A stretch of 64,000 nucleotides of DNA, taken from NCBI GenBank assembly GCA_903930145.1, contig CAIYXP010000191.1, positions 62,001-126,000 on the forward strand, in the 5' to 3' direction. The DNA is from an uncultured Methylococcaceae bacterium. Lineage in GTDB: Bacteria > Pseudomonadota > Gammaproteobacteria > Methylococcales > Methylococcaceae. Under the pieces are notes generated by a model. That model had not been told where the DNA came from and ran no database searches. It worked only from the letters and a program-made list of their open reading frames with translations. This document shows, in pieces, positions 1 to 64,000 of this stretch (within the stretch, counting starts at the first letter, position 1; every line of letters starts with the position of its first letter). The position numbers and the translations under genes are program-made.

Positions 1-2
1 AG

Positions 3-1958
3 GCGTTTTTGAACCAGCAGTTGAAGTGGTTTGAATGTGAGTATGATCAACCGCAGCCGGTAAAAATATTGGATACTGCCATTGTCGGTGTGGTGCTTAT
101 TCATTTCGTTATTGGGCTGATGCCTGAGATTGGGCATGACCCGCTCGCAATGCATCTTTTCATACCTGCGCAGCTATTATTACGGCATCAATGGGGGTTT
201 GCAGCCGACACCTATGCGTGGGCGGTCATGCCTATGCTGGGGGATTGGATATTTTCCATAGGCTATATGTTGGGCGGGGAATTCTCCGCCCGCCTAATTA
301 ACCTAGGGTTCATTTTTGCCCTAGGGTTATTAATTCGTAATCTTGTCTTGTGGGCGGGTGGCAGTTCGCTCGGCTCTAGATGGGCGGTCCTGTTGTTTTT
401 GTCCACACCTCTCACCTTTGTCGAGGGAGGTAGCGTTTACATTGAATCGGTGTTGACCGCGTTTGCTGGAGTGGGGACATTTGCATTGTTGCGCTCATGT
501 TCGCCGAACGGAAACCCGAACCACGAGCTTCCCATTGCGGGGTTCATGCTCGGTTGCGCATTGAGTGCAAAGGTGTTGACGCTGTTCATGTTGCCGATTC
601 TTCTCTTGGTTTTGGCAATACGCTACAAAATGTGGATGAAAAAGGAGCATGTCAATGCCATATTGACTGGCCTTGGGCTATTCTTCGTACTCGGGATAAT
701 ACCCTATGCAACATCGTTTATACTGACTGGCAACCCCGTCTTTCCGTTTTACAATGGAATTTTCAAGTCGCCATTGTTTGGCGCTTATAATTTTGTGGAT
801 GCCCGCTGGCATTTGGGGGTTTCATGGGAAATGATCTATGACCTTAATTTCCATTCGACAGATTATATGGAGGCATTTCCAGGTGTGGCGGGGTTTCAGT
901 GGCTGCTGCTGTTGCCAGCGACTTCGTTGATGATATTGATGAAATGGCAGAAAAATGCAATTACATTATTGTTTGTTGGAGTGGTAAGTTTTTTATTGAT
1001 ATTTCATTCGACTAGTTATTTAAGGTATGTGTTTCCCTTATTCCCTTTCTTTTTTTCCACTATAGGCATTGGCATCTCCCAATTTGACTCTCCCCTAAAA
1101 ACGCTGGAAAATGCAATCGCCTATGCTTGTGTCGGACTCAATTTGATATTCATCCATGCCGGGCCTAGCCCCTATGTTGATTTCCCCATTGAATATCTTT
1201 CCAGCCAATCCGACCGGGAGTCTTTCCTCAGGAAAACATTACCTATCAGAAATGCAGTCGAGCTTGTCAATGCCTTGAACGCCGAACACAGGCCAGTGGG
1301 TTTCTTTGCCGCTCCGTTTGGTGCTGGCTTGGCTGCTGATGCTTTGTACGCTAACTGGTATAATTCTCAATTTAATGCCATGGTCAATGCTGCCAACACC
1401 GAAGTCGAGTTTGCCCAGGTGTTGAAAAAATACCACATTGACTACCTCATCGTTGACGATAACTGGGGTAATGAGGGGCAGCGTTTATTGCTTGATAAAC
1501 TGACAAATACAGTTTCAAGGGTTGGGAACATTTCAGTAAGGACATTCCTGCATGACAGCGTGGAAGGCATCGAGCTTCTGAAGAACTCGAATTTGGAATC
1601 ATCAAATAACTGGACAATGAACGACGGGGTGAGGTTCACCCCTGACAAGGAGTTCTTGGTGAGCGTGGAGTCATTTGCCAGTCAAAGGGTGCCCGTCACC
1701 CCAAATAACCGATATTTGCTCTCGGTCAAGTTTCATTGCAGCACGAAGCCGGCGCCTGGACGTTTGCAAGTCAATTGGCTAGACGGCAATAAGCAATTAA
1801 TCAAAGCCGATATCAGGGTCAATGACTGTCAGGTTAACATGACGGATTATTCCATGGAGGTGACAGCCCCGCCCAATGCAAGCTTTGCGGATGTGTATAT
1901 GGCGGGTCAGTCTGTGGATCCCATATTGTTTAAAGCAATATCGTTTAAGGATGATTGA
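3..1958 (+). CDS. Integral membrane glycosyltransferase-like protein (GT-C type), 5' end cut by window
   Basis: The frame is open to the first bases of the window, so the true start lies probably upstream; a TTG at 9 is the first possible start inside. About the first 380 residues are a series of hydrophobic segments with short polar loops, as in polyprenyl-phosphate-sugar-dependent GT-C enzymes of the ArnT/PMT type; an acidic residue (E41, in MPEIGHDPLA) lies in the first loop, where such enzymes carry catalytic acids. Residues about 385-510 form a soluble domain, and the last 130 or so look like a beta-rich, carbohydrate-binding-like module. The stop overlaps the start region of the GT2 gene that follows, and a flippase-like gene comes next, so a role in adding a lipid-linked sugar to a surface glycan is likely. 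The family assignment rests on topology and neighbours, not on a signature motif. Confidence 0.6.
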   Translation, partial: AFLNQQLKWFECEYDQPQPVKILDTAIVGVVLIHFVIGLMPEIGHDPLAMHLFIPAQLLLRHQWGFAADTYAWAVMPMLGDWIFSIGYMLGGEFSARLINLGFIFALGLLIRNLVLWAGGSSLGSRWAVLLFLSTPLTFVEGGSVYIESVLTAFAGVGTFALLRSCSPNGNPNHELPIAGFMLGCALSAKVLTLFMLPILLLVLAIRYKMWMKKEHVNAILTGLGLFFVLGIIPYATSFILTGNPVFPFYNGIFKSPLFGAYNFVDARWHLGVSWEMIYDLNFHSTDYMEAFPGVAGFQWLLLLPATSLMILMKWQKNAITLLFVGVVSFLLIFHSTSYLRYVFPLFPFFFSTIGIGISQFDSPLKTLENAIAYACVGLNLIFIHAGPSPYVDFPIEYLSSQSDRESFLRKTLPIRNAVELVNALNAEHRPVGFFAAPFGAGLAADALYANWYNSQFNAMVNAANTEVEFAQVLKKYHIDYLIVDDNWGNEGQRLLLDKLTNTVSRVGNISVRTFLHDSVEGIELLKNSNLESSNNWTMNDGVRFTPDKEFLVSVESFASQRVPVTPNNRYLLSVKFHCSTKPAPGRLQVNWLDGNKQLIKADIRVNDCQVNMTDYSMEVTAPPNASFADVYMAGQSVDPILFKAISFKDD

Positions 1959-3009
1959 CATTATGAACAGACTCAAGCAGTCCCCCCGCACATTGCAAAA
2001 CGAACACGAGGGTTTCGATGCCAACATAGCGGTGGTCATCCCATGCTATAAGGTTATTCAACAAATAGCGAAGGTGGTTGCGGAGATTCCCGAATACGTG
2101 CGGAATATCTACATCATCGATGATGCCTGCCCGGAAGGTTCAGGCGAATTTGTCAGGCAGCACGTGAAGGACGGGCGCGTCCGAATCATCCGCCATGCCA
2201 ACAACCTAGGTGTGGGGGGTGCTGTCATCTCAGGCTACCTTGCCGCCATTGCCGATGGGGCCGATGTGATTGTCAAAATCGATGGCGACGGTCAGATGGA
2301 CCCGGGGTTGATCCCGTTCTTCGTGGAGCCGATCCTGATAGGTGAAGCGGACTACACCAAGGGCAACCGCTTCTTTGACTTGGAGCAAATAAAATCAATG
2401 CCAGGGGTGCGACTGTTCGGTAATACCGTGCTTTCGTTCATGGCCAAGTTTTCGACGGGCTATTGGAATCTATTTGACCCAACCAATGGCTACACGGCAA
2501 TACATAAAGACGTCGCGAAACACCTTCCTTTTCATAAAATTAGCAATCGCTATTTTTTCGAGACGGACATGCTATTCCGGTTGAACACACTTCGTTCCGT
2601 GGTGTTGGACATACCGATGGACGCACATTATGCAGACGAAACCAGTAATTTGAAAATATCAAAAATAATATTTGAATTTTTATTCAAGCACATGAGGAAT
2701 TATTTTAAACGCATATTTTATAACTATTATTTGAGGGATTTGTCACTCGCGTCGATTGAGTTGCCAATGGGGCTTTTATTAATCATCTTTGGGGTTTCGT
2801 ATGGTACTTACCATTGGATGGGGTCTTCACAGAGCATGGTTGCCACACCTTCTGGCACGGTCATGCTTGCCGCTTTGCCAATTTTAGTGGGGTTTCAGCT
2901 TTTAATGGCGTTTATCGGTTATGATATTGCTTCTGTCCCAACCCGCCCAAGGCAATTGGGGCGACACCGAATGCTTTTTACGGGCACCCGCCCTAGCAAA
3001 CCAAGATAG
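1951..3009 (+). CDS. GT2 family glycosyltransferase (dolichyl/undecaprenyl-phosphate sugar synthase type)
   Basis: GT-A fold glycosyltransferase family 2: IAVVIPCYK near the N-terminus, then YIIDDACPEGSGE, NNLGVGGAVISGY, and the metal-binding acidic motif in VKIDGDGQMDP. These are typical of DPM1/ArnC-like enzymes that load a sugar from a nucleotide sugar on to a polyprenyl phosphate. Two C-terminal hydrophobic segments (about residues 265-285 and 300-325) would anchor it to the inner membrane. The frame extends further upstream, but ATG 1951 (overlapping the previous stop) or ATG 1963, both after AAGG, are the plausible starts. Together with the preceding membrane transferase and the following small flippase-like protein it forms a lipid-linked-sugar module comparable in logic to ArnC/ArnT/ArnEF; the sugar is unknown. 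Confidence 0.85.
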   Translation: MIDIMNRLKQSPRTLQNEHEGFDANIAVVIPCYKVIQQIAKVVAEIPEYVRNIYIIDDACPEGSGEFVRQHVKDGRVRIIRHANNLGVGGAVISGYLAAIADGADVIVKIDGDGQMDPGLIPFFVEPILIGEADYTKGNRFFDLEQIKSMPGVRLFGNTVLSFMAKFSTGYWNLFDPTNGYTAIHKDVAKHLPFHKISNRYFFETDMLFRLNTLRSVVLDIPMDAHYADETSNLKISKIIFEFLFKHMRNYFKRIFYNYYLRDLSLASIELPMGLLLIIFGVSYGTYHWMGSSQSMVATPSGTVMLAALPILVGFQLLMAFIGYDIASVPTRPRQLGRHRMLFTGTRPSKPR

Positions 3010-3087
3010 GCTTTTGTCCTCCGGTACGCCATCAAGGTAAGCTATTACCTACGCATCAGCAGGCGATAATTTAACCAACACATTAAC

Positions 3088-3438
3088 ATGAAAATTTCAA
3101 ATATAATCCAAATTATTTTTACTATACTGCTGTTATCAGTCGGTCAAATCTTATTCAAGATGGTCGCGGATAAAATAAACCCCAACCAATCCATCGTTTC
3201 AACCCTGACCAACCCCTTGTTGATGTTGGCGTTGGCGGTGTACGGGGTGGCAACGATACTCTGGATATTTTCTCTTAGAAATGTTCCGCTAAGTTTGGCT
3301 TATCCCTTTGCCGCCTTAGCGTTTATATTCGTTCCCACCATGGCCCATTTCACCTTGTCAGAGCCATTTAAAGCCAAGACGTTTTACGGGTTTATACTGA
3401 TTTTGGCCGGTGTGACTATTTCCACCATCGAACTTTAA
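3088..3438 (+). CDS. EamA/SMR-like four-helix membrane protein, putative lipid-linked sugar flippase subunit
   Basis: This 116-residue protein is almost entirely hydrophobic, with four predicted transmembrane helices. SVGQILFKM in helix 1, PLSLAYPFAAL in helix 3 and a C-terminal GVTIS segment are typical of the small multidrug resistance / EamA-like fold used by ArnE/ArnF-type undecaprenyl-phosphate-aminoarabinose flippases. It lies between a GT2 polyprenyl-phosphate glycosyltransferase and a methyltransferase on the same strand, which supports translocation of a lipid-linked sugar rather than drug export. It may work as a homodimer, because no second copy is seen here. An ATG with weak ribosome-binding context starts it. 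Confidence 0.7.
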   Translation: MKISNIIQIIFTILLLSVGQILFKMVADKINPNQSIVSTLTNPLLMLALAVYGVATILWIFSLRNVPLSLAYPFAALAFIFVPTMAHFTLSEPFKAKTFYGFILILAGVTISTIEL

Positions 3439-3440
3439 CC

Positions 3441-4316
3441 ATGACCGTACTTTGCCCTGTATGCAGTAGTTTATTGCTCGACGGATTAGTCGACTGGCAT
3501 AAAAAATGTCCTGATTGCCATTACGAGTGCAGCATCTGGTCACCTAGCATTAACGATAGCGATGCCCATGCCATGGTTGACGAAACTGGTCGATCAATCG
3601 GCTTGACAACGCTGAGGAAGGCTAATTTCAGGATTATCATTGAGCAGATAAAGGCGTTAAATATCCCTAAGAGCGTGCCAATTCTTGATGTAGGCTGCGC
3701 CCATGGTTGGTTCTTGGAACTGGCCGACAAAGAATTTGAGACGCTTGGCATTGAGCCGGACCTTAATATTTATCAGCAAACCAAAGCCAAAGGATTGCAA
3801 GTGCGCAATGGATTTTTCCCTGATGTCTTGGACGGGGGTGAACAATTTAGCCTAGTCATTTTTAATGACGTGTTGGAGCATATACCTGATGTGCTATTTA
3901 CCATAAAGGCCGTCCATAAGCACTTGGTCAACGACGGTGTCATGGTTGTCAATATACCTGTTAGTACAGGGTTTTTTTATAACACGGCAGCTAAATTATG
4001 TAAGTTTGGCATTTCAAATCCATTTGATAGACTATGGCAAGTAGGTTTCCCCTCTCCGCATATTCACTATTTTCGCGCTGATAATCTTGTTTCATTAGTT
4101 GAATCTAATGGATTTAAACTACTTAATAAGCATACCTTGCCTTCTTTGAGTTCTGATGGAATGAAAGAACGGATAGCCTACGGACATAAGCCTAACCCAA
4201 TAGTGACATGGGTTATGGTATTGATATTGAGACTATTCATGCCTCTCTTGGTTGTATTGCCAGCCGATATTGAGGTGTTTTATTTCAAGAAAGTGAACGC
4301 GACAGATAAAGAGTGA
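3441..4316 (+). CDS. Class I SAM-dependent methyltransferase with N-terminal zinc ribbon
   Basis: Starts two bases after the stop of the flippase-like gene, so it is probably translationally coupled. The N-terminus carries CPVC and CPDC pairs (a small zinc ribbon, residues about 5-26). The Rossmann core follows: ILDVGCAHGWFL (SAM-binding motif I), then LGIEPD, then FNDVLEHIPD, a Methyltransf_23-type pattern. The C-terminal third contains one hydrophobic stretch (residues about 250-275) that may contact the membrane. In glycan clusters such enzymes methylate a sugar or a lipid-linked intermediate. The substrate cannot be read from the sequence. It is the last gene of the operon. Confidence 0.85.
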   Translation: MTVLCPVCSSLLLDGLVDWHKKCPDCHYECSIWSPSINDSDAHAMVDETGRSIGLTTLRKANFRIIIEQIKALNIPKSVPILDVGCAHGWFLELADKEFETLGIEPDLNIYQQTKAKGLQVRNGFFPDVLDGGEQFSLVIFNDVLEHIPDVLFTIKAVHKHLVNDGVMVVNIPVSTGFFYNTAAKLCKFGISNPFDRLWQVGFPSPHIHYFRADNLVSLVESNGFKLLNKHTLPSLSSDGMKERIAYGHKPNPIVTWVMVLILRLFMPLLVVLPADIEVFYFKKVNATDKE

Positions 4317-4335
4317 AGGTTGACGGGGCAGGCAG

Positions 4336-4391
4336 CCTCGAAAAACGGGTCTTGTCCACGCTGAGCTTGCCAAAGCGCTAGGTATTTCGAG
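4336..4391. repeat. Inverted repeat between convergent genes
   Basis: CCTCGAAA at 4336-4343 is complementary to TTTCGAGG at 4384-4391. It lies between the convergent methyltransferase (+) and NamZ-like (-) genes. There is no adjacent T-run, so it may be a bidirectional terminator or the scar of a short repeat element. Confidence 0.3.
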
Positions 4392-4423
4392 GTTTCCGTC
4401 TCTGTGGCTTCTAAGAATTGATT

Positions 4424-5629
4424 TCAAGCATACAAACTGACTGCGTCAAGCACTTCTTGCCATGCCTTCTCGTCCGGTGCGGTCAGCGCATCCAAGTCGC
4501 CCGGGCTGGCTTCCGGCCCGTCCACCCATTCCCGCAATAGCTCGCTGCCGTTGATCAGGTCGATGGCGAGGCGGCCGTGTTCGTATTCATAAGGGAAGTC
4601 CCGCCAGAGCGGATAGTCCGGGTGGAGGTTGCGGATGGCCTTGAAGGCCAAGGCTTGCAGCCGCCACGGGCGGAAGCTGTCATGGCCGTAGGCGGGGTCG
4701 TCCACATGGATTTGCACCCCGGAACACAGTGTCCCCTTGTGCTTGTGGAACGTGGGTTCGAACCAGCAGGTTCGCAAGCGGCAGCCTTGCAGCCAATGCG
4801 GGGCCAGCCGGTGCATTTCAGCCAGTAGTTTGTCCGCATCCAAGTTGGGTGCGCCGAACAGTTCCAGAGGCCGCGTGGTGCCGCGACCTTCCGACAGGGT
4901 CGTGCCTTCCAGCATGACCGTGCCGGCGTAACAGCGTGCCATCGACAGGTTGGGCGCGTTGGGGCTGGGGTTGATCCAACTGCGTTCATTCAAGGGCCAG
5001 CCATACCCCGGTGCCTGGGCGGGTTCCCATCCCTCCATCTTAATGACGTGGCAATCGACATCCAGCCGCGCTGTGTTAATGAACCAATGCGCCAATTCGC
5101 CCAAGGTCAGCCCGTGCCGCATCGGCATGTTTCCAGCGCCGACGAAGCTTTCCCAGCCTTCGCGCAGGCGCAACCCCTCGACCGGGCGGCCCGCCGGGTT
5201 GGGCCGGTCCAGCACCCAGACCGATTTGCCAAACTTAGCCGCTTCTTCCAGCACATAGCGCAGCGTGGTGATGAAGGTATAGATGCGGCAACCCAAATCT
5301 TGCAAATCGACCAGCAATACGTCGAAGCTGTCCATCATCGCAGGGGTGGGTCGGCGGACTTCGCCGTATAGGCTGAACACCGGGATGCCAAGGGCGGGAT
5401 CAATGAAATCCGCCGATTCGACCATGTTGTCCTGCTTGTCGCCGCGCAGCCCGTGCTGGGGCCCGAAGGCGGCAGTCAGTGTGATGCCTTTAGTCGCTGC
5501 CAGTGCGTCCAGCGAGTGGACGAGGTTCGCCGTCACCGAGGCGGGGTGGGCCAGCAAGGCGACTTGGCGGTTTGCCAAGGGTTTGCGTAAGTCCGCGTGT
5601 TCAAGTAACAGGTCGATGCCGAATTTCAT
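4424..5629 (-). CDS. DUF1343 / NamZ-like family protein (exo-beta-N-acetylmuramidase family)
   Basis: The 401-residue protein matches the DUF1343 (YbbC/NamZ) family over its full length. It has the early segment VALLAHPASV, the conserved FGPQHGLRGDKQDN, then PVFSLYGEVRRPT, VLLVDLQDLGCRIYTF and VLDRPNPAGR, and the late motif LEGTTLSEGRGTTRPLELFG. The Bacillus NamZ member removes terminal N-acetylmuramic acid from peptidoglycan fragments, so a role in wall recycling is the natural inference. Many members are secreted, but no signal peptide is seen here, so this copy may act in the cytoplasm. The start is the ATG at 5629 behind AGGAGA. It is convergent with the glycan operon and has no same-strand partner. 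Confidence 0.88.
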   Translation of the reverse strand: MKFGIDLLLEHADLRKPLANRQVALLAHPASVTANLVHSLDALAATKGITLTAAFGPQHGLRGDKQDNMVESADFIDPALGIPVFSLYGEVRRPTPAMMDSFDVLLVDLQDLGCRIYTFITTLRYVLEEAAKFGKSVWVLDRPNPAGRPVEGLRLREGWESFVGAGNMPMRHGLTLGELAHWFINTARLDVDCHVIKMEGWEPAQAPGYGWPLNERSWINPSPNAPNLSMARCYAGTVMLEGTTLSEGRGTTRPLELFGAPNLDADKLLAEMHRLAPHWLQGCRLRTCWFEPTFHKHKGTLCSGVQIHVDDPAYGHDSFRPWRLQALAFKAIRNLHPDYPLWRDFPYEYEHGRLAIDLINGSELLREWVDGPEASPGDLDALTAPDEKAWQEVLDAVSLYA

Positions 5630-5702
5630 TTATCTCCTAGTGATGAGTCCGTATATCATAGTCATCATGATACTATAATTACTTTTTCATAAAGTCCTGA
5701 TG

Positions 5703-6827
5703 TTAAGCCTTATCTTGTTTTATTAGGATATAGTAACAGATCGGCTCGATTTTTAAAAATGCTAGGGTGGAAAAAAATAATCTCGCAACAAATGGCATTT
5801 TCTTAAGTAATTTTTTCAAGCTGCCCGCATGATGTGTGTATTCACTTTTAAGGCTATTCATTCCAAACTCTGTGAATACGTTATGTACAACACCATAATT
5901 CTGCATGATCTTTTTTATATGGGTCGTTGCAATATAAAAAGTAGAATTTAACTCTGCTACAATCGATTCGTATGACCTTCCCGTTTTGCGCAAGCCATGC
6001 CACCATTTTGCCACCTGCGGTGCAATGGATTTTGGCAGCAGGGTGACAGGTGCTTCAAGATGACCGAAATCATATATTGAATACTTATTAGGGTTCCAAG
6101 AAATAAAGCTTACTTTTTTAGTTATCCGACACAATTCATTTGCTGCCTTGCTATAATCCTTAATGTGTTCAAGCATGGCTTGCGACATTACAAAATCTAT
6201 AGTTCCATCTTTAAATGGTAATCGAGTGGCATCTCCCCTAAAAATATCAGTATTGGGATTTCTTAATTGAGCAACTTTTACCCATTTTATGTCATAGTCT
6301 ACAATTATACTCAATTCAGATTTAAAATATTCATTAAAGCATTTAGTCAGTCCCCCCTGACCAGCGCCTACGTCAACAAATGTCCCCATAGATCCGGTAT
6401 AGTACTTTTTGAGTGTATTGACAAACTTATCCTGAATCTCGCATCCATAAATTCTATAGTTCAAATCTTTTTCATATTTTTGTTTAGCATATTCACTTTT
6501 ACCTGCATGAGGAGCCTCATATTCACGAATTATACGTTCTATCTTCTTGTATATATCCTCGCTGCTAACATCATCATTTTTTGTTTGTTCACGAATAACA
6601 AGTCCTTGGGACTTAATGTTTGACAGTGCCGACTTTTCTTCTTCTGATAGTTCGATGACAAATCTTGGTATGCCATTTATAATTGGGTATTCAGTCTGAC
6701 ATGCCACGCACGTTAATATTCCTTCTGACACCTTGCTGTCTCCAGTTTCATTGTTAAAACCTTCAAGACGTATTTCTGCTTTACAGCAAGGGCTGGCTAA
6801 AATTGGTAATAATTTTGTACGCATCAT
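5703..6827 (-). CDS. SAM-dependent methyltransferase with Trm112-like zinc domain, strongly AT-rich
   Basis: The N-terminal 60 residues form a Trm112p-like zinc ribbon (SPCCKAEIRL, then CVACQTEYPIINGIPRFV). After a linker of about 90 residues comes a class I methyltransferase core: FVDVGAGQGGL (motif I), then IVDYDIKWV, FRGDATRLPFKDGTIDFVMSQAMLEHI. The protein is 374 residues. The gene is visibly much richer in A+T and in codons such as ATA, AAA and TTA than both neighbours, which suggests recent horizontal acquisition. The start is the first of two ATGs, behind GGGGA. The most likely role is modification of a sugar or lipid-linked glycan, as for other Trm112-like fusions in surface-polysaccharide clusters; the substrate is unknown. 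Confidence 0.82.
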   Translation of the reverse strand: MMRTKLLPILASPCCKAEIRLEGFNNETGDSKVSEGILTCVACQTEYPIINGIPRFVIELSEEEKSALSNIKSQGLVIREQTKNDDVSSEDIYKKIERIIREYEAPHAGKSEYAKQKYEKDLNYRIYGCEIQDKFVNTLKKYYTGSMGTFVDVGAGQGGLTKCFNEYFKSELSIIVDYDIKWVKVAQLRNPNTDIFRGDATRLPFKDGTIDFVMSQAMLEHIKDYSKAANELCRITKKVSFISWNPNKYSIYDFGHLEAPVTLLPKSIAPQVAKWWHGLRKTGRSYESIVAELNSTFYIATTHIKKIMQNYGVVHNVFTEFGMNSLKSEYTHHAGSLKKLLKKMPFVARLFFSTLAFLKIEPICYYILIKQDKA

Positions 6828-7189
6828 ATCCCCATTATTGCTAAAATGTTGATTGAAAAATTAAAATTGGAAGCGAGTATGAACCATGACTAAATGCGGA
6901 TTTTATTTTTATACGTTCTAAGTATGCAAGATAACATGAACCGAATTGCTTTTCAATATACCCATTTATGCTGAATGGAGGCACAAAGCAATGCCATGAA
7001 TAGGGCTGTGCGGGTACATTGCAGACTTATCTAATCCAAGCTCAGCACCAAAGTCCAAGATTGATGCCGAGTGAACGGACAAATTTATTTTGAGTGAAGG
7101 GGCATGCGACATGCCCATCTGACCTACTTGGCTTCGCCGACTAGGTTTTTCCTTGAAAAACATCCATAACATCGGTAATGGCTAGCAAC
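6828..7189. other. Intergenic stretch without a supported gene
   Basis: This 362-bp stretch holds the upstream region of the AT-rich methyltransferase gene. The remainder is a mixed-composition spacer with only a 68-codon minus-strand frame (6966-7172) that has no convincing start signal or protein-like composition. No RNA gene, repeat or terminator is obvious. Confidence 0.4.
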
Positions 7190-7786
7190 CTAGTCAACTT
7201 CTAACTCGAAGGCGAAACTGTCAGGATGGTGAAAATCCGGCTTGCCTTGGGGGTGTGCGTAGGCCCAATAGGACAGGTCGCCGGATTTCTGCCGGATGAC
7301 CGCCGACAATCCCAGATGCCAAGTACCCTCATTCGGCAAGCCTAGGCCGCCCAAGTTGGCGACGGATTCCAGTTCGAGCCAGCCAATATCGCGGCATACG
7401 GCAATTTTAACAGGTTCGCTTAAGTTCGCCATCGCCATGCCTTGCCGGTAACGGGTGAAAGCGTAGGCGGCCCATGCCGTGGACGGGGAGAAGTTGAATT
7501 CATAATAGCCACTGTCAAATACCGGCTCGGTTTTCAAAACCGAGCCGGTCTGCGGCAGTACGGTGATAAACACCTCGAAACAGGTGGTTTGCCAAAGCCC
7601 GTCGGCACGTTGCGGGGGGGCAACCGGCGGAATCGCCAAGGCATCAATGTCGCCCTCAAGCCGGTATTTCAAGGCAAGCCTGCTGCCTTCCCTCCCAGTC
7701 TGCACGGTGACACGATGGATGGCCGGGCAAGGCGTGGACGGGTGGCAGCTCAGGACGGCGATAGAAGGGGTGGAATAAAAGCTCAC
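7190..7786 (-). CDS. DOMON-like domain protein
   Basis: A 198-residue beta-rich protein. The pattern LWQTTCFEVFI, then GYYEFNFSPSTAWAAYAF, YRQGMA and a C-terminal HLGLSAVI / LSYWAYAHP followed by PDFHHPDSFAF is that of the DOMON-like family of proteobacterial and cyanobacterial proteins, related to carbohydrate- or haem-binding DOMON sandwiches. No signal peptide is seen, so it is probably cytoplasmic. Its ATG overlaps the stop of the upstream CHAT/MBL gene by four bases (ATGA, 7783-7786), a strong sign of co-translation. What it binds and how it relates to the CHAT protein are unknown. Confidence 0.7.
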   Translation of the reverse strand: MSFYSTPSIAVLSCHPSTPCPAIHRVTVQTGREGSRLALKYRLEGDIDALAIPPVAPPQRADGLWQTTCFEVFITVLPQTGSVLKTEPVFDSGYYEFNFSPSTAWAAYAFTRYRQGMAMANLSEPVKIAVCRDIGWLELESVANLGGLGLPNEGTWHLGLSAVIRQKSGDLSYWAYAHPQGKPDFHHPDSFAFELEVD

Positions 7787-10700
7787 AGCCGGACCAACAA
7801 ACCCGACTGACCCGCCTCCGGGTAAAACGCCTCATAGCCATATTTCTCCTGCAAGGCTTTTTGCGCCCAGACATTGTTCAAATCGGTGCGGAAGTTGAAA
7901 TGCAGTTTGGGGTGGTCGCCGCCGTATTTGATGATGCGGCCAATCGCTTCGCGGTCAGGATGGTTGAAATGGTCGCCATTGGTCGAAATCAGATAACGGC
8001 GGCAGTCGAGCAGCTTCATCAGCTCGATGTTCAGATTGTTCTGGCTGGCATGGTGGGAGACTTTGAAGGCATCGAGTTTGAGCTTGTCGGCCTTGCGCTG
8101 TTTGAGCAGTTTCTGGATGGAGGCGACCAGCAGCGGCGCATGGGCATCTGCGCCAAGCAGGATGCTCTTGCCCCGGTATTCGGCCAGTACGGCAATGCTG
8201 CTGCCGTTGGGTGCGGCGGCATCGGCTTTGAACGGTGCGTCGGCGAGTTTGTCCACATCGGTGGAAGTGGACGGGGTGGCGCGCAGGAATTGGGTGAAAT
8301 CGCTGGCTTTGCCCACCGTCAACCCTAGTTTTTCGATTTCCGCCTTCCATTTTTTCGCCAGTGTGGCGAGCTTGTCCTTAGTCGGCGAGAGCAGGGTCAG
8401 GCGCATTCCGCCAGGTAGTTCGCAAACCGGCAATTCGTCGCCGTCTAGCATGATCGGCCCGCCATCGCGCCACTGATTCCAAGGCAGTTTGTATTGTTGG
8501 ATCAGCGTCGAGAATATCTCGCCCTGTTTGGCCCCCATTTTGTCTGATGGCAGATGCTCCCAGCCATTGAACCAGACATCGGCAAAGCGCAATCCTAAGC
8601 TTTGGTCTTTGAAAAACGGGATTGCGCCGCCGATGTGGTCGGCATCGATGTGGCTCAAGATAAACAACTCGAAGTCGCGTTGATTGTCCGGTTGCAGCGC
8701 GACTCGCTGTTTTAGCCGGTCATAGGTGCTGTCGGTTCCGCAATCGATCAACACGCGGGAGGTCGTTTGGCCCTCGCCATATTGCAACCATAGGCAGTCG
8801 CCATGGCCGGCGGGCAGCATTTCGATGCTTGCAAACGCTTCCCCGGAACTGGCGTGTTCCACTATGTCCGGCTGGGTGGATGGCTTTTTCTGGGTCGCCG
8901 GCTTGGTGGCGGCGGACAGTTTGAGTTTGCCTTCTATCAGGCTGTGTTCTGCCGACTTGACAGGCTCAGGCCGGGATGGCGCTTCTGTTGCGGGTAGTGC
9001 GCGTCGGCTGGACTTGCGTTGGGTCAGTAGGGCGACGAGTTCATGGGCGGTTTCGACGATGCCGCCAGCACCGTCCCATGGTGACCTTTGCTCGCCATTC
9101 CACTCGGCAAGGCCGTCCACAAACGCTTGCTGTCCCCACCATTGCGTGTAGCGCTCGAATTGCTTGCGGGTGGAAGTGATGGGGAAGGCATCGCCGGTGG
9201 CAAACAAGTTGACCAGTTCCAAAACATGCGCTTTGGCTTGCTGTGCCGCGTTATCAGGGGTTTTGCGTGTACTGCCGAGCCGCAGCAGCCACAACTCCGC
9301 CAGACTGCCGTGGGCCCATGCCCTCTCGTCGGTTGACGGGTGGTCGAGATAGGCTTCTGCGGAGAGTTTGGCCGTTTCCCATGAGCCTTCTGGCATCGGC
9401 TTGCCCAACACGACATCCATCGTGAGCATTTGCACGACCAACCAGTGCAGTGTGGCCATGCGTTGCAAGGGCTTGCCTTCATTGACGAGGAAACCCCGTG
9501 CGGCTTGGCGGTAATCGGTTCTGGCTTGTTCCAAGTAATCGCAGCACAGCAACAAGCCGTTGCGGTATTCGGGGGAATCCGGCCCCAGTCCCACACATCG
9601 TGAGTATTCCGCCTGGGCAAGCCGTTTGTTGCCACTGGCCCGCAGTCCCAAGGACTCCGCCCGGTATTCGCCCTCCAAAGGCAGCTTGTCACAGGCGGAT
9701 CGAACCGTTTTGGCACGTTGTTCATGGCTTGCGCCGTCCACTATCGCATCCCCGTCACGCACGGCCAAGTCCACCCGCTCAAGGGCTGCGCTGATGGCAA
9801 TCTTGCTTTGATGATAGCGCACCGCTTCCAGTTGACTGTCCAGGTTGTCGGTTAAAGCCTCGTAGACCACTAGGCTCGCCCAATCGTGGACCGTCTCGGC
9901 AAGATGACCGTGCAAGTTGCTGCGGATGCGGTGTAGCAGTATCCAAGGGTTGTCCCCATTCATGAGCCCCCGGTACAGGGTGCGGATCAGCGAGACCGAA
10001 CCAGTTTTGGATAGCGGGAACTGCGATGCCACCACCAACGGGATGCCGGCTAGATGTAGCGCATGGGCCAGGCTGGCTCCGGGGACTATCACCGAGCCGG
10101 CATTGCCGCTGTCGCAAGTCGCCAGTGTCACCACGGTGGGCCGGTGAATCTTGTTCCCCACGATGCGGGCCAAGGCACAGGAGAGCCGGTCGCCGGAAAC
10201 CACGTCGGTGTCGCCTTCGGCGGTGCGCAACACCAACCCGTAGGACACGTCCTGGGCATTTTGCAGCGTGTCGCCGTGTGCCAAGATGTGGATGTGGGTG
10301 TATTGGTTCTCCGCGCATTCAGTGGCGACATCCTCGAAGCAGGCGTCTTTGATGATCGTCAGCCAGTCGCCGTATTGTTCGCGGCGGCCATCCTCCGATA
10401 GGCTAGGTGTTTCAGCGCCGGGGTAAAGGAAGGGTTGGATCGCCGCCAACAGCTCGGCGCGGTGTTCTTCAAACGGTATGTTGGCCGGACTGGGGTCGGT
10501 GGCGACGAATAGGATGCGCGGACGCACCGGCCAGAGGTTGCCCTCGGATGACACGTTGCGGCTGCGGCGGGTGATGCAGACCGGCACACTGGTCTGCAGG
10601 GCCAGCCAGCTTTCGGTCGAAGCATACGGGCCCATGGGCATTTTCGCCAGTTCAAACGGCAGCAGGGCGAGTTCCGAGGCCGACAGCATCAGGCGCAAAT

Positions 10701-11016
10701 GCACGAGGGTTTCCACCCCGCCATCGTGAAAGCTCAAGGCCCCCGGTAGGCTGGGGACCGAACCGAGTATCTTCGCCATGTCCATGCCGATGTCGCGCAG
10801 CACCGCCAGACGCTCCTTGTCCGCGCCGTCGTCGTAGCGCATCGCGGTCATGCGGCGCATGAATGTCGCATGTTCGTAAGGCAGGTTGACGACCCCCGCC
10901 CCGTTGCTGCCACAGATGCCGAGGTAAGGCGTCAACGGCGACAGCAATTGGTTGTGCGGCGGGCCGGAGCGTAGCAATTCGACGGTGACGGTGCGAATCT
11001 GGATGCTGTTGTTCAT
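7783..11016 (-). CDS. CHAT caspase-like protease fused to a ComEC-type metallo-beta-lactamase domain (1077 aa)
   Basis: Residues about 160-380 form a CHAT (caspase HetF-associated with TPR) peptidase domain. HIHILAHGDT contains the likely catalytic His247 and TLATCDSGNAGSV the catalytic Cys301, followed by PLVVASQFPLS. Residues about 400-670 are alpha-helical and TPR-like without clear repeats. A low-complexity linker (about 670-725) leads to a metallo-beta-lactamase fold: EMLPAGHGDCLWLQYG, VLIDCGTDS, the metal motif SHIDADHIGG (788-797), LLGADAH and KVSHHASQNN. These resemble the hydrolase domain of ComEC/Rec2. The start ATG is behind GGTGAG. Two potentially toxic activities, a protease and a phosphodiesterase or nuclease, in one chain suggest a conflict or defence effector. 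The DOMON-like partner follows with an ATGA overlap. No sensor or adaptor gene is adjacent. Confidence 0.85.
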   Translation of the reverse strand: MNNSIQIRTVTVELLRSGPPHNQLLSPLTPYLGICGSNGAGVVNLPYEHATFMRRMTAMRYDDGADKERLAVLRDIGMDMAKILGSVPSLPGALSFHDGGVETLVHLRLMLSASELALLPFELAKMPMGPYASTESWLALQTSVPVCITRRSRNVSSEGNLWPVRPRILFVATDPSPANIPFEEHRAELLAAIQPFLYPGAETPSLSEDGRREQYGDWLTIIKDACFEDVATECAENQYTHIHILAHGDTLQNAQDVSYGLVLRTAEGDTDVVSGDRLSCALARIVGNKIHRPTVVTLATCDSGNAGSVIVPGASLAHALHLAGIPLVVASQFPLSKTGSVSLIRTLYRGLMNGDNPWILLHRIRSNLHGHLAETVHDWASLVVYEALTDNLDSQLEAVRYHQSKIAISAALERVDLAVRDGDAIVDGASHEQRAKTVRSACDKLPLEGEYRAESLGLRASGNKRLAQAEYSRCVGLGPDSPEYRNGLLLCCDYLEQARTDYRQAARGFLVNEGKPLQRMATLHWLVVQMLTMDVVLGKPMPEGSWETAKLSAEAYLDHPSTDERAWAHGSLAELWLLRLGSTRKTPDNAAQQAKAHVLELVNLFATGDAFPITSTRKQFERYTQWWGQQAFVDGLAEWNGEQRSPWDGAGGIVETAHELVALLTQRKSSRRALPATEAPSRPEPVKSAEHSLIEGKLKLSAATKPATQKKPSTQPDIVEHASSGEAFASIEMLPAGHGDCLWLQYGEGQTTSRVLIDCGTDSTYDRLKQRVALQPDNQRDFELFILSHIDADHIGGAIPFFKDQSLGLRFADVWFNGWEHLPSDKMGAKQGEIFSTLIQQYKLPWNQWRDGGPIMLDGDELPVCELPGGMRLTLLSPTKDKLATLAKKWKAEIEKLGLTVGKASDFTQFLRATPSTSTDVDKLADAPFKADAAAPNGSSIAVLAEYRGKSILLGADAHAPLLVASIQKLLKQRKADKLKLDAFKVSHHASQNNLNIELMKLLDCRRYLISTNGDHFNHPDREAIGRIIKYGGDHPKLHFNFRTDLNNVWAQKALQEKYGYEAFYPEAGQSGLLVRL

Positions 11017-11339
11017 GGGCTCACCATTAGGTTAGTCTGTGTGGGCAGGGAATCGTCGGCCCGTGCATGGACGGGTTGGCAGAAAAGCCCTGCAACCCGC
11101 CGTGCTGTCCGCTCGCCGCCGACTGGCTGCGGATGGTGATAACAATAAGGAAGGCGGGGCGAGATGTCTATAACAATTGGGTAAAATCGGGCAATGATTT
11201 TATAATGCACCTAGATAATAGGTAATCGAACGATTACAGCTTGTCAAGCCTTATCCTTTTGCCGTTTGAATCGGCTGGATTGGAATTAACAGCGATAAGG
11301 TAAAATCTTGGTGCGTGAGCATTTTAAGGAGAGTCCCAA
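11017..11339. promoter_or_regulatory. Divergent promoter region between the CHAT/MBL gene and the MCE operon
   Basis: This 323-bp gap separates two divergently transcribed operons and contains no credible gene. On the plus strand a TAAAAT (11301-11306) lies about 35 bases before the start of the permease gene, preceded at a slightly short distance by TTGGAA (11280-11285). TAAGGAGAG (11325-11333) is a clear ribosome-binding site for the ATG at 11340. On the minus strand only the GGTGAG ribosome-binding site is clear. Confidence 0.35.
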
Positions 11340-12506
11340 ATGAAGCCGATTGAGGCAAACAACCCCCAGCCGGGGGTCGGGGCGGTGGGGCTTATCCCTA
11401 CCGACAATTCTGCGCAGTCCATCCTCCAATTCAGTGGTGCTTGGGTTCATGGGGCGGCGATAGCCAAGCCGGTTGAGGCGTTGATCGCAGAATTCGATTC
11501 CGCCCAGAAGCCGCGCCGCATCCTGCTGCAAACCCGCAATTTGACGGGATGGGACAGTCGCCTGCCGACTTATCTGATCAAAATCATCGATTGGTGTCGG
11601 CGCGAAGGTGTCGAGGTGGATGCGTCCGGTTTGCCGGAAGGTGTGCAAGGATTGTTGAAGTTGGCACGGGCCGTGCCCGAACGCACTGATGCGAGGCGTT
11701 CGGCCCATGGCGTGTCGCTACTGGCGGATGTCGGCAAATCGGTGCTGGCCGGGGTGCAAGATGCCAAGGGCTTGGTGTATTTCATCGGCGAGGCGATGTT
11801 GGCAGGCTGGGCTCTGTTGCGGGGCAAGGCGCGGTTCAGGCCCGTGGACATGCTGCTGTGCATTCAGGATGCGGGGCCTTCGGCACTGCCGATTGTCACG
11901 CTGATTAGCTTGCTGGTGGGCCTTATTCTGGCCTTTGTCGGCGCGGTGCAGTTGTCGATGTTTGGCGCACAGATCTATATTGCCGATTTGGTGGGTCTGG
12001 GGACGGTGCGCGAAATGGGGGCTTTGATGACGGCGGTTATCATGTCGGGCCGCACCGGGGCGGCTTATGCGGCGCAATTGGGGACGATGAATGTCAACAG
12101 CGAGATTGACGCGCTCAAGACCATGGGCATTTCGCCGATGGAGTTTTTGGTGTTGCCGCGCCTGTCGGCCTTGATCCTGATGATGCCCTTGTTGGCGCTT
12201 TACGCGAATTTGATGGGCATGTTGGGCGGTGCGCTGGTGACGGTCAGCGCCTTCGATGTTTCGTGGTTACAGTATTACAACGAGACTCGCAGGGCGGTGC
12301 AATTGCACGATTTTACGGTGGGCTTGGGCAAGAGTGTGCTGTTTGCGGTGCTGATTGCCATCGCGGGTTGCATGAGGGGCATGCAATGCGGGCGCAGCGC
12401 TTCGGCGGTGGGCGATGCGGCGACGTCGGCCATGGTCAACAGCATCGTTTACATCGTCGTGGCGGATTCGGTGGTCACGTTGATCTGTAGCCGGTTCGGG
12501 ATTTGA
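11340..12506 (+). CDS. MlaE-type ABC permease with fused N-terminal STAS (MlaB-like) domain
   Basis: A 388-residue inner-membrane permease of the MlaE (YrbE/Ttg2B) family that moves phospholipids together with an MCE protein. Residues 1 to about 115 form a STAS-like domain (LQFSGAWVHG, LQTRNLTGWDSRLPTYLI, VDASGLPEGV), equivalent to the separate MlaB protein of Escherichia coli. The permease core contains VTLISLLVGLILAFVGAVQL, the conserved GTVREMGALMTAVIMSGRTGAAYAAQLGTM and NSEIDALKTMGI, and a C-terminal helix. The ribosome-binding site TAAGGAGAG is strong. It is the first gene of the transport operon and overlaps or abuts the ATPase gene. Confidence 0.93.
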   Translation: MKPIEANNPQPGVGAVGLIPTDNSAQSILQFSGAWVHGAAIAKPVEALIAEFDSAQKPRRILLQTRNLTGWDSRLPTYLIKIIDWCRREGVEVDASGLPEGVQGLLKLARAVPERTDARRSAHGVSLLADVGKSVLAGVQDAKGLVYFIGEAMLAGWALLRGKARFRPVDMLLCIQDAGPSALPIVTLISLLVGLILAFVGAVQLSMFGAQIYIADLVGLGTVREMGALMTAVIMSGRTGAAYAAQLGTMNVNSEIDALKTMGISPMEFLVLPRLSALILMMPLLALYANLMGMLGGALVTVSAFDVSWLQYYNETRRAVQLHDFTVGLGKSVLFAVLIAIAGCMRGMQCGRSASAVGDAATSAMVNSIVYIVVADSVVTLICSRFGI

Positions 12507-12523
12507 ACAGGGTAGGGCAGGGG

Positions 12524-13282
12524 ATGGCGGACCCGCATATCACGGTGACGGATTTGACTATGGCCTATGGTGATTTTGTGATCCAGCATGATCTTAATTT
12601 CACCATCTGCCGGGGTGATGTGTTCATCATCATGGGCGGGTCGGGTTGTGGCAAGAGTACCTTGCTGAAACACCTGATTGGCCTGCAAAGCCCCGCCAAG
12701 GGGGAGGTATTCTACGCTGCGCAAAACTTCTGGGAGGCGGATGCGGACGAGCGGGTGTTGATCATGCGCAGCATCGGGGTGCTGTACCAAAGCGGGGCTT
12801 TGTTCAGTTCGCTGACACTGTCGGAAAACATTGCTTTGCCGTTGACCGAGTTCACCCGTTTAAGCCGTGGCGAAATCCAAGACATTGTTTCCTATAAGCT
12901 GGCTTTGGTCGGTTTGGCCGGTTTTGAGGAGTATTACCCGTCCGAAATTTCGGGTGGCATGCAGAAGCGTGCCGGGCTGGCCCGCGCCATGGCCTTGGAC
13001 CCTGAAATTCTGTTCTTCGACGAGCCGTCGGCGGGGCTGGACCCGGTCAGCGCCCGCTTGTTGGACGATCTAATCATCAATCTGCGCGACACTTTGGGCA
13101 CGACCATTGTGGTGGTCACCCACGAACTGGCCAGCATCTTTGCCATTGGCAATAACTCGGTGTTTCTTGACTCCGAAACCAAGACCATGTTGGCGACTGG
13201 CTCCCCGAAAAAGTTGCTGGCCGAGTCTACCGACCCCAAGATTATCCAGTTTCTGACGAGGGGTAAGGGGAGGGCGGTTTGA
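12524..13282 (+). CDS. MlaF-type ABC transporter ATP-binding protein
   Basis: Nucleotide-binding subunit of the phospholipid transporter: Walker A in MGGSGCGKSTLLKHL, Q-loop region at GVLYQSGALFSSL, signature ISGGMQKRAGLARAM, Walker B PEILFFDEPSAGLDP and H-loop VVVTHEL. GALFSSLTLSENIALPL is characteristic of MlaF/Ttg2A proteins. The frame can be read from a TTG at 12503, inside the permease stop, but the ATG at 12524 behind GGGCAGGGG is preferred. The protein energises the MlaE-like permease immediately upstream. Confidence 0.93.
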   Translation: MADPHITVTDLTMAYGDFVIQHDLNFTICRGDVFIIMGGSGCGKSTLLKHLIGLQSPAKGEVFYAAQNFWEADADERVLIMRSIGVLYQSGALFSSLTLSENIALPLTEFTRLSRGEIQDIVSYKLALVGLAGFEEYYPSEISGGMQKRAGLARAMALDPEILFFDEPSAGLDPVSARLLDDLIINLRDTLGTTIVVVTHELASIFAIGNNSVFLDSETKTMLATGSPKKLLAESTDPKIIQFLTRGKGRAV

Positions 13283-13492
13283 AGGGTGCGATAGTGATGC
13301 ATCCAGCCAAGCGGCATTTGGCCTTAGGCTTGCAGGGTTTGTCTTGCCTGTCAGCGGCCTCACAAGGCCGGCCTTGCGCCCCCGCGTCATTTCTCCAAAC
13401 CCAGTTTGATAAGCGGGTGAGAAAACGGCTTGCGCCTTGCGATGAGTGTGGCATTATAATGATATTTTATATCCTTGAAGATTTAGGGCAGC

Positions 13493-14317
13493 ATGACTAT
13501 GCAAGAAGAGGACGGTTATACGATACGGCAGTTGCGCGAACTTGAGTATCACCGGGATCATGCCAAAAAGCACCGCCATCTTGCGGAGCAGCCGACTAAC
13601 TACGAAGTCGTTTTTTCCGATGCCCGCCGTTGGTGGAACCCTTACTGGGCGCTGTATTCGTACCTTCGGGGTTTGGACCTGAAGGGGAAAAACGTCCTTG
13701 TCATTGGTTGTGGGTTTGGCGAAGATGCGTTGCGCGTGGCCAGGCTAGGGGGCAATGTCCATGCCTTCGACTTAAGCCCGGAATCCATTGAGATTGCCCG
13801 CGAACGTGCCGACAGGGATGCGCTCAGCATCGATTTTCAGGTGGCCCCGGCGGAGAAATTACCGTACCAAGACAGTCTGTTTGACGTGGTGCTTGCCCAT
13901 GATGTGCTGCATCATTGCGATGTGGTGCCGACTGTCGCTGAGATACGCCGTGTCATCAAAGCGGGTGGGCTGCTGGTGGTGAGCGAAGTGTATTCCCATA
14001 GCCTGACTGAAAATGTGCGCCGTTCCAAATTCGTCGAGCAGGTTCTGTACCCCCGAATGCAGCGGCTGATTTATGGTTCCCGCGAACCCTATATTACCGC
14101 CGACGAGCGCAAGATGAGCGAGGATGACATGCGTTTGGTCGAGGCTCCCATGTCAAAGGTGTTGCACCGGGCTTACTTCAATTTTCTGGTTCGTCGCTTG
14201 TTGCCGGACGCGGATTGGATCAGCAAAGCGGATCGCTGTTTCATGCGGGTTTTTCCTTGGTTGGGCCCGCTCATCGGCGGGCGTGTCCTGGTTGCCGGGA
14301 TCGTTGGCAAGGCTTAG
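13493..14317 (+). CDS. Class I SAM-dependent methyltransferase inserted in the MCE operon
   Basis: The core is clear: VLVIGCGFGEDALRVARLG (motif I), VHAFDLSPESIEIARERA, then VAPAEKLPYQDSLFDVVLAHDVLHH and a C-terminal helical region. It resembles Methyltransf_11/25 enzymes of the UbiE/ubiquinone type, but the acceptor is not evident. The gene lies between the ATP-binding subunit and the MCE protein gene, about 210 bp after the former and 39 bp before the latter, on the same strand. The ATG at 13493 (with an in-frame ATG at 13499) follows TTAGGGCAG. A lipid-modifying function linked to transport is possible, but it may equally be a passenger gene. Confidence 0.82.
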   Translation: MTMQEEDGYTIRQLRELEYHRDHAKKHRHLAEQPTNYEVVFSDARRWWNPYWALYSYLRGLDLKGKNVLVIGCGFGEDALRVARLGGNVHAFDLSPESIEIARERADRDALSIDFQVAPAEKLPYQDSLFDVVLAHDVLHHCDVVPTVAEIRRVIKAGGLLVVSEVYSHSLTENVRRSKFVEQVLYPRMQRLIYGSREPYITADERKMSEDDMRLVEAPMSKVLHRAYFNFLVRRLLPDADWISKADRCFMRVFPWLGPLIGGRVLVAGIVGKA

Positions 14318-14356
14318 GCGGTGGCGAGGTGCCCTTCACTGGCAGTGCTGTAGTTT

Positions 14357-15445
14357 ATGAGTAAGCCCGTCAGCCCCATGTTCATCGGCGGTTTCACCCT
14401 TGGCGCACTGGCGTTGCTGGTGGCTGGGCTGCTAATGTTCGGCGGGTCGCAGTTTTTTGACACCGACAAAGTCTACTTTGTGATATTTTTCGATTCGTCG
14501 CTGAATGGCTTGGAGATCGGCGCGCCGGTGAAAATGCAGGGTGTCAAGATTGGCATGGTAAAGGACATCAGGCTTGAGCTTGACGATGAAACTGATAAAG
14601 TCTACAAACCCGTGGTCGTGGAAATTAACCGCGATAGCTTTGTCGGAATGAACGGGCTGGTGGACAAAATCGATCCCGACCCCAAGCGTTTGCGAGCCAA
14701 TGTAGGCAAGCTGGTCAAGGATGGGTTTCGCGCCCGCTTGGAGATGCAAAGCTTGTTGACTGGCTTGCTATATGTCGATTTTGGCATGTACCCCGACAAG
14801 CCGGCCCATCTCGCTATGATAAAGTATCAGGGGCTGATTGAATTGCCCTGCATTCCTGCCACTACCGACGAGCTTCGCTATACCGCAGAGCAAATGTCGG
14901 AAAAGCTGCGGAAATTGCCGTTGGATCAAATCGCCCAGAATTTCAGCGATACCCTGACCCAAGTCCGCGATTTGCTGGCTTCCCAAGAAATGAAGCAGTC
15001 CAATGTCGCCTTATCCAAATCGTTGCAGGAATTGCAGCAGGCATTGGGTACGCTGAACCATAATCTTGAACCCATTCTCAATGAAACCAAGCTGACCATG
15101 ACGGGGGCTGATGCCTTGATGCGGGAATCCAGGTCCATGGTCAACGATGTCCACCAAGAAGTGAAGCCAGTGTTGGCGGGTGCCGAGAAGACCTTGGCGG
15201 GTGCTGACAAGGCATTGGCCGACGCCGACAAGGCCATGGTGTCCGCGACCATAGCACTCGATACCGCGACTGCTGCGCTCAACAAGGCACAGTCCACCTT
15301 GAATACGGTGGACGGTGCGGTTGGCCCGGATTCCAGTTTGAATGAAACCCTGCTTGCGATGAGGGATGCCGCCCGCTCTCTGAAGAACCTGACTGATTAC
15401 CTCGAACGCCACCCGGAATCGGTGATTTCCGGCAAAGACCATTAA
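14357..15445 (+). CDS. MCE/MlaD family substrate-binding protein
   Basis: One N-terminal transmembrane helix (residues about 10-30) anchors it to the inner membrane. The MCE domain follows at about 38-120 (VYFVIFFDSSLNGLEIGAPV, then MQGVKIGMV and a DGFRARLEMQSLLTGLLYVDF segment). The long C-terminal part (about 200-345) is helical, with repeated Ala/Asp-rich segments (LAGADKALADADKAM) that form a likely coiled coil or tube. Length and architecture suit PqiB/YebT-related or single-MCE proteins that bridge the periplasm. It works with the MlaE-like permease and MlaF-like ATPase encoded upstream and the lipoprotein encoded directly downstream. Confidence 0.9.
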   Translation: MSKPVSPMFIGGFTLGALALLVAGLLMFGGSQFFDTDKVYFVIFFDSSLNGLEIGAPVKMQGVKIGMVKDIRLELDDETDKVYKPVVVEINRDSFVGMNGLVDKIDPDPKRLRANVGKLVKDGFRARLEMQSLLTGLLYVDFGMYPDKPAHLAMIKYQGLIELPCIPATTDELRYTAEQMSEKLRKLPLDQIAQNFSDTLTQVRDLLASQEMKQSNVALSKSLQELQQALGTLNHNLEPILNETKLTMTGADALMRESRSMVNDVHQEVKPVLAGAEKTLAGADKALADADKAMVSATIALDTATAALNKAQSTLNTVDGAVGPDSSLNETLLAMRDAARSLKNLTDYLERHPESVISGKDH

Positions 15446-15453
15446 GGATGTTG

Positions 15454-16068
15454 ATGATGAAGTCGAACCGGTCTGTTGCGCCATTCCTGCTGTTGGCCTT
15501 GCTGCTGTCGCTTTCGGCCTGCATCGGGGGGAAGTCGCCGCCGTCCCAATTCTATCTGCTGGAACCCGTCAAGGGTGCTGGGCAGGCTGGCCTGTTCAAC
15601 GAAACCGCCCGGCCTCTCATCGCCTTGTCGCCTGTCCGCATACCCCAGTACTTGGACCGGCCGCAGATGGTCAAGGCGACGGCGAAGAACCAGTACGCGC
15701 TGAGCGAGACCAACCGCTGGGCCGAACGGCTGGACGACAACATCGCCCGGGTGTTGGTGCAGAACCTTGGCTTGCTGGTTCCGGCGGACGTGGTGTTGTC
15801 GAATGTCTCGGCTCGTGCCAACCAGGCGAAGTTCAAAGTCGCCGTCACCGTCTTGGAGTTCCATGTCGATCCGCAGGGCGTGGCCGTGCTGACGGCGCAA
15901 TGGAGCATCCTCCGCGATGGGCAGACGGTGTCAGGCCGTCAAGCCGACTACCGGGAGTTGGCATCGGTCACGGACTACGGGCTTATGGCGGGTGCGCTGA
16001 ACGAATGCTTGAACCGGCTGAGCCGGGATTTGGCCTTGGACTTGCAAAAGTTAGTAAAGGAAACTTAA
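15454..16068 (+). CDS. PqiC-like ABC-type transport auxiliary lipoprotein
   Basis: A lipoprotein signal peptide with a lipobox (LLSLSAC, then IGGK) is followed by the conserved start of the PqiC/DUF330 domain, SQFYLLEPV. LIALSPVRIPQYLDRPQMV and RWAERLDDNIARVLVQNL follow, with a final NRLSRDLALDL helix. Such lipoproteins form an outer-membrane-side ring that docks MCE proteins. It starts a few bases after the stop of the MCE gene. Several ATGs are possible; the one at 15454 is best spaced from AAGG. It appears to be the last gene of the transport operon. Confidence 0.9.
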   Translation: MMKSNRSVAPFLLLALLLSLSACIGGKSPPSQFYLLEPVKGAGQAGLFNETARPLIALSPVRIPQYLDRPQMVKATAKNQYALSETNRWAERLDDNIARVLVQNLGLLVPADVVLSNVSARANQAKFKVAVTVLEFHVDPQGVAVLTAQWSILRDGQTVSGRQADYRELASVTDYGLMAGALNECLNRLSRDLALDLQKLVKET

Positions 16069-16187
16069 GGGGTGAGAGCGGTGGTTTTTAGCCGCGATGG
16101 GTGCCCATTTTGAAGCGGGATGGCCGGTCGCGGATGGATGACTCTCCCTGCTGGCCCACGCTGCCGCTTCCCTGCGGCTCCGTTGTT

Positions 16188-16499
16188 TCAAACGTACAAG
16201 TATGAGGTCAAGCGGCTTCTCAGCTTGTTGGTGGCCTTGTTCGGGCCGCCCCGGCTGCGAAGCCCCGTCGCCATCAAGTATTCCAGCGGAATGGCGTTGC
16301 GCAAAAGATAAGACATTGGGCTTCTTTTTAGCTTGTTGGATATTTTATTCGGGCCGCCGCGGCTGCCTAGCCCGGTTGCCATAAAACGTTCCAACTTTTT
16401 GACATCCACGCCTGCTTCACCCGCTCCGTGGGAGCCACCTTGGCCGTGTTGCAAGCCAAACATGCTTGGGATGCCAACAGTCATTTGAGATTCAGTCAT
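16188..16499 (-). CDS. Small hypothetical protein with an internal 36-residue duplication
   Basis: A 103-residue frame on the minus strand with a good ribosome-binding site (GGGGAGA) seven bases before its ATG. The N-terminus is Gly/His-rich (GLQHGQGGSHGAGEAG). Two copies of a basic unit follow: LERFMATGLGSRGGPNK at 36-52 and LEYLMATGLRSRGGPNK at 72-88, each continuing into a matching NKL..S..SYL tail. The repeat period is 36 residues (108 bp), and the DNA copies have diverged at synonymous positions, which supports protein-level selection. No homologous family is recognised. It could be a peptide precursor or a nucleic-acid-binding peptide, but no modification or export gene is adjacent. A TATAAA-like -10 element lies about 125 bp upstream on the minus strand. 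Confidence 0.55.
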   Translation of the reverse strand: MTESQMTVGIPSMFGLQHGQGGSHGAGEAGVDVKKLERFMATGLGSRGGPNKISNKLKRSPMSYLLRNAIPLEYLMATGLRSRGGPNKATNKLRSRLTSYLYV

Positions 16500-17064
16500 A
16501 GCACATTCTCCCCAAAAACGGGTTTACAGGTTCCCGCAGTGAGCGGGTGTTTGGCAGGGGAGGGTATTGGCGTGGTCGCCCGCAAAAGCCTTTTGCCAAC
16601 CACCAACCGAAAACGTCCCCTACGGTTATTTTTATAGCAGAAAAACGAGCGAAGAAATAGATAGTTTGCAAAAAAAAGCTGAAAAAGTTTAATGTTTTAT
16701 CAAATACGCTTATAGATCATATAATCTGAGCATTATGCAGCTTGCTTGAATGGGCCGGTTTGCGTGTTTTGGCGGGTTGGAAACCATCCCCGCACCCGAT
16801 GCGCCCAGTGCAGTGGCAGGGTTTGGCCTTAATTCAACAGTATTGACCAAGGCAGCGGGCTACTTTGCGCTTAGCGTGGCGCAAACGTGCCATTCTGCTA
16901 GATCATAGCCAAAAACAAGCGTAACATTGACAGATAAGACGATGGGGCGGGTGCGCGGTGGCGGCAAGGGGGAGTCCCTTTTTGCCCCAGCGCGATTGCC
17001 CGTAACCCATGGCTTGAGACGGTATGTCCTTAAACCTTAATTTTCCCTAGGAGTGTGTGACCCG
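16500..17064. other. Long intergenic region
   Basis: About 565 bp without a supported gene. It contains the 5' leader of the minus-strand duplicated small protein, with a CCCGC/GCGGG hairpin near 16533-16547, then an AT-rich patch (16630-16740). A 19-bp sequence at 16827-16845 recurs at 22094-22112. AGGAG at 17048-17052 is the ribosome-binding site of the next gene. No RNA gene is recognised. Confidence 0.35.
16827..16845 (+). repeat. 19-bp direct repeat, copy 1
   Basis: CCTTAATTCAACAGTATTG occurs here and again, identically and in the same orientation, at 22094-22112. Both copies are intergenic. It may be the end of a small mobile or palindromic repeat element. Confidence 0.5.
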
Positions 17065-17514
17065 ATGAATGCAACTGCTGATGTCGCTGTTTACTACCAT
17101 GAAGGTATCCTTCCCTTGATGCCTTCCTTCCCCGATGGTGTCGAAGTCTATACGACGACCGACGTGCACAGCCTCGCGAGGGCTTTGGTGCGCTATACGG
17201 ATATTCTTAAAGGCAATTCCGACCCGACGAGTGTCGGTGATTTGATCCATGGCGGCAAACGCGGCCCCCGCGTCCACCATCCCGTGGTGTTGGACGTGCT
17301 GTGGCATTTCGCCTCGGTTGGCAAGAAGGATGTGCCGTATTGGCACGCCTATGTCGCCGCGTCCCTGGTCCATCACCGGGTAGTGCATGACCCCGAACAG
17401 CTTGCGCTGCTGGTTGGCCTGCCCATGCTGACCGACGGCTGTGACCGCAACTTCATGATTAATGTGTTGCAGCAACTGCCCGGCATCGACCTCAACAAGT
17501 TTGAGACATTCTAA
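17065..17514 (+). CDS. Hypothetical cytoplasmic protein
   Basis: About 149 residues, starting at the ATG at 17065 with AGGAG 12 bases upstream; a GTG at 17053 is in frame but would sit directly on the ribosome-binding site. The protein has no signal peptide or membrane segment. It contains a His-rich central part (LIHGGKRGPRVHHPVVLDVLWHF, VAASLVHHRVVHD) and ends in LPGIDLNKFETF. No family is recognised. The coding sequence has the normal composition of the region and is followed by a strong GC-rich hairpin, so it is a genuine monocistronic gene. Confidence 0.65.
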   Translation: MNATADVAVYYHEGILPLMPSFPDGVEVYTTTDVHSLARALVRYTDILKGNSDPTSVGDLIHGGKRGPRVHHPVVLDVLWHFASVGKKDVPYWHAYVAASLVHHRVVHDPEQLALLVGLPMLTDGCDRNFMINVLQQLPGIDLNKFETF

Positions 17515-17522
17515 GATGATAG

Positions 17523-17549
17523 GCCGGGCGCGATTCCGTCGCGCCCGGC
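17523..17549 (+). terminator. GC-rich hairpin after the hypothetical gene
   Basis: GCCGGGCGCGA pairs perfectly with TCGCGCCCGGC around a five-base loop, nine bases after the stop codon. It is followed by ATTCT rather than a clear T-run, so it is a probable but non-canonical terminator. Confidence 0.6.
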
Positions 17550-17659
17550 ATTCTAGCTTACAGCGTTTGCCTACCCTACACTTAATCAAATTAAATAATA
17601 AATTCGAGATTTTTCTGCAATAATCGAGCTAGATTTAGACTCGTTACTTGAGAATCTCC

Positions 17660-19036
17660 ATGCTTATTGAATTCAAGGTTGCCAATTTTCGCTCTATCCG
17701 TGAGCAACAAACTCTCAGTTTAGTCGCCAGCAATGCCGACAAGTCCTTGAATGGTTGCGTGATTGAGCATCCGTTACCGGGGCTTGCGGGTTTGCGCTTC
17801 TTGAAAGGGGCGGCACTCTACGGGGCTAATGCGTCCGGCAAATCGAACGTGATTCAAGCCATTGGCTTTTTAAGGGATTGTGTTGTCAATTCAGCGACCA
17901 AACTGCAACCGGGCGATAAAACCGGGGCCGAGCCGTTTAAGCTGGATCGGGAATCTAAAGAAAAACCTTCCGAGTTTGAAATCACCTTTGTGGCCGATAT
18001 TACTAATCAGGCGGGGGAAATCCAAGCGACTCGGTTTGTCTTCGGCCTAGCAATAACACCGCAGCGAGTTATCGAGGAATACCTGGTGGCTTACCCTAAA
18101 GGCTTGCCACAAAAATGGTATCACCGCATTTATAACGAAACGGAAAAGGCTTATGAATGGGCGAAACCATCGGCCGGGTTTAAACGGGATAAGAGTCTTG
18201 AACAAAAAACCAAAGAAAATGCTTTATACCTATCGGTTGGCCCTCAGTTCAATCATCCACAACTGACTGTAATATTTAATTGGTTTAACTTACATTTGCG
18301 GTTAATCAGTTTAAGCCATGGTACTAATATTTCTTATGTGCATACCATTGAATTACTTAAAAATCCAGCACAGCGTGATCGGATTCTGAGTTTGCTAAAA
18401 AGTGCTGACATTGGTGTAGCGAATGCTAGTGCAAATGTCAAAGATATAGATCCAATCTTAGCCGAATTATTAATAATACACGATCAATTTAAACAAAGAA
18501 TCCAAGATGTTTATCCAAAAGCGAGGAGATTCAATTCAGCTTTTGATTCTCAGCCGTTTATTGAAGAAAAAAGTTTGACTGAAGAGAGTTATTCGGTTAA
18601 TTTAATGCATACTGTGGAAGGCATTGATCCAGTTCCCTTGGATTTCGACGATGAAGAATCTTCTGGAACGCGCCAATTTTTTGCTTTGATTGGTTTTTGG
18701 ATAGAAATACTTGAAGGCGGCCACACTGTTTTTATTGACGAGCTGGAAACCAGCCTACACCCGCTCCTAGTCAGAGAATTGTTAAGGCTGTTGCTATCGG
18801 AAACCCATAACCCCAAAGGCGCACAGATAATCTTCACCACGCATAATCCCGTATTGCTGGATACCACCTTATTCAGGCGCGACCAAATTTGGTTTACTGA
18901 AAAATCGCCCAACGGCGCGACCCAACTTTATCCACTTACGGATTATCAACCACGCAAAGACGAGGCACTCGCCAAGGGGTATCTAGCTGGACGTTATGGC
19001 GGTATACCTTTTATCCCGGAAGGGCTTAAATTATGA
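17660..19036 (+). CDS. RloA / AbiLi-like AAA-type ATPase
   Basis: An SMC/OLD-like ATPase of about 458 residues. FKVANFRSIREQQTLSL at the N-terminus is typical of AAA_15/AAA_21 proteins; Walker A is ALYGANASGKSNVIQA; SGTRQFFALIGFWIEIL is the signature-like segment; Walker B is TVFIDELETSLHP, followed by IIFTTHNPVLLD. The start at ATG 17660 is preferred over the in-frame TTG at 17648. The stop overlaps the rloB start by four bases (ATGA). In Lactococcus the equivalent pair AbiLi/AbiLii causes abortive phage infection, and rloAB genes lie in restriction loci of Campylobacter. An anti-phage role is therefore inferred. Confidence 0.88.
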   Translation: MLIEFKVANFRSIREQQTLSLVASNADKSLNGCVIEHPLPGLAGLRFLKGAALYGANASGKSNVIQAIGFLRDCVVNSATKLQPGDKTGAEPFKLDRESKEKPSEFEITFVADITNQAGEIQATRFVFGLAITPQRVIEEYLVAYPKGLPQKWYHRIYNETEKAYEWAKPSAGFKRDKSLEQKTKENALYLSVGPQFNHPQLTVIFNWFNLHLRLISLSHGTNISYVHTIELLKNPAQRDRILSLLKSADIGVANASANVKDIDPILAELLIIHDQFKQRIQDVYPKARRFNSAFDSQPFIEEKSLTEESYSVNLMHTVEGIDPVPLDFDDEESSGTRQFFALIGFWIEILEGGHTVFIDELETSLHPLLVRELLRLLLSETHNPKGAQIIFTTHNPVLLDTTLFRRDQIWFTEKSPNGATQLYPLTDYQPRKDEALAKGYLAGRYGGIPFIPEGLKL

Positions 19037-19713
19037 GGACGACTAGGTCGTTTAATCGTAATGTCAAAACCTATCAGCGCGATAAACCTCAGCAACGGGC
19101 CACAGGCCGGACTTTTCTGATTGTCACCGAAGGGGAAAAAACCGAGCCGCACTATTTGAAAGCCTTGCGGGATCAACTCCAGTTGAAATCCGCTGATGTG
19201 GAAATCGTCCATCCCAAAGGCACCGACCCGTTAAGTTTGACACAGCGAGCCAATGCACTACGCGAAAACCGGAAAGTGAAAGCCAAAAATGGTTTTGCCG
19301 TTGAGTATGACGAAGTGTGGGTAGTGCTTGATTTGGAAACAGCCAACCATCCGCATCGGAAAAAAGCCGAACAGGCGCAGTCATCGAAAGAACTTTTCGG
19401 TATCCTGTTCGCCTACTCAGACCCAAGTTTTGAATATTGGCTCCTGTTGCATGAGGAATATACCACGTCAAATTTTGCTGATAGTGCGGCAGTGGAAAAA
19501 CGCTTCAAATCGATTCATACTGATTACACTAAAGGTAACTGGAAACCGACCCAAGCGTTTCTCTTGAAATTACCAACGGCTATCGCTCATGCCGAGCGAT
19601 GCCGCCAATTTCATGAGGAATCGGGCGGTGATGGCAATCCCTCGACTTGTATGGATAAACTTGCACGACACTTGAACGAAGCAGCTAACCCGTGTCATCG
19701 AATCATCCAGTGA
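19033..19713 (+). CDS. RloB / AbiLii-like protein
   Basis: 226 residues. The N-terminal GRTFLIVTEGEKTEPHYLKAL is the hallmark of RloB family proteins and contains the conserved glutamate of a Toprim-like fold. DEVWVVLDLETANHPHRKK supplies the second acidic motif, here D-L-E rather than the usual D-x-D, and DPSFEYWLLLH is the third conserved block. RloB is thought to be the effector (putative nuclease) acting with the ATPase. Its ATG overlaps the ATPase stop (ATGA), so the two proteins should be made together. The gene is followed by a spacer of about 117 bp and a zinc-finger protein gene. Confidence 0.87.
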   Translation: MRTTRSFNRNVKTYQRDKPQQRATGRTFLIVTEGEKTEPHYLKALRDQLQLKSADVEIVHPKGTDPLSLTQRANALRENRKVKAKNGFAVEYDEVWVVLDLETANHPHRKKAEQAQSSKELFGILFAYSDPSFEYWLLLHEEYTTSNFADSAAVEKRFKSIHTDYTKGNWKPTQAFLLKLPTAIAHAERCRQFHEESGGDGNPSTCMDKLARHLNEAANPCHRIIQ

Positions 19714-19830
19714 CCTCACGGATAACCGTTCGGGAGATATCCATGACTTTGACCGTCCCCAATTGAAATTTCCCGCACGGGTGATCACGCCCGCGCAATG
19801 GATAAACTTGACAGTGTGGAGGATTAACCC

Positions 19831-20511
19831 ATGAGAGCAAAACCAACCAAAGGGCTATGCAGTTTCTGCGGCCAGCCAGTTGCTAAAGTCAGCGCAAACA
19901 AACATCTGTCGTCTTGCGCAAAAGTTTTGGAGGCCATAACCAAGGCAGAGGATTCCAAGCGCAAACGTGAAACCCTGTTCCATTTGCGGGTGCAGGCCGA
20001 TGGGCAAGCCCAATATTGGCTGGATTTGGAAATGCGAGGTTCGGCCAAGTTGGGCGACTTGGATCATTATCTGCGGGAAATCTGGCTGGAATGCTGCGGT
20101 CATTTGAGCCAGTTTTCCTATGGTGGTTTTGGCGGCGTGGAAATAGGCATGACCAAAACCATAGCCCAGGCTTTTCAGGGCGGCGAAACCTTGACCCATA
20201 TTTACGATTTCGGAACCGAGTCGGTGACATTGATTAAGCCGGTCAGGCAGCGCGAAGGCAAACCCCTCACTGCGCATCCGGTCACATTATTGATGCGCAA
20301 CATCGACCCCGTGTTTGAATGCCAAGAGTGCCAAGAACCCGCCGCATGGTTATGCATGGAATGCATCTACGAGCATGATGAAATGGGGACGCTGTGCGAC
20401 CAACATGCGGAAAATCACCCGCACGACGATTACGGCGAACCGATGCGCATCGTCAATTCGCCGAGGATGGGCATGTGCGGGTACGACGGGCCAGCGGAAC
20501 CACCTTACTGA
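19831..20511 (+). CDS. Zinc-finger protein resembling pRiA4b ORF-3 / IS1096 passenger family
   Basis: 226 residues. The N-terminus LCSFCGQPVAKVSANKHLSSC looks like a zinc knuckle. The centre (FHLRVQADGQAQYWLDLEMR, then LGDLDHYLREIWLECCGHLSQF) resembles the pRiA4b ORF-3-like fold. The C-terminus has a second cysteine/histidine cluster (FECQECQEPAAWLCMECIYEHDE, LCDQHAENHPHDD), probably another zinc site. The start ATG follows GGAGG. It lies directly behind rloAB on the same strand and may be an accessory gene of that defence island or an independent mobile passenger. The fold assignment is moderately certain; function is unknown. Confidence 0.6.
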   Translation: MRAKPTKGLCSFCGQPVAKVSANKHLSSCAKVLEAITKAEDSKRKRETLFHLRVQADGQAQYWLDLEMRGSAKLGDLDHYLREIWLECCGHLSQFSYGGFGGVEIGMTKTIAQAFQGGETLTHIYDFGTESVTLIKPVRQREGKPLTAHPVTLLMRNIDPVFECQECQEPAAWLCMECIYEHDEMGTLCDQHAENHPHDDYGEPMRIVNSPRMGMCGYDGPAEPPY

Positions 20512-20600
20512 GCATGAAAAAGGCATTTACCCGATTCGGCGGGTTTATTCCAAACGTGGGATATTTTAATCGGCAATAATTCTAAAAAAGAGGATCGAAA

Positions 20601-21404
20601 ATGTACGCTGAACGACAAGATACTGTAAAGATTTCCGCAAAACGCATGTTGCTGACCACCGCCCTGTCAATGCTGGGCGTTGTGCAAGCACCGCAGACGG
20701 TTGCGGCGGAGCCACAGCCTGCCCCCGCCCCGGTCATCGAACAGCAGGCGCTGGATCATCTGAAAGCCATGAGCGACAAGCTGACCGCTGCCAAGGCGTT
20801 TACTTACCGCTCCCGCAGCACCATTGAAGTCCCTGCCAAAACCGGGCAGTACCTGACTCATTTCATCGAGTCCGATGTCGCCTTGGAGCGGCCAAATAAA
20901 TTGCGCTCGAAGGTGAGTGGCGATTTGCCGCACTACCAGTTTTATTACGACGGTTCCACGGTTTCGGCCTTGGATATTGAAAAGAACCTGTATGCCATAG
21001 CCAAAGCACCGGGGACAATTGACGAGATGCTACCCTTCGTGATGGAAAAGGCTGGCATAGACTTCCCGGCGGCGGATTTTCTGCTAGGCAATCCCTATGC
21101 CGAATTGACCAAGGGCTTGACCCATGCCATTGCGGTCGGTCCTGTGAAGGTGAACGGTGTGCCAAGCGAGCATTATGCTTATATGAGCCCGGCGGTGAAT
21201 TGGGAAGTCTGGATCGATGCCAATTCGCTGCCCCGGCGGCTGGCGGTGACCCACAAGTCCGTCGACAATTTCCCGCGTTTCCAAGTCGAGTTTCTGGATT
21301 GGAATCTAAATCCTAAGCTGAGCGGCAGTGAATTTGTGTTGAAGAAACCTCAAGGTGCGAAAGAGGTCGAGTTTGGCGCGAAGATGGAAAACCCGCCCCA
21401 ATAG
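20601..21404 (+). CDS. Exported DUF2092 protein (LolA-like fold)
   Basis: A signal peptide (LLTTALSMLGVVQAPQTVAAE) precedes a full-length DUF2092 domain: ALDHLKAMSDKLTAAKAFTYR, then VALERPNKLRSKV, FYYDGSTVSALDIEKNLYA, GVPSEHYAYMSPAVNWEVWID and PRRLAVTHKSVDNFPRFQVEF. Proteins of this family are periplasmic and share the LolA/LolB-like lipoprotein-binding half-barrel. They are often encoded beside Gly-rich repeat lipoproteins such as the one that follows here. The ATG at 20601 follows AAGAGGATCG. The real function is not known. Confidence 0.82.
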   Translation: MYAERQDTVKISAKRMLLTTALSMLGVVQAPQTVAAEPQPAPAPVIEQQALDHLKAMSDKLTAAKAFTYRSRSTIEVPAKTGQYLTHFIESDVALERPNKLRSKVSGDLPHYQFYYDGSTVSALDIEKNLYAIAKAPGTIDEMLPFVMEKAGIDFPAADFLLGNPYAELTKGLTHAIAVGPVKVNGVPSEHYAYMSPAVNWEVWIDANSLPRRLAVTHKSVDNFPRFQVEFLDWNLNPKLSGSEFVLKKPQGAKEVEFGAKMENPPQ

Positions 21405-21441
21405 TGTCATGGTCAATGCAATGCAGCTAGTGAGGTCTTTT

Positions 21442-21912
21442 ATGTGTGTAAAATCTTGGGGTTTATGTGTGCCGGCCTTGTTGGGTCTGGTTTGGTTGGC
21501 GGGCGGTTGTGCGCCAAAACCGCCGCCTACAACGGTTGTTTATGGTGGTTACGGCGGCACGGCGGTATACGCCCACCCCGCGCCCTATTACGGTAGCGTA
21601 GCCGTGTATGGCCATCCTCCCGCGCCTTATTATGGCGGTGCGGCGATGTATGGTTCATCAGGCTATGCGCACGGTGCTTATGGTGGCTCGGCGGCGTGGA
21701 ACAATGGCGTGGGTGTTGCCCATGGTGCCGACGGCGGTTCGGCGGCGTGGAACCACGGCACGGGCTATGCCGAGGGCGCTAACGGCGGCTCGGCGGCATG
21801 GAATCACGGAACGGGTTATGCCGAAGGCGCCCACGGCGGTTCGGCGGCATGGAATCATGGCACGGGCTATGTCGAAGGGCCGCATGGCGGTGGGGCGGCT
21901 TGGCATCGGTAA
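21442..21912 (+). CDS. Glycine-rich repeat lipoprotein
   Basis: The best start is the ATG at 21442 behind GTGAGG; a longer frame overlaps the DUF2092 gene but has no ribosome-binding site. A lipoprotein signal ends in WLAGGCAPK. The mature part is Gly/Ala/Tyr-rich (VYGGYGGTAVYAHPAPYYG), then carries four to five tandem 17-residue repeats of the form GGSAAWNHGTGYAEGAH (51 bp in DNA, about 21680-21905). It is probably surface-exposed and anchored in the outer membrane. It is likely co-transcribed with the DUF2092 gene 37 bp upstream. No enzyme motif is present. Confidence 0.75.
   Translation: MCVKSWGLCVPALLGLVWLAGGCAPKPPPTTVVYGGYGGTAVYAHPAPYYGSVAVYGHPPAPYYGGAAMYGSSGYAHGAYGGSAAWNNGVGVAHGADGGSAAWNHGTGYAEGANGGSAAWNHGTGYAEGAHGGSAAWNHGTGYVEGPHGGGAAWHR
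21680..21905 (+). repeat. 51-bp tandem coding repeats
   Basis: Four to five copies of a 51-bp unit encode the GGSAAW(N)HGTGYAEGA repeats of the lipoprotein. The copies at 21790-21900 are the most alike, which suggests recent expansion by slippage or recombination. Confidence 0.7.
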
Positions 21913-22059
21913 GCTTGGGGCAATAATTGGCTTGGGGTGATTGCGTGTCTTGCGTTGTGGAAGTCGACGGGTCCTAGGTGACATTGCTGTTGGATTAAGC
22001 CGTTCGTGCTGTCGAAGCATGAACGGCCTAAGTCCCCGTAAGTTGCGTTTTTTTCCGTT

Positions 22060-22088
22060 AACCCTTCGACTAGCTCAGGGCGAACGGA
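22060..22088. repeat. REP-like palindromic repeat
   Basis: CCGTT and CCCT are mirrored by AGGG and AACGG around CTTCGACTAGCTC. This resembles the widespread intergenic repeats containing CCCTTCGACNAGCTCAGGG. It lies between convergent genes, just before a copy of the 19-bp repeat. Confidence 0.45.
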
Positions 22089-22093
22089 AAATT

Positions 22094-22112
22094 CCTTAAT
22101 TCAACAGTATTG
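22094..22112 (+). repeat. 19-bp direct repeat, copy 2
   Basis: Identical to 16827-16845. Here it directly follows a REP-like palindrome, which suggests that it belongs to a small repeat element. Confidence 0.5.
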
Positions 22113-22161
22113 GTCCGACACCCATGCCCCGTCATTGTATGAAACCCTATCAAATTTCTGT

Positions 22162-23610
22162 CTAATTGCAGGTCACATAAGCAGGCGGTTTGCATTGGTC
22201 GCCCACGCACTGCTGATTTTGCCAAGACTGCCCCGGTTCCCCTAACATGCCCCTGACCCATTGGCTGAATGGGACGCCGCCGGAGTTTTCGCTGTAGAAA
22301 ATCCCCTGCGGGTTAAAGAAAATCGGGGTTCCGTCGGGCAGTAAATACGGCGGGGTTTCGGTCAGGATGGTATGTTTGTAGCCGCTTGCCCGGTAGTATC
22401 GGTAGTTATCCACTTTGTTGGGTCCGTAGGCGAGGTCATTGGTGTATTGGTCCATCAGTCCGTGCCAGCCACAGTAGGCTGCATTCTGGGCGGGGTAGGT
22501 CGGGCTGAGCGGATTCAGGCTTTCCCCCAAGAATACGGAGAACAACAATTCCACCATGGCAGCCGGGTCTTGCGCTTCCTGCATTGAGCCGTAATAGAAC
22601 ACTTGGTCCACGTCCCATTCCGTCGTGTATTGGGCAAATTGAGTGGGCCGGTAGCGGGGGTCGTTCGCCGATTTGTCGGCGTAGTAATGGGCCAAGTGGC
22701 CGAAAAAGTCGACAAAGTACCGGTTTGACGAAGTTGGTAGGTTGGCGATCCCTGCGATCCAAGTGGGTAAATTAGCCTGTTGGCCCCAAGGCGAATCGGG
22801 GTTGTTGATGACTGCTTGAGTGAATCCGCTCTCAATCACGCCGTTGGCGGCATCGGCGATCACGTAGCTCTTGGCATTTGGCCAGACTTCTTTGACAAAG
22901 GCAAAGTCAGTGACGGCCCCGTAGCCGCCGGCGCTGGAACCGGCCACCACCACTTTGCGGGGTTTGTCGTCGCCCATGCGCTTGCGCACCCATTTCAACG
23001 CCGCGAGCACGTTGTCAAAGCCACGGTGATGGAGGGTGATTTTTTCATCGGTGATGCCCGGTAGCCCCACATTGTCGTACTGATAATCCCTAGAGCCCCA
23101 CAACACGTCCCCGGTGCAGGCCGGTATGAATACTTTGTCCCAATTTTGAAAGGGATTGTCTGCCCGGTCGGCTAGGATGCCGGTGTTTTGGGCGTAGCGG
23201 ATGGCAGTGCGGTCAATGGCTTGGGCATAAACCGGCACACCCGTTGCCGCTGAGGCAATGCAACTGGACGTATCCCAACAAGCACCGCCTTGGTCTAGGT
23301 AAATCAATAGATTGCGGCCTTCATCGGTGTCATGCTCGGGGTTGTCGCCATCATGCCCGCCGTCTTCGCCTTCTTGGAAGAAAAATGAAAACTTGCTGTC
23401 GGCCAATTGACACTGGGTGAGGTTGCCTTGTGCATCAAATGTACAGACTGGTCCGCCCGAGCAGGAGGGAAGCAGCAAGCGCCGCTCGCCGTTTGGCGCG
23501 GTATAATAGAGTCTCTGTCGGGGGACGACCTCCTTCCAATCGTCCGCATAAGCAAATGTTTGCAGGGCAGTCAGTGCCAAGAAAAGCCAATATTTGACAT
23601 TCATAATCAA
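22162..23610 (-). CDS. Exported pectinacetylesterase-like serine hydrolase
   Basis: A signal peptide (YWLFLALTALQTFAYA) is followed by a pectinacetylesterase (PAE/Notum-like) domain. LLIYLDQGGACWDTSSC forms the oxyanion region, VVVAGSSAGGYGAVTDF contains the nucleophile Ser in GSSAGG, and a His in YCGWHGLMDQY or in the later YKHTIL region is the likely base. Many cysteines suggest disulfides, fitting periplasmic or secreted location. In bacteria such enzymes may deacylate polysaccharides or other esters; pectin is not necessarily the substrate. The ATG (two in frame, 23610 and 23604) follows GAGGATTG. It is a single-gene unit, convergent with the Gly-rich lipoprotein. Confidence 0.82.
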   Translation of the reverse strand: MIMNVKYWLFLALTALQTFAYADDWKEVVPRQRLYYTAPNGERRLLLPSCSGGPVCTFDAQGNLTQCQLADSKFSFFFQEGEDGGHDGDNPEHDTDEGRNLLIYLDQGGACWDTSSCIASAATGVPVYAQAIDRTAIRYAQNTGILADRADNPFQNWDKVFIPACTGDVLWGSRDYQYDNVGLPGITDEKITLHHRGFDNVLAALKWVRKRMGDDKPRKVVVAGSSAGGYGAVTDFAFVKEVWPNAKSYVIADAANGVIESGFTQAVINNPDSPWGQQANLPTWIAGIANLPTSSNRYFVDFFGHLAHYYADKSANDPRYRPTQFAQYTTEWDVDQVFYYGSMQEAQDPAAMVELLFSVFLGESLNPLSPTYPAQNAAYCGWHGLMDQYTNDLAYGPNKVDNYRYYRASGYKHTILTETPPYLLPDGTPIFFNPQGIFYSENSGGVPFSQWVRGMLGEPGQSWQNQQCVGDQCKPPAYVTCN

Positions 23611-23847
23611 TCCTCAATGATAAAATTTGTTATTCTGGTATGCATGAACCGGCGGAACTCGATTTTTCCTTGGGCAGTCTTTATTTACATGCATGCCAAG
23701 AGGTCAATGATAATCGAAATTATCGTTTAGAATAGTGTGGATTCACAAAAAAATGGGTCCCTGCACGAGTGCTTGGTTGGCAGTCCGTTGGAGCAGATGA
23801 CTTTCTCACCCCACTAAAACCCCTGTAAAACTGAAGATTCCCGTAAA

Positions 23848-24870
23848 ATGTATCTATTGCGTTTATTATTGCTGTTGCCCGTGTTCTGCTTCGCTGTTGC
23901 GGCGCAGGCCGCGCCCTCCGCCGTCGAATTGCTTGCGGTGTTGGGCATCCCTCAGGACAAGCTTGCGGACTTGAACCGGGGTGAGATCATCAGCCAGCCC
24001 AGCCAAGAGTCGGGCGAAAAGGAACTGGCCATGGATACTGCCCTGTATTTGCCTAGCCCCTTGTCCAAGGTGTTCGCCTATTTGCAGCGTGCCGAATTGG
24101 AAGGCATTGACGAGGACATTGTGGCGCATGGGGAGATCCCGCCGAATGCCGGAGTGGATGCCTTTGCGCGGTTCTCTTTCTTGGCGAAAGAGGGCGACGA
24201 AATCGAGGGTTTGCTGAATGCCGAACCCGGCGACCGCTTCAACCTCTCGGTCGGGGAAATTGATGGTTTCAAGCCGCTTAAGGAAAAGCTGGCGGGTGCG
24301 GGCCAGCAGGCCCAAACCGAGGCGGTGTCGCGGCATTACCGTGAAATCTTGCTGGCGCGTTGGCAAGCCTACCGCGCCCGTGGTCTGGCCGGCATCGCGC
24401 CCTATGCCCACCCCGAAGGCATTCCCGCCGCCGACCCCGCCGCCGAATTGCGCGCGTCCGCCGCCAGCGACAAATCCTTGGCCCGTTACTACCCCGGTCT
24501 GGACAAGGCTTGGCTGGATTATCCGTCTGGCTTGCCTAAGGATGTCGCCGAGCAGTTCTTTTGGCTGAACCGGACAGTCGAGGGGCGGCCCACCGCCATT
24601 CTCGGCCATCGGCTGGTGCAGTCGTCCAGCGACAGTGCCGTGATTGCCATCAGGCATTACTTCGTCGGCCACTCGTACAATTCGATCAATCTCGTCATCG
24701 GCTGCCTGCCCTACCGTGGCGGGACCGTGGTTTTCTACGCCCAAAGGACATCCACCGACCAAGTAGCCGGCATGGCTGGCGGCTTGAAGCACGCCATCGG
24801 ACGGGAACAGATGAAAAACCAGATGGTTGGACGGCTGGAAAGCCTGCGCAAGGCGTTGCAAGGCGGGTGA
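23848..24870 (+). CDS. Hypothetical exported protein
   Basis: 340 residues with a typical signal peptide (LLRLLLLLPVFCFAVAAQAA). No catalytic motif or known family is recognised. The mature protein is alpha/beta, with LSKVFAYLQRAELEGIDEDIV, FNLSVGEIDGFKPLKEKL and a C-terminal AVIAIRHYFVGHSYNSINLVIG, the last compatible with a beta-sheet core. It has the composition of a real gene, and its antisense 343-codon frame is a high-GC shadow. It precedes prsT by about 100 bp, with overlapping hairpins between them. Confidence 0.65.
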   Translation: MYLLRLLLLLPVFCFAVAAQAAPSAVELLAVLGIPQDKLADLNRGEIISQPSQESGEKELAMDTALYLPSPLSKVFAYLQRAELEGIDEDIVAHGEIPPNAGVDAFARFSFLAKEGDEIEGLLNAEPGDRFNLSVGEIDGFKPLKEKLAGAGQQAQTEAVSRHYREILLARWQAYRARGLAGIAPYAHPEGIPAADPAAELRASAASDKSLARYYPGLDKAWLDYPSGLPKDVAEQFFWLNRTVEGRPTAILGHRLVQSSSDSAVIAIRHYFVGHSYNSINLVIGCLPYRGGTVVFYAQRTSTDQVAGMAGGLKHAIGREQMKNQMVGRLESLRKALQGG

Positions 24871-24893
24871 ACCGCTGGATACCGCAGCAACCT

Positions 24894-24932
24894 CCACTTT
24901 AGTTTTGAAGTGGCAAGGCTAGCTTTGCCACT
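24894..24932 (+). promoter_or_regulatory. Overlapping hairpins between the exported-protein gene and prsT
   Basis: CCACTT (24894-24899) can pair with AAGTGG (24908-24913). The latter also begins a longer hairpin, AGTGGCAA (24909-24916) with TTGCCACT (24925-24932). The two stems are mutually exclusive. No poly-T follows, so the element could be a terminator of the preceding gene or an attenuator-like leader of prsT. Confidence 0.4.
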
Positions 24933-24968
24933 CTAATGCTTAATGTTTTCAATTTAAGGAAGGACTGG

Positions 24969-27794
24969 ATGACTAAAACTCAAGCTTATCATCGCCGGGC
25001 TTGTCGATGGGTTTTGACTGCCGTTTGCGGACTGGCATTGATCGGTTGCGATAAATTTTCCCAGAAAACCCCGCAGCAGCATGTCGAGAAGGCCAAGGCA
25101 TATCTCGATGCGGGCGATTTGAAGAATGGGAGCATCGAATTGAAGACCGCATTGCAGCAACAAACCGACTTGGTGGAGGCTCGCCGCTTGCTGGGCCAGA
25201 CCGATTTGGCGATGGGCAAGGGTGCGGACGCGGAAAAGGAACTGCGCCAAGCTGTCAGCCTAGGCTTGGCTAGGCGTGTCGTGTTGCAGGATTTGGCAGA
25301 AAGCTTGGAAATGCAAGGGAAATTTAAGGAAATCCTGGATGAAATCACGGTTGAGCCCTCCCTGCTTCCGTTTGAACAGGCTTATGTCCATGTCTATCGT
25401 GGTAATGCGCTGCTGGCGTTGGGGCAGTTGGAGCAGGCGAAAACCGAATATGAGGATGCTTTGCATGCGAACCCCGCGTCCCCGTTCGCCATGGTCGGTT
25501 TGGCCCGCTTGTCGATTGCTGATAAAGACTTGGCAAAAGCGGGGCGCTGGTTGGATGAGGCGGTCAAGGCCGGGCCCAAGGAGGCCAAGGTGTGGAGCTT
25601 CCGTGGCGACTATTTCAAGGCCAAGGAGGAACCCGACATTGCCTTGGAAAGTTACACCAAAGCCATCGAGCTTGGCCGGAATAATTTTGTAGATAGGGGC
25701 AACCGGGCGTTGATTCTGCTCGACATGGGAAAATACACGGAGGCGGCGGAGGATGCCCGGGTGCTGCGGCGGGATGCGCCCAACTTCTTCGCGGGCCACC
25801 TCGTCGAGGGTTTGCTTGCGCTGACGGACAAGGATTATGCCAAGGCGCAGGCCGGGTTGCAGGAGGCGATGAAGCAGAACCCGCGCTACCTCCCGCTCTA
25901 TTATTACTTGGCCTATGTCCATTTGATGCAAAACCATCTCGAACAAGCCGACCAATTGCTCAGTGAGTTTTTGAAAGGTTTGCCGAACTCGGTGGGCGGT
26001 CATGCGTTGATGGCGATGACCAAGCTCAGGCTGGGAGATTATGCGGGGGCTAGGCAATACGCTGAGCCGTTGTTGAAGGCTGCGCCCAAGGACCCCGGCG
26101 CGGTGCAGATCATGGGGCTGATCGATTTCGCCCAGGGCGACCGGGACTCGGCGCTTAAGTTACTGGAGAAAGCGGTCATTCTCGACCCGAAATCAGCCTA
26201 TCCCCAACTTGCCATGGGGCTTGCCCTGTTAGGCAAGGGCGAGAAAGAAAAGGGAATTGCGGCGATGGAGGCGGCAGTCAAGTTGGACGAATCCAACGCC
26301 GATGCGTGGAGTATCCTCGCTTTGACCGAAATCGAGCAGCGCCAGTACGACAAGGCTAAAACAACCATAGCCGCAATGAAGGCGCGCCAACCGGACAGCC
26401 CCCTACCTTTGGATTTGGAGGGTACCTTGCACTCCGCGCAGGGGCAGGCGAAGCAGGCGAACGAGAGCTTCCAAGCGGCTTGGGCCAAGTCAGCCGGGAA
26501 CCCCATGGCAGGTTTGAATCTGGCGAGGCAGGCGATGGCCGCCAACAAAATGGATGAGGCGAGGGGTTATTTGGAAAAGATACTTGCCCTCCATCCGCAG
26601 GACTTGAATGCGCGGTTGACCCTAGTGGAGTTGGATGCCGCCCAAGGCAGGTACGCAGAAGCCCAGGCTAGGCTGGAAGACACGGTCAAGCAGTTTCCGC
26701 AAGCCGTGCAACCCCGTGTCATCCTAGCCCGCCACTTTGTCCTATTCGGGCAACCGCAGCAGGCGCTGCCCTTGCTCAAGGAGATTGCGGCTGGCAACCA
26801 GGGCGACCCCGTGTTTTTGGAAACCTACACACAGGTCTTGGTGGAAAACCGTCAGGGGGACACCGCCATCGAGTCCGCCAAGGAGTGGGCGAGGCTCAAA
26901 CCCGGGTCCGCCGAGGCCCATTATTGGCTGGCCCGCGCCTATGCCGATAGTGGGCAAGCCCTGAACACATCGCTGGAATTGGATCGGGCGCTGGCGATCG
27001 ACCGCAATCTGGTGTCTGCCAGGATCATGCAAGTTCAAACGATGGGCCAGAATAGTCCAGACAAGGCCGTCCAACTGATGGATGAGTTGCGTCGCGACCA
27101 CCCCGACAATGTCCAAGTTTTGACGCTGGCGGGTTGGCTGGCGCGGCAAAGGAACCAGATGCAAAGTTCCTTGTTGGCCTACCAGCAAGCTTTCGACAAG
27201 TCCAAGACCCATGAGACAGTGACCAACTTGGCGCAGGCGCAATGGTTTTCCGGGCACAAGGAGCAGGCTGTCTCCACCTTGGAAAAATGGCGCGAACAAT
27301 ACCCGCAGGATTGGGCGGCCCGCGTTGTGTTGTCGGGCATGTATGCGGATTTAGGGAAAGAGCGGGAGGCTTTGGCAGAGTTGGAGAAAGCGAGCAAGTC
27401 CGCCCCGTCGAATCCTGTGATCCTCAACGAACTGGCTTGGCGGCTGCGCAAAAGCGACCCTTCCGCCGCACTCAATCATGCCGAAAAAGCGTATGCCATC
27501 GCCCCGAACGACCTGACCATCCTCGACACGCTGACGGCATTGTTAACCGACACTGGCGCGAAGGAGCGGGCTTTGCGCTTGCTGCGGCAGTCGCGCAAGC
27601 AAATGTCAGGAAATTTTACACTTCGCTTCCACTATGCCGCGGCCTTGGCAGAGGCGGGGGACTCGCGTGAAGCCATGCGCGAGTTGCAAGACTTGCTGTC
27701 GGTTGGCGGCTCCTTCGCCGAGCGGTTGCAAGCCGATGAACTGTTGAAAAAACTATCCGACCAAGAGCGCGAGCGTGAAAAGGAACAAGAATAG
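24969..27794 (+). CDS. prsT: PEP-CTERM system TPR-repeat lipoprotein PrsT
   Basis: 941 residues from the ATG at 24969, which follows AAGGAAGGAC; an in-frame ATG at 24936 is upstream of this site. A lipobox (LTAVCGLALIGC) is followed by DKFSQKTPQQHVEKAKAYLDAGDLKNGSIELKTALQQ, the conserved opening of PrsT (TIGR02917). Roughly twenty tandem TPR units fill the rest (GNALLALGQLEQAKTEYEDAL, LRLGDYAGARQYAEPLL and others). Such proteins accompany exosortase/PEP-CTERM loci and exopolysaccharide genes and are presumed to be scaffold proteins. No exosortase gene (epsH) is present in this window. The stop codon lies within the target-site duplication of the MITE downstream. Confidence 0.9.
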   Translation: MTKTQAYHRRACRWVLTAVCGLALIGCDKFSQKTPQQHVEKAKAYLDAGDLKNGSIELKTALQQQTDLVEARRLLGQTDLAMGKGADAEKELRQAVSLGLARRVVLQDLAESLEMQGKFKEILDEITVEPSLLPFEQAYVHVYRGNALLALGQLEQAKTEYEDALHANPASPFAMVGLARLSIADKDLAKAGRWLDEAVKAGPKEAKVWSFRGDYFKAKEEPDIALESYTKAIELGRNNFVDRGNRALILLDMGKYTEAAEDARVLRRDAPNFFAGHLVEGLLALTDKDYAKAQAGLQEAMKQNPRYLPLYYYLAYVHLMQNHLEQADQLLSEFLKGLPNSVGGHALMAMTKLRLGDYAGARQYAEPLLKAAPKDPGAVQIMGLIDFAQGDRDSALKLLEKAVILDPKSAYPQLAMGLALLGKGEKEKGIAAMEAAVKLDESNADAWSILALTEIEQRQYDKAKTTIAAMKARQPDSPLPLDLEGTLHSAQGQAKQANESFQAAWAKSAGNPMAGLNLARQAMAANKMDEARGYLEKILALHPQDLNARLTLVELDAAQGRYAEAQARLEDTVKQFPQAVQPRVILARHFVLFGQPQQALPLLKEIAAGNQGDPVFLETYTQVLVENRQGDTAIESAKEWARLKPGSAEAHYWLARAYADSGQALNTSLELDRALAIDRNLVSARIMQVQTMGQNSPDKAVQLMDELRRDHPDNVQVLTLAGWLARQRNQMQSSLLAYQQAFDKSKTHETVTNLAQAQWFSGHKEQAVSTLEKWREQYPQDWAARVVLSGMYADLGKEREALAELEKASKSAPSNPVILNELAWRLRKSDPSAALNHAEKAYAIAPNDLTILDTLTALLTDTGAKERALRLLRQSRKQMSGNFTLRFHYAAALAEAGDSREAMRELQDLLSVGGSFAERLQADELLKKLSDQEREREKEQE

Positions 27795-28084
27795 TGGTCA
27801 GCAATTCTCATTATGGCTAAAACGCCGTCATTCCGGCATGGACTGCCGGAATCCAGTGCCATGGACGGTAACTTGTCGGTGCATAAGTGTCTGATTAAAC
27901 AGGAATGGCAAATCCTAGTTTCACGTCCATGTGACTGGATGCATTCGGAACATCCCTGTCCCGAACCCTACGGGCGGCTGGCCTAAGCAAATCGGCTGTC
28001 CTGCCGATTTGTCCTGCTTCCCGGCAGGAATGACGGGTTATACATCAACGCTTTGCCTCATAATGAGAATTGCTGAATAGTGGT
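27790..28084. mobile_element. MITE-like element of 277 bp with 9-bp target-site duplication
   Basis: The element (27799-28075) has inverted ends: CAGCAATTCTCATTATG at the left and, at the right, GCCTCATAATGAGAATTGCTG (reverse complement CAGCAATTCTCATTATGAGGC). It is flanked by the direct repeat AATAGTGGT at 27790-27798 and 28076-28084. It has no coding capacity for a transposase. Inside are sub-terminal inverted sequences (CGTCATTCCGGCATGG near the left end, GGCAGGAATGACGGG near the right end). It inserted at the very end of prsT: the TAG stop is part of the duplicated target, so the gene remained intact. Confidence 0.88.
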
Positions 28085-28102
28085 GCTGAGACTTGACAGG
28101 AG

Positions 28103-28120
28103 TGTCAGTAAATTTTACAG
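28103..28120 (+). promoter_or_regulatory. Putative enhancer site 1 (TGTCA-type motif)
   Basis: TGTCAGTAAATTTTACAG. The core GTAAA-T-TTTAC is an inverted repeat. The motif recurs at 28289-28306 and lies about 270 bp upstream of the sigma-54 -12 element, a usual distance for an activator of the NtrC/PrsR type. Confidence 0.5.
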
Positions 28121-28288
28121 CCAGTTTGCATGGAAAATCGATGAATTGTCGCCATGGGCTGGATTGCGGCCAAAAAACAAAAGCCGATACCTTGACAAGT
28201 GAAGAAAAATCTATATTATCTATATTAAATGATTGTTTTTTTATAGAAAGCAGTGTAATGACTTGAATAGTTGCTTTACATCGAAAGC

Positions 28289-28306
28289 TGTCAAAAAATT
28301 TTACAC
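28289..28306 (+). promoter_or_regulatory. Putative enhancer site 2 (TGTCA-type motif)
   Basis: TGTCAAAAAATTTTACAC, matching site 1 in TGTCA and in ATTTTACA with the same spacing, about 75 bp upstream of the sigma-54 -24 element. Confidence 0.5.
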
Positions 28307-28378
28307 TTAGTTTTGCGCAAGATTTTAGCTTAAAAAAAACCGCGTTTAACCAATTGACATTTATGTTTTTTTTGTTTA

Positions 28379-28394
28379 TGGTACAAATATTGCA
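28379..28394 (+). promoter_or_regulatory. Putative sigma-54 (-24/-12) promoter
   Basis: TGGTACAAATATTGCA has the essential GG (28380-28381) and GC (28392-28393) separated by exactly ten bases and matches TGGCAC-N5-TTGCA apart from one base. It lies 56 bases upstream of the ATG of the PEP-CTERM protein gene. PEP-CTERM genes in other bacteria are known to be under RpoN and the PrsK/PrsR two-component system. Confidence 0.65.
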
Positions 28395-28449
28395 TTATAG
28401 TGATGACGAAATTTGCTCCAGCCCCCTTATATATAGGAAGTAGTTTGAT

Positions 28450-29379
28450 ATGAAGCTTAACAAGTTTGCTGCTACATTCGCAGCGCTATCTATCTTCGGT
28501 ATGGGTTCAGCGCAGGCTGATTCATTTGCATCAGCGGTTCTAACCATCACCAATATAAAGTGGATTAACAACGCCACAAACCTTCCGCTTGTCAATGGTG
28601 GAGAAGGCACCATCATAGGCGGACAAAACAAGGCGGATGCTTCGGTTAATTTGACGGGCTTTTCAACTCTGCCGATTTCCGACACCCCGTCTCTCGACAC
28701 AGGTGGGCAGATCCCTTTCAGGAATACCTGCATCGGAGTGGATTGCACGGGCACCCCCCCTAATCCAGGGCCACCAGCCAATGTGTTGCCCAATGGCAAG
28801 ACCTACAGCTATGCTGACTACTCACTGTCGGGGGCGGTAGTTGATGTTCCGCCAGCCATCGCTGCCGGCGCAAATGCCAACAGCACGGCGCAAGTCGATT
28901 TGTCCGGCAAGATTGGCAATCCTTCTGCGGGTACATCGTCTTCCAATGTAGGCAGTAACGCGTCATTCAGCATCAAGCCTACAAACACCGTTTCGACACG
29001 TTTTGAGTTGGATTACGCAGTGCATCTGGTCGCCAACATCGTTGGCCCATTCGGGGCTGGAGATGCGGCAAAGGCCAGCAGCAAATGGAATCTAATCGTG
29101 CGCGACAATGCCGACCATATTAACTTTTTACCCCCTGAACTCAACTTTAGCGTGGCGACGACGGGAGCTAATGGGTTGAGCCAATACAATGCAACAGGGA
29201 AATTGGTTAGCGGCAATTTCACCATGGACGCGGGCGAAATCTACTCTTTCACCATCTCGTCCAATGTACAGGCCGAAGGTTTGCGCGATTTCGTTCCAGA
29301 GCCGGATTCCTTGGCGTTGTTTGGCATCGGCGCAGTGGGGCTGATGGTTTCTAGCTTGCGTCGGCGCAAATTGGCATAA
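28450..29379 (+). CDS. PEP-CTERM sorting-domain surface protein
   Basis: 309 residues with an N-terminal signal peptide (FAATFAALSIFGMGSAQA) and a typical C-terminal PEP-CTERM tripartite tail: VPEPDSLALFGIGAVGLMV, then a short basic SLRRRKLA end. The tail is recognised and cleaved by exosortase. The mature part is rich in Asn, Ser, Thr and Gly, with a likely beta-sandwich and no enzyme motif. No exosortase lies in this window; prsT and the two acyltransferase genes nearby belong to the same sorting system. AGGAAGTAG supplies a ribosome-binding site. Expression is probably sigma-54 dependent, and a strong intrinsic terminator follows. Confidence 0.93.
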   Translation: MKLNKFAATFAALSIFGMGSAQADSFASAVLTITNIKWINNATNLPLVNGGEGTIIGGQNKADASVNLTGFSTLPISDTPSLDTGGQIPFRNTCIGVDCTGTPPNPGPPANVLPNGKTYSYADYSLSGAVVDVPPAIAAGANANSTAQVDLSGKIGNPSAGTSSSNVGSNASFSIKPTNTVSTRFELDYAVHLVANIVGPFGAGDAAKASSKWNLIVRDNADHINFLPPELNFSVATTGANGLSQYNATGKLVSGNFTMDAGEIYSFTISSNVQAEGLRDFVPEPDSLALFGIGAVGLMVSSLRRRKLA

Positions 29380-29409
29380 GCCTGAAGCGGCATTTTGTTT
29401 CACCCAAAA

Positions 29410-29450
29410 AAACCCGGTCTTGTACCGGGTTTTTTTTGGGGCGCCCCAAA
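29410..29450. terminator. Intrinsic terminator and adjacent palindrome
   Basis: ACCCGGT and ACCGGGT form a stem followed by eight T residues (29430-29437). This is directly followed by the perfect palindrome TTTGGGGCGCCCCAAA (29435-29450). Transcription of the plus-strand PEP-CTERM gene should stop here. The palindrome could serve the converging flavoprotein gene as well. Confidence 0.88.
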
Positions 29451-29479
29451 GCACACTTTGGCGCTTCTGGCTTGTCCTG

Positions 29480-31093
29480 TCAGCGGATGTATCGCCCCGG
29501 CGCGAGAATGCCGTTCGGGTCCAAGGCATCCTTCATTGTTTTCAGCAAATCCGTGTAAGCCGTTTCCTGCGGTGGCAGCTTGTCCATCGCATGGGTGCTG
29601 AGGCGGTAGGGGTAGTAACCGGCGGAGGTCAATTCCGCCAGTAATTGGTCATGACATTGCAGCGCCTTGTCGTCCTCGCCCGGCACCGACCGGTCAAAGG
29701 CGATGGTGATGACGCAACTGAGTGCGCGTTCGGTCAGTAGCGTGATGGCGACCATCGGCTCAAAGCCGTGACGGGCAAAGATCGGCAGCAAGATGTCATA
29801 GATGGCTTTGGCATGTTCGCCGTCTATCGGCGCGATGGGGGCGCACCACAACAAACCACACGCATCGCGGTCAGGGTCCGTTTGTGTCGGCACATCGCCT
29901 TTTTTGCGCCAATAGGCACTCTCCATGAAGTAATCCGTCGGAATGCCCTTGGTCAGGTCGTAAACCGGCTTCAAGGTTTCCAGCATGTGCGGCAAATTGA
30001 TGCCGGTCAGCCAGCGGTAGGGGTGCTTGACGAGGTTTGCCGCCTTCAACAGCCATGGGTTGATAAAGGCGACCCGCTTGGCCTTGCCCTTCAATTGCCT
30101 TTTGATGGCACGACGGGCCGAGGCGACCTCCAGCCAACTGCCGCACAGCGAGGTGTAGCCGTTCCACGCCCCGCAATCCCACATCTTGACTGCCTCGTCC
30201 ATCGCCTCTTTCGGCAGTGGGGTCACCCCGCCGGTCTTTTCCCAAGGGTAAGGCTGCATCGAAGTGACGACTTTGTAGTCATTGGCGATGTGGATTGCGC
30301 TTTTGATCGTGCCGTTCAACCGCAAGGGCCGCAACAGGTCGATGATCTCGCCGATTTGCCCGGGGTGACGGAAACTGAAGAAAACATATTCGTGGTAGGC
30401 CGGCGCAGGCATTAGCCAGATCGTCGCCCGGGTGATAATGCCCAGGTTCGATTGGGTGAACAGGCCATCCAGGTAAGGGCCTAGGCCCCAGCGGTAGATG
30501 CCCTTGGCCTTCGCGTTGGCAAACCGCCCCATTCCAGTGTGGATGCAGTCCCCGTTGGGTAGCACCACTTCCATGCCCCCAGTATTGTTGAAATGGTCGC
30601 CATAGGGCGTGTGGCCGAAGCCGCGTTCGGCAAGGTTGCCGACGAGGCTGTGGCTTTGCGTGTTCCCGGTGGCGTCCATCCACAATTTGGAGCCTTTTTC
30701 CTTCAGGAATTCATAAAGCTGCTTCTGGGTGACACCCGGCTCCAGCGTCACATAGCCGAGTTCCTCGCTGAAATCGACGATGTTTTTCATGCGGCTCAAT
30801 TCGAGGATGATGCAGTTGTCCGCCGTCGGGACGCGGGAGCCGTAGCCGTAATTTAGCCCTGTGCTGATGGGGTAGAGCGGTGCCTTGAATTGGTTGGCGA
30901 TGCGGACGCAGGCTTGGACTTCTTCGGTCGACCCCGGCAGGAGGATGGCCGGGATCGTGTGGCGGGTCAGGTAGGTCGTGGTGGCGTATTGCAAGCGTGT
31001 CGCCGCGTCGGTCACCACGTTTTCGCCGCCCAAGGCCGAACGGAATGCGTCAAGCAAGTCTTTGTTGGGTGCTGTCTCTGAGACCATATCCAT
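29480..31093 (-). CDS. FAD-binding oxidase/dehydrogenase of the vanillyl-alcohol oxidase family
   Basis: About 537 residues. The N-terminal FAD (PCMH-type) domain has AILLPGSTEEVQACVRIAN, PLYPISTGLNYGYGS, GYVTLEPGVTQKQLYEFL and GNLAERGFGHTPYGDHFNNTGGMEVVLPNG. The C-terminal cap domain ends in LKTMKDALDPNGILAPGRY. The pattern is that of the VAO/4-cresol dehydrogenase flavoprotein (PchF) group, which oxidises para-substituted phenols. No cytochrome subunit gene is adjacent. The frame extends upstream, but ATG 31093 or 31087, next to AGG, is preferred. It lies on the same strand behind an exosortase-associated acyltransferase gene and is probably co-transcribed with it; a role in making a phenol- or tyrosine-derived acyl compound is only speculation. 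Confidence 0.85.
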   Translation of the reverse strand: MDMVSETAPNKDLLDAFRSALGGENVVTDAATRLQYATTTYLTRHTIPAILLPGSTEEVQACVRIANQFKAPLYPISTGLNYGYGSRVPTADNCIILELSRMKNIVDFSEELGYVTLEPGVTQKQLYEFLKEKGSKLWMDATGNTQSHSLVGNLAERGFGHTPYGDHFNNTGGMEVVLPNGDCIHTGMGRFANAKAKGIYRWGLGPYLDGLFTQSNLGIITRATIWLMPAPAYHEYVFFSFRHPGQIGEIIDLLRPLRLNGTIKSAIHIANDYKVVTSMQPYPWEKTGGVTPLPKEAMDEAVKMWDCGAWNGYTSLCGSWLEVASARRAIKRQLKGKAKRVAFINPWLLKAANLVKHPYRWLTGINLPHMLETLKPVYDLTKGIPTDYFMESAYWRKKGDVPTQTDPDRDACGLLWCAPIAPIDGEHAKAIYDILLPIFARHGFEPMVAITLLTERALSCVITIAFDRSVPGEDDKALQCHDQLLAELTSAGYYPYRLSTHAMDKLPPQETAYTDLLKTMKDALDPNGILAPGRYIR

Positions 31094-31152
31094 ACCTCTG
31101 TTTTTATGTTGATTTTGGTTAGGTATCCAAAAGTCCGCTGCCTTTCTCGCTG

Positions 31153-32016
31153 TCAAGTCGGGCCAAATGACCCGCAAGGCTCGCCTTGCCAGTGTTCACA
31201 ATTTTTGGTGAGGCAGACCTTGTGGATCCGGGGTTTTTTGAAGTCTACCACAGGTGTGGTGGGTTGACGATATTCGACGAATTCCTCCACGGGCGGCAGG
31301 ACTTGGGCCGCAGCTTTGCCCGTATGCCTGTCGGTCAAATCGGATGCCCGACAGTAATGCACGTAAAGGTTTTTCCGGTGAAATGCCTGCAAGGCGTGAT
31401 GCGTGCTGAACAGATGAAGCGGAAAATCCGACAGGTCGAATTTGTAGGGGAAGCGCTGTCCGCGGAAAAGGGTTTTATCGCCAATTTGTGGGCAGTTGAT
31501 GCCCATTTTTCTGATGACTTTGGCGAGCGATGGGCGGCAGAGGAAATAAATCTTTTGTGCCTCGCATTGCCTGGAGTATTCTATGCCTGCGGAAATGGCG
31601 TTGAATACCAGGCACATGTCGGGGTCGTCGGTATCGCCCGTCGGTTTTCTGATGATTTTTTGGAATGGCCGTATGATTGCCAGCCTGGAAAATTCGACGA
31701 CGGTTTTTTCCGGGTGCGGCCTGTGGTTATGGGTGATGTGGGCATGTTGGTGGATGGGCAGGTTATGCAATTTGTCGATGATCAGGCGAAATGTGCCAAC
31801 CCACTGGTTGTCAGCCCTGTGTCTGATTAAGAAATGCACTGACTGGTCGTCGTATTCATCCTTTTCCATCTCGTCCGGGAATTTTCTGGCTTCCTCGTAG
31901 CCCTTTTCGATGCAGTAAATCTGATAACGGAGGTTAAAGTGGATGTTTTTGCTCTCTTCCGTATTGGCCAAAATGACATCATACCCCGTCGTATTTTTGT
32001 TTATATGCGTATGCAT
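31153..32016 (-). CDS. PEP-CTERM/exosortase-associated acyltransferase (N-acyl amino acid synthase type)
   Basis: About 288 residues. The acyl-homoserine-lactone-synthase-like GNAT fold shows as FNLRYQIYCIEKGYEEARKFPD, HFLIRHRADNQWVGTFRLI and VVEFSRLAI, followed by AISAGIEYSRQCEAQKIYFLCRPSL. This is the TIGR03694 family found with exosortase systems. Environmental members make long-chain N-acyl amino acids. The frame could start upstream, but the ATG at 32016 (after GGGGTCAG) begins where homology is expected; no strong ribosome-binding site is seen. It is divergent from a paralogous gene at 32539 and is followed by the flavoprotein gene. Confidence 0.87.
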   Translation of the reverse strand: MHTHINKNTTGYDVILANTEESKNIHFNLRYQIYCIEKGYEEARKFPDEMEKDEYDDQSVHFLIRHRADNQWVGTFRLIIDKLHNLPIHQHAHITHNHRPHPEKTVVEFSRLAIIRPFQKIIRKPTGDTDDPDMCLVFNAISAGIEYSRQCEAQKIYFLCRPSLAKVIRKMGINCPQIGDKTLFRGQRFPYKFDLSDFPLHLFSTHHALQAFHRKNLYVHYCRASDLTDRHTGKAAAQVLPPVEEFVEYRQPTTPVVDFKKPRIHKVCLTKNCEHWQGEPCGSFGPT

Positions 32017-32538
32017 GTTTACTGACCCCATTAAAAAGTAAGTACCATAATGGTAAAAAGAATGACTTTTGCACTTGGCCTCTTTCTGTAGGCGGGCTTT
32101 GAGTGCTGGAAACGAGTAATTTCGAACTGGGCGGCAGAGGCTTGATGACATTCAGGCTAAAACAAGGCGACACATGACCCGCCTTGTTTGGATGCAACGT
32201 ACCCATGAGCCTGTGCAGCCCAGTCGCGAACCAAGATCCGTTGATTTAGCTCTACATTTCCCTACCTCTTCGTGGGAGGGTCCTGTTTAGTTTTGGGGAA
32301 AGTGTTATTGTAAGGAATAAGGCCTGTATGGACAAATAAAACCCTGCGGTGGGCTTGTCTTTGCAGGGGTTATTGTGTTGGCGGTGTCAGATGTCTGCAA
32401 AAACCGACAATTCCAACTGCCGCCCTAGCTTGCAAAGTACGCGCTTTTTAGGCTTTGAGTGGGGAGAGAAAGCAGTGCGTCCGCATTTGCTTTCATTGTC
32501 TGGCATCCTTTTGGTTGGTGTGCGATACTTATCAAATT
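32017..32538. promoter_or_regulatory. Divergent intergenic region between the two acyltransferase genes
   Basis: A non-coding stretch of about 520 bp. It must contain two promoters, neither of which is clear-cut. It includes a terminator-like hairpin at 32340-32372. No TGTCA...TTTTACA motif or GG-N10-GC sigma-54 site like that before the PEP-CTERM gene was recognised here. Confidence 0.35.
32340..32372. terminator. Hairpin in the divergent acyltransferase spacer
   Basis: ACCCTGC (32341-32347) pairs with GCAGGGGT (32363-32370), allowing one bulge. Its position inside a divergent spacer is unusual for a terminator, so it may be a leader structure of the plus-strand gene. Confidence 0.4.
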
Positions 32539-33276
32539 ATGAGCGATTACTTTAAAACCTTTTCCCAGTACTTTAACGTCCTTCCCGCCAATAACCCGGA
32601 ACTGTTGCGGCAATCCATGTCGTTACGCTACCAAGTATATTGTGTGGAACAATGCTTTGAAAGCCCCGGGCGATATCCCGACTGTTTGGAATGCGACCAT
32701 TTCGACGGGGTCTCCAAGCATTCCTGCCTTAGGCACTTAGCCAGCCAGCAGTTGGCAGGGACCGTGCGTTTGGTTTTGGTGGATCAAGCCTATCCCGAGC
32801 GGCTGTTTCCCATGGAGGAGCATTGCGAAATCCAGCCAGAATTCAAGAAAGTCATTGAGAGTTACCCTCGAAAGCAAATAGCCGAAATATCGCGCTTGGC
32901 CGTTTCTAAAGAATTTCGTAGGCGTGCCAAGGAGGCCGAGACGGTGCATGGCATCGTCGATCATGACGAGATGGAGCGACGGAGGGAAGAGGAGCGCAGA
33001 ACTGTTCCGCAGATCACTTTGGGATTGTTCCAAGGGATTATAACCATGAGTAAAGAGAGTGACATAAAACTTTGGTTTGCCGCCATGGAGCCGCAATTGC
33101 TCCGGTTGCTGAAGCAATTCGGCATTCTGTTCACACAAGCAGGGCCTACGGTCGATTATCACGGGAAGCGCATACCCTGCATTGCCAGGGCAGATGAACT
33201 GATGGATGGAATCAAGCAAAAGCGCCCTGATGTCTGGGATTTCATCACCCAGCACGGCAAGAACGTACCCGGCTAA
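32539..33276 (+). CDS. Second PEP-CTERM/exosortase-associated acyltransferase
   Basis: About 245 residues. LRQSMSLRYQVYCVEQCFESPGRYPD, HSCLRHLASQQLAGTVRLVLVD and IAEISRLAVSKEF mark the same TIGR03694 family as the gene on the other strand. A GLFQGIITMSKESDIKLWFAAMEPQLLRLL segment matches the later half of the fold. The frame extends upstream to 32455, but the ATG at 32539 begins the conserved domain. The two divergent paralogues differ substantially in sequence, so they probably have different substrates. Linked to the PEP-CTERM sorting locus by family and position. Confidence 0.87.
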   Translation: MSDYFKTFSQYFNVLPANNPELLRQSMSLRYQVYCVEQCFESPGRYPDCLECDHFDGVSKHSCLRHLASQQLAGTVRLVLVDQAYPERLFPMEEHCEIQPEFKKVIESYPRKQIAEISRLAVSKEFRRRAKEAETVHGIVDHDEMERRREEERRTVPQITLGLFQGIITMSKESDIKLWFAAMEPQLLRLLKQFGILFTQAGPTVDYHGKRIPCIARADELMDGIKQKRPDVWDFITQHGKNVPG

Positions 33277-33384
33277 GCCTTATGTTGTTTACAAAGTCGC
33301 GGACGGTGGTCGCCACCCTTGACAAGCGATAACCCCTTGCCGCCTTTGTTATCAATCCGTTAGGCTAAAGACATTTTGAGGTCA

Positions 33385-35697
33385 ATGTATAAAATTCTTC
33401 TGATGGCGGTGTTTGCGCTTTACGCTGTTTTGGCCGGGGTCGCCAGGGGTGCCGTGATCGGCGATTTGTGTCGGGAGGTCGAGGCAGACTGGCGCTTGCT
33501 CGTCTATTTGGCGCCGGTGCCGGTTGCTTTGCTCGGCCTTGTCGGCTTCATTTCCTATCGGCGTCGCAGCGAGCGCAGGGTTGCGGAGGATGCCTTGCGT
33601 GAAAGCGAGTTCCTGTTTCGTTCGCAGTTCGAACTCGGCAACATTGGCATCGCCATCTTTTCGCCTGAAAAAGGTCTGCTGCGGGCCAACCCCAAGCTTT
33701 GCCAGATGCTTGGCTATAGCGAGGCGGAACTGGCGCGGTGCAAATGGACCGAGTTGTCTTACCCGGACGATGTGTCCGCCGACAGGGCGCAGTTCAAGCG
33801 CATGTTGGTGGGCGAGTTTGATCGTTATGAGACGGACAAGCGGCTGATCCGCATGGATGGCGACACCATCCATGCCCATCTGACGGTGTCTTGTTACCGG
33901 AAGGAGGGGCGGGTTCAGTTTGTCGTCGCCGGGTTGCTGGACATCACCGAGCGCAAACACGCCGAGGAAGAGATGAAGCTGGCCGCCTTGTTGTATCAGA
34001 ATAGTAGCGAGGCAATGACAGTCACCGATGCCAACGGCATCATCCTCAACGTCAACCCCGCTTTCACCCGGTTGACGGGCTACTCGGCGGAAGAAGTCAT
34101 TGGCAAAAACCCTAGGATTCTTGCGTCCGGCCACCACGACTGGAATTTTTACCAAAGGATGTGGCAGGCGATCAACGCCACCGGGCGATGGCAAGGCGAG
34201 ATTCTGAACAAGCGCAAGAATGGCGAGGTTTATGCCGAATGGCTTAGCATCAACACTATTTACAACGAGGACGGCTCGGTTCACCGCCGCGTCGCCTTGT
34301 TTTCCGACATTAGCGAAAAGAAGCGGTCGGAGGAGTTGATTTGGAACCAAGCCAATTTCGACTTCCTGACCCAGTTGCCGAACCGCCGGATGTTCCATGA
34401 CCGCTTGGCGCAGGAGATCAAGAAGGCGTCCCGCGCCAAATTGGCGCTGGCGCTGTTGTTCATCGACCTTGACCGTTTCAAGGAAGTCAACGACACCTTG
34501 GGGCACGACAAGGGCGACACCCTGCTCAAGGAGGCATCATTGCGGCTTAGCAGTTGTGTGCGCGATGCCGATACCGTGGCGCGCCTCGGCGGGGACGAGT
34601 TCACCGTCATCTTGGGCGGGCTGGGCGATGTGTCCAGTGTCGAACGCATCGCCCAGGCCATCCTTGGTAAGTTGGCTGAGCCGTTTCTGTTAGGGACCGA
34701 AGTGGTTTATGTGTCCGGCAGCATCGGCATCACCTTTTATCCGCGGGATGGCACGGAGATCGAAGCCTTGCTGAAAAATGCCGACCAGGCCATGTACGAT
34801 GCCAAGCGGCAGGGTCGCAACCGCTACAGTTACTTCACCCCGGCCATGCAGGAGGCCGCCCAAGTGCAGATGAAGCTGGCCAACGAGTTGCGCAACGCCT
34901 TGGTCGAGCGTCAGTTCCGGGTGTTTTATCAGCCTATCGTCGAATTGGCCACAGGCACTGTCCGCACGGCGGAAGCCTTGGTCCGCTGGCAGCATCCGAC
35001 CTGCGGCCTGATTAGCCCCTCCGAGTTCATGCCGGTTGCCGAGCAGACCGGGTTGATCGGCGAAATCGGCGAAATCGGCGACTGGGTGTTCCGGGAGGCG
35101 GCCGCCCAGGCCGCGCGCTGGCGGATGTCGCACTTTTCGGAATTCAGGGTCAGCGTCAACAAATCCGCCGTGCAGTTTCACAACCAAGGCAGCAACCACT
35201 CGGCGTGGTTCTCGCATTTGACCAAGCTTGGCTTGCCCGCCCACAGCATCGTGATGGAAATCACCCAAGGCTTGCTGTTGGACGCCAACGCGGACATTGC
35301 CGACCAGTTGCTCGAATTCCGTGACGCAGGCATGCAAATCTCGCTGGATGATTTCGGCGCAGGCCACTCGACCCCGGCGTTTCTGAGCCAATTCAAAATC
35401 GACTATATTAAAATTGACCAGTCTTTCGTGAGTAGGCTTTCACCCGATTCGGACGATTTGGCGATTTGCGAGGCGATTATTTCGATGTCGCACAAGCTAG
35501 GCATGAAGGTGGTCGCGGAAGGGGTGGAGACGGCGGACCAGCGCGATTTGTTGGTCAAGGCCGGGTGCGATTTTGGGCAGGGCTACTTGTTTTCCAAGCC
35601 GGTGTCGGCGGAAGAGTTTGAGCAGATGGTTTTTCCGCAAGGTGGCTTTTTGAAAAAGCGGCCCGCCGATTCCGAGGGTGGCGAACACCCCCATTAA
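33385..35697 (+). CDS. PAS-PAS-GGDEF-EAL cyclic-di-GMP turnover protein
   Basis: About 770 residues. Two N-terminal hydrophobic segments (1-22 and about 38-60) place the sensor in the inner membrane. PAS1 is at about 70-190 (LFRSQFELGNIGIAIFSPE) and PAS2 at about 195-315 (YQNSSEAMTVTDANGIIL, ending VALFSDISEKKR). The GGDEF domain has RLGGDEFTVIL and an upstream RDAD (RxxD inhibitory site, five residues before GGDEF). The EAL domain begins with AEALVRWQHP and has later ISLDDFGAGHSTP and DYIKIDQSFV. Both catalytic motifs look intact, so it may make or hydrolyse c-di-GMP depending on signal. ATG 33385 (behind GAGG) is preferred to the TTG nine bases earlier. The PEP-CTERM locus nearby suggests a link to exopolysaccharide and biofilm control. 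Confidence 0.93.
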   Translation: MYKILLMAVFALYAVLAGVARGAVIGDLCREVEADWRLLVYLAPVPVALLGLVGFISYRRRSERRVAEDALRESEFLFRSQFELGNIGIAIFSPEKGLLRANPKLCQMLGYSEAELARCKWTELSYPDDVSADRAQFKRMLVGEFDRYETDKRLIRMDGDTIHAHLTVSCYRKEGRVQFVVAGLLDITERKHAEEEMKLAALLYQNSSEAMTVTDANGIILNVNPAFTRLTGYSAEEVIGKNPRILASGHHDWNFYQRMWQAINATGRWQGEILNKRKNGEVYAEWLSINTIYNEDGSVHRRVALFSDISEKKRSEELIWNQANFDFLTQLPNRRMFHDRLAQEIKKASRAKLALALLFIDLDRFKEVNDTLGHDKGDTLLKEASLRLSSCVRDADTVARLGGDEFTVILGGLGDVSSVERIAQAILGKLAEPFLLGTEVVYVSGSIGITFYPRDGTEIEALLKNADQAMYDAKRQGRNRYSYFTPAMQEAAQVQMKLANELRNALVERQFRVFYQPIVELATGTVRTAEALVRWQHPTCGLISPSEFMPVAEQTGLIGEIGEIGDWVFREAAAQAARWRMSHFSEFRVSVNKSAVQFHNQGSNHSAWFSHLTKLGLPAHSIVMEITQGLLLDANADIADQLLEFRDAGMQISLDDFGAGHSTPAFLSQFKIDYIKIDQSFVSRLSPDSDDLAICEAIISMSHKLGMKVVAEGVETADQRDLLVKAGCDFGQGYLFSKPVSAEEFEQMVFPQGGFLKKRPADSEGGEHPH

Positions 35698-35746
35698 AGG
35701 CAACAAGGTGTTGGCAAGAATACTATTTTCCTAATAATAATCCAGC

Positions 35747-36400
35747 ATGAACACACGCACACTCACTGTCACTGGCAAAGGCCATGTCGAAATGGCCCCC
35801 AACCAAGTCATTCTGAGTTTCAGCCTGTCGGCGGAAGGCTACGCTTACCAAGGCACGGTCGAAGCCCTCAACCTTAAGGTCGAGAAGCTCAGGGCGGCGG
35901 CGGAAGGCTTCGGGGTTGACCGCGGTCGGTTGAAAACGTCCAACTTTTCCATCATGCCGAAATATCAATACCATGAGCGGACGCGCGAGCGGGAGTTTCG
36001 GGGGTTCACGGCCAGCCACGACCTTAGGCTCGAAATACCGTTCGACCGGGAAACCCTCAACCGCGCCCTCAATGCGATTGCGGAAAGCGGAAGCGATGCG
36101 AAATTTAACATCCGCTTTGCCGTGGCCGAAACCGAAGAACTGAAAAAGCGCACCTTGCAAGCTGCGGTCGCCGATGCGACGGTCAAGGCGCAGATCATCG
36201 CCGAGGCTGCGTCGGTGCGTCTAGGCGGCATTGTCCGCATTGATTACGGGAGCATTGAAGTCCGCTTTTTCGAGCCGGATTTCGACGTGTCGCCGGTGGC
36301 TTGCATGGCCCCGGCCCCACCCGAGGCCGACATCGAGCCTGAAAATGTCGGGTCCAGCGTGTCGATCACCTTGGTGTGGGAGATTGCCGATTTGCCCTAA
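35747..36400 (+). CDS. SIMPL domain (DUF541) protein
   Basis: 217 residues beginning TRTLTVTGKGHVEMAPNQVIL and continuing with VEALNLKVEKLRAAAEGFGVD and LKTSNFSIMPKYQY. This is the SIMPL (DUF541) pattern of a beta-strand/helix repeat, followed by a C-terminal VSITLVWEI. Many SIMPL proteins are exported, but this copy starts directly at the domain and has no signal peptide, so it is probably cytoplasmic. The family is linked to stress and oxidative damage, but its activity is not established. It lies just after the c-di-GMP gene and may be co-transcribed. Confidence 0.82.
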   Translation: MNTRTLTVTGKGHVEMAPNQVILSFSLSAEGYAYQGTVEALNLKVEKLRAAAEGFGVDRGRLKTSNFSIMPKYQYHERTREREFRGFTASHDLRLEIPFDRETLNRALNAIAESGSDAKFNIRFAVAETEELKKRTLQAAVADATVKAQIIAEAASVRLGGIVRIDYGSIEVRFFEPDFDVSPVACMAPAPPEADIEPENVGSSVSITLVWEIADLP

Positions 36401-36466
36401 GCTCTCGGTCATGAACATCATCACAGAACCCCTTTTATAGCCATAACTGACTTGAGTGATACCGAA

Positions 36467-36853
36467 ATGGGCAGAATTGTCGTCGAAGTCACCTTGGAAA
36501 ACGGCCTGGACTCTAGCTATAGCATCCATTGCAATGCCTTGGTCGATACCGGTGCGGCTTATTTGACTTTACCGAATGCTTGGCGCGAACGGCTCGGAAA
36601 TTTGCGCGAATTGGACAAGGTGGAGGTGGAAATTGCCGACCAAAGCATTATCCAAGGTGTTATTTGCGGCCCGGTATTGTTGAACATTGCACGTTTTCGT
36701 CCTATTCTGACAGAGGTATTGTTTATTGATATGCAGCCCGAAGAGGGTTCTTATGAGCCGCTGATTGGCTATATTCCGTTGGAACAGGCGCAAGCGGCAG
36801 TCGATATGTTGGGGCATAGGTTGATCAAAGTCAGCCGTGTCGATTTAAAGTGA
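36467..36853 (+). CDS. Retropepsin-like aspartic protease domain protein
   Basis: About 128 residues. The motif NALVDTGAAYLTLP is the Asp-Thr-Gly active-site signature of clan AA (retropepsin-like) aspartic proteases. VEVEIADQSIIQGVICGPV and EPLIGYIPLEQAQAAVD complete the single-domain fold, which would act as a homodimer. There is no signal peptide. ATG 36467 is preferred over the TTG five codons earlier. Small proteins of this kind are common in bacteria but poorly characterised. The gene sits between SIMPL and CAX genes on the same strand. Confidence 0.8.
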   Translation: MGRIVVEVTLENGLDSSYSIHCNALVDTGAAYLTLPNAWRERLGNLRELDKVEVEIADQSIIQGVICGPVLLNIARFRPILTEVLFIDMQPEEGSYEPLIGYIPLEQAQAAVDMLGHRLIKVSRVDLK

Positions 36854-36889
36854 CTAACCTATAACAAAGTATCTAAACTTGGGTAAACC

Positions 36890-38011
36890 GTGAAAACCAT
36901 TGTAAAACTCGATCTTGGCTCGTTACTGGGCCTAGCCAATCCAGTTCTGTTATGGATGCTGTGGTTCGTGCCGGTGTGCTTCCTCGCCGAATGGCGAGGC
37001 ATTGACCCGCTATGGGTTTTTCTGTTGGCGGGCTTGGCGATTGTGCCCTTGGCGGCGATGATCGCCCATGCGACGGAACATATTGCCGGTTCGGTCGGGC
37101 CGGGCTTGGGCGGGCTGCTCAACGCGACGTTTGGCAATGCCACCGAGATGGTCATTGCCATCGTCGCGCTGTCGCAAGGCTTGGTTGATGTCGTCAAGGC
37201 CAGCATCACCGGGACGATCATCGCCAACTTGCTGCTGGCCTTGGGCGCGGGCATGTTGTTGGGTGGCTTGAAACATACCGAGCAAACCTTTCAATCGAAT
37301 GTGGCGCGCATCAATGCCTCGTCGCTCATTCTGGCGCTGGTGGTGATGCTGACGCCCTCCGCCATCCATTACACCTCGCGTGGCTTGAACCCTACGCACA
37401 TTAATCATTTTTCCTTGGTTGCGGCGGGTTTGTTGTTGGCATTCTACGTATTGTCGCTATTGTTCTCAATGAAAACCCACCGCCACCTATATGAAGCGGG
37501 GAACGAGTCCGGGGAAGCGCTGGCAGGCCCGGTTCACGGCGAGGCGGTCAAGCCGCCCATCGCCAAGCAGGTCTGGGTGTTGTTGGCCACCAGTGTCGCC
37601 TTGGTGTTTGTGTCCGAAGTGTTGGTGTCCAGCGTGGAAAGCGCCATCAAGACCGTGGGGCTGACCCCATTGTTCACCGGGGTGATTCTGATTCCGTTGT
37701 TTGGCGGCGTGGTGGAATACATCGCCGTGATTAGCTTTGCCCGGAAGAATAAGATGGATTTGGCGGTCAGCGTGGCGATGGGTTCCAGTTTGCAAATCGC
37801 CTTGTTCGTCGCCCCCGTCCTCGTGTTTGCCGGGCAGTTGATGGGCCAGCCGATGAATCTGGAGTTTGAACCCTTTGAATTGATGACCGTCGCCATGGCC
37901 GTCGTGGTCACCAATTCGATCAGCGGCGATGGCCGTTGCAACTGGCTGGAAGGCATGTTGTTGCTGGTGACTTACGGGGTGGTGGCGGCGGCCTTTTATT
38001 TTCACCCTTAA
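36890..38011 (+). CDS. Calcium/proton exchanger (CAX family)
   Basis: 373 residues with about eleven transmembrane helices. The two alpha repeats of the CaCA superfamily are both present: HATEHIAGSVGPGLGGLLNATFGNATEMVIAIVAL and IPLFGGVVEYIAVISFARKNKMDLAVSVAMGSSLQIALF. The central acidic/His-rich loop lies around residue 200-225. It exports Ca2+ from the cytoplasm in exchange for protons. GTG at 36890 is the start; there is no upstream ATG in frame. A short intergenic gap separates it from the aspartic protease gene, and the next gene starts 10 bp after it. Confidence 0.92.
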   Translation: MKTIVKLDLGSLLGLANPVLLWMLWFVPVCFLAEWRGIDPLWVFLLAGLAIVPLAAMIAHATEHIAGSVGPGLGGLLNATFGNATEMVIAIVALSQGLVDVVKASITGTIIANLLLALGAGMLLGGLKHTEQTFQSNVARINASSLILALVVMLTPSAIHYTSRGLNPTHINHFSLVAAGLLLAFYVLSLLFSMKTHRHLYEAGNESGEALAGPVHGEAVKPPIAKQVWVLLATSVALVFVSEVLVSSVESAIKTVGLTPLFTGVILIPLFGGVVEYIAVISFARKNKMDLAVSVAMGSSLQIALFVAPVLVFAGQLMGQPMNLEFEPFELMTVAMAVVVTNSISGDGRCNWLEGMLLLVTYGVVAAAFYFHP

Positions 38012-38021
38012 TCACCTGTCG

Positions 38022-38513
38022 ATGACTATGACGATCATTAAGCGCCATGGCAGGATGGTGTTGGCTGTGTGGCTGTTCGCCGCCGGACTCGCGTCCCCAT
38101 TGGCGCAGGACAACCACCCTAGCGGCAGCACTGGGGAAACATCCACCCATTCCAAATTGGACAGGGAGCGTTTGGTGGCGGATAACCTGCCGCTCACCCC
38201 GTCCGAAGCCGAGCAGTTCTGGCCCGTCTACCGGCGTTTTGAGCAGGAATTATTCGTGTTGTCCAAGCGCAGAACGGCCCTCGTTGGCAAATTCGGCGAA
38301 AACTTTGCGGTCATGACGGACCCGGTAGCCAAGGAACTGATCTTGGAGTACATTGATTTCCAAGAGGAACATCTCAAGTTGATGAAAGCCTACCTCCCTA
38401 AGTTTGAGAAAATATTGCCCCCCAATAAATTGGTGCGCTTCTATCAAATCGAGGCGAGGCTGCGCATCTCAGTGGAAGCCGGGATCGCCGAGCATTTGCC
38501 ACTGGTTCAATAG
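38022..38513 (+). CDS. Hypothetical exported helical protein
   Basis: 163 residues. A signal peptide (MVLAVWLFAAGLASPLAQ; the first ATG at 38022 gives an N-terminal extension) is followed by DNLPLTPSEAEQFWPVYRRFEQELFVLSKRR and YIDFQEEHLKLMKAYLPKFEKILP. This is the helical hairpin pattern of small Spy/CpxP-like or LTXXQ-like periplasmic proteins, without the strict repeat. It starts 10 bp after the CAX gene stop, so it is probably part of that operon. Function unknown. Confidence 0.7.
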   Translation: MTMTIIKRHGRMVLAVWLFAAGLASPLAQDNHPSGSTGETSTHSKLDRERLVADNLPLTPSEAEQFWPVYRRFEQELFVLSKRRTALVGKFGENFAVMTDPVAKELILEYIDFQEEHLKLMKAYLPKFEKILPPNKLVRFYQIEARLRISVEAGIAEHLPLVQ

Positions 38514-38581
38514 CCTATGTCGGATTTTGAAGGCGAGGCAGGGAGGCTAGTCGGCAGGGTTTGGCTCAGTGCCATTAAGTT

Positions 38582-38654
38582 AACGTTCGTAGTCCCGCCT
38601 TTAGGCGGCAAACTAACCGGAAAGAACCGGCTGAAGCCGGGACTACAAACGGTT
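38582..38654. repeat. REP/BIME-like palindromic repeat
   Basis: AACGTTCGTAGTCCCGCC and its imperfect complement (CCGGGACTACAAACGGTT) flank two short GC-rich hairpins, CCGCCTTTAGGCGG and CCGGCTGAAGCCGG. It lies just upstream of the outer-membrane lipoprotein gene and does not encode a protein. Confidence 0.7.
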
Positions 38655-38659
38655 GTGAC

Positions 38660-39838
38660 ATGTACAAAATCCTTAGCTTAATGCCAGTAAGGGTTTGGTT
38701 CCGTGCGCCTATCCCAGTTTCGTCCAGCCTGTTGGTTTGGGTTTGCTTAGCGTTGACTGGCTGTGCGGCATCGGCGGGAAGGACCCCGGCGACCGCTGTA
38801 GGCGACGCGCAAGCCCCTAAAAGCCGATCCGCCGACATTCCTCCATTGCCCCCGACAGATGGTTCGTATGAGCGTTTCCGGGCGTTTGGGCGGCGTGTCG
38901 CGGTCGAGGAATGGGATGCGACAATCCCCCCTGCCATCGCGGACAGTCCGCAAACCGCAGAGGCCGAGCAGCCTTTCCGGGATTTTGGCAAACAGCAGGG
39001 CGAGGCGGTCGCCGGTGAGTTTTTCACCGGGCTTTACAACCGGTCCCAGGCAAGGCTGCCCGAAAATGTCGAAAAGTGGCGATCCGAGCCGGATATTTCC
39101 AATCCGGGTCCGGACTTGCCGAATTTCCCCAACAGCGCCTTCACGCTTCCGCAAGGGCGCGCCTACATTGAGGTTTCCCCCTTCACCTTCTACGGGTCCG
39201 GCCTAGGCAGTCCGGCCCAGTATAATGCGGAGTATTTGCTGCGCTATGGCTTGACCGACGACATCGAATTGCGCCTGTTCAGCAACGGGTTGAGTTGGAG
39301 CGGGGGGGAAAATCCTTCTTGGGGGTTCTCGCCCCTTGCTTTCGACACCAAAATCCAGATGTGGATGGAGAAGCCGGACTATTTCATACCCGCCGTCGGC
39401 TTTGAGGCGTATTTCCAAACCGAATGGTTGGGCAACAGCCCGTTCAATGGTGGCACCCAGCCGGGCTTGATGTTCAACTTCGACCAGTCGCTGCCTTGGG
39501 ACATAGACTTTGAATATAACTTGGGGGCCACCCGCTTCCAAGACATGGACGGTGACAATGTATGGGAATTCAGTTTTCAATGGGCCGTGCAGCGCAATTT
39601 TTTCAGCGAGGACTTTGCGCTGTTTGTGCATGGTTTCTATAACGCCGCCTCCATGCCCCGGTTGCCGAACTTCAATTTTACGTTCGACCGGAATACCGTT
39701 CCGGCCCAGAATGCGGTGGGCGGTGGGTTTAGTTGGACAGTCAACAAGCGCCTTGCCATTTATGGGCAGGTGAGTGCCGGGACGACCAAACTCACGCCTT
39801 CGATCATCAGCAATGTCGGGTTTGCGTTGGGGTTCTGA
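38660..39838 (+). CDS. Outer-membrane lipoprotein / beta-barrel of the transporter type
   Basis: 392 residues. A lipobox (VCLALTGC) is followed by a Pro-rich linker. From about residue 165 the protein is beta-rich, with alternating strands and a C-terminal aromatic end (NVGFALGF). YIEVSPFTFYGSGLG, LLRYGLTDDIELRLFSNGLSW and AVQRNFFSEDFALFVHGFYN resemble the porin-like transporter family (Phenol_MetA_deg/PF13557-related). A role in outer-membrane uptake or export is inferred. It is not obviously a partner of the nearby genes. Confidence 0.65.
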   Translation: MYKILSLMPVRVWFRAPIPVSSSLLVWVCLALTGCAASAGRTPATAVGDAQAPKSRSADIPPLPPTDGSYERFRAFGRRVAVEEWDATIPPAIADSPQTAEAEQPFRDFGKQQGEAVAGEFFTGLYNRSQARLPENVEKWRSEPDISNPGPDLPNFPNSAFTLPQGRAYIEVSPFTFYGSGLGSPAQYNAEYLLRYGLTDDIELRLFSNGLSWSGGENPSWGFSPLAFDTKIQMWMEKPDYFIPAVGFEAYFQTEWLGNSPFNGGTQPGLMFNFDQSLPWDIDFEYNLGATRFQDMDGDNVWEFSFQWAVQRNFFSEDFALFVHGFYNAASMPRLPNFNFTFDRNTVPAQNAVGGGFSWTVNKRLAIYGQVSAGTTKLTPSIISNVGFALGF

Positions 39839-39994
39839 GTTTTATCCATTGTTCACAATTACTGAATAAATCTAGCTTCAGGACAAAACTTTTTAGACAA
39901 ATTTGTTAGATGCGCAAGCCACTGTTTTCACGTATTTTATTTTTTGTCTAAAAAACCCTCGTTTTTTGGACACTACCACTTATTTTGGTTATGT

Positions 39995-40011
39995 ATTGTT
40001 GTCGTGACAAT
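39995..40011. promoter_or_regulatory. Operator-like inverted repeat upstream of the toxin-antitoxin pair
   Basis: ATTGT and ACAAT flank TGTCGTG, 44 bases before the antitoxin ATG. Ribbon-helix-helix antitoxins of the DUF1778 type bind such palindromes for autorepression. The surrounding 216 bp are AT-rich and non-coding. Confidence 0.45.
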
Positions 40012-40054
40012 GTCTGGCATTTAGGCTATTCTCTTTATGCTTATTGGAGGAATT

Positions 40055-40345
40055 ATGACGACTCGAACCAACCGCACAACCAAACTTGACCTACGTTTGT
40101 CGCAGGATGCAAAGCAAACTTTGAACGCGGCGGCTCAGGCGGCGCATTGCTCTGTCAGCCAGTTTGTATTGAAGAGTGCCTTGGAACGCGCCGCCGAAAC
40201 CCTTACCGAGCGACAACGTTTTGAACTCAATGCCGATCAATGGAAAGAATTTATGGATGCGCTCGATGCACCGCCTCAGATTGTGCCGCAAATTCAACGC
40301 TTGTTCCGTGAGCCGAGTCCCTTTGATGCGCCGATGGTCGAATGA
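40055..40345 (+). CDS. DUF1778 (TacA-like) ribbon-helix-helix antitoxin
   Basis: About 96 residues. TTKLDLRLSQDAKQTLNAAAQAAHCSVSQFVLKSALERAAE is the DUF1778 ribbon-helix-helix DNA-binding domain, and the C-terminal tail (residues about 60-96) would wrap the toxin. ATG 40055, behind GGAGGAATT, is the clear start; the longer frame to 40037 overlaps the ribosome-binding site. The stop overlaps the toxin ATG (ATGA at 40342-40345), so the pair is co-translated. Confidence 0.9.
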   Translation: MTTRTNRTTKLDLRLSQDAKQTLNAAAQAAHCSVSQFVLKSALERAAETLTERQRFELNADQWKEFMDALDAPPQIVPQIQRLFREPSPFDAPMVE

Positions 40346-40839
40346 CGGATTTTCGTATTGAGAAGCTTCGCCGTGACCATCCGCTTGATACCTTTACCTG
40401 TGGGCGCGAAGAGCTTGACCGCTTTCTCATTCGCTACGCCTTTGGCAATCAGCAAGCCAACGCTTCACAAACTTATGTAGGACTATATGGCACGGAAGTC
40501 ATCGGTTTTTACAGCCTCGTGGTTGGCGAAGTCGCCTTTGTCGATGCACCAGAACGGTTGACCAAGGGATTAGCCCGTCACCCTGTCCCCATTATGTTGT
40601 TGGCGCGGTTGGCTGTCAGCACGGCATGGCAAGGTCGTCGAATCGGTTCTGGTTTGTTGAAGGACGCGATGCAACGCACATTGCAAGCCGCCGACATTGG
40701 CGGTATTCGTGCTTTTGCCGTTCATGCCAAAGATGCACCAGCCAAGCGGTTCTATGAACGGTTTGGCTTTGTACCCTCAGCGACAGACCCGCTACACCTC
40801 TTCCGTCTCATTAAAGACTTGCGCCGATCTCTCGAATAA
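40342..40839 (+). CDS. GNAT acetyltransferase toxin (TacT-like)
   Basis: 165 residues of a GNAT fold: the acetyl-CoA loop is in GRRIGSGLLKDAMQRTL, with upstream LARLAVSTAWQ, and RFYERFGFVPSATDPLHLF contains the conserved Tyr/Phe residues near the active site. TacT-type enzymes acetylate aminoacyl-tRNA and stop translation. The preceding gene is the DUF1778 antitoxin with an ATGA overlap. The pair may be part of a mobile or stress-response module. The family match is strong; activity is an inference. Confidence 0.9.
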   Translation: MTDFRIEKLRRDHPLDTFTCGREELDRFLIRYAFGNQQANASQTYVGLYGTEVIGFYSLVVGEVAFVDAPERLTKGLARHPVPIMLLARLAVSTAWQGRRIGSGLLKDAMQRTLQAADIGGIRAFAVHAKDAPAKRFYERFGFVPSATDPLHLFRLIKDLRRSLE

Positions 40840-41053
40840 TAAAACCATTAAGGCGAACCCGCCAAACCGTGGGCAGTGGGGAAAATGAGAATTGCTGCCA
40901 CGCATCGGATATAAGCGATGAAAAGATTCAGACGGGCGAATTAAATAGTGACACAATCCATATAAAAACAGTAAGATTAAAAAGATTGCAATCTTTGTGA
41001 TGGGCAATTCCTGACTGCCTTATAACCATTCCAATCCCCGATAGGAGATGCCA

Positions 41054-42697
41054 ATGCAACACTTTTCGCGTTACCCGTTCCATCTGGCCTTTGCGTCGGC
41101 ACTGTTGTGCAGTGCCATGACGCTGGCTCAGGCTGCCGACAAGCCAGCCCAAGCAGCAAACAAGCCTGCCCCGGCCCCGGCCCCGGCTCCGGCGACGGCA
41201 GACAACAAGAAACCTAATATTGTCATCATCTGGGGCGATGACATCGGCCAGTCCAATATCAGCGCTTATACAAAAGGCATGATGGGCTATCGCACCCCGA
41301 ACATCGACCGGGTTGCCAATGAAGGCGTGACGTTCACCGATTACTACGCCGAGCAAAGCTGCACCGCCGGCCGTTCCGCGTTCATCACCGGGCAGAGCGT
41401 GTTTCGCACCGGCCTGAGCAAGGTTGGGATGCCGGGGGCGGATTTGGGTTTGCGCAAGGAAGACCCGACGATTGCCGAGTTGCTGAAGGCACAAGGCTAT
41501 GCCACCGGGCAGTTCGGTAAAAACCATTTGGGCGACAAGGACGAATTCCTGCCAACGGCGCATGGCTTTGACGAATTCTATGGCAACCTCTATCACTTGA
41601 ATGCGGAGGAAGAGCCGGAACAGCCGGATTACCCCAAAGATAGCGATTTCCCCAATTTCAAGAAAAATTTTGGGCCAAGGGGCGTGATCCACAGTTGGGC
41701 AAACCCGGATGGCACGCAGAAGATCGAGGACACCGGGCCGCTGACCAAAAAACGCATGGAAACCATCGATGACGACACCGCTGACCGCGCCGCTGAGTTC
41801 ATCGAAAAACAGGCCAAGGCTGGCAAGCCGATGTTTGTCTGGGTCAATTTCACCCACATGCATTTCCGTACCCATGCCAAACCGGAAAGCCTAGGCCAGT
41901 CCGGGCGCTGGCAAAGCGAGTACCATGATGCGATGATCGACCACGACAAGAATGTCGGCACGGTGTTGAAAAAACTGGACGATTTGGGGCTAACTGACAA
42001 TACCATCGTCATGTATAGCACCGACAACGGCCCGCACATGAATTCTTGGCCCGATGCCGGCATGACCCCGTTCCGCAGCGAGAAGAACACCAACTGGGAA
42101 GGCGCTTACCGCGTTCCGGCGATGGTGCGCTGGCCTGGGCGCATCAAGCCAAACAGCGTTTCCAATGACATCGTATCCCATTTGGATTGGGCGCCGACGT
42201 TATTGGCCGCCGCCGGTGTGCCTGACATCAAGGAAAAGCTGCTCAAAGGTTATGCGGCGAATGGCAAAACCTACAAAGTCCACCTTGACGGTTACAACCA
42301 ACTGCCTTACCTGACCGGTCAGGAGCCGAAAGGCCCGCGCCAAGAGTTTTTCTATTTCTCGGATGATGGCGACCTGACTGGATTGCGCTATGACAATTGG
42401 AAGGTGGTGTTTGCCCAGCAACGCAGTCCGGGGACCTTGGCGATTTGGGGCGAACCGTTCGTCAAAACCCGCATACCATGGCTATATAACTTGCGCATGG
42501 ACCCTTACGAAAAAGCCTCTGTCACGTCCAATACCTATTGGGACTGGTATCTCAATCATGTATATCTGTTATTACCGGCGCAGCAGTACGTGGGCCAGCT
42601 CCTTTCGACATTCAAGGAGTTCCCGCCGCGCCAGAAGGCGGCAAGCTTCACCATCGATCAGGTGATGGAACAGTTGCAGAAACCAGTCAATGAATAA
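41054..42697 (+). CDS. Exported arylsulfatase, Cys-type, 547 aa (sulfatase 1)
   Basis: A signal peptide (FHLAFASALLCSAMTLAQAA) and a Pro/Ala-rich linker precede the sulfatase fold. IIWGDDIGQSN carries the metal-binding Asp pair (about 62-63). SCTAGRSAFITGQ is the C-x-A-x-R formylglycine site (C103). FGKNHLGD and TDNGPHMN are the other conserved blocks. Cys-type sulfatases need oxidation by a formylglycine-generating enzyme; none is encoded in this window. ATG 41054, behind TAGGAG, is preferred to that at 41048. The next gene, an outer-membrane barrel, lies 275 bp downstream on the same strand. Sulfate ester hydrolysis in the periplasm is the likely function. Confidence 0.92.
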   Translation: MQHFSRYPFHLAFASALLCSAMTLAQAADKPAQAANKPAPAPAPAPATADNKKPNIVIIWGDDIGQSNISAYTKGMMGYRTPNIDRVANEGVTFTDYYAEQSCTAGRSAFITGQSVFRTGLSKVGMPGADLGLRKEDPTIAELLKAQGYATGQFGKNHLGDKDEFLPTAHGFDEFYGNLYHLNAEEEPEQPDYPKDSDFPNFKKNFGPRGVIHSWANPDGTQKIEDTGPLTKKRMETIDDDTADRAAEFIEKQAKAGKPMFVWVNFTHMHFRTHAKPESLGQSGRWQSEYHDAMIDHDKNVGTVLKKLDDLGLTDNTIVMYSTDNGPHMNSWPDAGMTPFRSEKNTNWEGAYRVPAMVRWPGRIKPNSVSNDIVSHLDWAPTLLAAAGVPDIKEKLLKGYAANGKTYKVHLDGYNQLPYLTGQEPKGPRQEFFYFSDDGDLTGLRYDNWKVVFAQQRSPGTLAIWGEPFVKTRIPWLYNLRMDPYEKASVTSNTYWDWYLNHVYLLLPAQQYVGQLLSTFKEFPPRQKAASFTIDQVMEQLQKPVNE

Positions 42698-42761
42698 GTT
42701 TAACTTAAGGCTAGATGAAGGAATATTCGCTATCCTCTGTTTAACTTAACGGGGATAATCA

Positions 42762-42812
42762 CCCAACCTTGGGGCATGAGAATGCCCCAAGTTGGGGAGA
42801 GTCTAGTTTTAC
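42762..42812 (+). terminator. Strong hairpin after sulfatase 1
   Basis: CCCAACCTTGGGGCAT and ATGCCCCAAGTTGGG form a long stem with one mismatch. AGTTTT follows ten bases later. It is a probable terminator of the sulfatase gene. Confidence 0.65.
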
Positions 42813-42972
42813 TGCCTCTAAGCAAAGTCACTCAATTTTTACTTCATTTTGCATATCCAAGCATTGCATCATGCGTAGTGTCAATTATGATATTATTGCA
42901 ACAAACTATGCCAATCTTACAACAAAAAAGCTTAGCAAGTTTTAACCATCAATGATAATTAAGGATACATTA

Positions 42973-44055
42973 ATGAAAGTTAAACCTCATGTTTTACCCC
43001 TATTAGGGTTGGGTATAGCCGCCTTGGTTACGATGCCTGCCTCAGTGAATGCAGCCTCTTCCCAGGCCAAAGGCAAAACCCAATCGCATTCGACTAAAAA
43101 ATCAACCCAGCCCGCTCAACCCACTTACCCATCCGTCCAACCCACGGCGCAGCCCACCTATGCGCCACGTCCGACCGTGGATCCGGTTGCTGCCGCGCCG
43201 GTTGAACGCAATTACACCCTAGGCGAAGTGATTTCCGAATCGGTGACGGGCGATGTTTACGCTGACCCGTCCAGATGGGAGGCACTCACGTTCCGGCAAT
43301 TGTTCACCAAGGGTTGGGACAAGCCTTGGGTCAGCCCACCGACCGGCGGCGGTGGCGCCCCAAGAATGGGTTGGTTGAATGCCTATGACGGTGTCTTCTA
43401 TCGGCTAAGCCTAGGCATCTTTAGTTGGGCGCATGGGCCGGGTAGCTACAGCGATTCTTACGCTGGCACTTTGAGCAGCTACACCCCGCTGAGCGAGCGC
43501 TTTCAAATCCGCACCGACATCGGCTTGGCCTCCAACCGTGACCAGACCAATTTCGCGGATTTCATCATCACGCCGCGAATCTTGCTCTCCGAAAGCAAGG
43601 AACAGACCCAATCGCTAGACATCGCCTTCCGCACCCCCACCGGCAATAGTTCCAACGGTCAGGGTTATGCCTCCATCAACCCGACCTACAACTTCTGGAC
43701 CAACTATTGGAAGGGCTTGGTGATTCGAGGTGGAGCCGGGTTCACCATCCCCTACGCGGGTGAGATTGCCAATGCAGGCGCACGTTCGACCTTCAACGCC
43801 AATTTGGCGGCTGGCTGGTACTTTACCGACCACGATGCCGCACCGTTTGGCGACTTGGTCATCTATGTGGCAAACAACCTGACCCAAGCCATCGACAACC
43901 GTGGGCCTAACAGCACGACGACCTTCTCGATGGGTCCGGGTTTTCGTGACCACTTGGGCGGTAACTGGTATTTACTGGGCGCAGTCGATATAGGGGTCAC
44001 CAACCCGAAGCCGTATGACTATCAGGTGTCTGGCGCAATCATGAAAGTGTATTAA
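42973..44055 (+). CDS. Outer-membrane beta-barrel protein, paralogue A
   Basis: About 360 residues from ATG 42973 (after TAAGGATAC). A signal peptide (VLPLLGLGIAALVTMPASVNA) and a low-complexity Thr/Pro/Ala-rich linker (about 30-70) lead to a conserved block (LGEVISESVTGDVYADPSRW, then WEALTFRQLFTKGWDKPWV). A beta-rich barrel follows and ends in aromatic strands (AIMKVY). It is nearly identical over its last 280 residues to the gene at 57252. The sequence does not match a characterised family; the shape suggests an outer-membrane channel. It sits directly downstream of sulfatase 1. Confidence 0.72.
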   Translation: MKVKPHVLPLLGLGIAALVTMPASVNAASSQAKGKTQSHSTKKSTQPAQPTYPSVQPTAQPTYAPRPTVDPVAAAPVERNYTLGEVISESVTGDVYADPSRWEALTFRQLFTKGWDKPWVSPPTGGGGAPRMGWLNAYDGVFYRLSLGIFSWAHGPGSYSDSYAGTLSSYTPLSERFQIRTDIGLASNRDQTNFADFIITPRILLSESKEQTQSLDIAFRTPTGNSSNGQGYASINPTYNFWTNYWKGLVIRGGAGFTIPYAGEIANAGARSTFNANLAAGWYFTDHDAAPFGDLVIYVANNLTQAIDNRGPNSTTTFSMGPGFRDHLGGNWYLLGAVDIGVTNPKPYDYQVSGAIMKVY

Positions 44056-44082
44056 CCCCAGTTCCCTTAAACGTAATTGACT

Positions 44083-44117
44083 GGCCCCGAGACAGCGCAA
44101 TGCCTCGGGGCCTTTTT
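44083..44117 (+). terminator. Intrinsic terminator after barrel gene A
   Basis: GGCCCCGAG pairs with CTCGGGGCC over a loop of 12 bases and is followed by five T residues. Confidence 0.88.
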
Positions 44118-44132
44118 GCTTACCCAAGATCA

Positions 44133-44555
44133 ATGGATACCGATATGAGTTTTGACGTTTCCCGCTTTGTCTACTGGACGGGTGTTTACAACATGGGTTT
44201 GACCATAGCCGTCGCCCTTTCCGCTGCCGGGCCAATACTGGGCGTCAGATTTTGCTCGCCAGCATGGGCATTATTAATTGCCGGGTTTTTAGCTTTCACG
44301 GCTGTCGTGTTGATTATTTCATCCCGCAATCTCACGCTATTCGCGCCCTTGGTTTTTTGGGAGGCGATATTGCGTTTTGTCGCTTTTGCCGTGATTGTCC
44401 CATTCGGTTTATTCGGCGACATCGGTATAATGGGGGCCGTTTTGGGTTTGGGCGATCTAGTGATTGGGCTAGGTTATTTATACGGACTGACTAAGTGCCT
44501 TGGGTTTAGCTATGCCGATCTGTTTTGGGCGAGAAATACATACCCGCCTACCTGA
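44133..44555 (+). CDS. Hypothetical small integral membrane protein
   Basis: About 140 residues with four predicted transmembrane helices (GVYNMGLTIAVALSAAGPIL, WALLIAGFLAFTAVVLIIS, AILRFVAFAVIVPFGLF and IMGAVLGLGDLVIGLGYLY). ATG 44133 or 44145 starts the protein without a clear ribosome-binding site. The family is not recognised; the pattern resembles short DoxX-like or unknown membrane proteins. It is followed by an exported 2H phosphoesterase gene. Confidence 0.6.
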   Translation: MDTDMSFDVSRFVYWTGVYNMGLTIAVALSAAGPILGVRFCSPAWALLIAGFLAFTAVVLIISSRNLTLFAPLVFWEAILRFVAFAVIVPFGLFGDIGIMGAVLGLGDLVIGLGYLYGLTKCLGFSYADLFWARNTYPPT

Positions 44556-44601
44556 ACGAAAATTATGCAACGAATATGGTCACATTATCAATGATTTGAA
44601 T

Positions 44602-45366
44602 ATGAAGATGCTGCTTCCCTTGGTTCGTTTTTATTCAGCGTTGCTGTTCCTCGGCTTAGCCGCGATAATCCCTTTTGTCCAGTCCGCCGAGGCGGAACCG
44701 GCAGCGACTGCCATCGACATTCTGCTTGATCCAGACGCAACGATGGTCGCCCAGGCACAAAAGGCAAATACTCGTCTGCGTGAAAACCATCCGGCCGGTT
44801 TCGCGCTGGATGCGGATCACATGCCCCATATCACGATGCTACAAAGGTACGTCCGTAGCGCCGATCTCGAACGGGTCAAGGCTGCTGTGGCCAAGGTGAT
44901 CCACAAGACCGATTTTGCCAAGCTTAAGCTCCAAGCCACGGGCTATTACTACCTGCCTTACCAGAATCTCGGACTGGCTGGTATCACGGTTGCACCCACG
45001 CCGGCCTTGCTCGACTTGCAGCAAAAACTCATCGCTGCGGTGAAACCGTTCACTGTAGCAAGCGGGACGGGTGAAGCATTTGTGCCGCGCCCAGACGGCG
45101 GGCCGCTCAACCAGCCGACCATGGACTACATCGCCGCCTATGTACCCGAACACAGCGGCAAACAATACAATCCGCATGTCACTGTCGGCCTTGGTGAAGA
45201 GTCATTTGTGAAACAGTTGCTTGCCGAGCCGTTCAAGTCGTTCACATTCAAGGCCCGTTCGGCCAGCCTCTATCAACTGGGTGATTTCGGCACCGCCCAG
45301 AAACAGCTTTGGACCTCGGCACAGGCCGATCCTTTGCCTTCTTGGAATAACGGCAAAGCTAGGTAG
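44602..45366 (+). CDS. Exported 2H-phosphoesterase family protein
   Basis: About 254 residues. A signal peptide (LLPLVRFYSALLFLGLAAII...AEA) precedes a 2H phosphoesterase fold with the two H-x-T motifs, MPHITML and YNPHVTVGL, about 120 residues apart. Between them lies GYYYLPYQNLGLAGITVAPTP. 2H enzymes (2'-5' RNA ligase/cyclic phosphodiesterase-like) are normally cytoplasmic; an N-terminal export signal is unusual. ATG 44602 is the first to begin with a signal peptide; a longer frame has no support. The substrate could be an extracellular cyclic phosphate or an ester, which is an inference. Confidence 0.75.
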   Translation: MKMLLPLVRFYSALLFLGLAAIIPFVQSAEAEPAATAIDILLDPDATMVAQAQKANTRLRENHPAGFALDADHMPHITMLQRYVRSADLERVKAAVAKVIHKTDFAKLKLQATGYYYLPYQNLGLAGITVAPTPALLDLQQKLIAAVKPFTVASGTGEAFVPRPDGGPLNQPTMDYIAAYVPEHSGKQYNPHVTVGLGEESFVKQLLAEPFKSFTFKARSASLYQLGDFGTAQKQLWTSAQADPLPSWNNGKAR

Positions 45367-45505
45367 TCCATCATGACGACACACAACGGGAATACGCGTA
45401 TTGACCTGTCGGCATGTTGGATAAGACGCTGGACGAAGCCGCGTAACAGGGTTGGACTGTGGTGAGCATGGACAAAGATTGGAAACAAGTATTCAGATTC
45501 CAAAA

Positions 45506-46516
45506 ATGAATCGAAAGTCAGTCCGATATCTATATATTTTGCGCTTTTTTATTTTGCTGGGGGGCAGTGTTTCCACGGCATGGGCGGATTGGTCTGCCAT
45601 CACCGAAGGCACGGGGTTTTACACCGACGACGTGGGGATTTTCTCGGCCACTCGGCGCTTGTCCCGCGATGGCGACCCGACCCAGCCGGCACTGGATTCC
45701 AAATTGACCGGGCAGGGCAGCGACTTTGTATTCGGGCCGACGGCGGAATTGGCGAATTCGTTTGACAACCGCCTCGGCACAACTACGTTGGACATACAAG
45801 GGAGCGGCTTCGTTTATGCCACCCATGAACGTTACAACCATGGCGCTTTGCGCGTCCAAGCCAAGCAGGCTTTCACCCCGGAAACCTCGTTGCTGTTCCG
45901 CTATTACTATTCGCCCGATCTTTACCTAGGCGAAAACGAGGAGCGACAAACGGGCCAATTCCTGCTCGTCGGCGAGGAAGTCACTAGCCATATCGGGTCA
46001 GTCCGGTTGAATCAAGAAATCACCGAAGGTCTGGAGGTGAAGCTGCTGGCCCGTTACGGCGCGCGCCTTTACAATCAGGCTTATTCTGAGCGGAACACGG
46101 ATTTCTGGACCATAGGCCCGCATTTGGAATGGAAAATACTGCCAAAAGTCAAACTGGGCCTTGCCTACCATTATGAGCGTGGTCTGGCCGATGGACGCAA
46201 CCAACCGCAATACGAAGACGACGTGTCCTATATCAACCATTATGGCTCGGTCGATCTGGATGTGGAATTGCGCGAGCGGCTTTCCTTGATGCTTGCCTTC
46301 CATTATGAGCGGAATAACTGGACCAGTAGCCTTGAGGGGGACGAACGCAACGGCGCGTATGAAAACGTTTACCAAGGCGAGGCTCTTCTCGCGTATCAAG
46401 TGACGGATTCGGTAAAATCTTACATCGGGGTCCAGCATTCCCGGCGCAGAGAAAATTTTGAGGAAGAGGCCGTGGTTAACACCAATGTGGGTTTAGGCGT
46501 GATGGCAAAGTTTTAA
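45506..46516 (+). CDS. Outer-membrane beta-barrel protein preceding sulfatase 2
   Basis: About 336 residues from ATG 45506. A signal peptide (YLYILRFFILLGGSVSTAWA) precedes a chain of amphipathic strands (GFVYATHERYNHGALRVQAK, LSLMLAFHYERNNWTS, VKSYIGVQHSRRRENF) ending in VNTNVGLGVMAKF. This is a DUF3570-like or porin-like barrel. It is about 170 bp upstream of sulfatase 2 on the same strand. A role as a channel for sulfated substrates is inferred from position only. Confidence 0.68.
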   Translation: MNRKSVRYLYILRFFILLGGSVSTAWADWSAITEGTGFYTDDVGIFSATRRLSRDGDPTQPALDSKLTGQGSDFVFGPTAELANSFDNRLGTTTLDIQGSGFVYATHERYNHGALRVQAKQAFTPETSLLFRYYYSPDLYLGENEERQTGQFLLVGEEVTSHIGSVRLNQEITEGLEVKLLARYGARLYNQAYSERNTDFWTIGPHLEWKILPKVKLGLAYHYERGLADGRNQPQYEDDVSYINHYGSVDLDVELRERLSLMLAFHYERNNWTSSLEGDERNGAYENVYQGEALLAYQVTDSVKSYIGVQHSRRRENFEEEAVVNTNVGLGVMAKF

Positions 46517-46567
46517 TCAAGCCCATCGTCAACCGACTACACAACCCAGCCAACAATAGGCAATACC

Positions 46568-46600
46568 ATGGTGAAACTATTAACCACGCTATCACCATAG
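46568..46600 (+). pseudogene. Possible 11-codon remnant of a gene like that at 49369
   Basis: ATAGGCAATACCATG (46556-46570) is identical to the sequence at the start of the membrane-protein gene at 49369 (49357-49371). The following codons read MVKLLTTLSP then stop, against MKKFLTILKR in the intact gene. The rest of the gene is missing. It may be a relic of a duplicated block or a chance similarity. Confidence 0.35.
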
Positions 46601-46687
46601 TAGAATAATTTCCTCATTTTAGGAAAATATCATGGAATCAACGCCATCCAACCAAATCTTTAGAATCCGGTGACAGGTATATATGCC

Positions 46688-49054
46688 ATGAAAATGATGA
46701 GACCATCGACCATAATCGGTTTAATGTTCGGTACGCTAATAGCTGTCGGTTCGATTGCGCCGGCAGCCCGAGCCGCAATGCCTGTGGCTCAAACGGTTTT
46801 GCCTGAACCCGAGCCAGCCTTTGCAGGGAAAATTGGCACGACTTATAAAGATTCCACACCGGATTACCCCAAGCCCATTAAAGCCCCGCAAGGCGCGCCG
46901 AATGTGATGATCGTCATTCTCGATGACGTGGGTTTCGGCCATGCAGGCACTTTCGGCGGCGCAGCGGCGACTCCGACCTTGGATAAGTTGGCAAAAGAGG
47001 GGTTGCGCTACAACACTTTCCACACCACGGCGCTGTGTTCGCCCACCCGTGGCGCATTGCTGACCGGGCGCAACCATCACAGTGTTGGCACGGGTGTCAT
47101 TATCGAAATGGGAACCGGCTATCCGGGTTACACAGGGGTTGTGCCAAATACGACGGCGGGGTTGCCGGAAATATTGCGGCAAAACGGCTACACCACTGCC
47201 GCGTTTGGCAAGTGGCATAACACCCCGGATGCCGAGATTTCCCCGGCTGGCCCGTTTGACCGCTGGCCCACCGGCAAGACGTGGGGGTTTGAATATTTCT
47301 ACGGTTTCATGAATGGTGAAACCCACCAGTACTATCCCGTACTGTACCGTAACACCACCCCGGTTCCCCAACCTAAAACCCCGGAACAGGGCTATCACCT
47401 GACCGGGGATTTAGTGGATAACGCCATTGGTTGGATGAATCAGGTTAAGGCGACCAATCCCAACAAACCGTGGTTCATGTATTTCTCGACGGGCGGCATC
47501 CACGGGCCGCATCATGCCCCCAAAGCGTATCGCGACAAATATAAGGGCAAGTTCGATGCCGGTTGGGATCGCTATCGAGAAGAAACTTTTGCCCGTCAGA
47601 AGCAGTTGGGCGTGATTCCGGCCAATGCCCAATTGACCCCGCGTCCCGCCGAACTCCCCGCATGGGCCGATCAACCGGAGAATGCGAAGCGCGTTTATGA
47701 AAGGTTGATGGAAAACTACACAGGCTTTCTTGAGCATACGGATGTGGAAGTTGGGCGACTCCTCGCCGCCGTCGAGAAGGCGGGTGAGATGGACAACACG
47801 CTGATTTTTTACATTGTCGGTGACAACGGTGCGTCCGGTGAGGGTGGGCTTGAAGGGACGGTCAATGAAGTGGCAAGCCTCAACGGGATTCAACTGGGCT
47901 TGCCCGGACTGGAAGCCGCATTCGATGAGATCGGTGGGCCGAAAACCGAACCTCACGTCCCGGCGGCTTGGGCTTGGGCAGCGGATACCCCGTTCCAGTG
48001 GACCAAGCAAGTCGCTTCGCATTTTGGCGGCACTCGTAACGGCATGGTCGTGCATTGGCCGAAAGGCATCAAAGCTCAAGGCCAACTGCGCACCCAGTTT
48101 CATCATGTCATCGACGTGGCTCCCACCGTGCTTGAAGCTGCCCACATCAAAGAGCCGCAAGTGGTCAACGGTGTGAAACAAAAGCCCATCGAAGGGATTA
48201 GTATGCTGTATTCCTTCGACCAGCCGGAAGCCACATCACATCATAACGTCCAATACTTTGAAATGCTGGGTAACCGGGGAATTTACAAGGACGGTTGGAT
48301 AGCCTCCACGCGACACGGGCGTTTGCCTTGGCAGACGGGGGGGAGCTACGGAGATTTCAAAGACGATCCGTGGGAGCTATACAACATCACCGAGGATTTC
48401 ACCCAATCGAACAACCTGGCGGCGAAAAACCCACAGAAACTCAAAGAAATGCAAGCGGCTTTCTTGGTCGAAGCCAAGAAATACAATGTGCTGCCCTTGG
48501 ACGACCGCTTCGCCGAGCGCTTCGATTCCAGGCTACGCCCCAATCCGCTGGCGGGGCTGAAAAAATTCACCTACGGACCCGGTGTCACTGGCATTAGCGA
48601 ATCCTCCGTGCTGAATACCCATAATGTGCCTTTCAATATCACCGCTGAGATTGAGATTGGGGATACCGGGACAGACGGCGTATTGGCAGCCATTGGCGGG
48701 GTGACTTCCGGGTGGTCGCTATACGTCAAAGACGGCAAACCGACTTTCTACTATAACTTCTTTGAGGTTGACCATGCCCGTGTCCAGTCGGCGGAACCGT
48801 TGCCCAAGGGCAAGTCCACCGTGCGGGTGGAAGTGAAACCCACCGAACCCGGTCCCGGCAAACCGGCGGATATTCGCATCTTGGTCAATGGCAAGGAAAC
48901 TGCCAAAGGACGGGTGGAGCGGACGGTTCCGGTGCGTTATAGCGTCGAGCCTTTTGACATCGGCATGGATACGGTGTCGGCGGTTTCCGGCGATTACGCC
49001 GTGCCGTTTGCTTTTCAAGGCCAAATTGCGGGTGTCACTATTGACGTCGAATAG
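46688..49054 (+). CDS. Exported arylsulfatase, Cys-type, about 788 aa (sulfatase 2)
   Basis: A signal peptide (LMFGTLIAVGSIAPAARA) is followed by a long sulfatase domain. VMIVILDDVGFGHAGTFGG carries the Asp pair, ALCSPTRGALLTGRNH is the C-x-P-x-R formylglycine motif (C117) and FGKWHNTPD the Lys/His block. IVGDNGASGEG precedes a long C-terminal part. A beta-rich C-terminal region ends in VPFAFQGQIAGVTIDVE. It shares length and overall pattern with sulfatase 3 (58564) but not with sulfatases 1 and 4. ATG 46688 is the first of three closely spaced in-frame ATGs. Hydrolysis of sulfate esters in the periplasm is likely. Confidence 0.92.
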   Translation: MKMMRPSTIIGLMFGTLIAVGSIAPAARAAMPVAQTVLPEPEPAFAGKIGTTYKDSTPDYPKPIKAPQGAPNVMIVILDDVGFGHAGTFGGAAATPTLDKLAKEGLRYNTFHTTALCSPTRGALLTGRNHHSVGTGVIIEMGTGYPGYTGVVPNTTAGLPEILRQNGYTTAAFGKWHNTPDAEISPAGPFDRWPTGKTWGFEYFYGFMNGETHQYYPVLYRNTTPVPQPKTPEQGYHLTGDLVDNAIGWMNQVKATNPNKPWFMYFSTGGIHGPHHAPKAYRDKYKGKFDAGWDRYREETFARQKQLGVIPANAQLTPRPAELPAWADQPENAKRVYERLMENYTGFLEHTDVEVGRLLAAVEKAGEMDNTLIFYIVGDNGASGEGGLEGTVNEVASLNGIQLGLPGLEAAFDEIGGPKTEPHVPAAWAWAADTPFQWTKQVASHFGGTRNGMVVHWPKGIKAQGQLRTQFHHVIDVAPTVLEAAHIKEPQVVNGVKQKPIEGISMLYSFDQPEATSHHNVQYFEMLGNRGIYKDGWIASTRHGRLPWQTGGSYGDFKDDPWELYNITEDFTQSNNLAAKNPQKLKEMQAAFLVEAKKYNVLPLDDRFAERFDSRLRPNPLAGLKKFTYGPGVTGISESSVLNTHNVPFNITAEIEIGDTGTDGVLAAIGGVTSGWSLYVKDGKPTFYYNFFEVDHARVQSAEPLPKGKSTVRVEVKPTEPGPGKPADIRILVNGKETAKGRVERTVPVRYSVEPFDIGMDTVSAVSGDYAVPFAFQGQIAGVTIDVE

Positions 49055-49368
49055 CTTATGAATGGATGTCACCCAATGCTTGACAGTGGATTGATCGTCC
49101 ATACACTCTGCGTAGGAATGCAGACGAGGGCGCTTCGCGCCCAACTCCCCCGGATGTTCGAAGCGGAGGCTCCCACGCGGAGCATTACTGCCATTAAGTT
49201 ACGCTGTTCGTGGTGAGCCTGTTGAACTGTGAACGTAACTGATTTTTCGAGGTTCCCTACAGTGGGCAGCATCAAAGCCTGTCTTGGTGGGGGAGAAGCC
49301 TAGGGGGTTGCTTTGACGCTTCCTGCTTTAATCTCTCTAGGTAATATCAACAATCCATAGGCAATACC
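49055..49368. other. Intergenic region with REP-like repeat
   Basis: About 314 bp without a gene. Contains a hairpin-rich stretch (GGGCGCTTCGCGCCC near 49127-49141), a repeat-like CGTTCGTGGTGAGCCTGTTGAAC sequence variant (49204-49228) and the shared ATAGGCAATACCATG immediately at the next gene start. It may be a decayed repeat element between sulfatase 2 and the membrane-protein gene. Confidence 0.4.
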
Positions 49369-49863
49369 ATGAAAAAATTTTTGACTATACTCAAGCGTGA
49401 GTTTCTTGAAATCATCCCGCCCACGGTTTTCTTTTTCATCGCCTTCACCCTGATTATTGCCACCAAGACATTAATCTTGCAGGAATATAATATTCATGCT
49501 TCGGGGTTTGGCATGGCGCTGATTGGTGGGTTACTGGTTGGGAAAGTGGTTTTGATTGCCGACGCACTACCCTTTGTGAATAAATTTCCACACAAACCTC
49601 TGATTTACAACGTAGTTTGGAAGTCGCTCATTTATTTTATAGCCGCAATGATTGTTCGATATTTAGAGCATATTTCCCATTTTCTGCTACAGCATGAAAG
49701 TTTCGTACAAGCCCACCATCATCTGATGGCTGAAGTGGTTTGGCCGCATTTTTGGCTGATTCAAATGTGGCTGGCCGTGCTGTTTTTTGTCTACTGCGCC
49801 CTGCGTGAATTGGTTCGTGCCATTGGGCGTGAAAAGGTCAGACAAATGTTCATAGGCAGATGA
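49369..49863 (+). CDS. Hypothetical membrane protein
   Basis: 164 residues with four hydrophobic segments (IIPPTVFFFIAFTLIIATK, GFGMALIGGLLVGKVVLIADAL, VVWKSLIYFIAAMIVRYLEH, FWLIQMWLAVLFFVYCALREL). The ends are basic. The family is not recognised. A possible truncated copy lies in front of sulfatase 2. The gene has no clear ribosome-binding site. It precedes the patatin lipoprotein gene by about 60 bp and may be co-transcribed with it. Confidence 0.65.
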   Translation: MKKFLTILKREFLEIIPPTVFFFIAFTLIIATKTLILQEYNIHASGFGMALIGGLLVGKVVLIADALPFVNKFPHKPLIYNVVWKSLIYFIAAMIVRYLEHISHFLLQHESFVQAHHHLMAEVVWPHFWLIQMWLAVLFFVYCALRELVRAIGREKVRQMFIGR

Positions 49864-49921
49864 AATATGCCCATCATATTTGAATGATATACTGCCTATA
49901 TTTATTGTCTTTGAGGAAACA

Positions 49922-51166
49922 ATGCAGATGAAATATGCTGATTTAATCAACAAAAGTTTGGTTTTGTTGCTTGCATTATTAATGTTGAATGCTTGCTCGT
50001 CACCAATGCGGCGCAGTGCAGCCCCGGCCAACTTACAAGCCAGCGCTGAAATACCGGGTATGCCAGGTGTCCGTTATTCCCCGGTTAGTGCCAAGGGCAT
50101 CGAGGCCATGACTAAAGAAGGCATGGACGCATTCAATAAAGAGAAAGCCCATCTGGAATCAATCGGGTTTCAAGGGCCATTGCCACCCGCTAATTTTCTG
50201 GCGGTATCCGGTGGCGGCGATGACGGTGCTTTCGGGGCGGGTTTGCTCAACGGTTGGACAGCCTCCGGCACTCGGCCCGAATTTAAATTGGTCACAGGCG
50301 TTAGCACCGGGGCGTTGATCGCGCCGTTTGCCTTTTTGGGGCCAAAATATGACAAGGTCTTGAGCGAGGTTTACACCCAAGTCACACCCAAGGACATTGC
50401 CGAGGCGCGGGGCGTACTCGCCGCTGTGTTTGACGATGCGATGGCGGACAACTCGCCGTTGATGAACTTGATCAAAAAGCACGTCAATCAACCGATGCTG
50501 GATGCCATCGCCGCAGAATATGCGAAAGGCCGGCTGTTATTGGTGGGAACCACCAATCTTGACACTCGCTTGCCGACCATTTGGAACTTGACCAAAATCG
50601 CCGCCAGCAAGGATCCGAAAGCCTTGGAACTGTTTCAACGGCTGATGATTGCCTCGGCCTCCATCCCCGGTGCATTCCCTCCGGCAATGATTGATGTCGA
50701 AGCAGGCGGGGCGCCTTATCAGGAGATGCATGTGGACGGAGGTGCGACTAGCCAAGTGTTCGTCTATCCGCCGGCATTGAACATTAAAAAGTTCTCGGAA
50801 TCGCAAGGGGTGCAAAGGGATCGCAAACTCTACATCATCCGCAATGCGCGGCTAGACCCCGACTGGGCCAGTGTCGAACGGAAAACCCTGACTATCGTGC
50901 AACGCGCCATCTCGTCATTGATCCAGACGCAAGGCGTGGGTGACTTGTACCGAATCTACGCCACCGCCAAAAAAGACGGTTTGGATTACAATTTGGCCTT
51001 CATTCCCGGTAGCTTCGACACGCCGCATAAAGAAGAGTTTGGCACGGAATATATGCGCAGCCTTTATGGCGTGGCTTACAAAATGGCGGAAACTGGCTAT
51101 CCGTGGCAGAAAACGCCGCCGGGTTATATCGTCCCGGCGGATAAGGGCTTGGGCGGGGATCAATGA
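49922..51166 (+). CDS. Patatin-like phospholipase lipoprotein
   Basis: About 414 residues, from ATG 49922 behind GAGGAA. The lipobox LALLMLNAC is followed by a patatin domain: FLAVSGGGDDGAFGAGLLNGW (oxyanion glycines), VTGVSTGALIAPFAFLG (nucleophile Ser in GxSxG) and HVDGGATSQVF (catalytic Asp, DGG). This is the Ser-Asp dyad of patatin phospholipases, and the lipoprotein signal suggests attachment to a membrane from the periplasm. The enzyme probably hydrolyses acyl chains of lipids. It lies within the sulfatase island. Confidence 0.9.
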   Translation: MQMKYADLINKSLVLLLALLMLNACSSPMRRSAAPANLQASAEIPGMPGVRYSPVSAKGIEAMTKEGMDAFNKEKAHLESIGFQGPLPPANFLAVSGGGDDGAFGAGLLNGWTASGTRPEFKLVTGVSTGALIAPFAFLGPKYDKVLSEVYTQVTPKDIAEARGVLAAVFDDAMADNSPLMNLIKKHVNQPMLDAIAAEYAKGRLLLVGTTNLDTRLPTIWNLTKIAASKDPKALELFQRLMIASASIPGAFPPAMIDVEAGGAPYQEMHVDGGATSQVFVYPPALNIKKFSESQGVQRDRKLYIIRNARLDPDWASVERKTLTIVQRAISSLIQTQGVGDLYRIYATAKKDGLDYNLAFIPGSFDTPHKEEFGTEYMRSLYGVAYKMAETGYPWQKTPPGYIVPADKGLGGDQ

Positions 51167-51383
51167 TCCGTTTGCGCATACCTGTTGATTCCAAAGCTTG
51201 GGTGGGCGTGCCAGTCCGAGATGCGTCGGCGAAGGAGTGTAGTGGGCAATTTAAGCTCGGCGCATCCTGTGGGCCTTGTCACTTGGGCTGAACAAGCTAC
51301 CTTCCCGTTGAAATGGTTGAGGTTGCGCCAACAGCTTTGAAAATAACGGCATCTTGACATATTTTTACGTTAGGTAATTTATA

Positions 51384-51449
51384 ACATACGTCATATTTGA
51401 CATACGACAAAATTAACGTATAAAATACGCTCATGTTTTACGCCATGAG
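51384..51449 (+). promoter_or_regulatory. Near-consensus sigma-70 promoter with operator-like repeats for the ATPase pair
   Basis: TTGACA (51397-51402) and TATAAA (51419-51424) are spaced by 16 bp. ACATACG occurs at 51384-51390 and again 16 bp later at 51400-51406, straddling the -35 element, and GTCATATTTGAC (51390-51401) is a perfect GTCA/TGAC inverted repeat. Around the expected start of transcription CTCATG (51430-51435) pairs with CATGAG (51444-51449). The set suggests a dimeric repressor bound across the promoter. Confidence 0.6.
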
Positions 51450-51460
51450 TTACAACTTAT

Positions 51461-52645
51461 ATGAAAGCCAATCCGGGCGGTCAAATTGATCTGCGTGAAG
51501 TCGTCGGTCGCGATGAGGTCATAGAACAAATTTGGGACACGATAGCCCAGCAATCGATCCGCATGAATGCCGAGCGTCGCATCGGCAAGACGACCATCAT
51601 CAAAAAACTCTGTGCCGAACCGCGTAGCGGTTGGGTGCCGATTTTTCAAGACCTTGAGCAGTATCACACCGCTTTGGAGTTTGCCGAAGCGGTCTATGGC
51701 GAGGTTGATCGGTTTCTTTCCAAGTGGAAACGGACGGCCCATCGGACAAAGAAATTTCTTGAATCGATTGGCGGAACCGAAATCGGCGGCAAGCTTAAAC
51801 TGCCCAAATTTGACAGAAACGCCCCTTGGAAGGAGATTCTGACCAAATCAATTGAAGATTTGGTCGAAGAACGGGACAAACATGACGAGCGTCCGCTATT
51901 CCTATGGGACGAAGTGCCGTACATGTTGGCAAGCATCAGTACCCGAGATGGCGAGCGGGTGGCGATGGAAGTGCTAGATACGCTGAGGGCGTTACGCCAA
52001 GACCAAGGCGACAAGGGGCTGCGGATGATTCTCACCGGCTCCATCGGCATCCATCATGTCATCCATAGCCTCAAGCGCCAAAACTACGCCAATTCTCCGT
52101 TGAATGACACCTTTCCCCTGGAAATCCTGCCACTGGCTCAAGCCCACGCCCGTGAGTTAGCCGCGAAATTGGTCGCTGGCGAAAACATCCCCACGGGGAC
52201 ACCGGATGAACTCGCAGACAGCATCGCCCATATTGCGGATGGCTTTCCGTTTTATATCCATCATATTGTCAAGGCCATCAAGTTGAGCGGACGGGTGGCA
52301 AGCCCGGAACTCGTTGAGGAAATCGTCTCCGGTCAGTTGTTGGATGCCAATGACCCTTGGGAATTGAACCACTACCGTGAACGCATCCCGGTTTACTACG
52401 GCAAAGAAGATGAAGCCGCCGTGTTGGGCATCTTGGATGGTGTTGCCGTTCGGGATGCGCCAGTCTCCATCAGCGATTTGCTGACTGAACTGAAGAACAT
52501 GGGGCTACTCTCCGACCGTGAACACTTGATAACGCTGCTCCGGCTGGTAGAGCAAGACCATTACCTGTCACGCGACACACAAGGCCATTACCAATTTCGG
52601 TTTGCGTTGCTTAAGCGCTGGTGGATACTGTCGCGTGGGCTTTAA
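51461..52645 (+). CDS. P-loop ATPase (archaeal-ATPase-like), first gene of a two-gene system
   Basis: 394 residues. REVVGRDEVIEQIWDTI opens an ATPase domain; the P-loop is atypical, NAERRIGKTTIIKKL, compare the GPRRVGKTSL of archaeal-type ATPases, with the first glycine replaced. RPLFLWDEVPYMLA is Walker B, MILTGSIGIHH is sensor-like and a C-terminal helical or winged-helix part (VSISDLLTELKNMGLL) follows. The protein has no membrane segment. The second gene starts 11 bp after its stop, which supports an operon. ATPases of this kind often act as regulators or switch proteins in conflict systems. The function here is unknown. Confidence 0.78.
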   Translation: MKANPGGQIDLREVVGRDEVIEQIWDTIAQQSIRMNAERRIGKTTIIKKLCAEPRSGWVPIFQDLEQYHTALEFAEAVYGEVDRFLSKWKRTAHRTKKFLESIGGTEIGGKLKLPKFDRNAPWKEILTKSIEDLVEERDKHDERPLFLWDEVPYMLASISTRDGERVAMEVLDTLRALRQDQGDKGLRMILTGSIGIHHVIHSLKRQNYANSPLNDTFPLEILPLAQAHARELAAKLVAGENIPTGTPDELADSIAHIADGFPFYIHHIVKAIKLSGRVASPELVEEIVSGQLLDANDPWELNHYRERIPVYYGKEDEAAVLGILDGVAVRDAPVSISDLLTELKNMGLLSDREHLITLLRLVEQDHYLSRDTQGHYQFRFALLKRWWILSRGL

Positions 52646-52656
52646 GGGAATTTCAA

Positions 52657-55600
52657 ATGAATGACCGTAACTTTCTTTCCGTCTTCACTCCTAGCCGTAC
52701 CCCGCCGGAAGACCTCGAAGCCATCTTCGTGCAACGCCAATTGATGTTGGCCGATGCCGTGGAGCGGGTGCGCGAAAGCGTGACCACCGGCAACAAGCAT
52801 CATCTGTTGTTCGTCGGACCGCGTGGCACGGGCAAAACCCATCTAGTCACCTTGCTCGTTCATCGTCTCAGCCTAGACATGGACATCCAAGACAGGCTGG
52901 CTATCGCTTGGCTCAACGAGGACGAAACCAGTACCACGCTATTGGAATTTCTGCGGCGGATTTACCTAGCGCTGAACAAGCGTTATCCAGACAGCTACAG
53001 CCTCGTAGCCTTGGAGCCGATTTATGACCTGGATTCAGACACGGCGGAAAGGCGGCTAGGGAATCTGCTGTTGGAACACTTGCAAGACCGCACTTTGTTG
53101 GTGGTGGTGGAAAACTTGGATGCCTTGTTTGAAGGCTTGGGCGAACCCGGTCAACAACGGTTACGGGCTTTCATCCAAGAAAACCCGGTGTTGTGCATCG
53201 TCGCCACGGCACAGCGGCTAGTGGATGACATCAGCAAGCGCAAGAGTGTTTTTTTTGGGTTCTTTCAAACCGAATCACTAGTGACGCTATCCGTCGATGA
53301 AGCCGCCGAAATGCTGGGCAAGATTGCCATTCTAAGAAAGCAAGCGGACGCGGCGGCATTTCTTAGCACACCGACGGGCCGCTCACGGATTCAGGCTCTG
53401 CATCATTTGTCCGGTGGCAATCACCGCATTTATATCGTGCTGTCCCAGTTCATCACCCGCGACAGCATTGATGCCTTGGTCGGGCCGTTTGCCAAGATGA
53501 TTGACGAGATGACGCCTTATTATCAGGAGCGCATCCGCTGGCTACCGGCCCAACAGCGCAAGATCGTCGAATACCTCTGCACCTGTGAACGGCCCGTCCC
53601 GGTCAAAGACTTGGCTCGTCGCTTGTTCGCCACGCCGCAGACTATTTCCAGCCAATTGAAAGACTTGCGCGAGAAAGGCTATGTCTTATCCGCCCAACGC
53701 GGGCGCGAATCCCTGTACGAAATGGCCGAACCCTTGATGCGCCTGTGTGTGGAAGTCAAAGAAAACCAGACCCGCGAACCCATGCGCCTGTTGGTGGATT
53801 TTCTGAGGGTTTGGTATGACGACAGTGGGCTTTTTGCTCGATTGCAAAAAAGTGAAAAAGGAAGTTTGGATCATGCCTATTTACAAGCAGCAATGGATAA
53901 GAATGCCAAATTCGGCAACCTGCGCAAGCAATTATTGGTGGATGGGTTTAGGGCTGAGTTGAGAGAGGAACAGCATAAGCAATGGATGCCGTTGATAGAA
54001 TCGGCCGTTGAAGACTCTGAAGAATTGGCATATGCCATTGGTGAAAATGCGAAAGGCCATATTGAAGAAGCCATTGCTGCTTACTCTGCTGTAATACAAA
54101 TGCCGGATGCGCCAGTCAATGTTGTCGCAAGAGCGTTTCTCAATCGAGGCGTGGCCTACGGGCAACAGGGCGACAGCGAGAAGGAAATAGCCGACTATAC
54201 CGCCGTCATCAAACTGCCCAATGTAACCGTTGAGCTAATCGCAAAAGCGCTTATAAACCGGGGTATTACTTATGGAGAACTCGGCGACTACGAGAATGAG
54301 ATTGCCGACTATACCGCCGTCATCAATTTGCCCAATGCACCTGTTGGGCAAATCGTAGATGCGTTTTTCTATCGTGGTTTTAGTTATGGACAAATGGGCG
54401 ACAGCGAGAAGCAAATAGCCGACTACACCGCAGTCATCAATCTGCCCAACGTACCTGTTGAGGAAATCGCAAGAGCGCTTAACAATCGGGGTATTACTTA
54501 TGGACAACTCGGTGACAGCGAGAAGGAAATAGCCGACTACACCGCCGTCATTGATCTGCCCAATGCATCCAATGAGCAAATCGCAAAAGCGCTTAACAAC
54601 CAAGGGACTACTTATGGGCAACTTGGCGACTATGAGCATGCGATTGCCGACTACACTGCTGTCATTGATCTGCCCAACGTACCCGTTGAGCAAATCATAG
54701 ATGCGTTTTACAACCGGGGTTTTAGTTATGGACAACTCGGCGACCACGAGAAAGCGGTTACCGACTATACCGCCATCATCAATTTTCCCGATGCGCCTGC
54801 TGAGCAAATAGCGAATGCCCTCAATGGACGCAGTTGGGTTTATTCAGAAATTAGCGAACTTGAGAAAGCAATCGCTGACTACACTAGCTTCATCGAACTA
54901 CCAAATATGCCGATGGAAAAAATTATATTAGCACATTATTCTCGTGGAGTTGAACTGTTAAATCATGGTGAAATCGATAAATCTATCGAAGACTTCAACA
55001 CTGTTATCAACTCACCTAATACACCAGCGGAATATCTAGCTAGAACTTTAAGTTTTCGTGGTAGTGCCTATTTGCGTTTAAATCAACTGAATAATTCTGA
55101 GCAAGATTTTGAAGCGACTCTCAGATTAGTAGCTGATATACCAATTGAATTCCGTGTTGCATTTCATGTGGGAGCGCATATCGCTTTAGCTGAAATACGT
55201 ATTGCCACGGGTCTATGGGATTATGCCCTTTCCACCCTTGCTGAGGGGCTGAAGCAAGGCACCACCTACGACCCTCCATATTTCGGCGACTCAACCGACA
55301 TCCTCAAAGCCTTCTTCGACAGCGGCCTAGCTCCTGCCATCCGCCGTGAACGCGCCCGCCAACTGGCGCAAATCTATCAGGATTACAATGCCGTGCCGCA
55401 CTTGGGCGAGGCGCTGACCCGGCATGTCGGCAGTCTGTACCGCAACTTGGAAAACCTGCCAGCTTCGGACAATCTGGAACAATGGGCTTGCGCTTGGGAA
55501 GAAGCGGGCAAGGATATGCCCGCCTTCCGCTTGCCGCTGCGCATTTTCCGCACTGGCATCGATTTTCTCAAGACCGGCGGCAAAGACCGTGGTGTTTTGC

Positions 55601-55671
55601 TCGACCTCAAGCAAGAAGAACGCAGGATTCTGCAACAGGCATTGGGCTTGGATGCCGCTGATTCATCCTAG
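52657..55671 (+). CDS. STAND-type ATPase with HTH and tandem 38-residue TPR-like repeats, second gene of the pair
   Basis: 1004 residues from ATG 52657; a frame running back to 52621 overlaps the first gene. Walker A is LLFVGPRGTGKTHLVTLL (54-61), and LLVVVENLDALFEGLG is a Walker-B-like segment. A winged helix-turn-helix lies at about 305-370 (PVPVKDLARRLFATPQTISSQLKDLREKGYVL). From about residue 470 to 790 there are nine or more repeats of exactly 38 residues (consensus ADYTAVINLPNVPVEQIAKA-L..RG.TYGQLGD.EKEI). A further helical region of about 200 residues ends the protein. This is the ATPase-sensor design of STAND proteins: ATPase, regulatory wHTH, ligand-binding repeats. No effector domain is recognised, so the effector may be the partner or a hidden C-terminal domain. 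Confidence 0.82.
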   Translation: MNDRNFLSVFTPSRTPPEDLEAIFVQRQLMLADAVERVRESVTTGNKHHLLFVGPRGTGKTHLVTLLVHRLSLDMDIQDRLAIAWLNEDETSTTLLEFLRRIYLALNKRYPDSYSLVALEPIYDLDSDTAERRLGNLLLEHLQDRTLLVVVENLDALFEGLGEPGQQRLRAFIQENPVLCIVATAQRLVDDISKRKSVFFGFFQTESLVTLSVDEAAEMLGKIAILRKQADAAAFLSTPTGRSRIQALHHLSGGNHRIYIVLSQFITRDSIDALVGPFAKMIDEMTPYYQERIRWLPAQQRKIVEYLCTCERPVPVKDLARRLFATPQTISSQLKDLREKGYVLSAQRGRESLYEMAEPLMRLCVEVKENQTREPMRLLVDFLRVWYDDSGLFARLQKSEKGSLDHAYLQAAMDKNAKFGNLRKQLLVDGFRAELREEQHKQWMPLIESAVEDSEELAYAIGENAKGHIEEAIAAYSAVIQMPDAPVNVVARAFLNRGVAYGQQGDSEKEIADYTAVIKLPNVTVELIAKALINRGITYGELGDYENEIADYTAVINLPNAPVGQIVDAFFYRGFSYGQMGDSEKQIADYTAVINLPNVPVEEIARALNNRGITYGQLGDSEKEIADYTAVIDLPNASNEQIAKALNNQGTTYGQLGDYEHAIADYTAVIDLPNVPVEQIIDAFYNRGFSYGQLGDHEKAVTDYTAIINFPDAPAEQIANALNGRSWVYSEISELEKAIADYTSFIELPNMPMEKIILAHYSRGVELLNHGEIDKSIEDFNTVINSPNTPAEYLARTLSFRGSAYLRLNQLNNSEQDFEATLRLVADIPIEFRVAFHVGAHIALAEIRIATGLWDYALSTLAEGLKQGTTYDPPYFGDSTDILKAFFDSGLAPAIRRERARQLAQIYQDYNAVPHLGEALTRHVGSLYRNLENLPASDNLEQWACAWEEAGKDMPAFRLPLRIFRTGIDFLKTGGKDRGVLLDLKQEERRILQQALGLDAADSS
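54076..55101 (+). repeat. Tandem 114-bp coding repeats
   Basis: The Ala-Asp-Tyr or equivalent codons recur in register at 54076, 54190, 54304, 54418, 54532, 54646, 54760, 54874 and 54988, exactly 114 bp apart. The inner copies (54190-54760) are the most alike at DNA level. They encode the 38-residue repeats of the STAND-like protein. Because units are identical in length, unequal recombination could change their number. Confidence 0.9.
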
Positions 55672-55756
55672 CGGGGTTGCGTCACCGTCGGCAGGACAAA
55701 GACCGGCATCATTTATCAGTCTGTCACCGATAGACAAACTCTAAAAATCTGTTAAG

Positions 55757-55784
55757 GCCAAACAACCCGCCTTGTTTGGCTTTA
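55757..55784. terminator. Bidirectional terminator between convergent genes
   Basis: GCCAAACAA and TTGTTTGGC form a perfect 9-bp stem around CCCGCC, followed by TTTA. It lies between the STAND-like gene (+) and the AraC gene (-). Confidence 0.7.
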
Positions 55785-55865
55785 CCAGCCCTCGACATTT
55801 TTACGGGTTCACGGTGGCAGAATCGCCAAATTATGGGGCGCTGTTTACCATTGATGCGAACTTGC

Positions 55866-56861
55866 CTAGGTTGGAATCGATAGGCTGATTAGCCGATCCC
55901 GACGGGTTCTTCGGTGTAATGATTCGTTAGGAGACTCCCCAAATTGCTCCCGATAATATTGTGCAAATCGACCTAGGTGAATAAAACCCCATCGCATAGC
56001 CACTTCGGTCACGCTGATTTCATCTGGACCCGCCGCACAGAGTGTGCGCCGTACACCGTGCAAGCGAGTAAGGGTGATATAAGCTTTGGGTGTAATATCA
56101 AAGGTTTCCTTGAATGCGATTTCCAACGCCCGATCAGATACGCCTGTCACTCGGCAGAGTTGCCGCAAAGTGACTGGTTCATCAAAATGCTCTCTGATGT
56201 GCTGGACGGCACAGCGCAGCGCTTGGTAACGGCGGCAGGGCGTTTCCTTAGGTCGCGGTGAGTCGGGTCCAGTACTGCTAAGCAAGGCATCGAGGCTGTC
56301 GTCCTCTAGTAAAAGGGCTAGTGATCGGTCTGCGAGATGAGGTGGATGGTGTAGGCCAAACGATACCACCCTGCTCAAGGTTTCGATGCAGCGATCTCGA
56401 TGCGCGTTATTCGGGAATAGCAGTCGTCCAATCGGTAGGTGGGGCATCCAGTCCATGCCCCACAGGGTGGTGGCGTGTCGCCGGAATGCATCGACTTCCA
56501 AGGCTACGAAGAATACCTGAAAAGTTGATGAGCCGACACTTTCAAATTCAGTACCGGCTAGTCCAACAAACACCCGGTCTGGGGAGAGTTCCAGACCACA
56601 GATACGGGGATTGGACGCGGCATGAACCGGGATAGCCAAGGCAATCATATCGGGAGGGCTCTGTCCCCGTGTCATCAAACCTGCTGAGCGGGTATGTTTC
56701 CCTATGTGAAGATGGGCGGTCTGGATAAATTCCCGCTTCTGAAAGATAGCGTTTGGTGTGGTCTTGATGTGTTCGACGGACCAACCGGGGGCCGGCCTAA
56801 TCTCGTCAATGTGGGAATCATGGATAGTAAGCCCCAAGCCAGCCTTTAGCACTGAACCCAC
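55866..56861 (-). CDS. AraC-family transcriptional regulator
   Basis: 331 residues. The C-terminal HTH_18 domain is clear: LRQLCRVTGVSDRALEIAFKETFDITPKAYI is the first helix-turn-helix and ISVTEVAMRWGFIHLGRFAQYYREQFGESPNE the second. The N-terminal 200 residues form an effector-binding or dimerisation domain without a clear family. The start is a GTG (56861, or 56852, which is better placed behind AGGTGGG). It is divergent from the small lipoprotein, barrel B and sulfatase 3 genes and may regulate them; no operator motif is identified. Confidence 0.88.
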   Translation of the reverse strand: MGSVLKAGLGLTIHDSHIDEIRPAPGWSVEHIKTTPNAIFQKREFIQTAHLHIGKHTRSAGLMTRGQSPPDMIALAIPVHAASNPRICGLELSPDRVFVGLAGTEFESVGSSTFQVFFVALEVDAFRRHATTLWGMDWMPHLPIGRLLFPNNAHRDRCIETLSRVVSFGLHHPPHLADRSLALLLEDDSLDALLSSTGPDSPRPKETPCRRYQALRCAVQHIREHFDEPVTLRQLCRVTGVSDRALEIAFKETFDITPKAYITLTRLHGVRRTLCAAGPDEISVTEVAMRWGFIHLGRFAQYYREQFGESPNESLHRRTRRDRLISLSIPT

Positions 56862-57045
56862 CTATAAAAAATAGTTAATTGATTTAGTAGCCCAACTTCG
56901 ATTTTTGGATAGCCGTATTGGCTTGAATAATTTTACTATAGAAAACTGTAAGTAAAAACTCCGGCTGCCAATGTGGAAAGATATATCACTATTATCCTCA
57001 AGGCCAGTCCATTCATTTCTTAAGCTATTCGAATAAGGAAGATTT

Positions 57046-57252
57046 ATGAGATTCATATTTGTCATTTGCCTTGCCGCCGCAGCAATACTTCCAGCCTGCT
57101 CCACTTCTGGTAGCGGTGGCGGGTTGTTGGATCCGGACTGCACGGCGGAAAAGGCGGCGAAAAGCGCCGCGATGAAGTCCACGGTTGGCGTGGGCGGACG
57201 CTGCACTCCAGCCGAAGCCGCCAAGGACACAGCAAAGCGGGCAGTGCAATAA
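57046..57252 (+). CDS. Small lipoprotein upstream of barrel gene B
   Basis: 68 residues. The signal peptide has a lipobox (LAAAAILPAC), followed by STSGSGGGLLDPDCTAEKAA, a short Lys/Ala-rich segment. A second Cys pair may form a disulfide. It ends in a stop that overlaps the start of barrel B (TAATG at 57250-57254), so the two are translationally coupled. No family is recognised. GGAAG precedes its ATG. Confidence 0.75.
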   Translation: MRFIFVICLAAAAILPACSTSGSGGGLLDPDCTAEKAAKSAAMKSTVGVGGRCTPAEAAKDTAKRAVQ

Positions 57253-58358
57253 TGAAAAGAAATTTAGAGACGGCAAAGGCCACTCGTCAAGCTTTCTGCA
57301 TTTTCAGCCTAAGCTTGACGGCTTTAGCCTTGGCTTCATCGCCAGTCAATGCGGCATCCTCCTCGACCAAGGGCAAAACCCAGTCGAGTTCGCATTCGAC
57401 CAAAAAATCGGCCAAGCCCACTCAACCCGCTTACCCACCCGTCCAACCCACTGCGCAGCCCAGTTATGCGCCCCGTCCAGCAGTGGCCCCGGTTGCCGCC
57501 GCTCCGGTTGAGCGCAGCTACACTATCGGCGAAGTGATTTCCGAGTCGGTGTTTGGCGATGTTTATGCCGACCCGTCCCGATGGGAAGCTCTCACGTTCC
57601 GGCAATTGTTCACCAAGGGTTGGGACAAGCCTTGGGTCAGCCCGCCGACCGGCGGCGGTGGCGCTCCAAGAATGGGTTGGTTGAATGCCTACGACGGTGT
57701 CTTCTACCGCCTTAGCCTCGGCATCTTTAGTTGGGCGCATGGACCCGGCTCTAGCGATGCTTATGCCGGCACGTTGACCAGCTACACCCCGTTGAGCGAG
57801 CGCTTCCAAATCCGCACCGACATCGGCTTGGCCTCCAACCGTGACCAGACCAATTTCGCGGATTTCATCATCACACCGCGAATCTTGCTCTCCGAAAGCA
57901 AGGAACAGACCCAATCCTTGGACATTGCCTTCCGCACCCCCACCGGCAACAGTATTAACGGCCAGGGCTATGCCTCCATCAACCCGACTTACAACTTCTG
58001 GACCAACTACTGGAAGGGCTTGGTGATTCGTGGTGGAGCCGGGTTCACCATCCCCTACGCGGGTGAGATTGCCAATGCAGGCGCGCGCTCGACTTTCAAT
58101 GCCAATTTGGCGGCAGGCTGGTACTTTACCGACCACGATGCCGCACCGTTTGGCGACTTGGTGATCTATGTGGCAAACAATCTAACCCAAGCCATCGACA
58201 ACCGTGGGCCGAACAGCACGACGACATTCAGCATGGGTCCGGGCTTCCGCGACCATTTGGGCGGTAACTGGTATTTGTTGGGTTCAGTCGATATTGCGGT
58301 CACTCACCCGAAGACTTACGACTACCAAGTGCAAGGCGCCATCATGAAGGTGTATTAA
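57252..58358 (+). CDS. Outer-membrane beta-barrel protein, paralogue B
   Basis: 368 residues. A signal peptide (FCIFSLSLTALALASSPVNA) and a Thr/Pro/Ala-rich linker, then the same barrel as the gene at 42973. From EVISESV to the C-terminal MKVY the two proteins differ at only about 10-15 positions, and the DNA is also nearly identical. The N-terminal linker and the signal peptide differ more. Its start ATG overlaps the lipoprotein stop. A strong terminator follows, then sulfatase 3. The function is likely an outer-membrane channel for this island. Confidence 0.72.
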   Translation: MKRNLETAKATRQAFCIFSLSLTALALASSPVNAASSSTKGKTQSSSHSTKKSAKPTQPAYPPVQPTAQPSYAPRPAVAPVAAAPVERSYTIGEVISESVFGDVYADPSRWEALTFRQLFTKGWDKPWVSPPTGGGGAPRMGWLNAYDGVFYRLSLGIFSWAHGPGSSDAYAGTLTSYTPLSERFQIRTDIGLASNRDQTNFADFIITPRILLSESKEQTQSLDIAFRTPTGNSINGQGYASINPTYNFWTNYWKGLVIRGGAGFTIPYAGEIANAGARSTFNANLAAGWYFTDHDAAPFGDLVIYVANNLTQAIDNRGPNSTTTFSMGPGFRDHLGGNWYLLGSVDIAVTHPKTYDYQVQGAIMKVY

Positions 58359-58373
58359 TCTACGTGCAGGGAA

Positions 58374-58402
58374 TAAAAAAGGCCGCTTATGCGGCCTTTT
58401 TT
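58374..58402 (+). terminator. Intrinsic terminator after barrel gene B
   Basis: AAAAAAGGCCGC, loop TTAT, then GCGGCCTTTTTT. The A-run and T-run flank the stem and make it functional in both directions. Confidence 0.9.
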
Positions 58403-58563
58403 AGATGCTTGCCTCACAACGATGGCAAAACGCCTTCATCAAGGGCTTATGAGGGTAATAACTGATAGCCTATAGGGTTGTCATCTGTTAAGTGTCGAAT
58501 ACGAGCCGAAATTCACATTCGGTCAATTCGACCATGGTTAATTTAAGTGAGGAATCATTCCCT

Positions 58564-60933
58564 ATGAATAAAATGCACTTGCTACCTACCGCCCTGTTTG
58601 GCCTTTTGGTTTTAGTGAATGCTGAAGGGTATGCCGCACTTCCTGCCGCTGATGGATCGGTCTTGCCATTCCCACCAACTCCTTCAGCCAGCGTGGCCGC
58701 ACCAAGATTGCAGGATTCCAAACATCAACGGCGGATGGCAAAGGATCATCTACCCAAGGATGCGCCGAATATACTCATTATCCTGTTGGATGATGTGGGT
58801 TTTGGTTTGCCGGATACCTACGGTGGTCCGATTCACACGCCCACACTAACCCGCATAGCCAATCAGGGGCTAAGCTACAACGCTTTCCACACCACAGCAA
58901 TCTGTTCGCCAACCCGCGCTTCGTTACTGACCGGGCGCAACCACCAGCGCGTAGGTTCCGGTACCATCGCCGAGCGGGCTGTGGACTGGGACGGTTACAC
59001 CGGGGTGATTCCGAGGACATCGGCAAGCTTGGCAAAAGTCTTGGGCGAATATGGCTACAAGACCGCCGCCTTCGGCAAATGGCACAACACCCCTGCCACC
59101 GAAACCACGGCGATGGGTCCGTTCACCCTCTGGCCGACTGGGGAAGGCATGGGTTTCGATTATTTCTATGGATTTCTGGCTGGTGAAACCTCCCAATGGG
59201 AGCCGCGCTTGTTTGAGAATCTCAACCCCATCGAACCGCCTCGTGATGAAAAATATCATCTGAGCGAAGACTTGGCGGACAAGGCGATTGTGTGGATGCG
59301 CAGACATCGCGCCTTTGCACCCGACAAGCCGTTTTTGCTGTACTGGGCACCCGGTGCTGCGCATGGGCCGCATCATGTATTCAAAGAGTATGCCGACAAA
59401 TACAAGGGTAAGTTTGATGGCGGATGGGATGCCTTGCGCGAAGCCACCTTCAAGCGGCAGAAGGAACTTGGCTGGATTCCGGCGGACACTCAACTCACGC
59501 CACGGGCCGAGACGATGGCTGCATGGGGCAGCATCCCCGAATCGGAACGGGCTTTCCAGCTTCGTTTGATGGAGGTGTTTGCCGGTTTTGTCGAACATGT
59601 CGATGTGCAGGCTGGCAAGGTGATTGACGAACTGGACCGTGAAGGCATCCGCGACAACACGCTGGTGTTTTATATTTTTGGCGACAACGGCTCCAGCGCG
59701 GAAGGCCAGAATGGCAGCATCAGCGAATTGCTGGCACAAAACCAAATCCCCAATACCGTCGAACAACAAATCGAGGCATTAAATCAGCTTGGCGGGTTGG
59801 ATGCACTCGGCGGGCCTAAAGTGGACAATATGTACCATGCCGGATGGGCGTGGGCTGGCGGCACACCCTTTCATCACACCAAGCTAGTCGCCTCGCACTT
59901 CGGCGGCACGCGCAATCCGCTGGCGGTTTCCTGGCCTTCGCATATCCAGCCGGACAAGACCCCGCGTTCGCAGTTCCACCATGTCAACGACATCGCGCCG
60001 ACGATCTATGACATTCTCGGCATCAAACCGCCCACGATAGTGGATGGCTTCAAACAAGACCCCATTGACGGGGTCAGCATGGCCTACACCTTCGCCAATG
60101 GGCAAGCAGCCGGTCACAAGCACATTCAATATTTTGACAATAACGGCAGCCGGGGCATTTACCAAGACGGCTGGTTTGCCAGCACTTTCGGCCCATTGAC
60201 GCCATGGCTGACAGTCAGTCCGGGGCTGGCGACTTGGGATTCGGGAAAAGACGTTTGGGAACTGTATAATTTGCAGACTGACTTTTCCCAAGCCAACAAT
60301 CTGGCGGCGAAGGAACCTAAACGGCTGGAAGCCATGCAATCGGCATTCCTGAAAGAAGCCAAGGCCAATCAAGTTTTCCCAATTGGGGCTGGCATTTGGC
60401 TGCGCCTCCACCCGGAGGACCGCATCAAAACCCCTTATACAAGCTGGCAGTTTGATGCGAACACGACCCGTATGCCGGAATTCACCGCCCCCGGTTTGGG
60501 CCGCGAGAGCAACCATGTCACCATCGAAGCCGAGACTGGCGAGAACGCATCGGGGGTTTTATATGCACTGGGCGGGGCATCCGGCGGACTCACCTTGTTC
60601 ATGGACAAGGGCGATTTGGTTTACGAGTACAATATGATGATCATCGAGCGCACCACTGCCCGATCCAAAACCAAGCTAGGGTCTGGTAAACACACAATCG
60701 AAGTGGATACCACGATAGCCAAACCCGGCGCACAGGCAGACGTGATATTGACTGTCGATGGCAGTGAAGCCGCCCGCGCCAGCGTCAAACGCACCGTCCC
60801 CGCTGCCTTCACCGCCAGCGAGAGCTTTGATGTCGGGGTTGACCTTGGGTCGCCGGTGTCACTGGCCTATTTTGACCGTGCGCCGTTTAGGTTTGAGGGG
60901 AAGATCAGTAAAGTTCAAGTGGAGTTGAAGTGA
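58564..60933 (+). CDS. Exported arylsulfatase, Cys-type, about 789 aa (sulfatase 3)
   Basis: A signal peptide (LLPTALFGLLVLVNAEGYA) precedes a sulfatase domain with LIILLDDVGFGLPDTYGG (Asp pair), AICSPTRASLLTGRNH (C114 of C-x-P-x-R) and FGKWHNTPATE. IFGDNGSSAEG is the later Asp-Asn block. The C-terminal third is beta-rich, with GVLYALGGASGGLTLFMDKG and FRFEGKISKVQVELK at the end. It is the same size class as sulfatase 2, with a similar C-terminal module. ATG 58564 begins the signal peptide; a longer frame has no ribosome-binding support. It probably acts on sulfate esters in the periplasm. Confidence 0.92.
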   Translation: MNKMHLLPTALFGLLVLVNAEGYAALPAADGSVLPFPPTPSASVAAPRLQDSKHQRRMAKDHLPKDAPNILIILLDDVGFGLPDTYGGPIHTPTLTRIANQGLSYNAFHTTAICSPTRASLLTGRNHQRVGSGTIAERAVDWDGYTGVIPRTSASLAKVLGEYGYKTAAFGKWHNTPATETTAMGPFTLWPTGEGMGFDYFYGFLAGETSQWEPRLFENLNPIEPPRDEKYHLSEDLADKAIVWMRRHRAFAPDKPFLLYWAPGAAHGPHHVFKEYADKYKGKFDGGWDALREATFKRQKELGWIPADTQLTPRAETMAAWGSIPESERAFQLRLMEVFAGFVEHVDVQAGKVIDELDREGIRDNTLVFYIFGDNGSSAEGQNGSISELLAQNQIPNTVEQQIEALNQLGGLDALGGPKVDNMYHAGWAWAGGTPFHHTKLVASHFGGTRNPLAVSWPSHIQPDKTPRSQFHHVNDIAPTIYDILGIKPPTIVDGFKQDPIDGVSMAYTFANGQAAGHKHIQYFDNNGSRGIYQDGWFASTFGPLTPWLTVSPGLATWDSGKDVWELYNLQTDFSQANNLAAKEPKRLEAMQSAFLKEAKANQVFPIGAGIWLRLHPEDRIKTPYTSWQFDANTTRMPEFTAPGLGRESNHVTIEAETGENASGVLYALGGASGGLTLFMDKGDLVYEYNMMIIERTTARSKTKLGSGKHTIEVDTTIAKPGAQADVILTVDGSEAARASVKRTVPAAFTASESFDVGVDLGSPVSLAYFDRAPFRFEGKISKVQVELK

Positions 60934-61002
60934 TTCGGCAAGGCCGATGATTGGCGTCCTTTTAGGATTTTTTTTGAGTTTAATAATTGAGGATTAAGAC
61001 AA

Positions 61003-61431
61003 ATGCGCATAGTGAGATTTCAATTACTTAAGGGTCTTATGGCCCCCGTGCTCGCACTGGGATTGGCGGCAGGCTGTCAGACCTACAACCCCGCCACGGG
61101 TCAAAAAGAGATTGACTACGGCGCGACGGCCGGCGTGGCGGGCGCAGCAATGGGAGCCGCAGCCTTGGGCGTTGCCTTGAGCAACAACAACGATGACCGG
61201 TACTACGGAGGGGGTTATGGGGGGCCGGCCTATTACGGCGGCGGTCGTGGACGGGGTCATAATGATGTCAACGTCAACAAAAGCGTCAATGTAAGCGGCA
61301 ACACCGTCAACAAAGGCAACAGAAGCGTTGATAGGACCACCAACAGAGGCAACAAAATTGGCGCTGGCGGTCATGGTGGTGGTGGTCATGGTGGTCGCGT
61401 TGGCGGCGGTGGCGGTCGTAGGCATCGCTGA
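61003..61431 (+). CDS. Glycine-rich lipoprotein
   Basis: 142 residues. The signal ends in a lipobox (LALGLAAGC), then QTYNPATGQKEIDYG and a hydrophobic Ala/Gly segment (AGVAGAAMGAAALGVALS) that resembles the glycine-zipper of outer-membrane lipoproteins. The rest is Gly/Asn-rich: DRYYGGGYGGPAYYGG, VNVNKSVNVSGNTVNKGN, then a final run of Gly and His. The His-rich tail might bind metal. It lies between sulfatase 3 and the exported 61520 gene. No enzyme motif. Confidence 0.75.
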   Translation: MRIVRFQLLKGLMAPVLALGLAAGCQTYNPATGQKEIDYGATAGVAGAAMGAAALGVALSNNNDDRYYGGGYGGPAYYGGGRGRGHNDVNVNKSVNVSGNTVNKGNRSVDRTTNRGNKIGAGGHGGGGHGGRVGGGGGRRHR

Positions 61432-61519
61432 AACGAATGCATGCTCTTGCAAATCTGTTGATGTAATAAGCTTTGTGTCAGATTTTACCTAAATGCTCCA
61501 GAAACCGAGGTTCATCGTT

Positions 61520-62014
61520 ATGTGGAAATATTTCCTGGCTTTATCTTTGATTGCCACCCTAGCCCCCAGCGTCACCCATGCGGACAAAAAAGCAGCCATG
61601 AAAGCTGCCACGCCGCCGCCCGTCCCCGCCCTCAAGTTTGAGGCTCAACTAAACAAACTCGATAGTAAAGTGACCGCCCTATTAGGTGAAGAAAAGCAGA
61701 AGGTCATAAGGCAGGCCGCCGAAGCGGCAGTGCTCTCCGATTTCTGCGTCGCCATCGACCTAGACCAGAATAAGTTCAAAGAAGAATTCGCCAAACTGTC
61801 TGCGGATGGCATTAAACGCACCTTGGCCGAACAACGCGACCTCGAAAACAAAGTGGCAATGAATTTCGGGGTCTATGTCGGTTTGTTCGTGGCCGAAGGC
61901 TCTGACCGCAAAGGCGAATTTTGCCTCGTCGCCGAAAACGCCCTCAAGGATCAGAAACCGATTAGCCGGTTTTGGATAGCGACCAATAATAGCCCGAATC
62001 CGCCTAAGCCATAA
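61520..62014 (+). CDS. Hypothetical exported protein
   Basis: 164 residues from ATG 61520, giving a signal peptide (YFLALSLIATLAPSVTHA). The mature part is Lys/Glu-rich and helical (FEAQLNKLDSKVTALLGEEKQKVIRQAAEAAVLSDFC), with a second block NKFKEEFAKLSADGIKRTL and GVYVGLFVAEGS. It contains a Cys in DFCVAID and another in FCLVAEN, which might form a disulfide. Family not recognised. It precedes sulfatase 4 by about 140 bp. Confidence 0.65.
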   Translation: MWKYFLALSLIATLAPSVTHADKKAAMKAATPPPVPALKFEAQLNKLDSKVTALLGEEKQKVIRQAAEAAVLSDFCVAIDLDQNKFKEEFAKLSADGIKRTLAEQRDLENKVAMNFGVYVGLFVAEGSDRKGEFCLVAENALKDQKPISRFWIATNNSPNPPKP

Positions 62015-62156
62015 CCGTTGGCCCAAAGCAGGCTTAATCGAAACAAGGCTAGGGATTGATCCACGATTGTGGGTGGAGCGGCATGGCCCTTCCGCATATC
62101 CACCCACAACGGGCGAACAATCGGCAAATCTGTCCATCCAAAAAAGGAGCATCCCA

Positions 62157-63692
62157 ATGCAACAGTTGTTTACCCTACTAGCCGTATTATTCGGCCTTCT
62201 TAACTATTCAAACCTGTACGCAGCAGAAAAGCCACCTAATATTCTTGTCATTTTTGGCGACGATGTTGGCTGGATGAATGTCTCCTCATTTGGAGGTGAC
62301 ATCATGGGCGTCAAAACCCCCAATATCGACCGCCTCGCCAAGGAAGGGCTGAAGCTCACTTCATTCTACGCCCAACCAAGTTGCACCGCCGGACGGGCAG
62401 CGTTCATCACCGGACAATTGCCAGTGCGCACAGGACTAACGACGGTCGGCACAACCGGTTCGCCAGCCGGATTGCAAAAGGAAGACATCACGCTGGCGGA
62501 AATTCTGAAGGCCAAGGGCTATGCCACAGCCCAGTTCGGCAAGAATCATCTCGGCGACTTGGAAGAGCATTTGCCGCATCGGCATGGGTTCGATGAATTC
62601 TGGGGCAATCTCTACCATCTTAACGGCAACGAAGACCTTGAAGACCCGGATCGACCCACCAATCCCGAGTTTCGCAAGAAGTTTGACCCACGCGGCATCG
62701 TGTCAGGCACGGCCAATGGCCCGACCAAGGATGAAGGCCCGTTGACGGTCGAGCGGATGAAGACCTTCGACGATGAAGTCGCGGCAAAATCGCTGGATTT
62801 TCTAGACCGTCGCGTTAAAGACGGCAAGCCATTTTTCTTATGGCATAACTCGTCCCGTCAACACGTATTCATCCATCTGAAGAAAGAATCCGAGGGTCAA
62901 TCCCGTGCGGGCCGTGAAGACATCTATGGCAACGGGCTTAAGGAACACGATGCCCATGTCGGGCAACTGCTGGACAAGCTGGATAAGACCGGGCTTGCCA
63001 AGAACACCATCGTCATCTATACCACCGACAACGGGGCTTACCAGTACATGTGGCCCGAGGGCGGTACTTCGCCATTTCGGGGCGACAAAGGCACGACGTG
63101 GGAAGGCGGCTTGCGCGTGCCGTTCGTGATCCGCTGGCCCGGCACCGAGGGTGGGCGGGTGAGTAGCGAGATCGTCGATATGACCGATTTGTTGCCGACA
63201 TTGGCCGCAGCCGCTGGTGAATCAAATGTCGTTGACAAATTAAAGCAAGGATCGACTTATGGAGGACGGAATTACAAGCTGCATCTCGATGGTTTCGATC
63301 AGACGGCACTTTTCACTGGCAAAGGCGAGCAATCCGCTCGCGACTCCATCTTCTATTACGACGAAGCCATCCTGACCGCAATCCGCTACAAGCAGTTCAA
63401 GATCACCTTTTCGGCTAAGTATGACGGGCATTGGGATGACCCGTTGCTGAATCTTGGTCGCCCGATGATAACCAATTTGTTAATGGACCCGTTCGAGCGC
63501 CAATGGGGCGACCTTAACCGGCAATACGCGGAACACAAGGGTTGGGTGCTGACACCTATCCTCGGCATCATCGAGCAGCATTTGGCAACTTTCAGGGAGT
63601 TTCCAGTCCGGCAAGTTGGACTGAGTGCGCAAATGGGCAAGACCATCGAAGGGATACAATCGCAGATACTGAAGATTAAACAACCGAACTGA
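62157..63692 (+). CDS. Exported arylsulfatase, Cys-type, about 511 aa (sulfatase 4)
   Basis: A signal peptide (LFTLLAVLFGLLNYSNLYAA) is followed by ILVIFGDDVGWMNVSSFGG (Asp pair), PSCTAGRAAFITGQ (C76 of C-x-A-x-R) and FGKNHLGDLEE. TTDNGAYQYMW is the Asp-Asn block. The pattern is that of sulfatase 1, not of 2 and 3. The long frame from 62067 is not needed: ATG 62157 sits behind AAGGAGC. Maturation by a formylglycine-generating enzyme is required. The next gene (63724) encodes a barrel. Confidence 0.92.
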   Translation: MQQLFTLLAVLFGLLNYSNLYAAEKPPNILVIFGDDVGWMNVSSFGGDIMGVKTPNIDRLAKEGLKLTSFYAQPSCTAGRAAFITGQLPVRTGLTTVGTTGSPAGLQKEDITLAEILKAKGYATAQFGKNHLGDLEEHLPHRHGFDEFWGNLYHLNGNEDLEDPDRPTNPEFRKKFDPRGIVSGTANGPTKDEGPLTVERMKTFDDEVAAKSLDFLDRRVKDGKPFFLWHNSSRQHVFIHLKKESEGQSRAGREDIYGNGLKEHDAHVGQLLDKLDKTGLAKNTIVIYTTDNGAYQYMWPEGGTSPFRGDKGTTWEGGLRVPFVIRWPGTEGGRVSSEIVDMTDLLPTLAAAAGESNVVDKLKQGSTYGGRNYKLHLDGFDQTALFTGKGEQSARDSIFYYDEAILTAIRYKQFKITFSAKYDGHWDDPLLNLGRPMITNLLMDPFERQWGDLNRQYAEHKGWVLTPILGIIEQHLATFREFPVRQVGLSAQMGKTIEGIQSQILKIKQPN

Positions 63693-63723
63693 ACCCCATG
63701 AGGCACTCAAAATAAGAGGAATC

Positions 63724-64000
63724 ATGATGACACTCGATTTTTTGAAGGGACGTGGATTTCTTCGACTTGTTCGGAATTTAGTAGGGTACGCATTAGTTGT
63801 GTATGCAGCCTCGCCTTCAGATGCCAAGGCGGCTCAGGGCGGTACGGGGCATTACTTGCCGGGAGGTATCGCCACGTTGATCGACCTCGCACCCACCAAG
63901 CCGGGCTGGGTGGTCGAACCTATGTATCTCCATTACGCCGGGAGTGCGTCATCATCCGAAGCCATTCCGGTCTCTGGATTGCTTGCCGCCGGTTTGAATG
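63724..64000 (+). CDS. Outer-membrane transporter-like barrel protein, 3' end cut by window
   Basis: At least 92 codons from ATG 63724 (or ATG 63727) behind AAGAGGA. The N-terminus is a signal peptide (about residues 1-36, YALVVYAASPSDAKAA). GGTGHYLPGGIATLIDLAP and GWVVEPMYLHYAGSA are typical of the beginning of PF13557-type (phenol-degradation-associated/transporter) porins. It starts 31 bp after the stop of sulfatase 4 and is likely in the same operon. The rest lies outside the window. Confidence 0.72.
   Translation, partial: MMTLDFLKGRGFLRLVRNLVGYALVVYAASPSDAKAAQGGTGHYLPGGIATLIDLAPTKPGWVVEPMYLHYAGSASSSEAIPVSGLLAAGLN

Follow-up and report, generated by a model that had tools for sequence, protein, structure and literature searches.

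A small basic protein family with a duplicated glycine-rich unit, so far restricted almost entirely to Methylococcaceae-type methanotrophs

A short open reading frame that encodes an internally repeated, strongly basic protein raises two linked questions, namely whether it is a gene under constraint and, if so, what its repeated unit might do. The locus considered here lies in a 64,000-nucleotide stretch of DNA from an uncultured Methylococcaceae bacterium (the window, meaning the whole stretch that was analysed), and had been read from the letters alone as a small protein with an internally duplicated basic motif. In the ORF list the frame runs on the minus strand from an ATG at 16499 to a stop codon ending at 16188, and its 103 residues read MTESQMTVGIPSMFGLQHGQGGSHGAGEAGVDVKKLERFMATGLGSRGGPNKISNKLKRSPMSYLLRNAIPLEYLMATGLRSRGGPNKATNKLRSRLTSYLYV, with a very basic computed pI of 10.6; both the placement and the internal duplication given by that sequence-only reading are confirmed. 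The features of the locus are as follows.

16188..16499, minus strand: protein-coding gene for the two-unit basic protein of 103 aa, recognised from its open reading frame and from homologues under purifying selection
16305..16397, minus strand: unit 1, KLERFMATGLGSRGGPNKISNKLKRSPMSYL, which resembles the single-unit homologues more than unit 2 does
16197..16289, minus strand: unit 2, PLEYLMATGLRSRGGPNKATNKLRSRLTSYL, whose LRSRGG version is also present in three other two-unit proteins
16508..16513, minus strand: Shine-Dalgarno sequence GGGGAG, 8 nt before the ATG
16533..16547, minus strand: possible 5' UTR hairpin CCCGC/GCGGG, its stem also present in the relatives G002 and G003 with a different loop
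16631..16639, minus strand: TGCTATAAA, a probable promoter element of the extended -10 type, recognised by eye in the upstream alignment
16631..16740, minus strand: AT-rich upstream region, 28% GC against a window mean of 53%
16163..16178, minus strand: hairpin GCCGCAGGGAAGCGGC just after the stop codon, a family-wide element and not this gene's alone

The ribosome-binding site, which had been called strong, is a good one, and a GGAG stands ahead of the start codon in each of the six homologues of the upstream alignment. The TGnTATAAA of the probable promoter was seen by eye in three of the six aligned upstream regions (window, G002 and G003) and is absent from the promoter-scan listing; only 57 of 12778 sliding windows of equal size are as AT-rich as the promoter region. 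The 5' UTR region folds in a statistically unremarkable way (z -1.05). The gene is real and, judged from its sequence, looks expressed. The glycine-rich leader that had been proposed exists in the window protein and its nearest homologue; it is not a family-wide feature, and conservation among family members is weak over the N-terminal 30-35 residues.

The repeated unit is 31 residues long and occurs twice in the window protein at a spacing of 36 residues. The internal similarity is beyond chance, because the ungapped self-alignment of the protein scores 94 and the best of 2000 shuffled proteins scores 46. At the base level the repeat covers 70 nt at 76% identity, and 20 of 31 residues are identical between the two units; synonymous differences outnumber nonsynonymous ones about threefold (0.67 versus 0.227 per site), which bears out the earlier statement that the units are conserved as protein and differ at synonymous sites. 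That statement had come with the suggestion of searching for other repeat numbers, and these do exist: four of the six aligned proteins (94-103 aa) carry two units, and the remaining two (64 and 68 aa) carry one, after which they terminate directly. In a unit alignment of 11 rows and 10 distinct units, window unit 1 being entered twice, E3, A7, S12-R-G-G-P-N-K18, N21-K22 and Y30 (unit numbering) are invariant across all 10 distinct units. The six aligned proteins have pI values of 9.9-10.9, with K+R exceeding D+E in each; cysteine is missing from the two-unit proteins and occurs once in each single-unit protein.

Comparison of units among genomes bears on the age of the duplication. Unit 1 of the two-unit proteins shares 20-23 of 31 residues with the single-unit proteins and unit 2 shares 16-19, and the LRSRGG version of unit 2 recurs in all four two-unit proteins. 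The two-unit form appears to be old, because unit 1 agrees better with unit 1 of other genomes (24-29 of 31) than with its own unit 2 (18-21 of 31). Unit 2 of the copy designated L022, however, agrees with the other units 2 at 18-21 of 31 residues, scarcely better than the 19 of 31 that it has in common with its own unit 1. Most simply, the duplication would have happened once, before the four two-unit copies diverged.

The distribution of the gene is patchy. Protein searches covered the genome of the window together with 60 relatives (61 genomes), and profile searches covered 38 genomes of the family and 311 of the order, including those 38. Intact copies are present in five of the 38 family genomes, namely G000 (the window), G002, G003, G009 and G012, and a scan of public genome contigs added the intact copy L022, from a contig of a metagenome-assembled genome titled Betaproteobacteria, as well as a contig titled uncultured Methylococcaceae bacterium that agrees with the G002 contig in length and in the position of the match; L002, L021 and L023 are one and the same G002 contig. 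Left out of the counts were a borderline match in G029 (E 0.0098) and other weak profile hits, which span just a portion of the unit or, at the loci viewed (L049 and L051), fall within longer frames that are unrelated. In the order outside the family, the profile search of 311 genomes gave no match at E 0.01 or better; the window genome alone matched in a class sample of 369 genomes, and a phylum sample of 398 added only three weak partial hits (G1013, G1088 and G1131), which were not counted. Searches of viral contigs, phages and plasmids found no homologue, a Burkholderia plasmid (E 7) and four mycobacteriophage records (E 9) being matches at chance level. The L022 contig (7,466 bp) could be wrongly binned, since the 299 genomes around it, itself included, hold no second copy and one of the closest plasmid initiators comes from Candidatus Methylospira mobilis, a methanotroph. 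So far the family is restricted almost entirely to Methylococcaceae-type methanotrophs.

Even within the genus the gene is unevenly kept. Three of the seven same-genus genomes (G001, G004 and G005) have no match, and G006 retains at the syntenic place only a remnant, mainly of unit 2, with no start and with RGGP changed to RRGP. The sequence-only reading had staked itself against a lack of homologues joined to a frame-disrupted copy in close relatives; a truncated copy of this kind is indeed found in G006, and homologues exist nonetheless. Among these, the six pairs of two-unit proteins have dN/dS values of 0.16-0.32 (window-G002 0.22, window-G003 0.23, window-L022 0.32, G002-G003 0.16, G002-L022 0.17 and G003-L022 0.29), and pairs involving single-unit proteins range from 0.24 to 0.75, one pair being saturated and not computable. 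Substitutions at first, second and third codon positions number 23/14/46 for G002-G003 (p 5e-5), 32/18/45 for G002-L022 (p 0.003) and 24/20/38 for window-G003 (p 0.04); the 9/6/14 of window-G002 (p 0.18) are too few to tell. The gene changes place and gets lost, yet it is constrained where present.

These changes of place are apparent from the surroundings. In the window the gene is convergent to a pqiC-like lipoprotein gene, the last gene of an MCE/ABC transport cluster, and G002 has the same pqiC-like neighbour, which was not seen at the syntenic place in G006. In G003 a mechanosensitive-channel gene and a UDP-GlcNAc epimerase are found close to the gene; in G009 it is flanked by a zinc-ribbon protein on one side and a DnaK-like, DUF3731-containing protein on the other; in G012 it is next to a Mur ligase; and in L022 it stands between a resolvase and a phosphoribulokinase, on a contig that also encodes a TacA-like antitoxin and a plasmid initiator of the Rep3 type. 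No neighbour recurs among the settings of G000/G002, G003, G009, G012 and L022. A Pfam scan of 20 neighbours recognised neither a peptide-modifying enzyme nor a dedicated peptide exporter, and the window neighbours scanned in the same way, a subset of its ORFs, included no peptide-modifying enzyme.

One sequence does accompany the gene closely within the genus. GCCGCAGGGANGCGGC occurs once each in four of the seven genus genomes, always at the small basic gene or its remnant, and the 3' hairpin also follows the L022 copy; this looked like a control element bound to the gene, and its loop resembled the kind to which CsrA binds. The hairpin AGCCGCAGGGAMGCGGC (window 16163-16178; L053-L056 and L060-L062) is present at 11 places in nine of the 38 family genomes and in none of the 273 other genomes of the order, and a gene-specific role is rejected, as seven of these 11 places (in G031, G034, G015, G011 and G012) lie at unrelated genes. 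The 3' region folds no better than shuffled sequences (z 0.70). Several hairpin copies form part of more extended intergenic elements, behind which comes a tail of TTTCTTTGGTTAC type that these copies have in common.

Other genes of the window were recorded alongside. A methyltransferase gene (13493-14317, plus strand) lies within the MCE/ABC (MlaD/PqiC-like) cluster, which in G006 was seen without it. A gene pair at 17648-19713 (plus strand), 1.1 kb from the small gene, is probably an abortive-infection defence system: one member matches AbiLi (E 4e-93) and Pfam AAA_21 (E 5.1e-37), the other AbiLii (E 2.1e-21) and the RloB domain (E 2.7e-35). In the 1077-aa protein of 7783-11016 (minus strand), residues 102-384 form a CHAT protease domain (E 5.4e-24) and residues 730-1063, at the C-terminal end, a metallo-beta-lactamase-type domain matching the LmuA defence model (E 3.8e-72); such a fusion of protease and hydrolase looks unusual, and the protein is possibly one of defence. 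A 149-aa protein at 17053-17514 (plus strand, counted from the ATG at 17065) matches nothing in Pfam, NCBIfam or PADLOC; it is 92-94% identical in three other genus genomes and was not found in the remaining three. At 21355-21912 (plus strand) a 185-aa protein with no Pfam match ends in C-terminal repeats of type GGSAAWNHGTGYAEGA. A 1016-aa protein at 52621-55671 (plus strand) combines an AAA ATPase domain with a winged helix and with TPR repeats; another ATPase-like gene lies ahead of it at 51461. Two highly similar paralogues (42952-44055 and 57252-58358, both plus strand) each lie near genes, among those at 41048, 46670, 58492 and 62067, that are presumably sulfatase-like.

The small basic protein belongs to an undescribed family, unnamed so far. 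Pfam gave no family for the six full proteins or the 11 unit rows at E up to 10, Rfam gave no RNA family, and PADLOC gave none for the protein despite the nearby AbiLi/AbiLii pair. An NCBIfam fimbrial-subunit hit to one of the six proteins (E 0.016) and a single PHROGs hit (E 0.062) are taken as chance. Among solved structures the full profile has no match, and the matches to the unit profile are at chance level, the best being a collagenase (E 0.17). The AlphaFold model is weak (mean pLDDT 47.8, pTM 0.18) and suggests a protein mostly unstructured on its own, with a helix following directly on each of the two RGGP loops (at residues 52-59 and 88-101, pLDDT about 50). Within the open-licence PubMed Central papers searched, RGGPNK occurs in no paper, SRGGPN/RGGPN leads to a single unrelated paper, about peptides of snail proteins (PMC7912061), and the titles and abstract openings returned by general searches hold nothing on the family.

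What, then, might the unit do? We tentatively prefer to see a lineage-restricted, largely unstructured protein that would move horizontally and bind nucleic acid through a duplicated RGG-loop-plus-basic-helix unit, on the grounds that all members are basic, the R-G-G-P-N-K loop is invariant, a basic helix is predicted beside it and the unit is duplicated. Binding to DNA or RNA had already been suggested by the sequence-only reading; it is still a possible role and the one preferred here, while the sequence and structure searches above contain no match that shows it. The AT-rich promoter, and the setting of the gene in L022, next to a resolvase and with a Rep3 initiator nearby, count in its favour; against it, basic charge would also suit an antimicrobial peptide or a protein whose partners are acidic proteins. 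The working part would be the 31-residue unit, comprising a glycine-rich loop, SRGGPNK, then a basic predicted helix, xSNKLKR, and a conserved Ser-Tyr. The R-G-G-P-N loop would enter the groove and the lysines and arginines would contact the backbone, as in loop-plus-helix units of the MvaT/H-NS type. One unit is probably ancestral, an old internal duplication having given rise to a two-unit form that may bind more tightly through avidity or may bridge two sites. The AT-rich promoter of the gene is at most suggestive of AT-rich DNA as the target. That the family is a minimal nucleic-acid-binding unit, alone or in tandem, carried on mobile DNA among methanotrophs and silencing or bridging AT-rich DNA including its own promoter, is a doubtful extension.

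The comparison with MvaT is one of likeness and not of homology, and rests on a few residues described in PMC4466236: in MvaT the DNA minor groove is bound by a loosely similar arrangement, in which lysines 102, 105 and 108 come after loop2, KGGNH. In both cases a glycine-rich loop stands beside a basic helix, RGGPNKxSNKLK in the small protein. Unlike MvaT/H-NS, the small protein lacks the Q/RGR motif as well as any detectable H-NS/MvaT domain and shows no sign of a domain for oligomerisation, and its unit is duplicated within about 100 residues. Membership in that family is rejected: the Pfam search had no match, no MvaT or H-NS chain is among the solved-structure matches, and the units read SRGGPNK, which is neither the AT-hook-like Q/RGR nor KGGNH. 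An RGG box consists of several closely spaced RGG triplets, and with one RGG per 36 residues the protein does not qualify as an RGG-box RNA-binding protein.

The main rival to nucleic-acid binding is an adaptor in which the invariant SRGGPNKxSNK is a short linear motif docking on one cellular protein, its two copies raising avidity. Invariance of specific residues, not of charge alone, and the modelled lack of structure would suit such a role, but no conserved partner gene lies nearby and, across the genomes searched, the profile brought up no additional family that is clear, and we hold it unlikely. A secreted cationic antimicrobial peptide, bacteriocin or RiPP precursor is improbable. The protein is small, cationic and patchily distributed, with a plasmid-like contig in one case, and its one or two core-like units recall RiPPs with repeated cores. 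Modified peptides usually have a conserved leader and a variable core, however, and here the putative core is conserved and the N-terminus variable; the two-unit proteins have no cysteine, and no double-glycine leader register was recognised by eye. The sequence-only reading had named such a precursor as one option and had advised looking for linked maturation enzymes; no maturation, export or immunity gene was recognised among the 10 + 10 neighbours scanned, and no maturation enzyme was seen among these or the window neighbours scanned, although enzymes encoded elsewhere could conceivably serve. With neighbours that are not conserved and no such enzyme seen, the peptide-precursor idea is left unsupported.

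Two further readings carry far less weight. Translation arrest has some appeal, in that an invariant SRGGP lies in the C-terminal half of a small, patchy protein and R-G-G-P resembles the R-A-G-P and R-G-P-P arrest motifs; as set out in PMC12992588 and PMC10987492, small proteins of patchy distribution have RAPP-like motifs close to the C-terminus. SecM, ApcA and YwcI are arrest peptides of the RAPP/RAGP kind. The motif here is RGGP, however, not RAPP, RGPP, RAGP or RAPG, and RGGP is absent from the main texts of both papers and is not among the arrest motifs that they describe. We reject arrest as very improbable because the NK, NK and Y past the proline are as invariant as the residues before it, which stalling would not require, and because no downstream gene is conserved, the next window gene being convergent. 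That the gene is old and decaying, or that the region is non-coding and its open frame accidental, is disfavoured and scarcely credible: the truncated remnant and the three same-genus genomes lacking a match speak for it, but against it speak purifying selection, a GGAG before every start and the five homologues that, in addition to the window copy, are intact.

Like other orphan, lineage-restricted small proteins, this one is short, confined to few related genera, without a database family, and gained and lost; it differs in being strongly constrained, with seven consecutive residues invariant in all 10 units. It adds a well-constrained, so far unnamed family to the lineage-restricted small proteins of bacteria, and the natural comparison of single- and double-unit forms makes its motif easy to test. 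If the unit does bind DNA or RNA self-sufficiently, it would be a very small element of that kind. For methanotroph biology, the gene is a candidate regulator or mobile-element gene, which may move between hosts and take part in regulating or handling DNA or RNA.

Follow-up and report, generated by a model that had tools for sequence, protein, structure and literature searches.

A predicted PrsR-type sigma-54 promoter ahead of a PEP-CTERM gene in a Methylococcaceae genome, and the helical spacing of its enhancer box

Haft et al. described in 2006 a PEP-CTERM cis-element in which a 17-nt motif 1 ending in TTTACA, sometimes repeated, is separated by 62.8 +/- 10.6 bp (range 32-92) from a sigma-54 motif 2 that in turn lies 71 +/- 38.5 nt (range 23-221) from the start codon (PMC1569441). 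The element was found in Proteobacteria that have PrsR, PrsK and PrsT, never within coding regions, and PrsR was proposed as the protein that binds it, a proposal supported by the phylogenetic profile presented in that study (PMC1569441). Two further systems bear on this element. The pepA gene of Aquincola tertiaricarbonis RN12 depends on RpoN1 for its transcription; its start has been mapped, and an enhancer is predicted upstream (PMC9850573). In Desulfovibrio vulgaris five of five predicted PEP-CTERM targets were enriched by DAP-chip with DVUA0057, a PrsR homologue (PMC3333781). For other activators, sigma-54-dependent qrr and synthetic enhancers have been found to be sensitive to the DNA helical repeat, and natural qrr enhancers carry an indel fingerprint (PMC4740811). 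Here we analyse a 64-kb stretch of DNA (the window) from an uncultured Methylococcaceae bacterium, together with the rest of its genome and the genomes of related bacteria.

Boxes and promoter elements in the window

A pattern search of both strands of the window found exactly three copies of the 17-nt box TGTCA-N5-TTTTACA, against a chance expectation of 0.01 per window; three copies arose in 0 of 100 shuffles. The two intergenic copies (Table 1) had been picked out in the initial annotation, although with a central gap of N4-5 that is in fact N5 in both, and at about 75 and 270 bp from the promoter, distances that come to 73 and 259 bp when measured from the end of the box to the TGG of the sigma-54 element. 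The third exact copy, inside prsT, had been overlooked. The sigma-54 element stands as first annotated, with strict GG-N10-GC spacing in a TGGCAC/TTGC context. Its sequence, TGGTACAAATATTGCA, differs from TGGCACRNNNNTTGCW by one mismatch, and it is the single match in the window to TGGYACN5TTGCW. By itself such an element is weak evidence, with 0.21 expected per window; a box and a sigma-54 site at the spacing seen here were observed together once, with 0.00 expected. No Rfam family was found at the locus.

The product of the gene downstream of these elements also matches TIGR02595 (22.6, cut-off 16) and PF07589 (29.7 bits, cut-off 20.7), and has a signal peptide and a VPEPDSLALFGIGAVGL...RRRKLA sorting tail. 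A search of 60 genomes for orthologues of this PEP-CTERM protein found just one close relative.

Table 1 Features of the promoter region and its surroundings (window coordinates)
Feature	Position	Strand	Basis or remark
prsT, TPR lipoprotein of the XrtA/PEP-CTERM system, second genomic copy	24936..27794	+	TIGR02917 664.7 bits, cut-off 312.2
Third PrsR-type box (predicted)	27604..27620	+	TGTCAGGAAATTTTACA; exact match within prsT coding sequence; role uncertain
MITE-like insertion, 277 bp	27799..28075	.	Terminal inverted repeats and apparent 9-bp target duplication AATAGTGGT
Distal PrsR-type box (predicted)	28103..28119	+	TGTCAGTAAATTTTACA; exact match
Sigma-70-like promoter (predicted), possible second or basal promoter	28192..28219	+	TTGACA-N16-TATTAT, 11/12 matches; between the two intergenic boxes
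Proximal PrsR-type box (predicted)	28289..28305	+	TGTCAAAAAATTTTACA; exact match
Sigma-54 -24/-12 promoter (predicted)	28379..28394	+	TGGTACAAATATTGCA; GG-N10-GC spacing
Likely ribosome-binding site	28435..28440	+	AGGAAG; sequence
EDSAP-1 family PEP-CTERM protein, 309 aa	28450..29379	+	NF041538 137.3 bits, cut-off 100
Probable intrinsic terminator, closing a one-gene unit	29410..29437	+	AACCCGG...CCGGGTTTTTTTT; sequence; absent from the pattern-scan list
PEP-CTERM/exosortase system-associated acyltransferase	31153..32151	-	TIGR03694 149.2 bits, cut-off 111.95
Second PEP-CTERM/exosortase system-associated acyltransferase	32455..33276	+	TIGR03694 275.8 bits, cut-off 111.95

The nearest named relative that we found is an uncultured Methylococcaceae MAG whose prsT is 76% identical. 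This sister MAG keeps both intergenic boxes (the distal one at its position 8878, the proximal one, CGTCAGTTATTTTTACA, at 9079) and the sigma-54 element, which there reads TGGTATAAATATTGCA, while the N5 letters and the surroundings are altered. The prsT-internal box is found there at 8666 with one mismatch, and comparison with the sister gene indicated no excess conservation of this box, which lies at the 72-78th percentile of the gene's own level. The MITE-like element, inserted at the prsT stop between prsT and the promoter, has 18-bp inverted repeat arms (27798-27815 and 28059-28076) flanked by the apparent target duplication (27790-27798 and 28076-28084); partial copies occur in three other stretches of the genome, and the element is absent at the site in the sister MAG. 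Were this insertion taken out, the three boxes would follow one another at intervals of some 190-215 bp here, as in the sister MAG.

PrsR and the box across the genome

The presence of prsK and prsR, which the initial annotation had named as a check, was borne out: the genome encodes PrsK (686 bits, cut-off 300) and PrsR (683 bits, cut-off 502.6), in tandem on contig C7 with the other copy of PrsT (723 bits), every one above cut-off. About a dozen further proteins contain an NtrC-type AAA+ activator domain, and from these many sigma-54 activator homologues we take rpoN to be probably present.

Exact boxes number 14 genome-wide. Judged by position, 13 of them, all but C279:2145, have a PEP-CTERM gene no more than about 1 kb away, and pairs of a box and a sigma-54 site, 52-74 bp apart, stand ahead of five PEP-CTERM genes, four of them above cut-off and one cut by a contig end. 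The proposed enrichment of the motif ahead of other PEP-CTERM genes thus survives, but the link between the box and this gene class is partial. PEP-CTERM matches above the Pfam cut-off number 60 in the genome, the majority of these roughly 60 genes have no box, and a box lies within 500 bp upstream in 5 of the 73 PEP-CTERM genes scanned (the upstream region is nearly complete for 57 of the 73). PrsR is therefore not a general PEP-CTERM regulator here, which suggests that most PEP-CTERM genes in the genome are controlled by some other route.

Several boxes lack a promoter partner. Some are second upstream copies (C191:90103, C258:6556 and C160:1160) and some lie after a PEP-CTERM gene (C258:5462, C483:6996 and C483:7112); the prsT-internal box and two boxes on contig C427 are likewise without a partner. 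The two boxes on C483 are oppositely oriented and lie beyond the stop of the PEP-CTERM gene, and the 7112 box seems to have a counterpart in genome G001 (C153:85087-85177). A TGG-N10-GC next to the 7112 box was considered as a promoter and dropped as a poor sigma-54 match (4 mismatches). Boxes with one mismatch were set aside as mostly chance matches, since the genome has 39 boxes when one mismatch is allowed, the 14 exact ones included, and the reversed control has 21. The two predicted PrsR boxes on C427 (4725 and 5164) lie upstream of a gene for a PAS/SpoIIE-type phosphatase (3541-4653) and are without a clean sigma-54 element; the neighbouring gene is divergent, and its 781-aa product carries a PEP-CTERM tail that scores slightly under cut-off.

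Box-promoter spacing and co-occurrence with PrsR across genomes

In 311 genomes of the order Methylococcales we searched for TGTCA-N5-TTTTACA-N(36-97)-TGG-N10-GC, a pattern that fixes the box core and the TGG/GC, so that weaker boxes go uncounted. The search returned 247 box/promoter pairs, and the reversed-pattern control only a handful. Spacers in these pairs cluster at 42, 52.5, 63.2, 73.6, 83.9 and 95 bp, with almost none at 67-70 and 88-93 bp, and the spacer of the proximal box in the window belongs to one of the two main helical-phase classes. The best period is 10.7 bp (R 0.66, against a maximum of 0.33 for the jittered null), and R is 0.60 when one value is taken per genus and spacer. 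Common descent was tested as an explanation for the phasing and set aside, because one promoter per genus (29 genera) gives a mean R of 0.69 (99.9% of the null, 0.48) and because the phasing recurs outside the order: 58 pairs from other genomes of the taxonomic class show the spacer classes 52, 63 and 74 again, R being 0.68 at a period of 10.5 bp where the null reaches 0.42 at most. What this analysis adds is that the distance from box to start signal amounts to whole helix turns across hundreds of genomes; we found no earlier report of helical phasing of PEP-CTERM boxes in the open-licence papers searched.

Orientation is similarly constrained, as boxes 50-80 bp from the promoter are forward in 203 cases and reversed in 21, about 10:1. 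The reverse boxes were considered as functional sites and discarded as mostly chance, 52% being in phase where a uniform spread would give 39%; three are near-identical copies at 51 bp. For the 21 distances from distal to proximal box, helical phasing was not convincing (R 0.39), and many of these distances fall at 164-186 bp. Among the letters that the search pattern leaves free, G follows TGTCA at 0.80, and the sigma-54 consensus is recovered: TGG is followed by C (0.74) and A (0.66), and GC is preceded by T (0.90).

Pairs and PrsR occur together in 93 of the 311 genomes, pairs alone in 21, PrsR alone in 34 and neither in 163, which corresponds to an odds ratio of 21 (p 1e-29) over related genomes that are not independent. 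Some of the 21 genomes, out of 114 with pairs, that have no PrsR above cut-off are incomplete MAGs. Two assemblies of one genus, rated 95-100% complete, have pairs yet no PrsR above cut-off. Of 71 complete ORFs downstream of the pairs, at least 41 end in a PEP-CTERM tail as recognised by a strict pattern, which misses the VPLPA-type tails present in the same ORF list. In three genomes of one genus a phased pair stands ahead of a gene whose 297-aa product lacks a PEP-CTERM tail, a candidate PrsR target of another kind. The longest ORFs after three other pairs resemble, by eye, a sugar transferase, an NtrC-type regulator and another regulator.

Interpretation and comparison with known systems

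We conclude with high confidence that the locus belongs with the PrsK/PrsR-controlled sigma-54 promoters predicted by Haft et al. in 2006 and that it drives a one-gene PEP-CTERM operon. The computed features behind this conclusion are the parts themselves, their conservation in the sister genome, the proximity of boxes to PEP-CTERM genes, the co-occurrence with prsR, the phased spacers and the fixed orientation; given these, PrsR is the probable binder of the boxes, and sigma-54 polymerase probably transcribes the PEP-CTERM gene. The initial annotation had put the box forward as a candidate PrsR site. The presence of prsR and prsK, the proximity to PEP-CTERM genes and the DAP-chip data for the D. 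vulgaris homologue support that idea, which is not a new one, as the box and PrsR as its proposed binder had already been described by Haft et al. In the mechanism that we envisage, PrsK would phosphorylate PrsR, which would bind the 17-bp box at 28289, with help from the 28103 box and possibly from the copy in prsT. PrsR would then contact sigma-54 RNA polymerase at 28379-28394 across 73 bp and open the promoter through ATP hydrolysis.

Chance resemblance in AT-rich intergenic DNA has in its favour the frequency with which the sigma-54 element alone is expected, but the counts of boxes and of the pair far exceed expectation, the boxes are kept in the sister MAG, and boxes genome-wide lie near PEP-CTERM genes, so that this reading is in effect refuted. 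It is very improbable that an NtrC-type activator other than PrsR binds the box. Many sigma-54 activator homologues are encoded in the genome, and pairs occur in genomes without PrsR above cut-off, but the strong co-occurrence of pairs with PrsR, the published phylogenetic profile (PMC1569441) and the DAP-chip results for the D. vulgaris homologue (PMC3333781) all argue for PrsR.

We also regard it as unlikely that the sigma-70-like promoter accounts for most transcription of the PEP-CTERM gene, with the sigma-54 element minor or unused in most conditions. The sister MAG has a sigma-70-like promoter with identical hexamers and spacing (8976-9003), and a run of 17 nt left unchanged in the intergenic alignment takes in the -10. 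Against this, 1.9 such sites are found per shuffled region, so that finding one is unremarkable in itself, and the box and the sigma-54 element are conserved too, recurring with phased spacing at hundreds of loci. The two promoters are not mutually exclusive, and the sigma-70-like one could provide PrsR-independent basal transcription.

To return to control by PrsR, the phased spacers and fixed orientation lead us to infer that PrsR and the polymerase stand in a fixed rotational relation over a short stretch of stiff DNA, and that box and promoter must probably keep a set rotational phase. We lean, with some reserve, towards a strict rule in which the box has a fixed orientation and lies whole helical turns from the -24 element, PrsR acts across short stiff DNA in a fixed register, and the extra boxes (some 165-210 bp further up, in prsT, and after PEP-CTERM genes) serve as auxiliary enhancers. 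If the phase rule is true, lengthening the DNA between box and promoter by 5 bp should act oppositely to lengthening it by 10 bp. Taking phase and orientation into account makes the search of genomes for PrsR targets more specific and brings up candidates other than PEP-CTERM genes. For a methanotroph lineage, our findings support the 2006 prediction of how exopolysaccharide-associated PEP-CTERM proteins, which are sorted to the slime layer of the cell, are switched on.

Among the known systems, the DVUA0057 regulon of D. vulgaris belongs to a distant lineage, and the study of it validated no binding motif; the work on qrr and synthetic enhancers concerns other activators and does not cover PrsR boxes. 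The Aquincola pepA gene resembles the gene studied here in having a sigma-54 promoter ahead of a PEP-CTERM gene and a predicted upstream enhancer, but its -24/-12 element is TGGCAC/CTGCTT and its product is the floc-associated PepA, whereas the gene here encodes an EDSAP-1 family protein. The closest likeness is to the element of Haft et al.: the box agrees with the published text description of motif 1, the 73 bp to motif 2 and the 55 nt from there to the ATG both fall within the published ranges, the downstream product has a PEP-CTERM domain by all three models above cut-off, and PrsR, PrsK and PrsT are all encoded in the genome. Repeated boxes, a one-gene PEP-CTERM operon and a PrsK-PrsR-PrsT tandem are shared as well. 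The two intergenic boxes conform to the earlier observation that sites do not occur in coding regions, but the box in prsT does not, and isolated boxes are found here upstream of, and even after, PEP-CTERM genes. Finally, whereas the spacer was described there by a mean, standard deviation and range, here it is clustered by helical turns, with the orientation of the box fixed.
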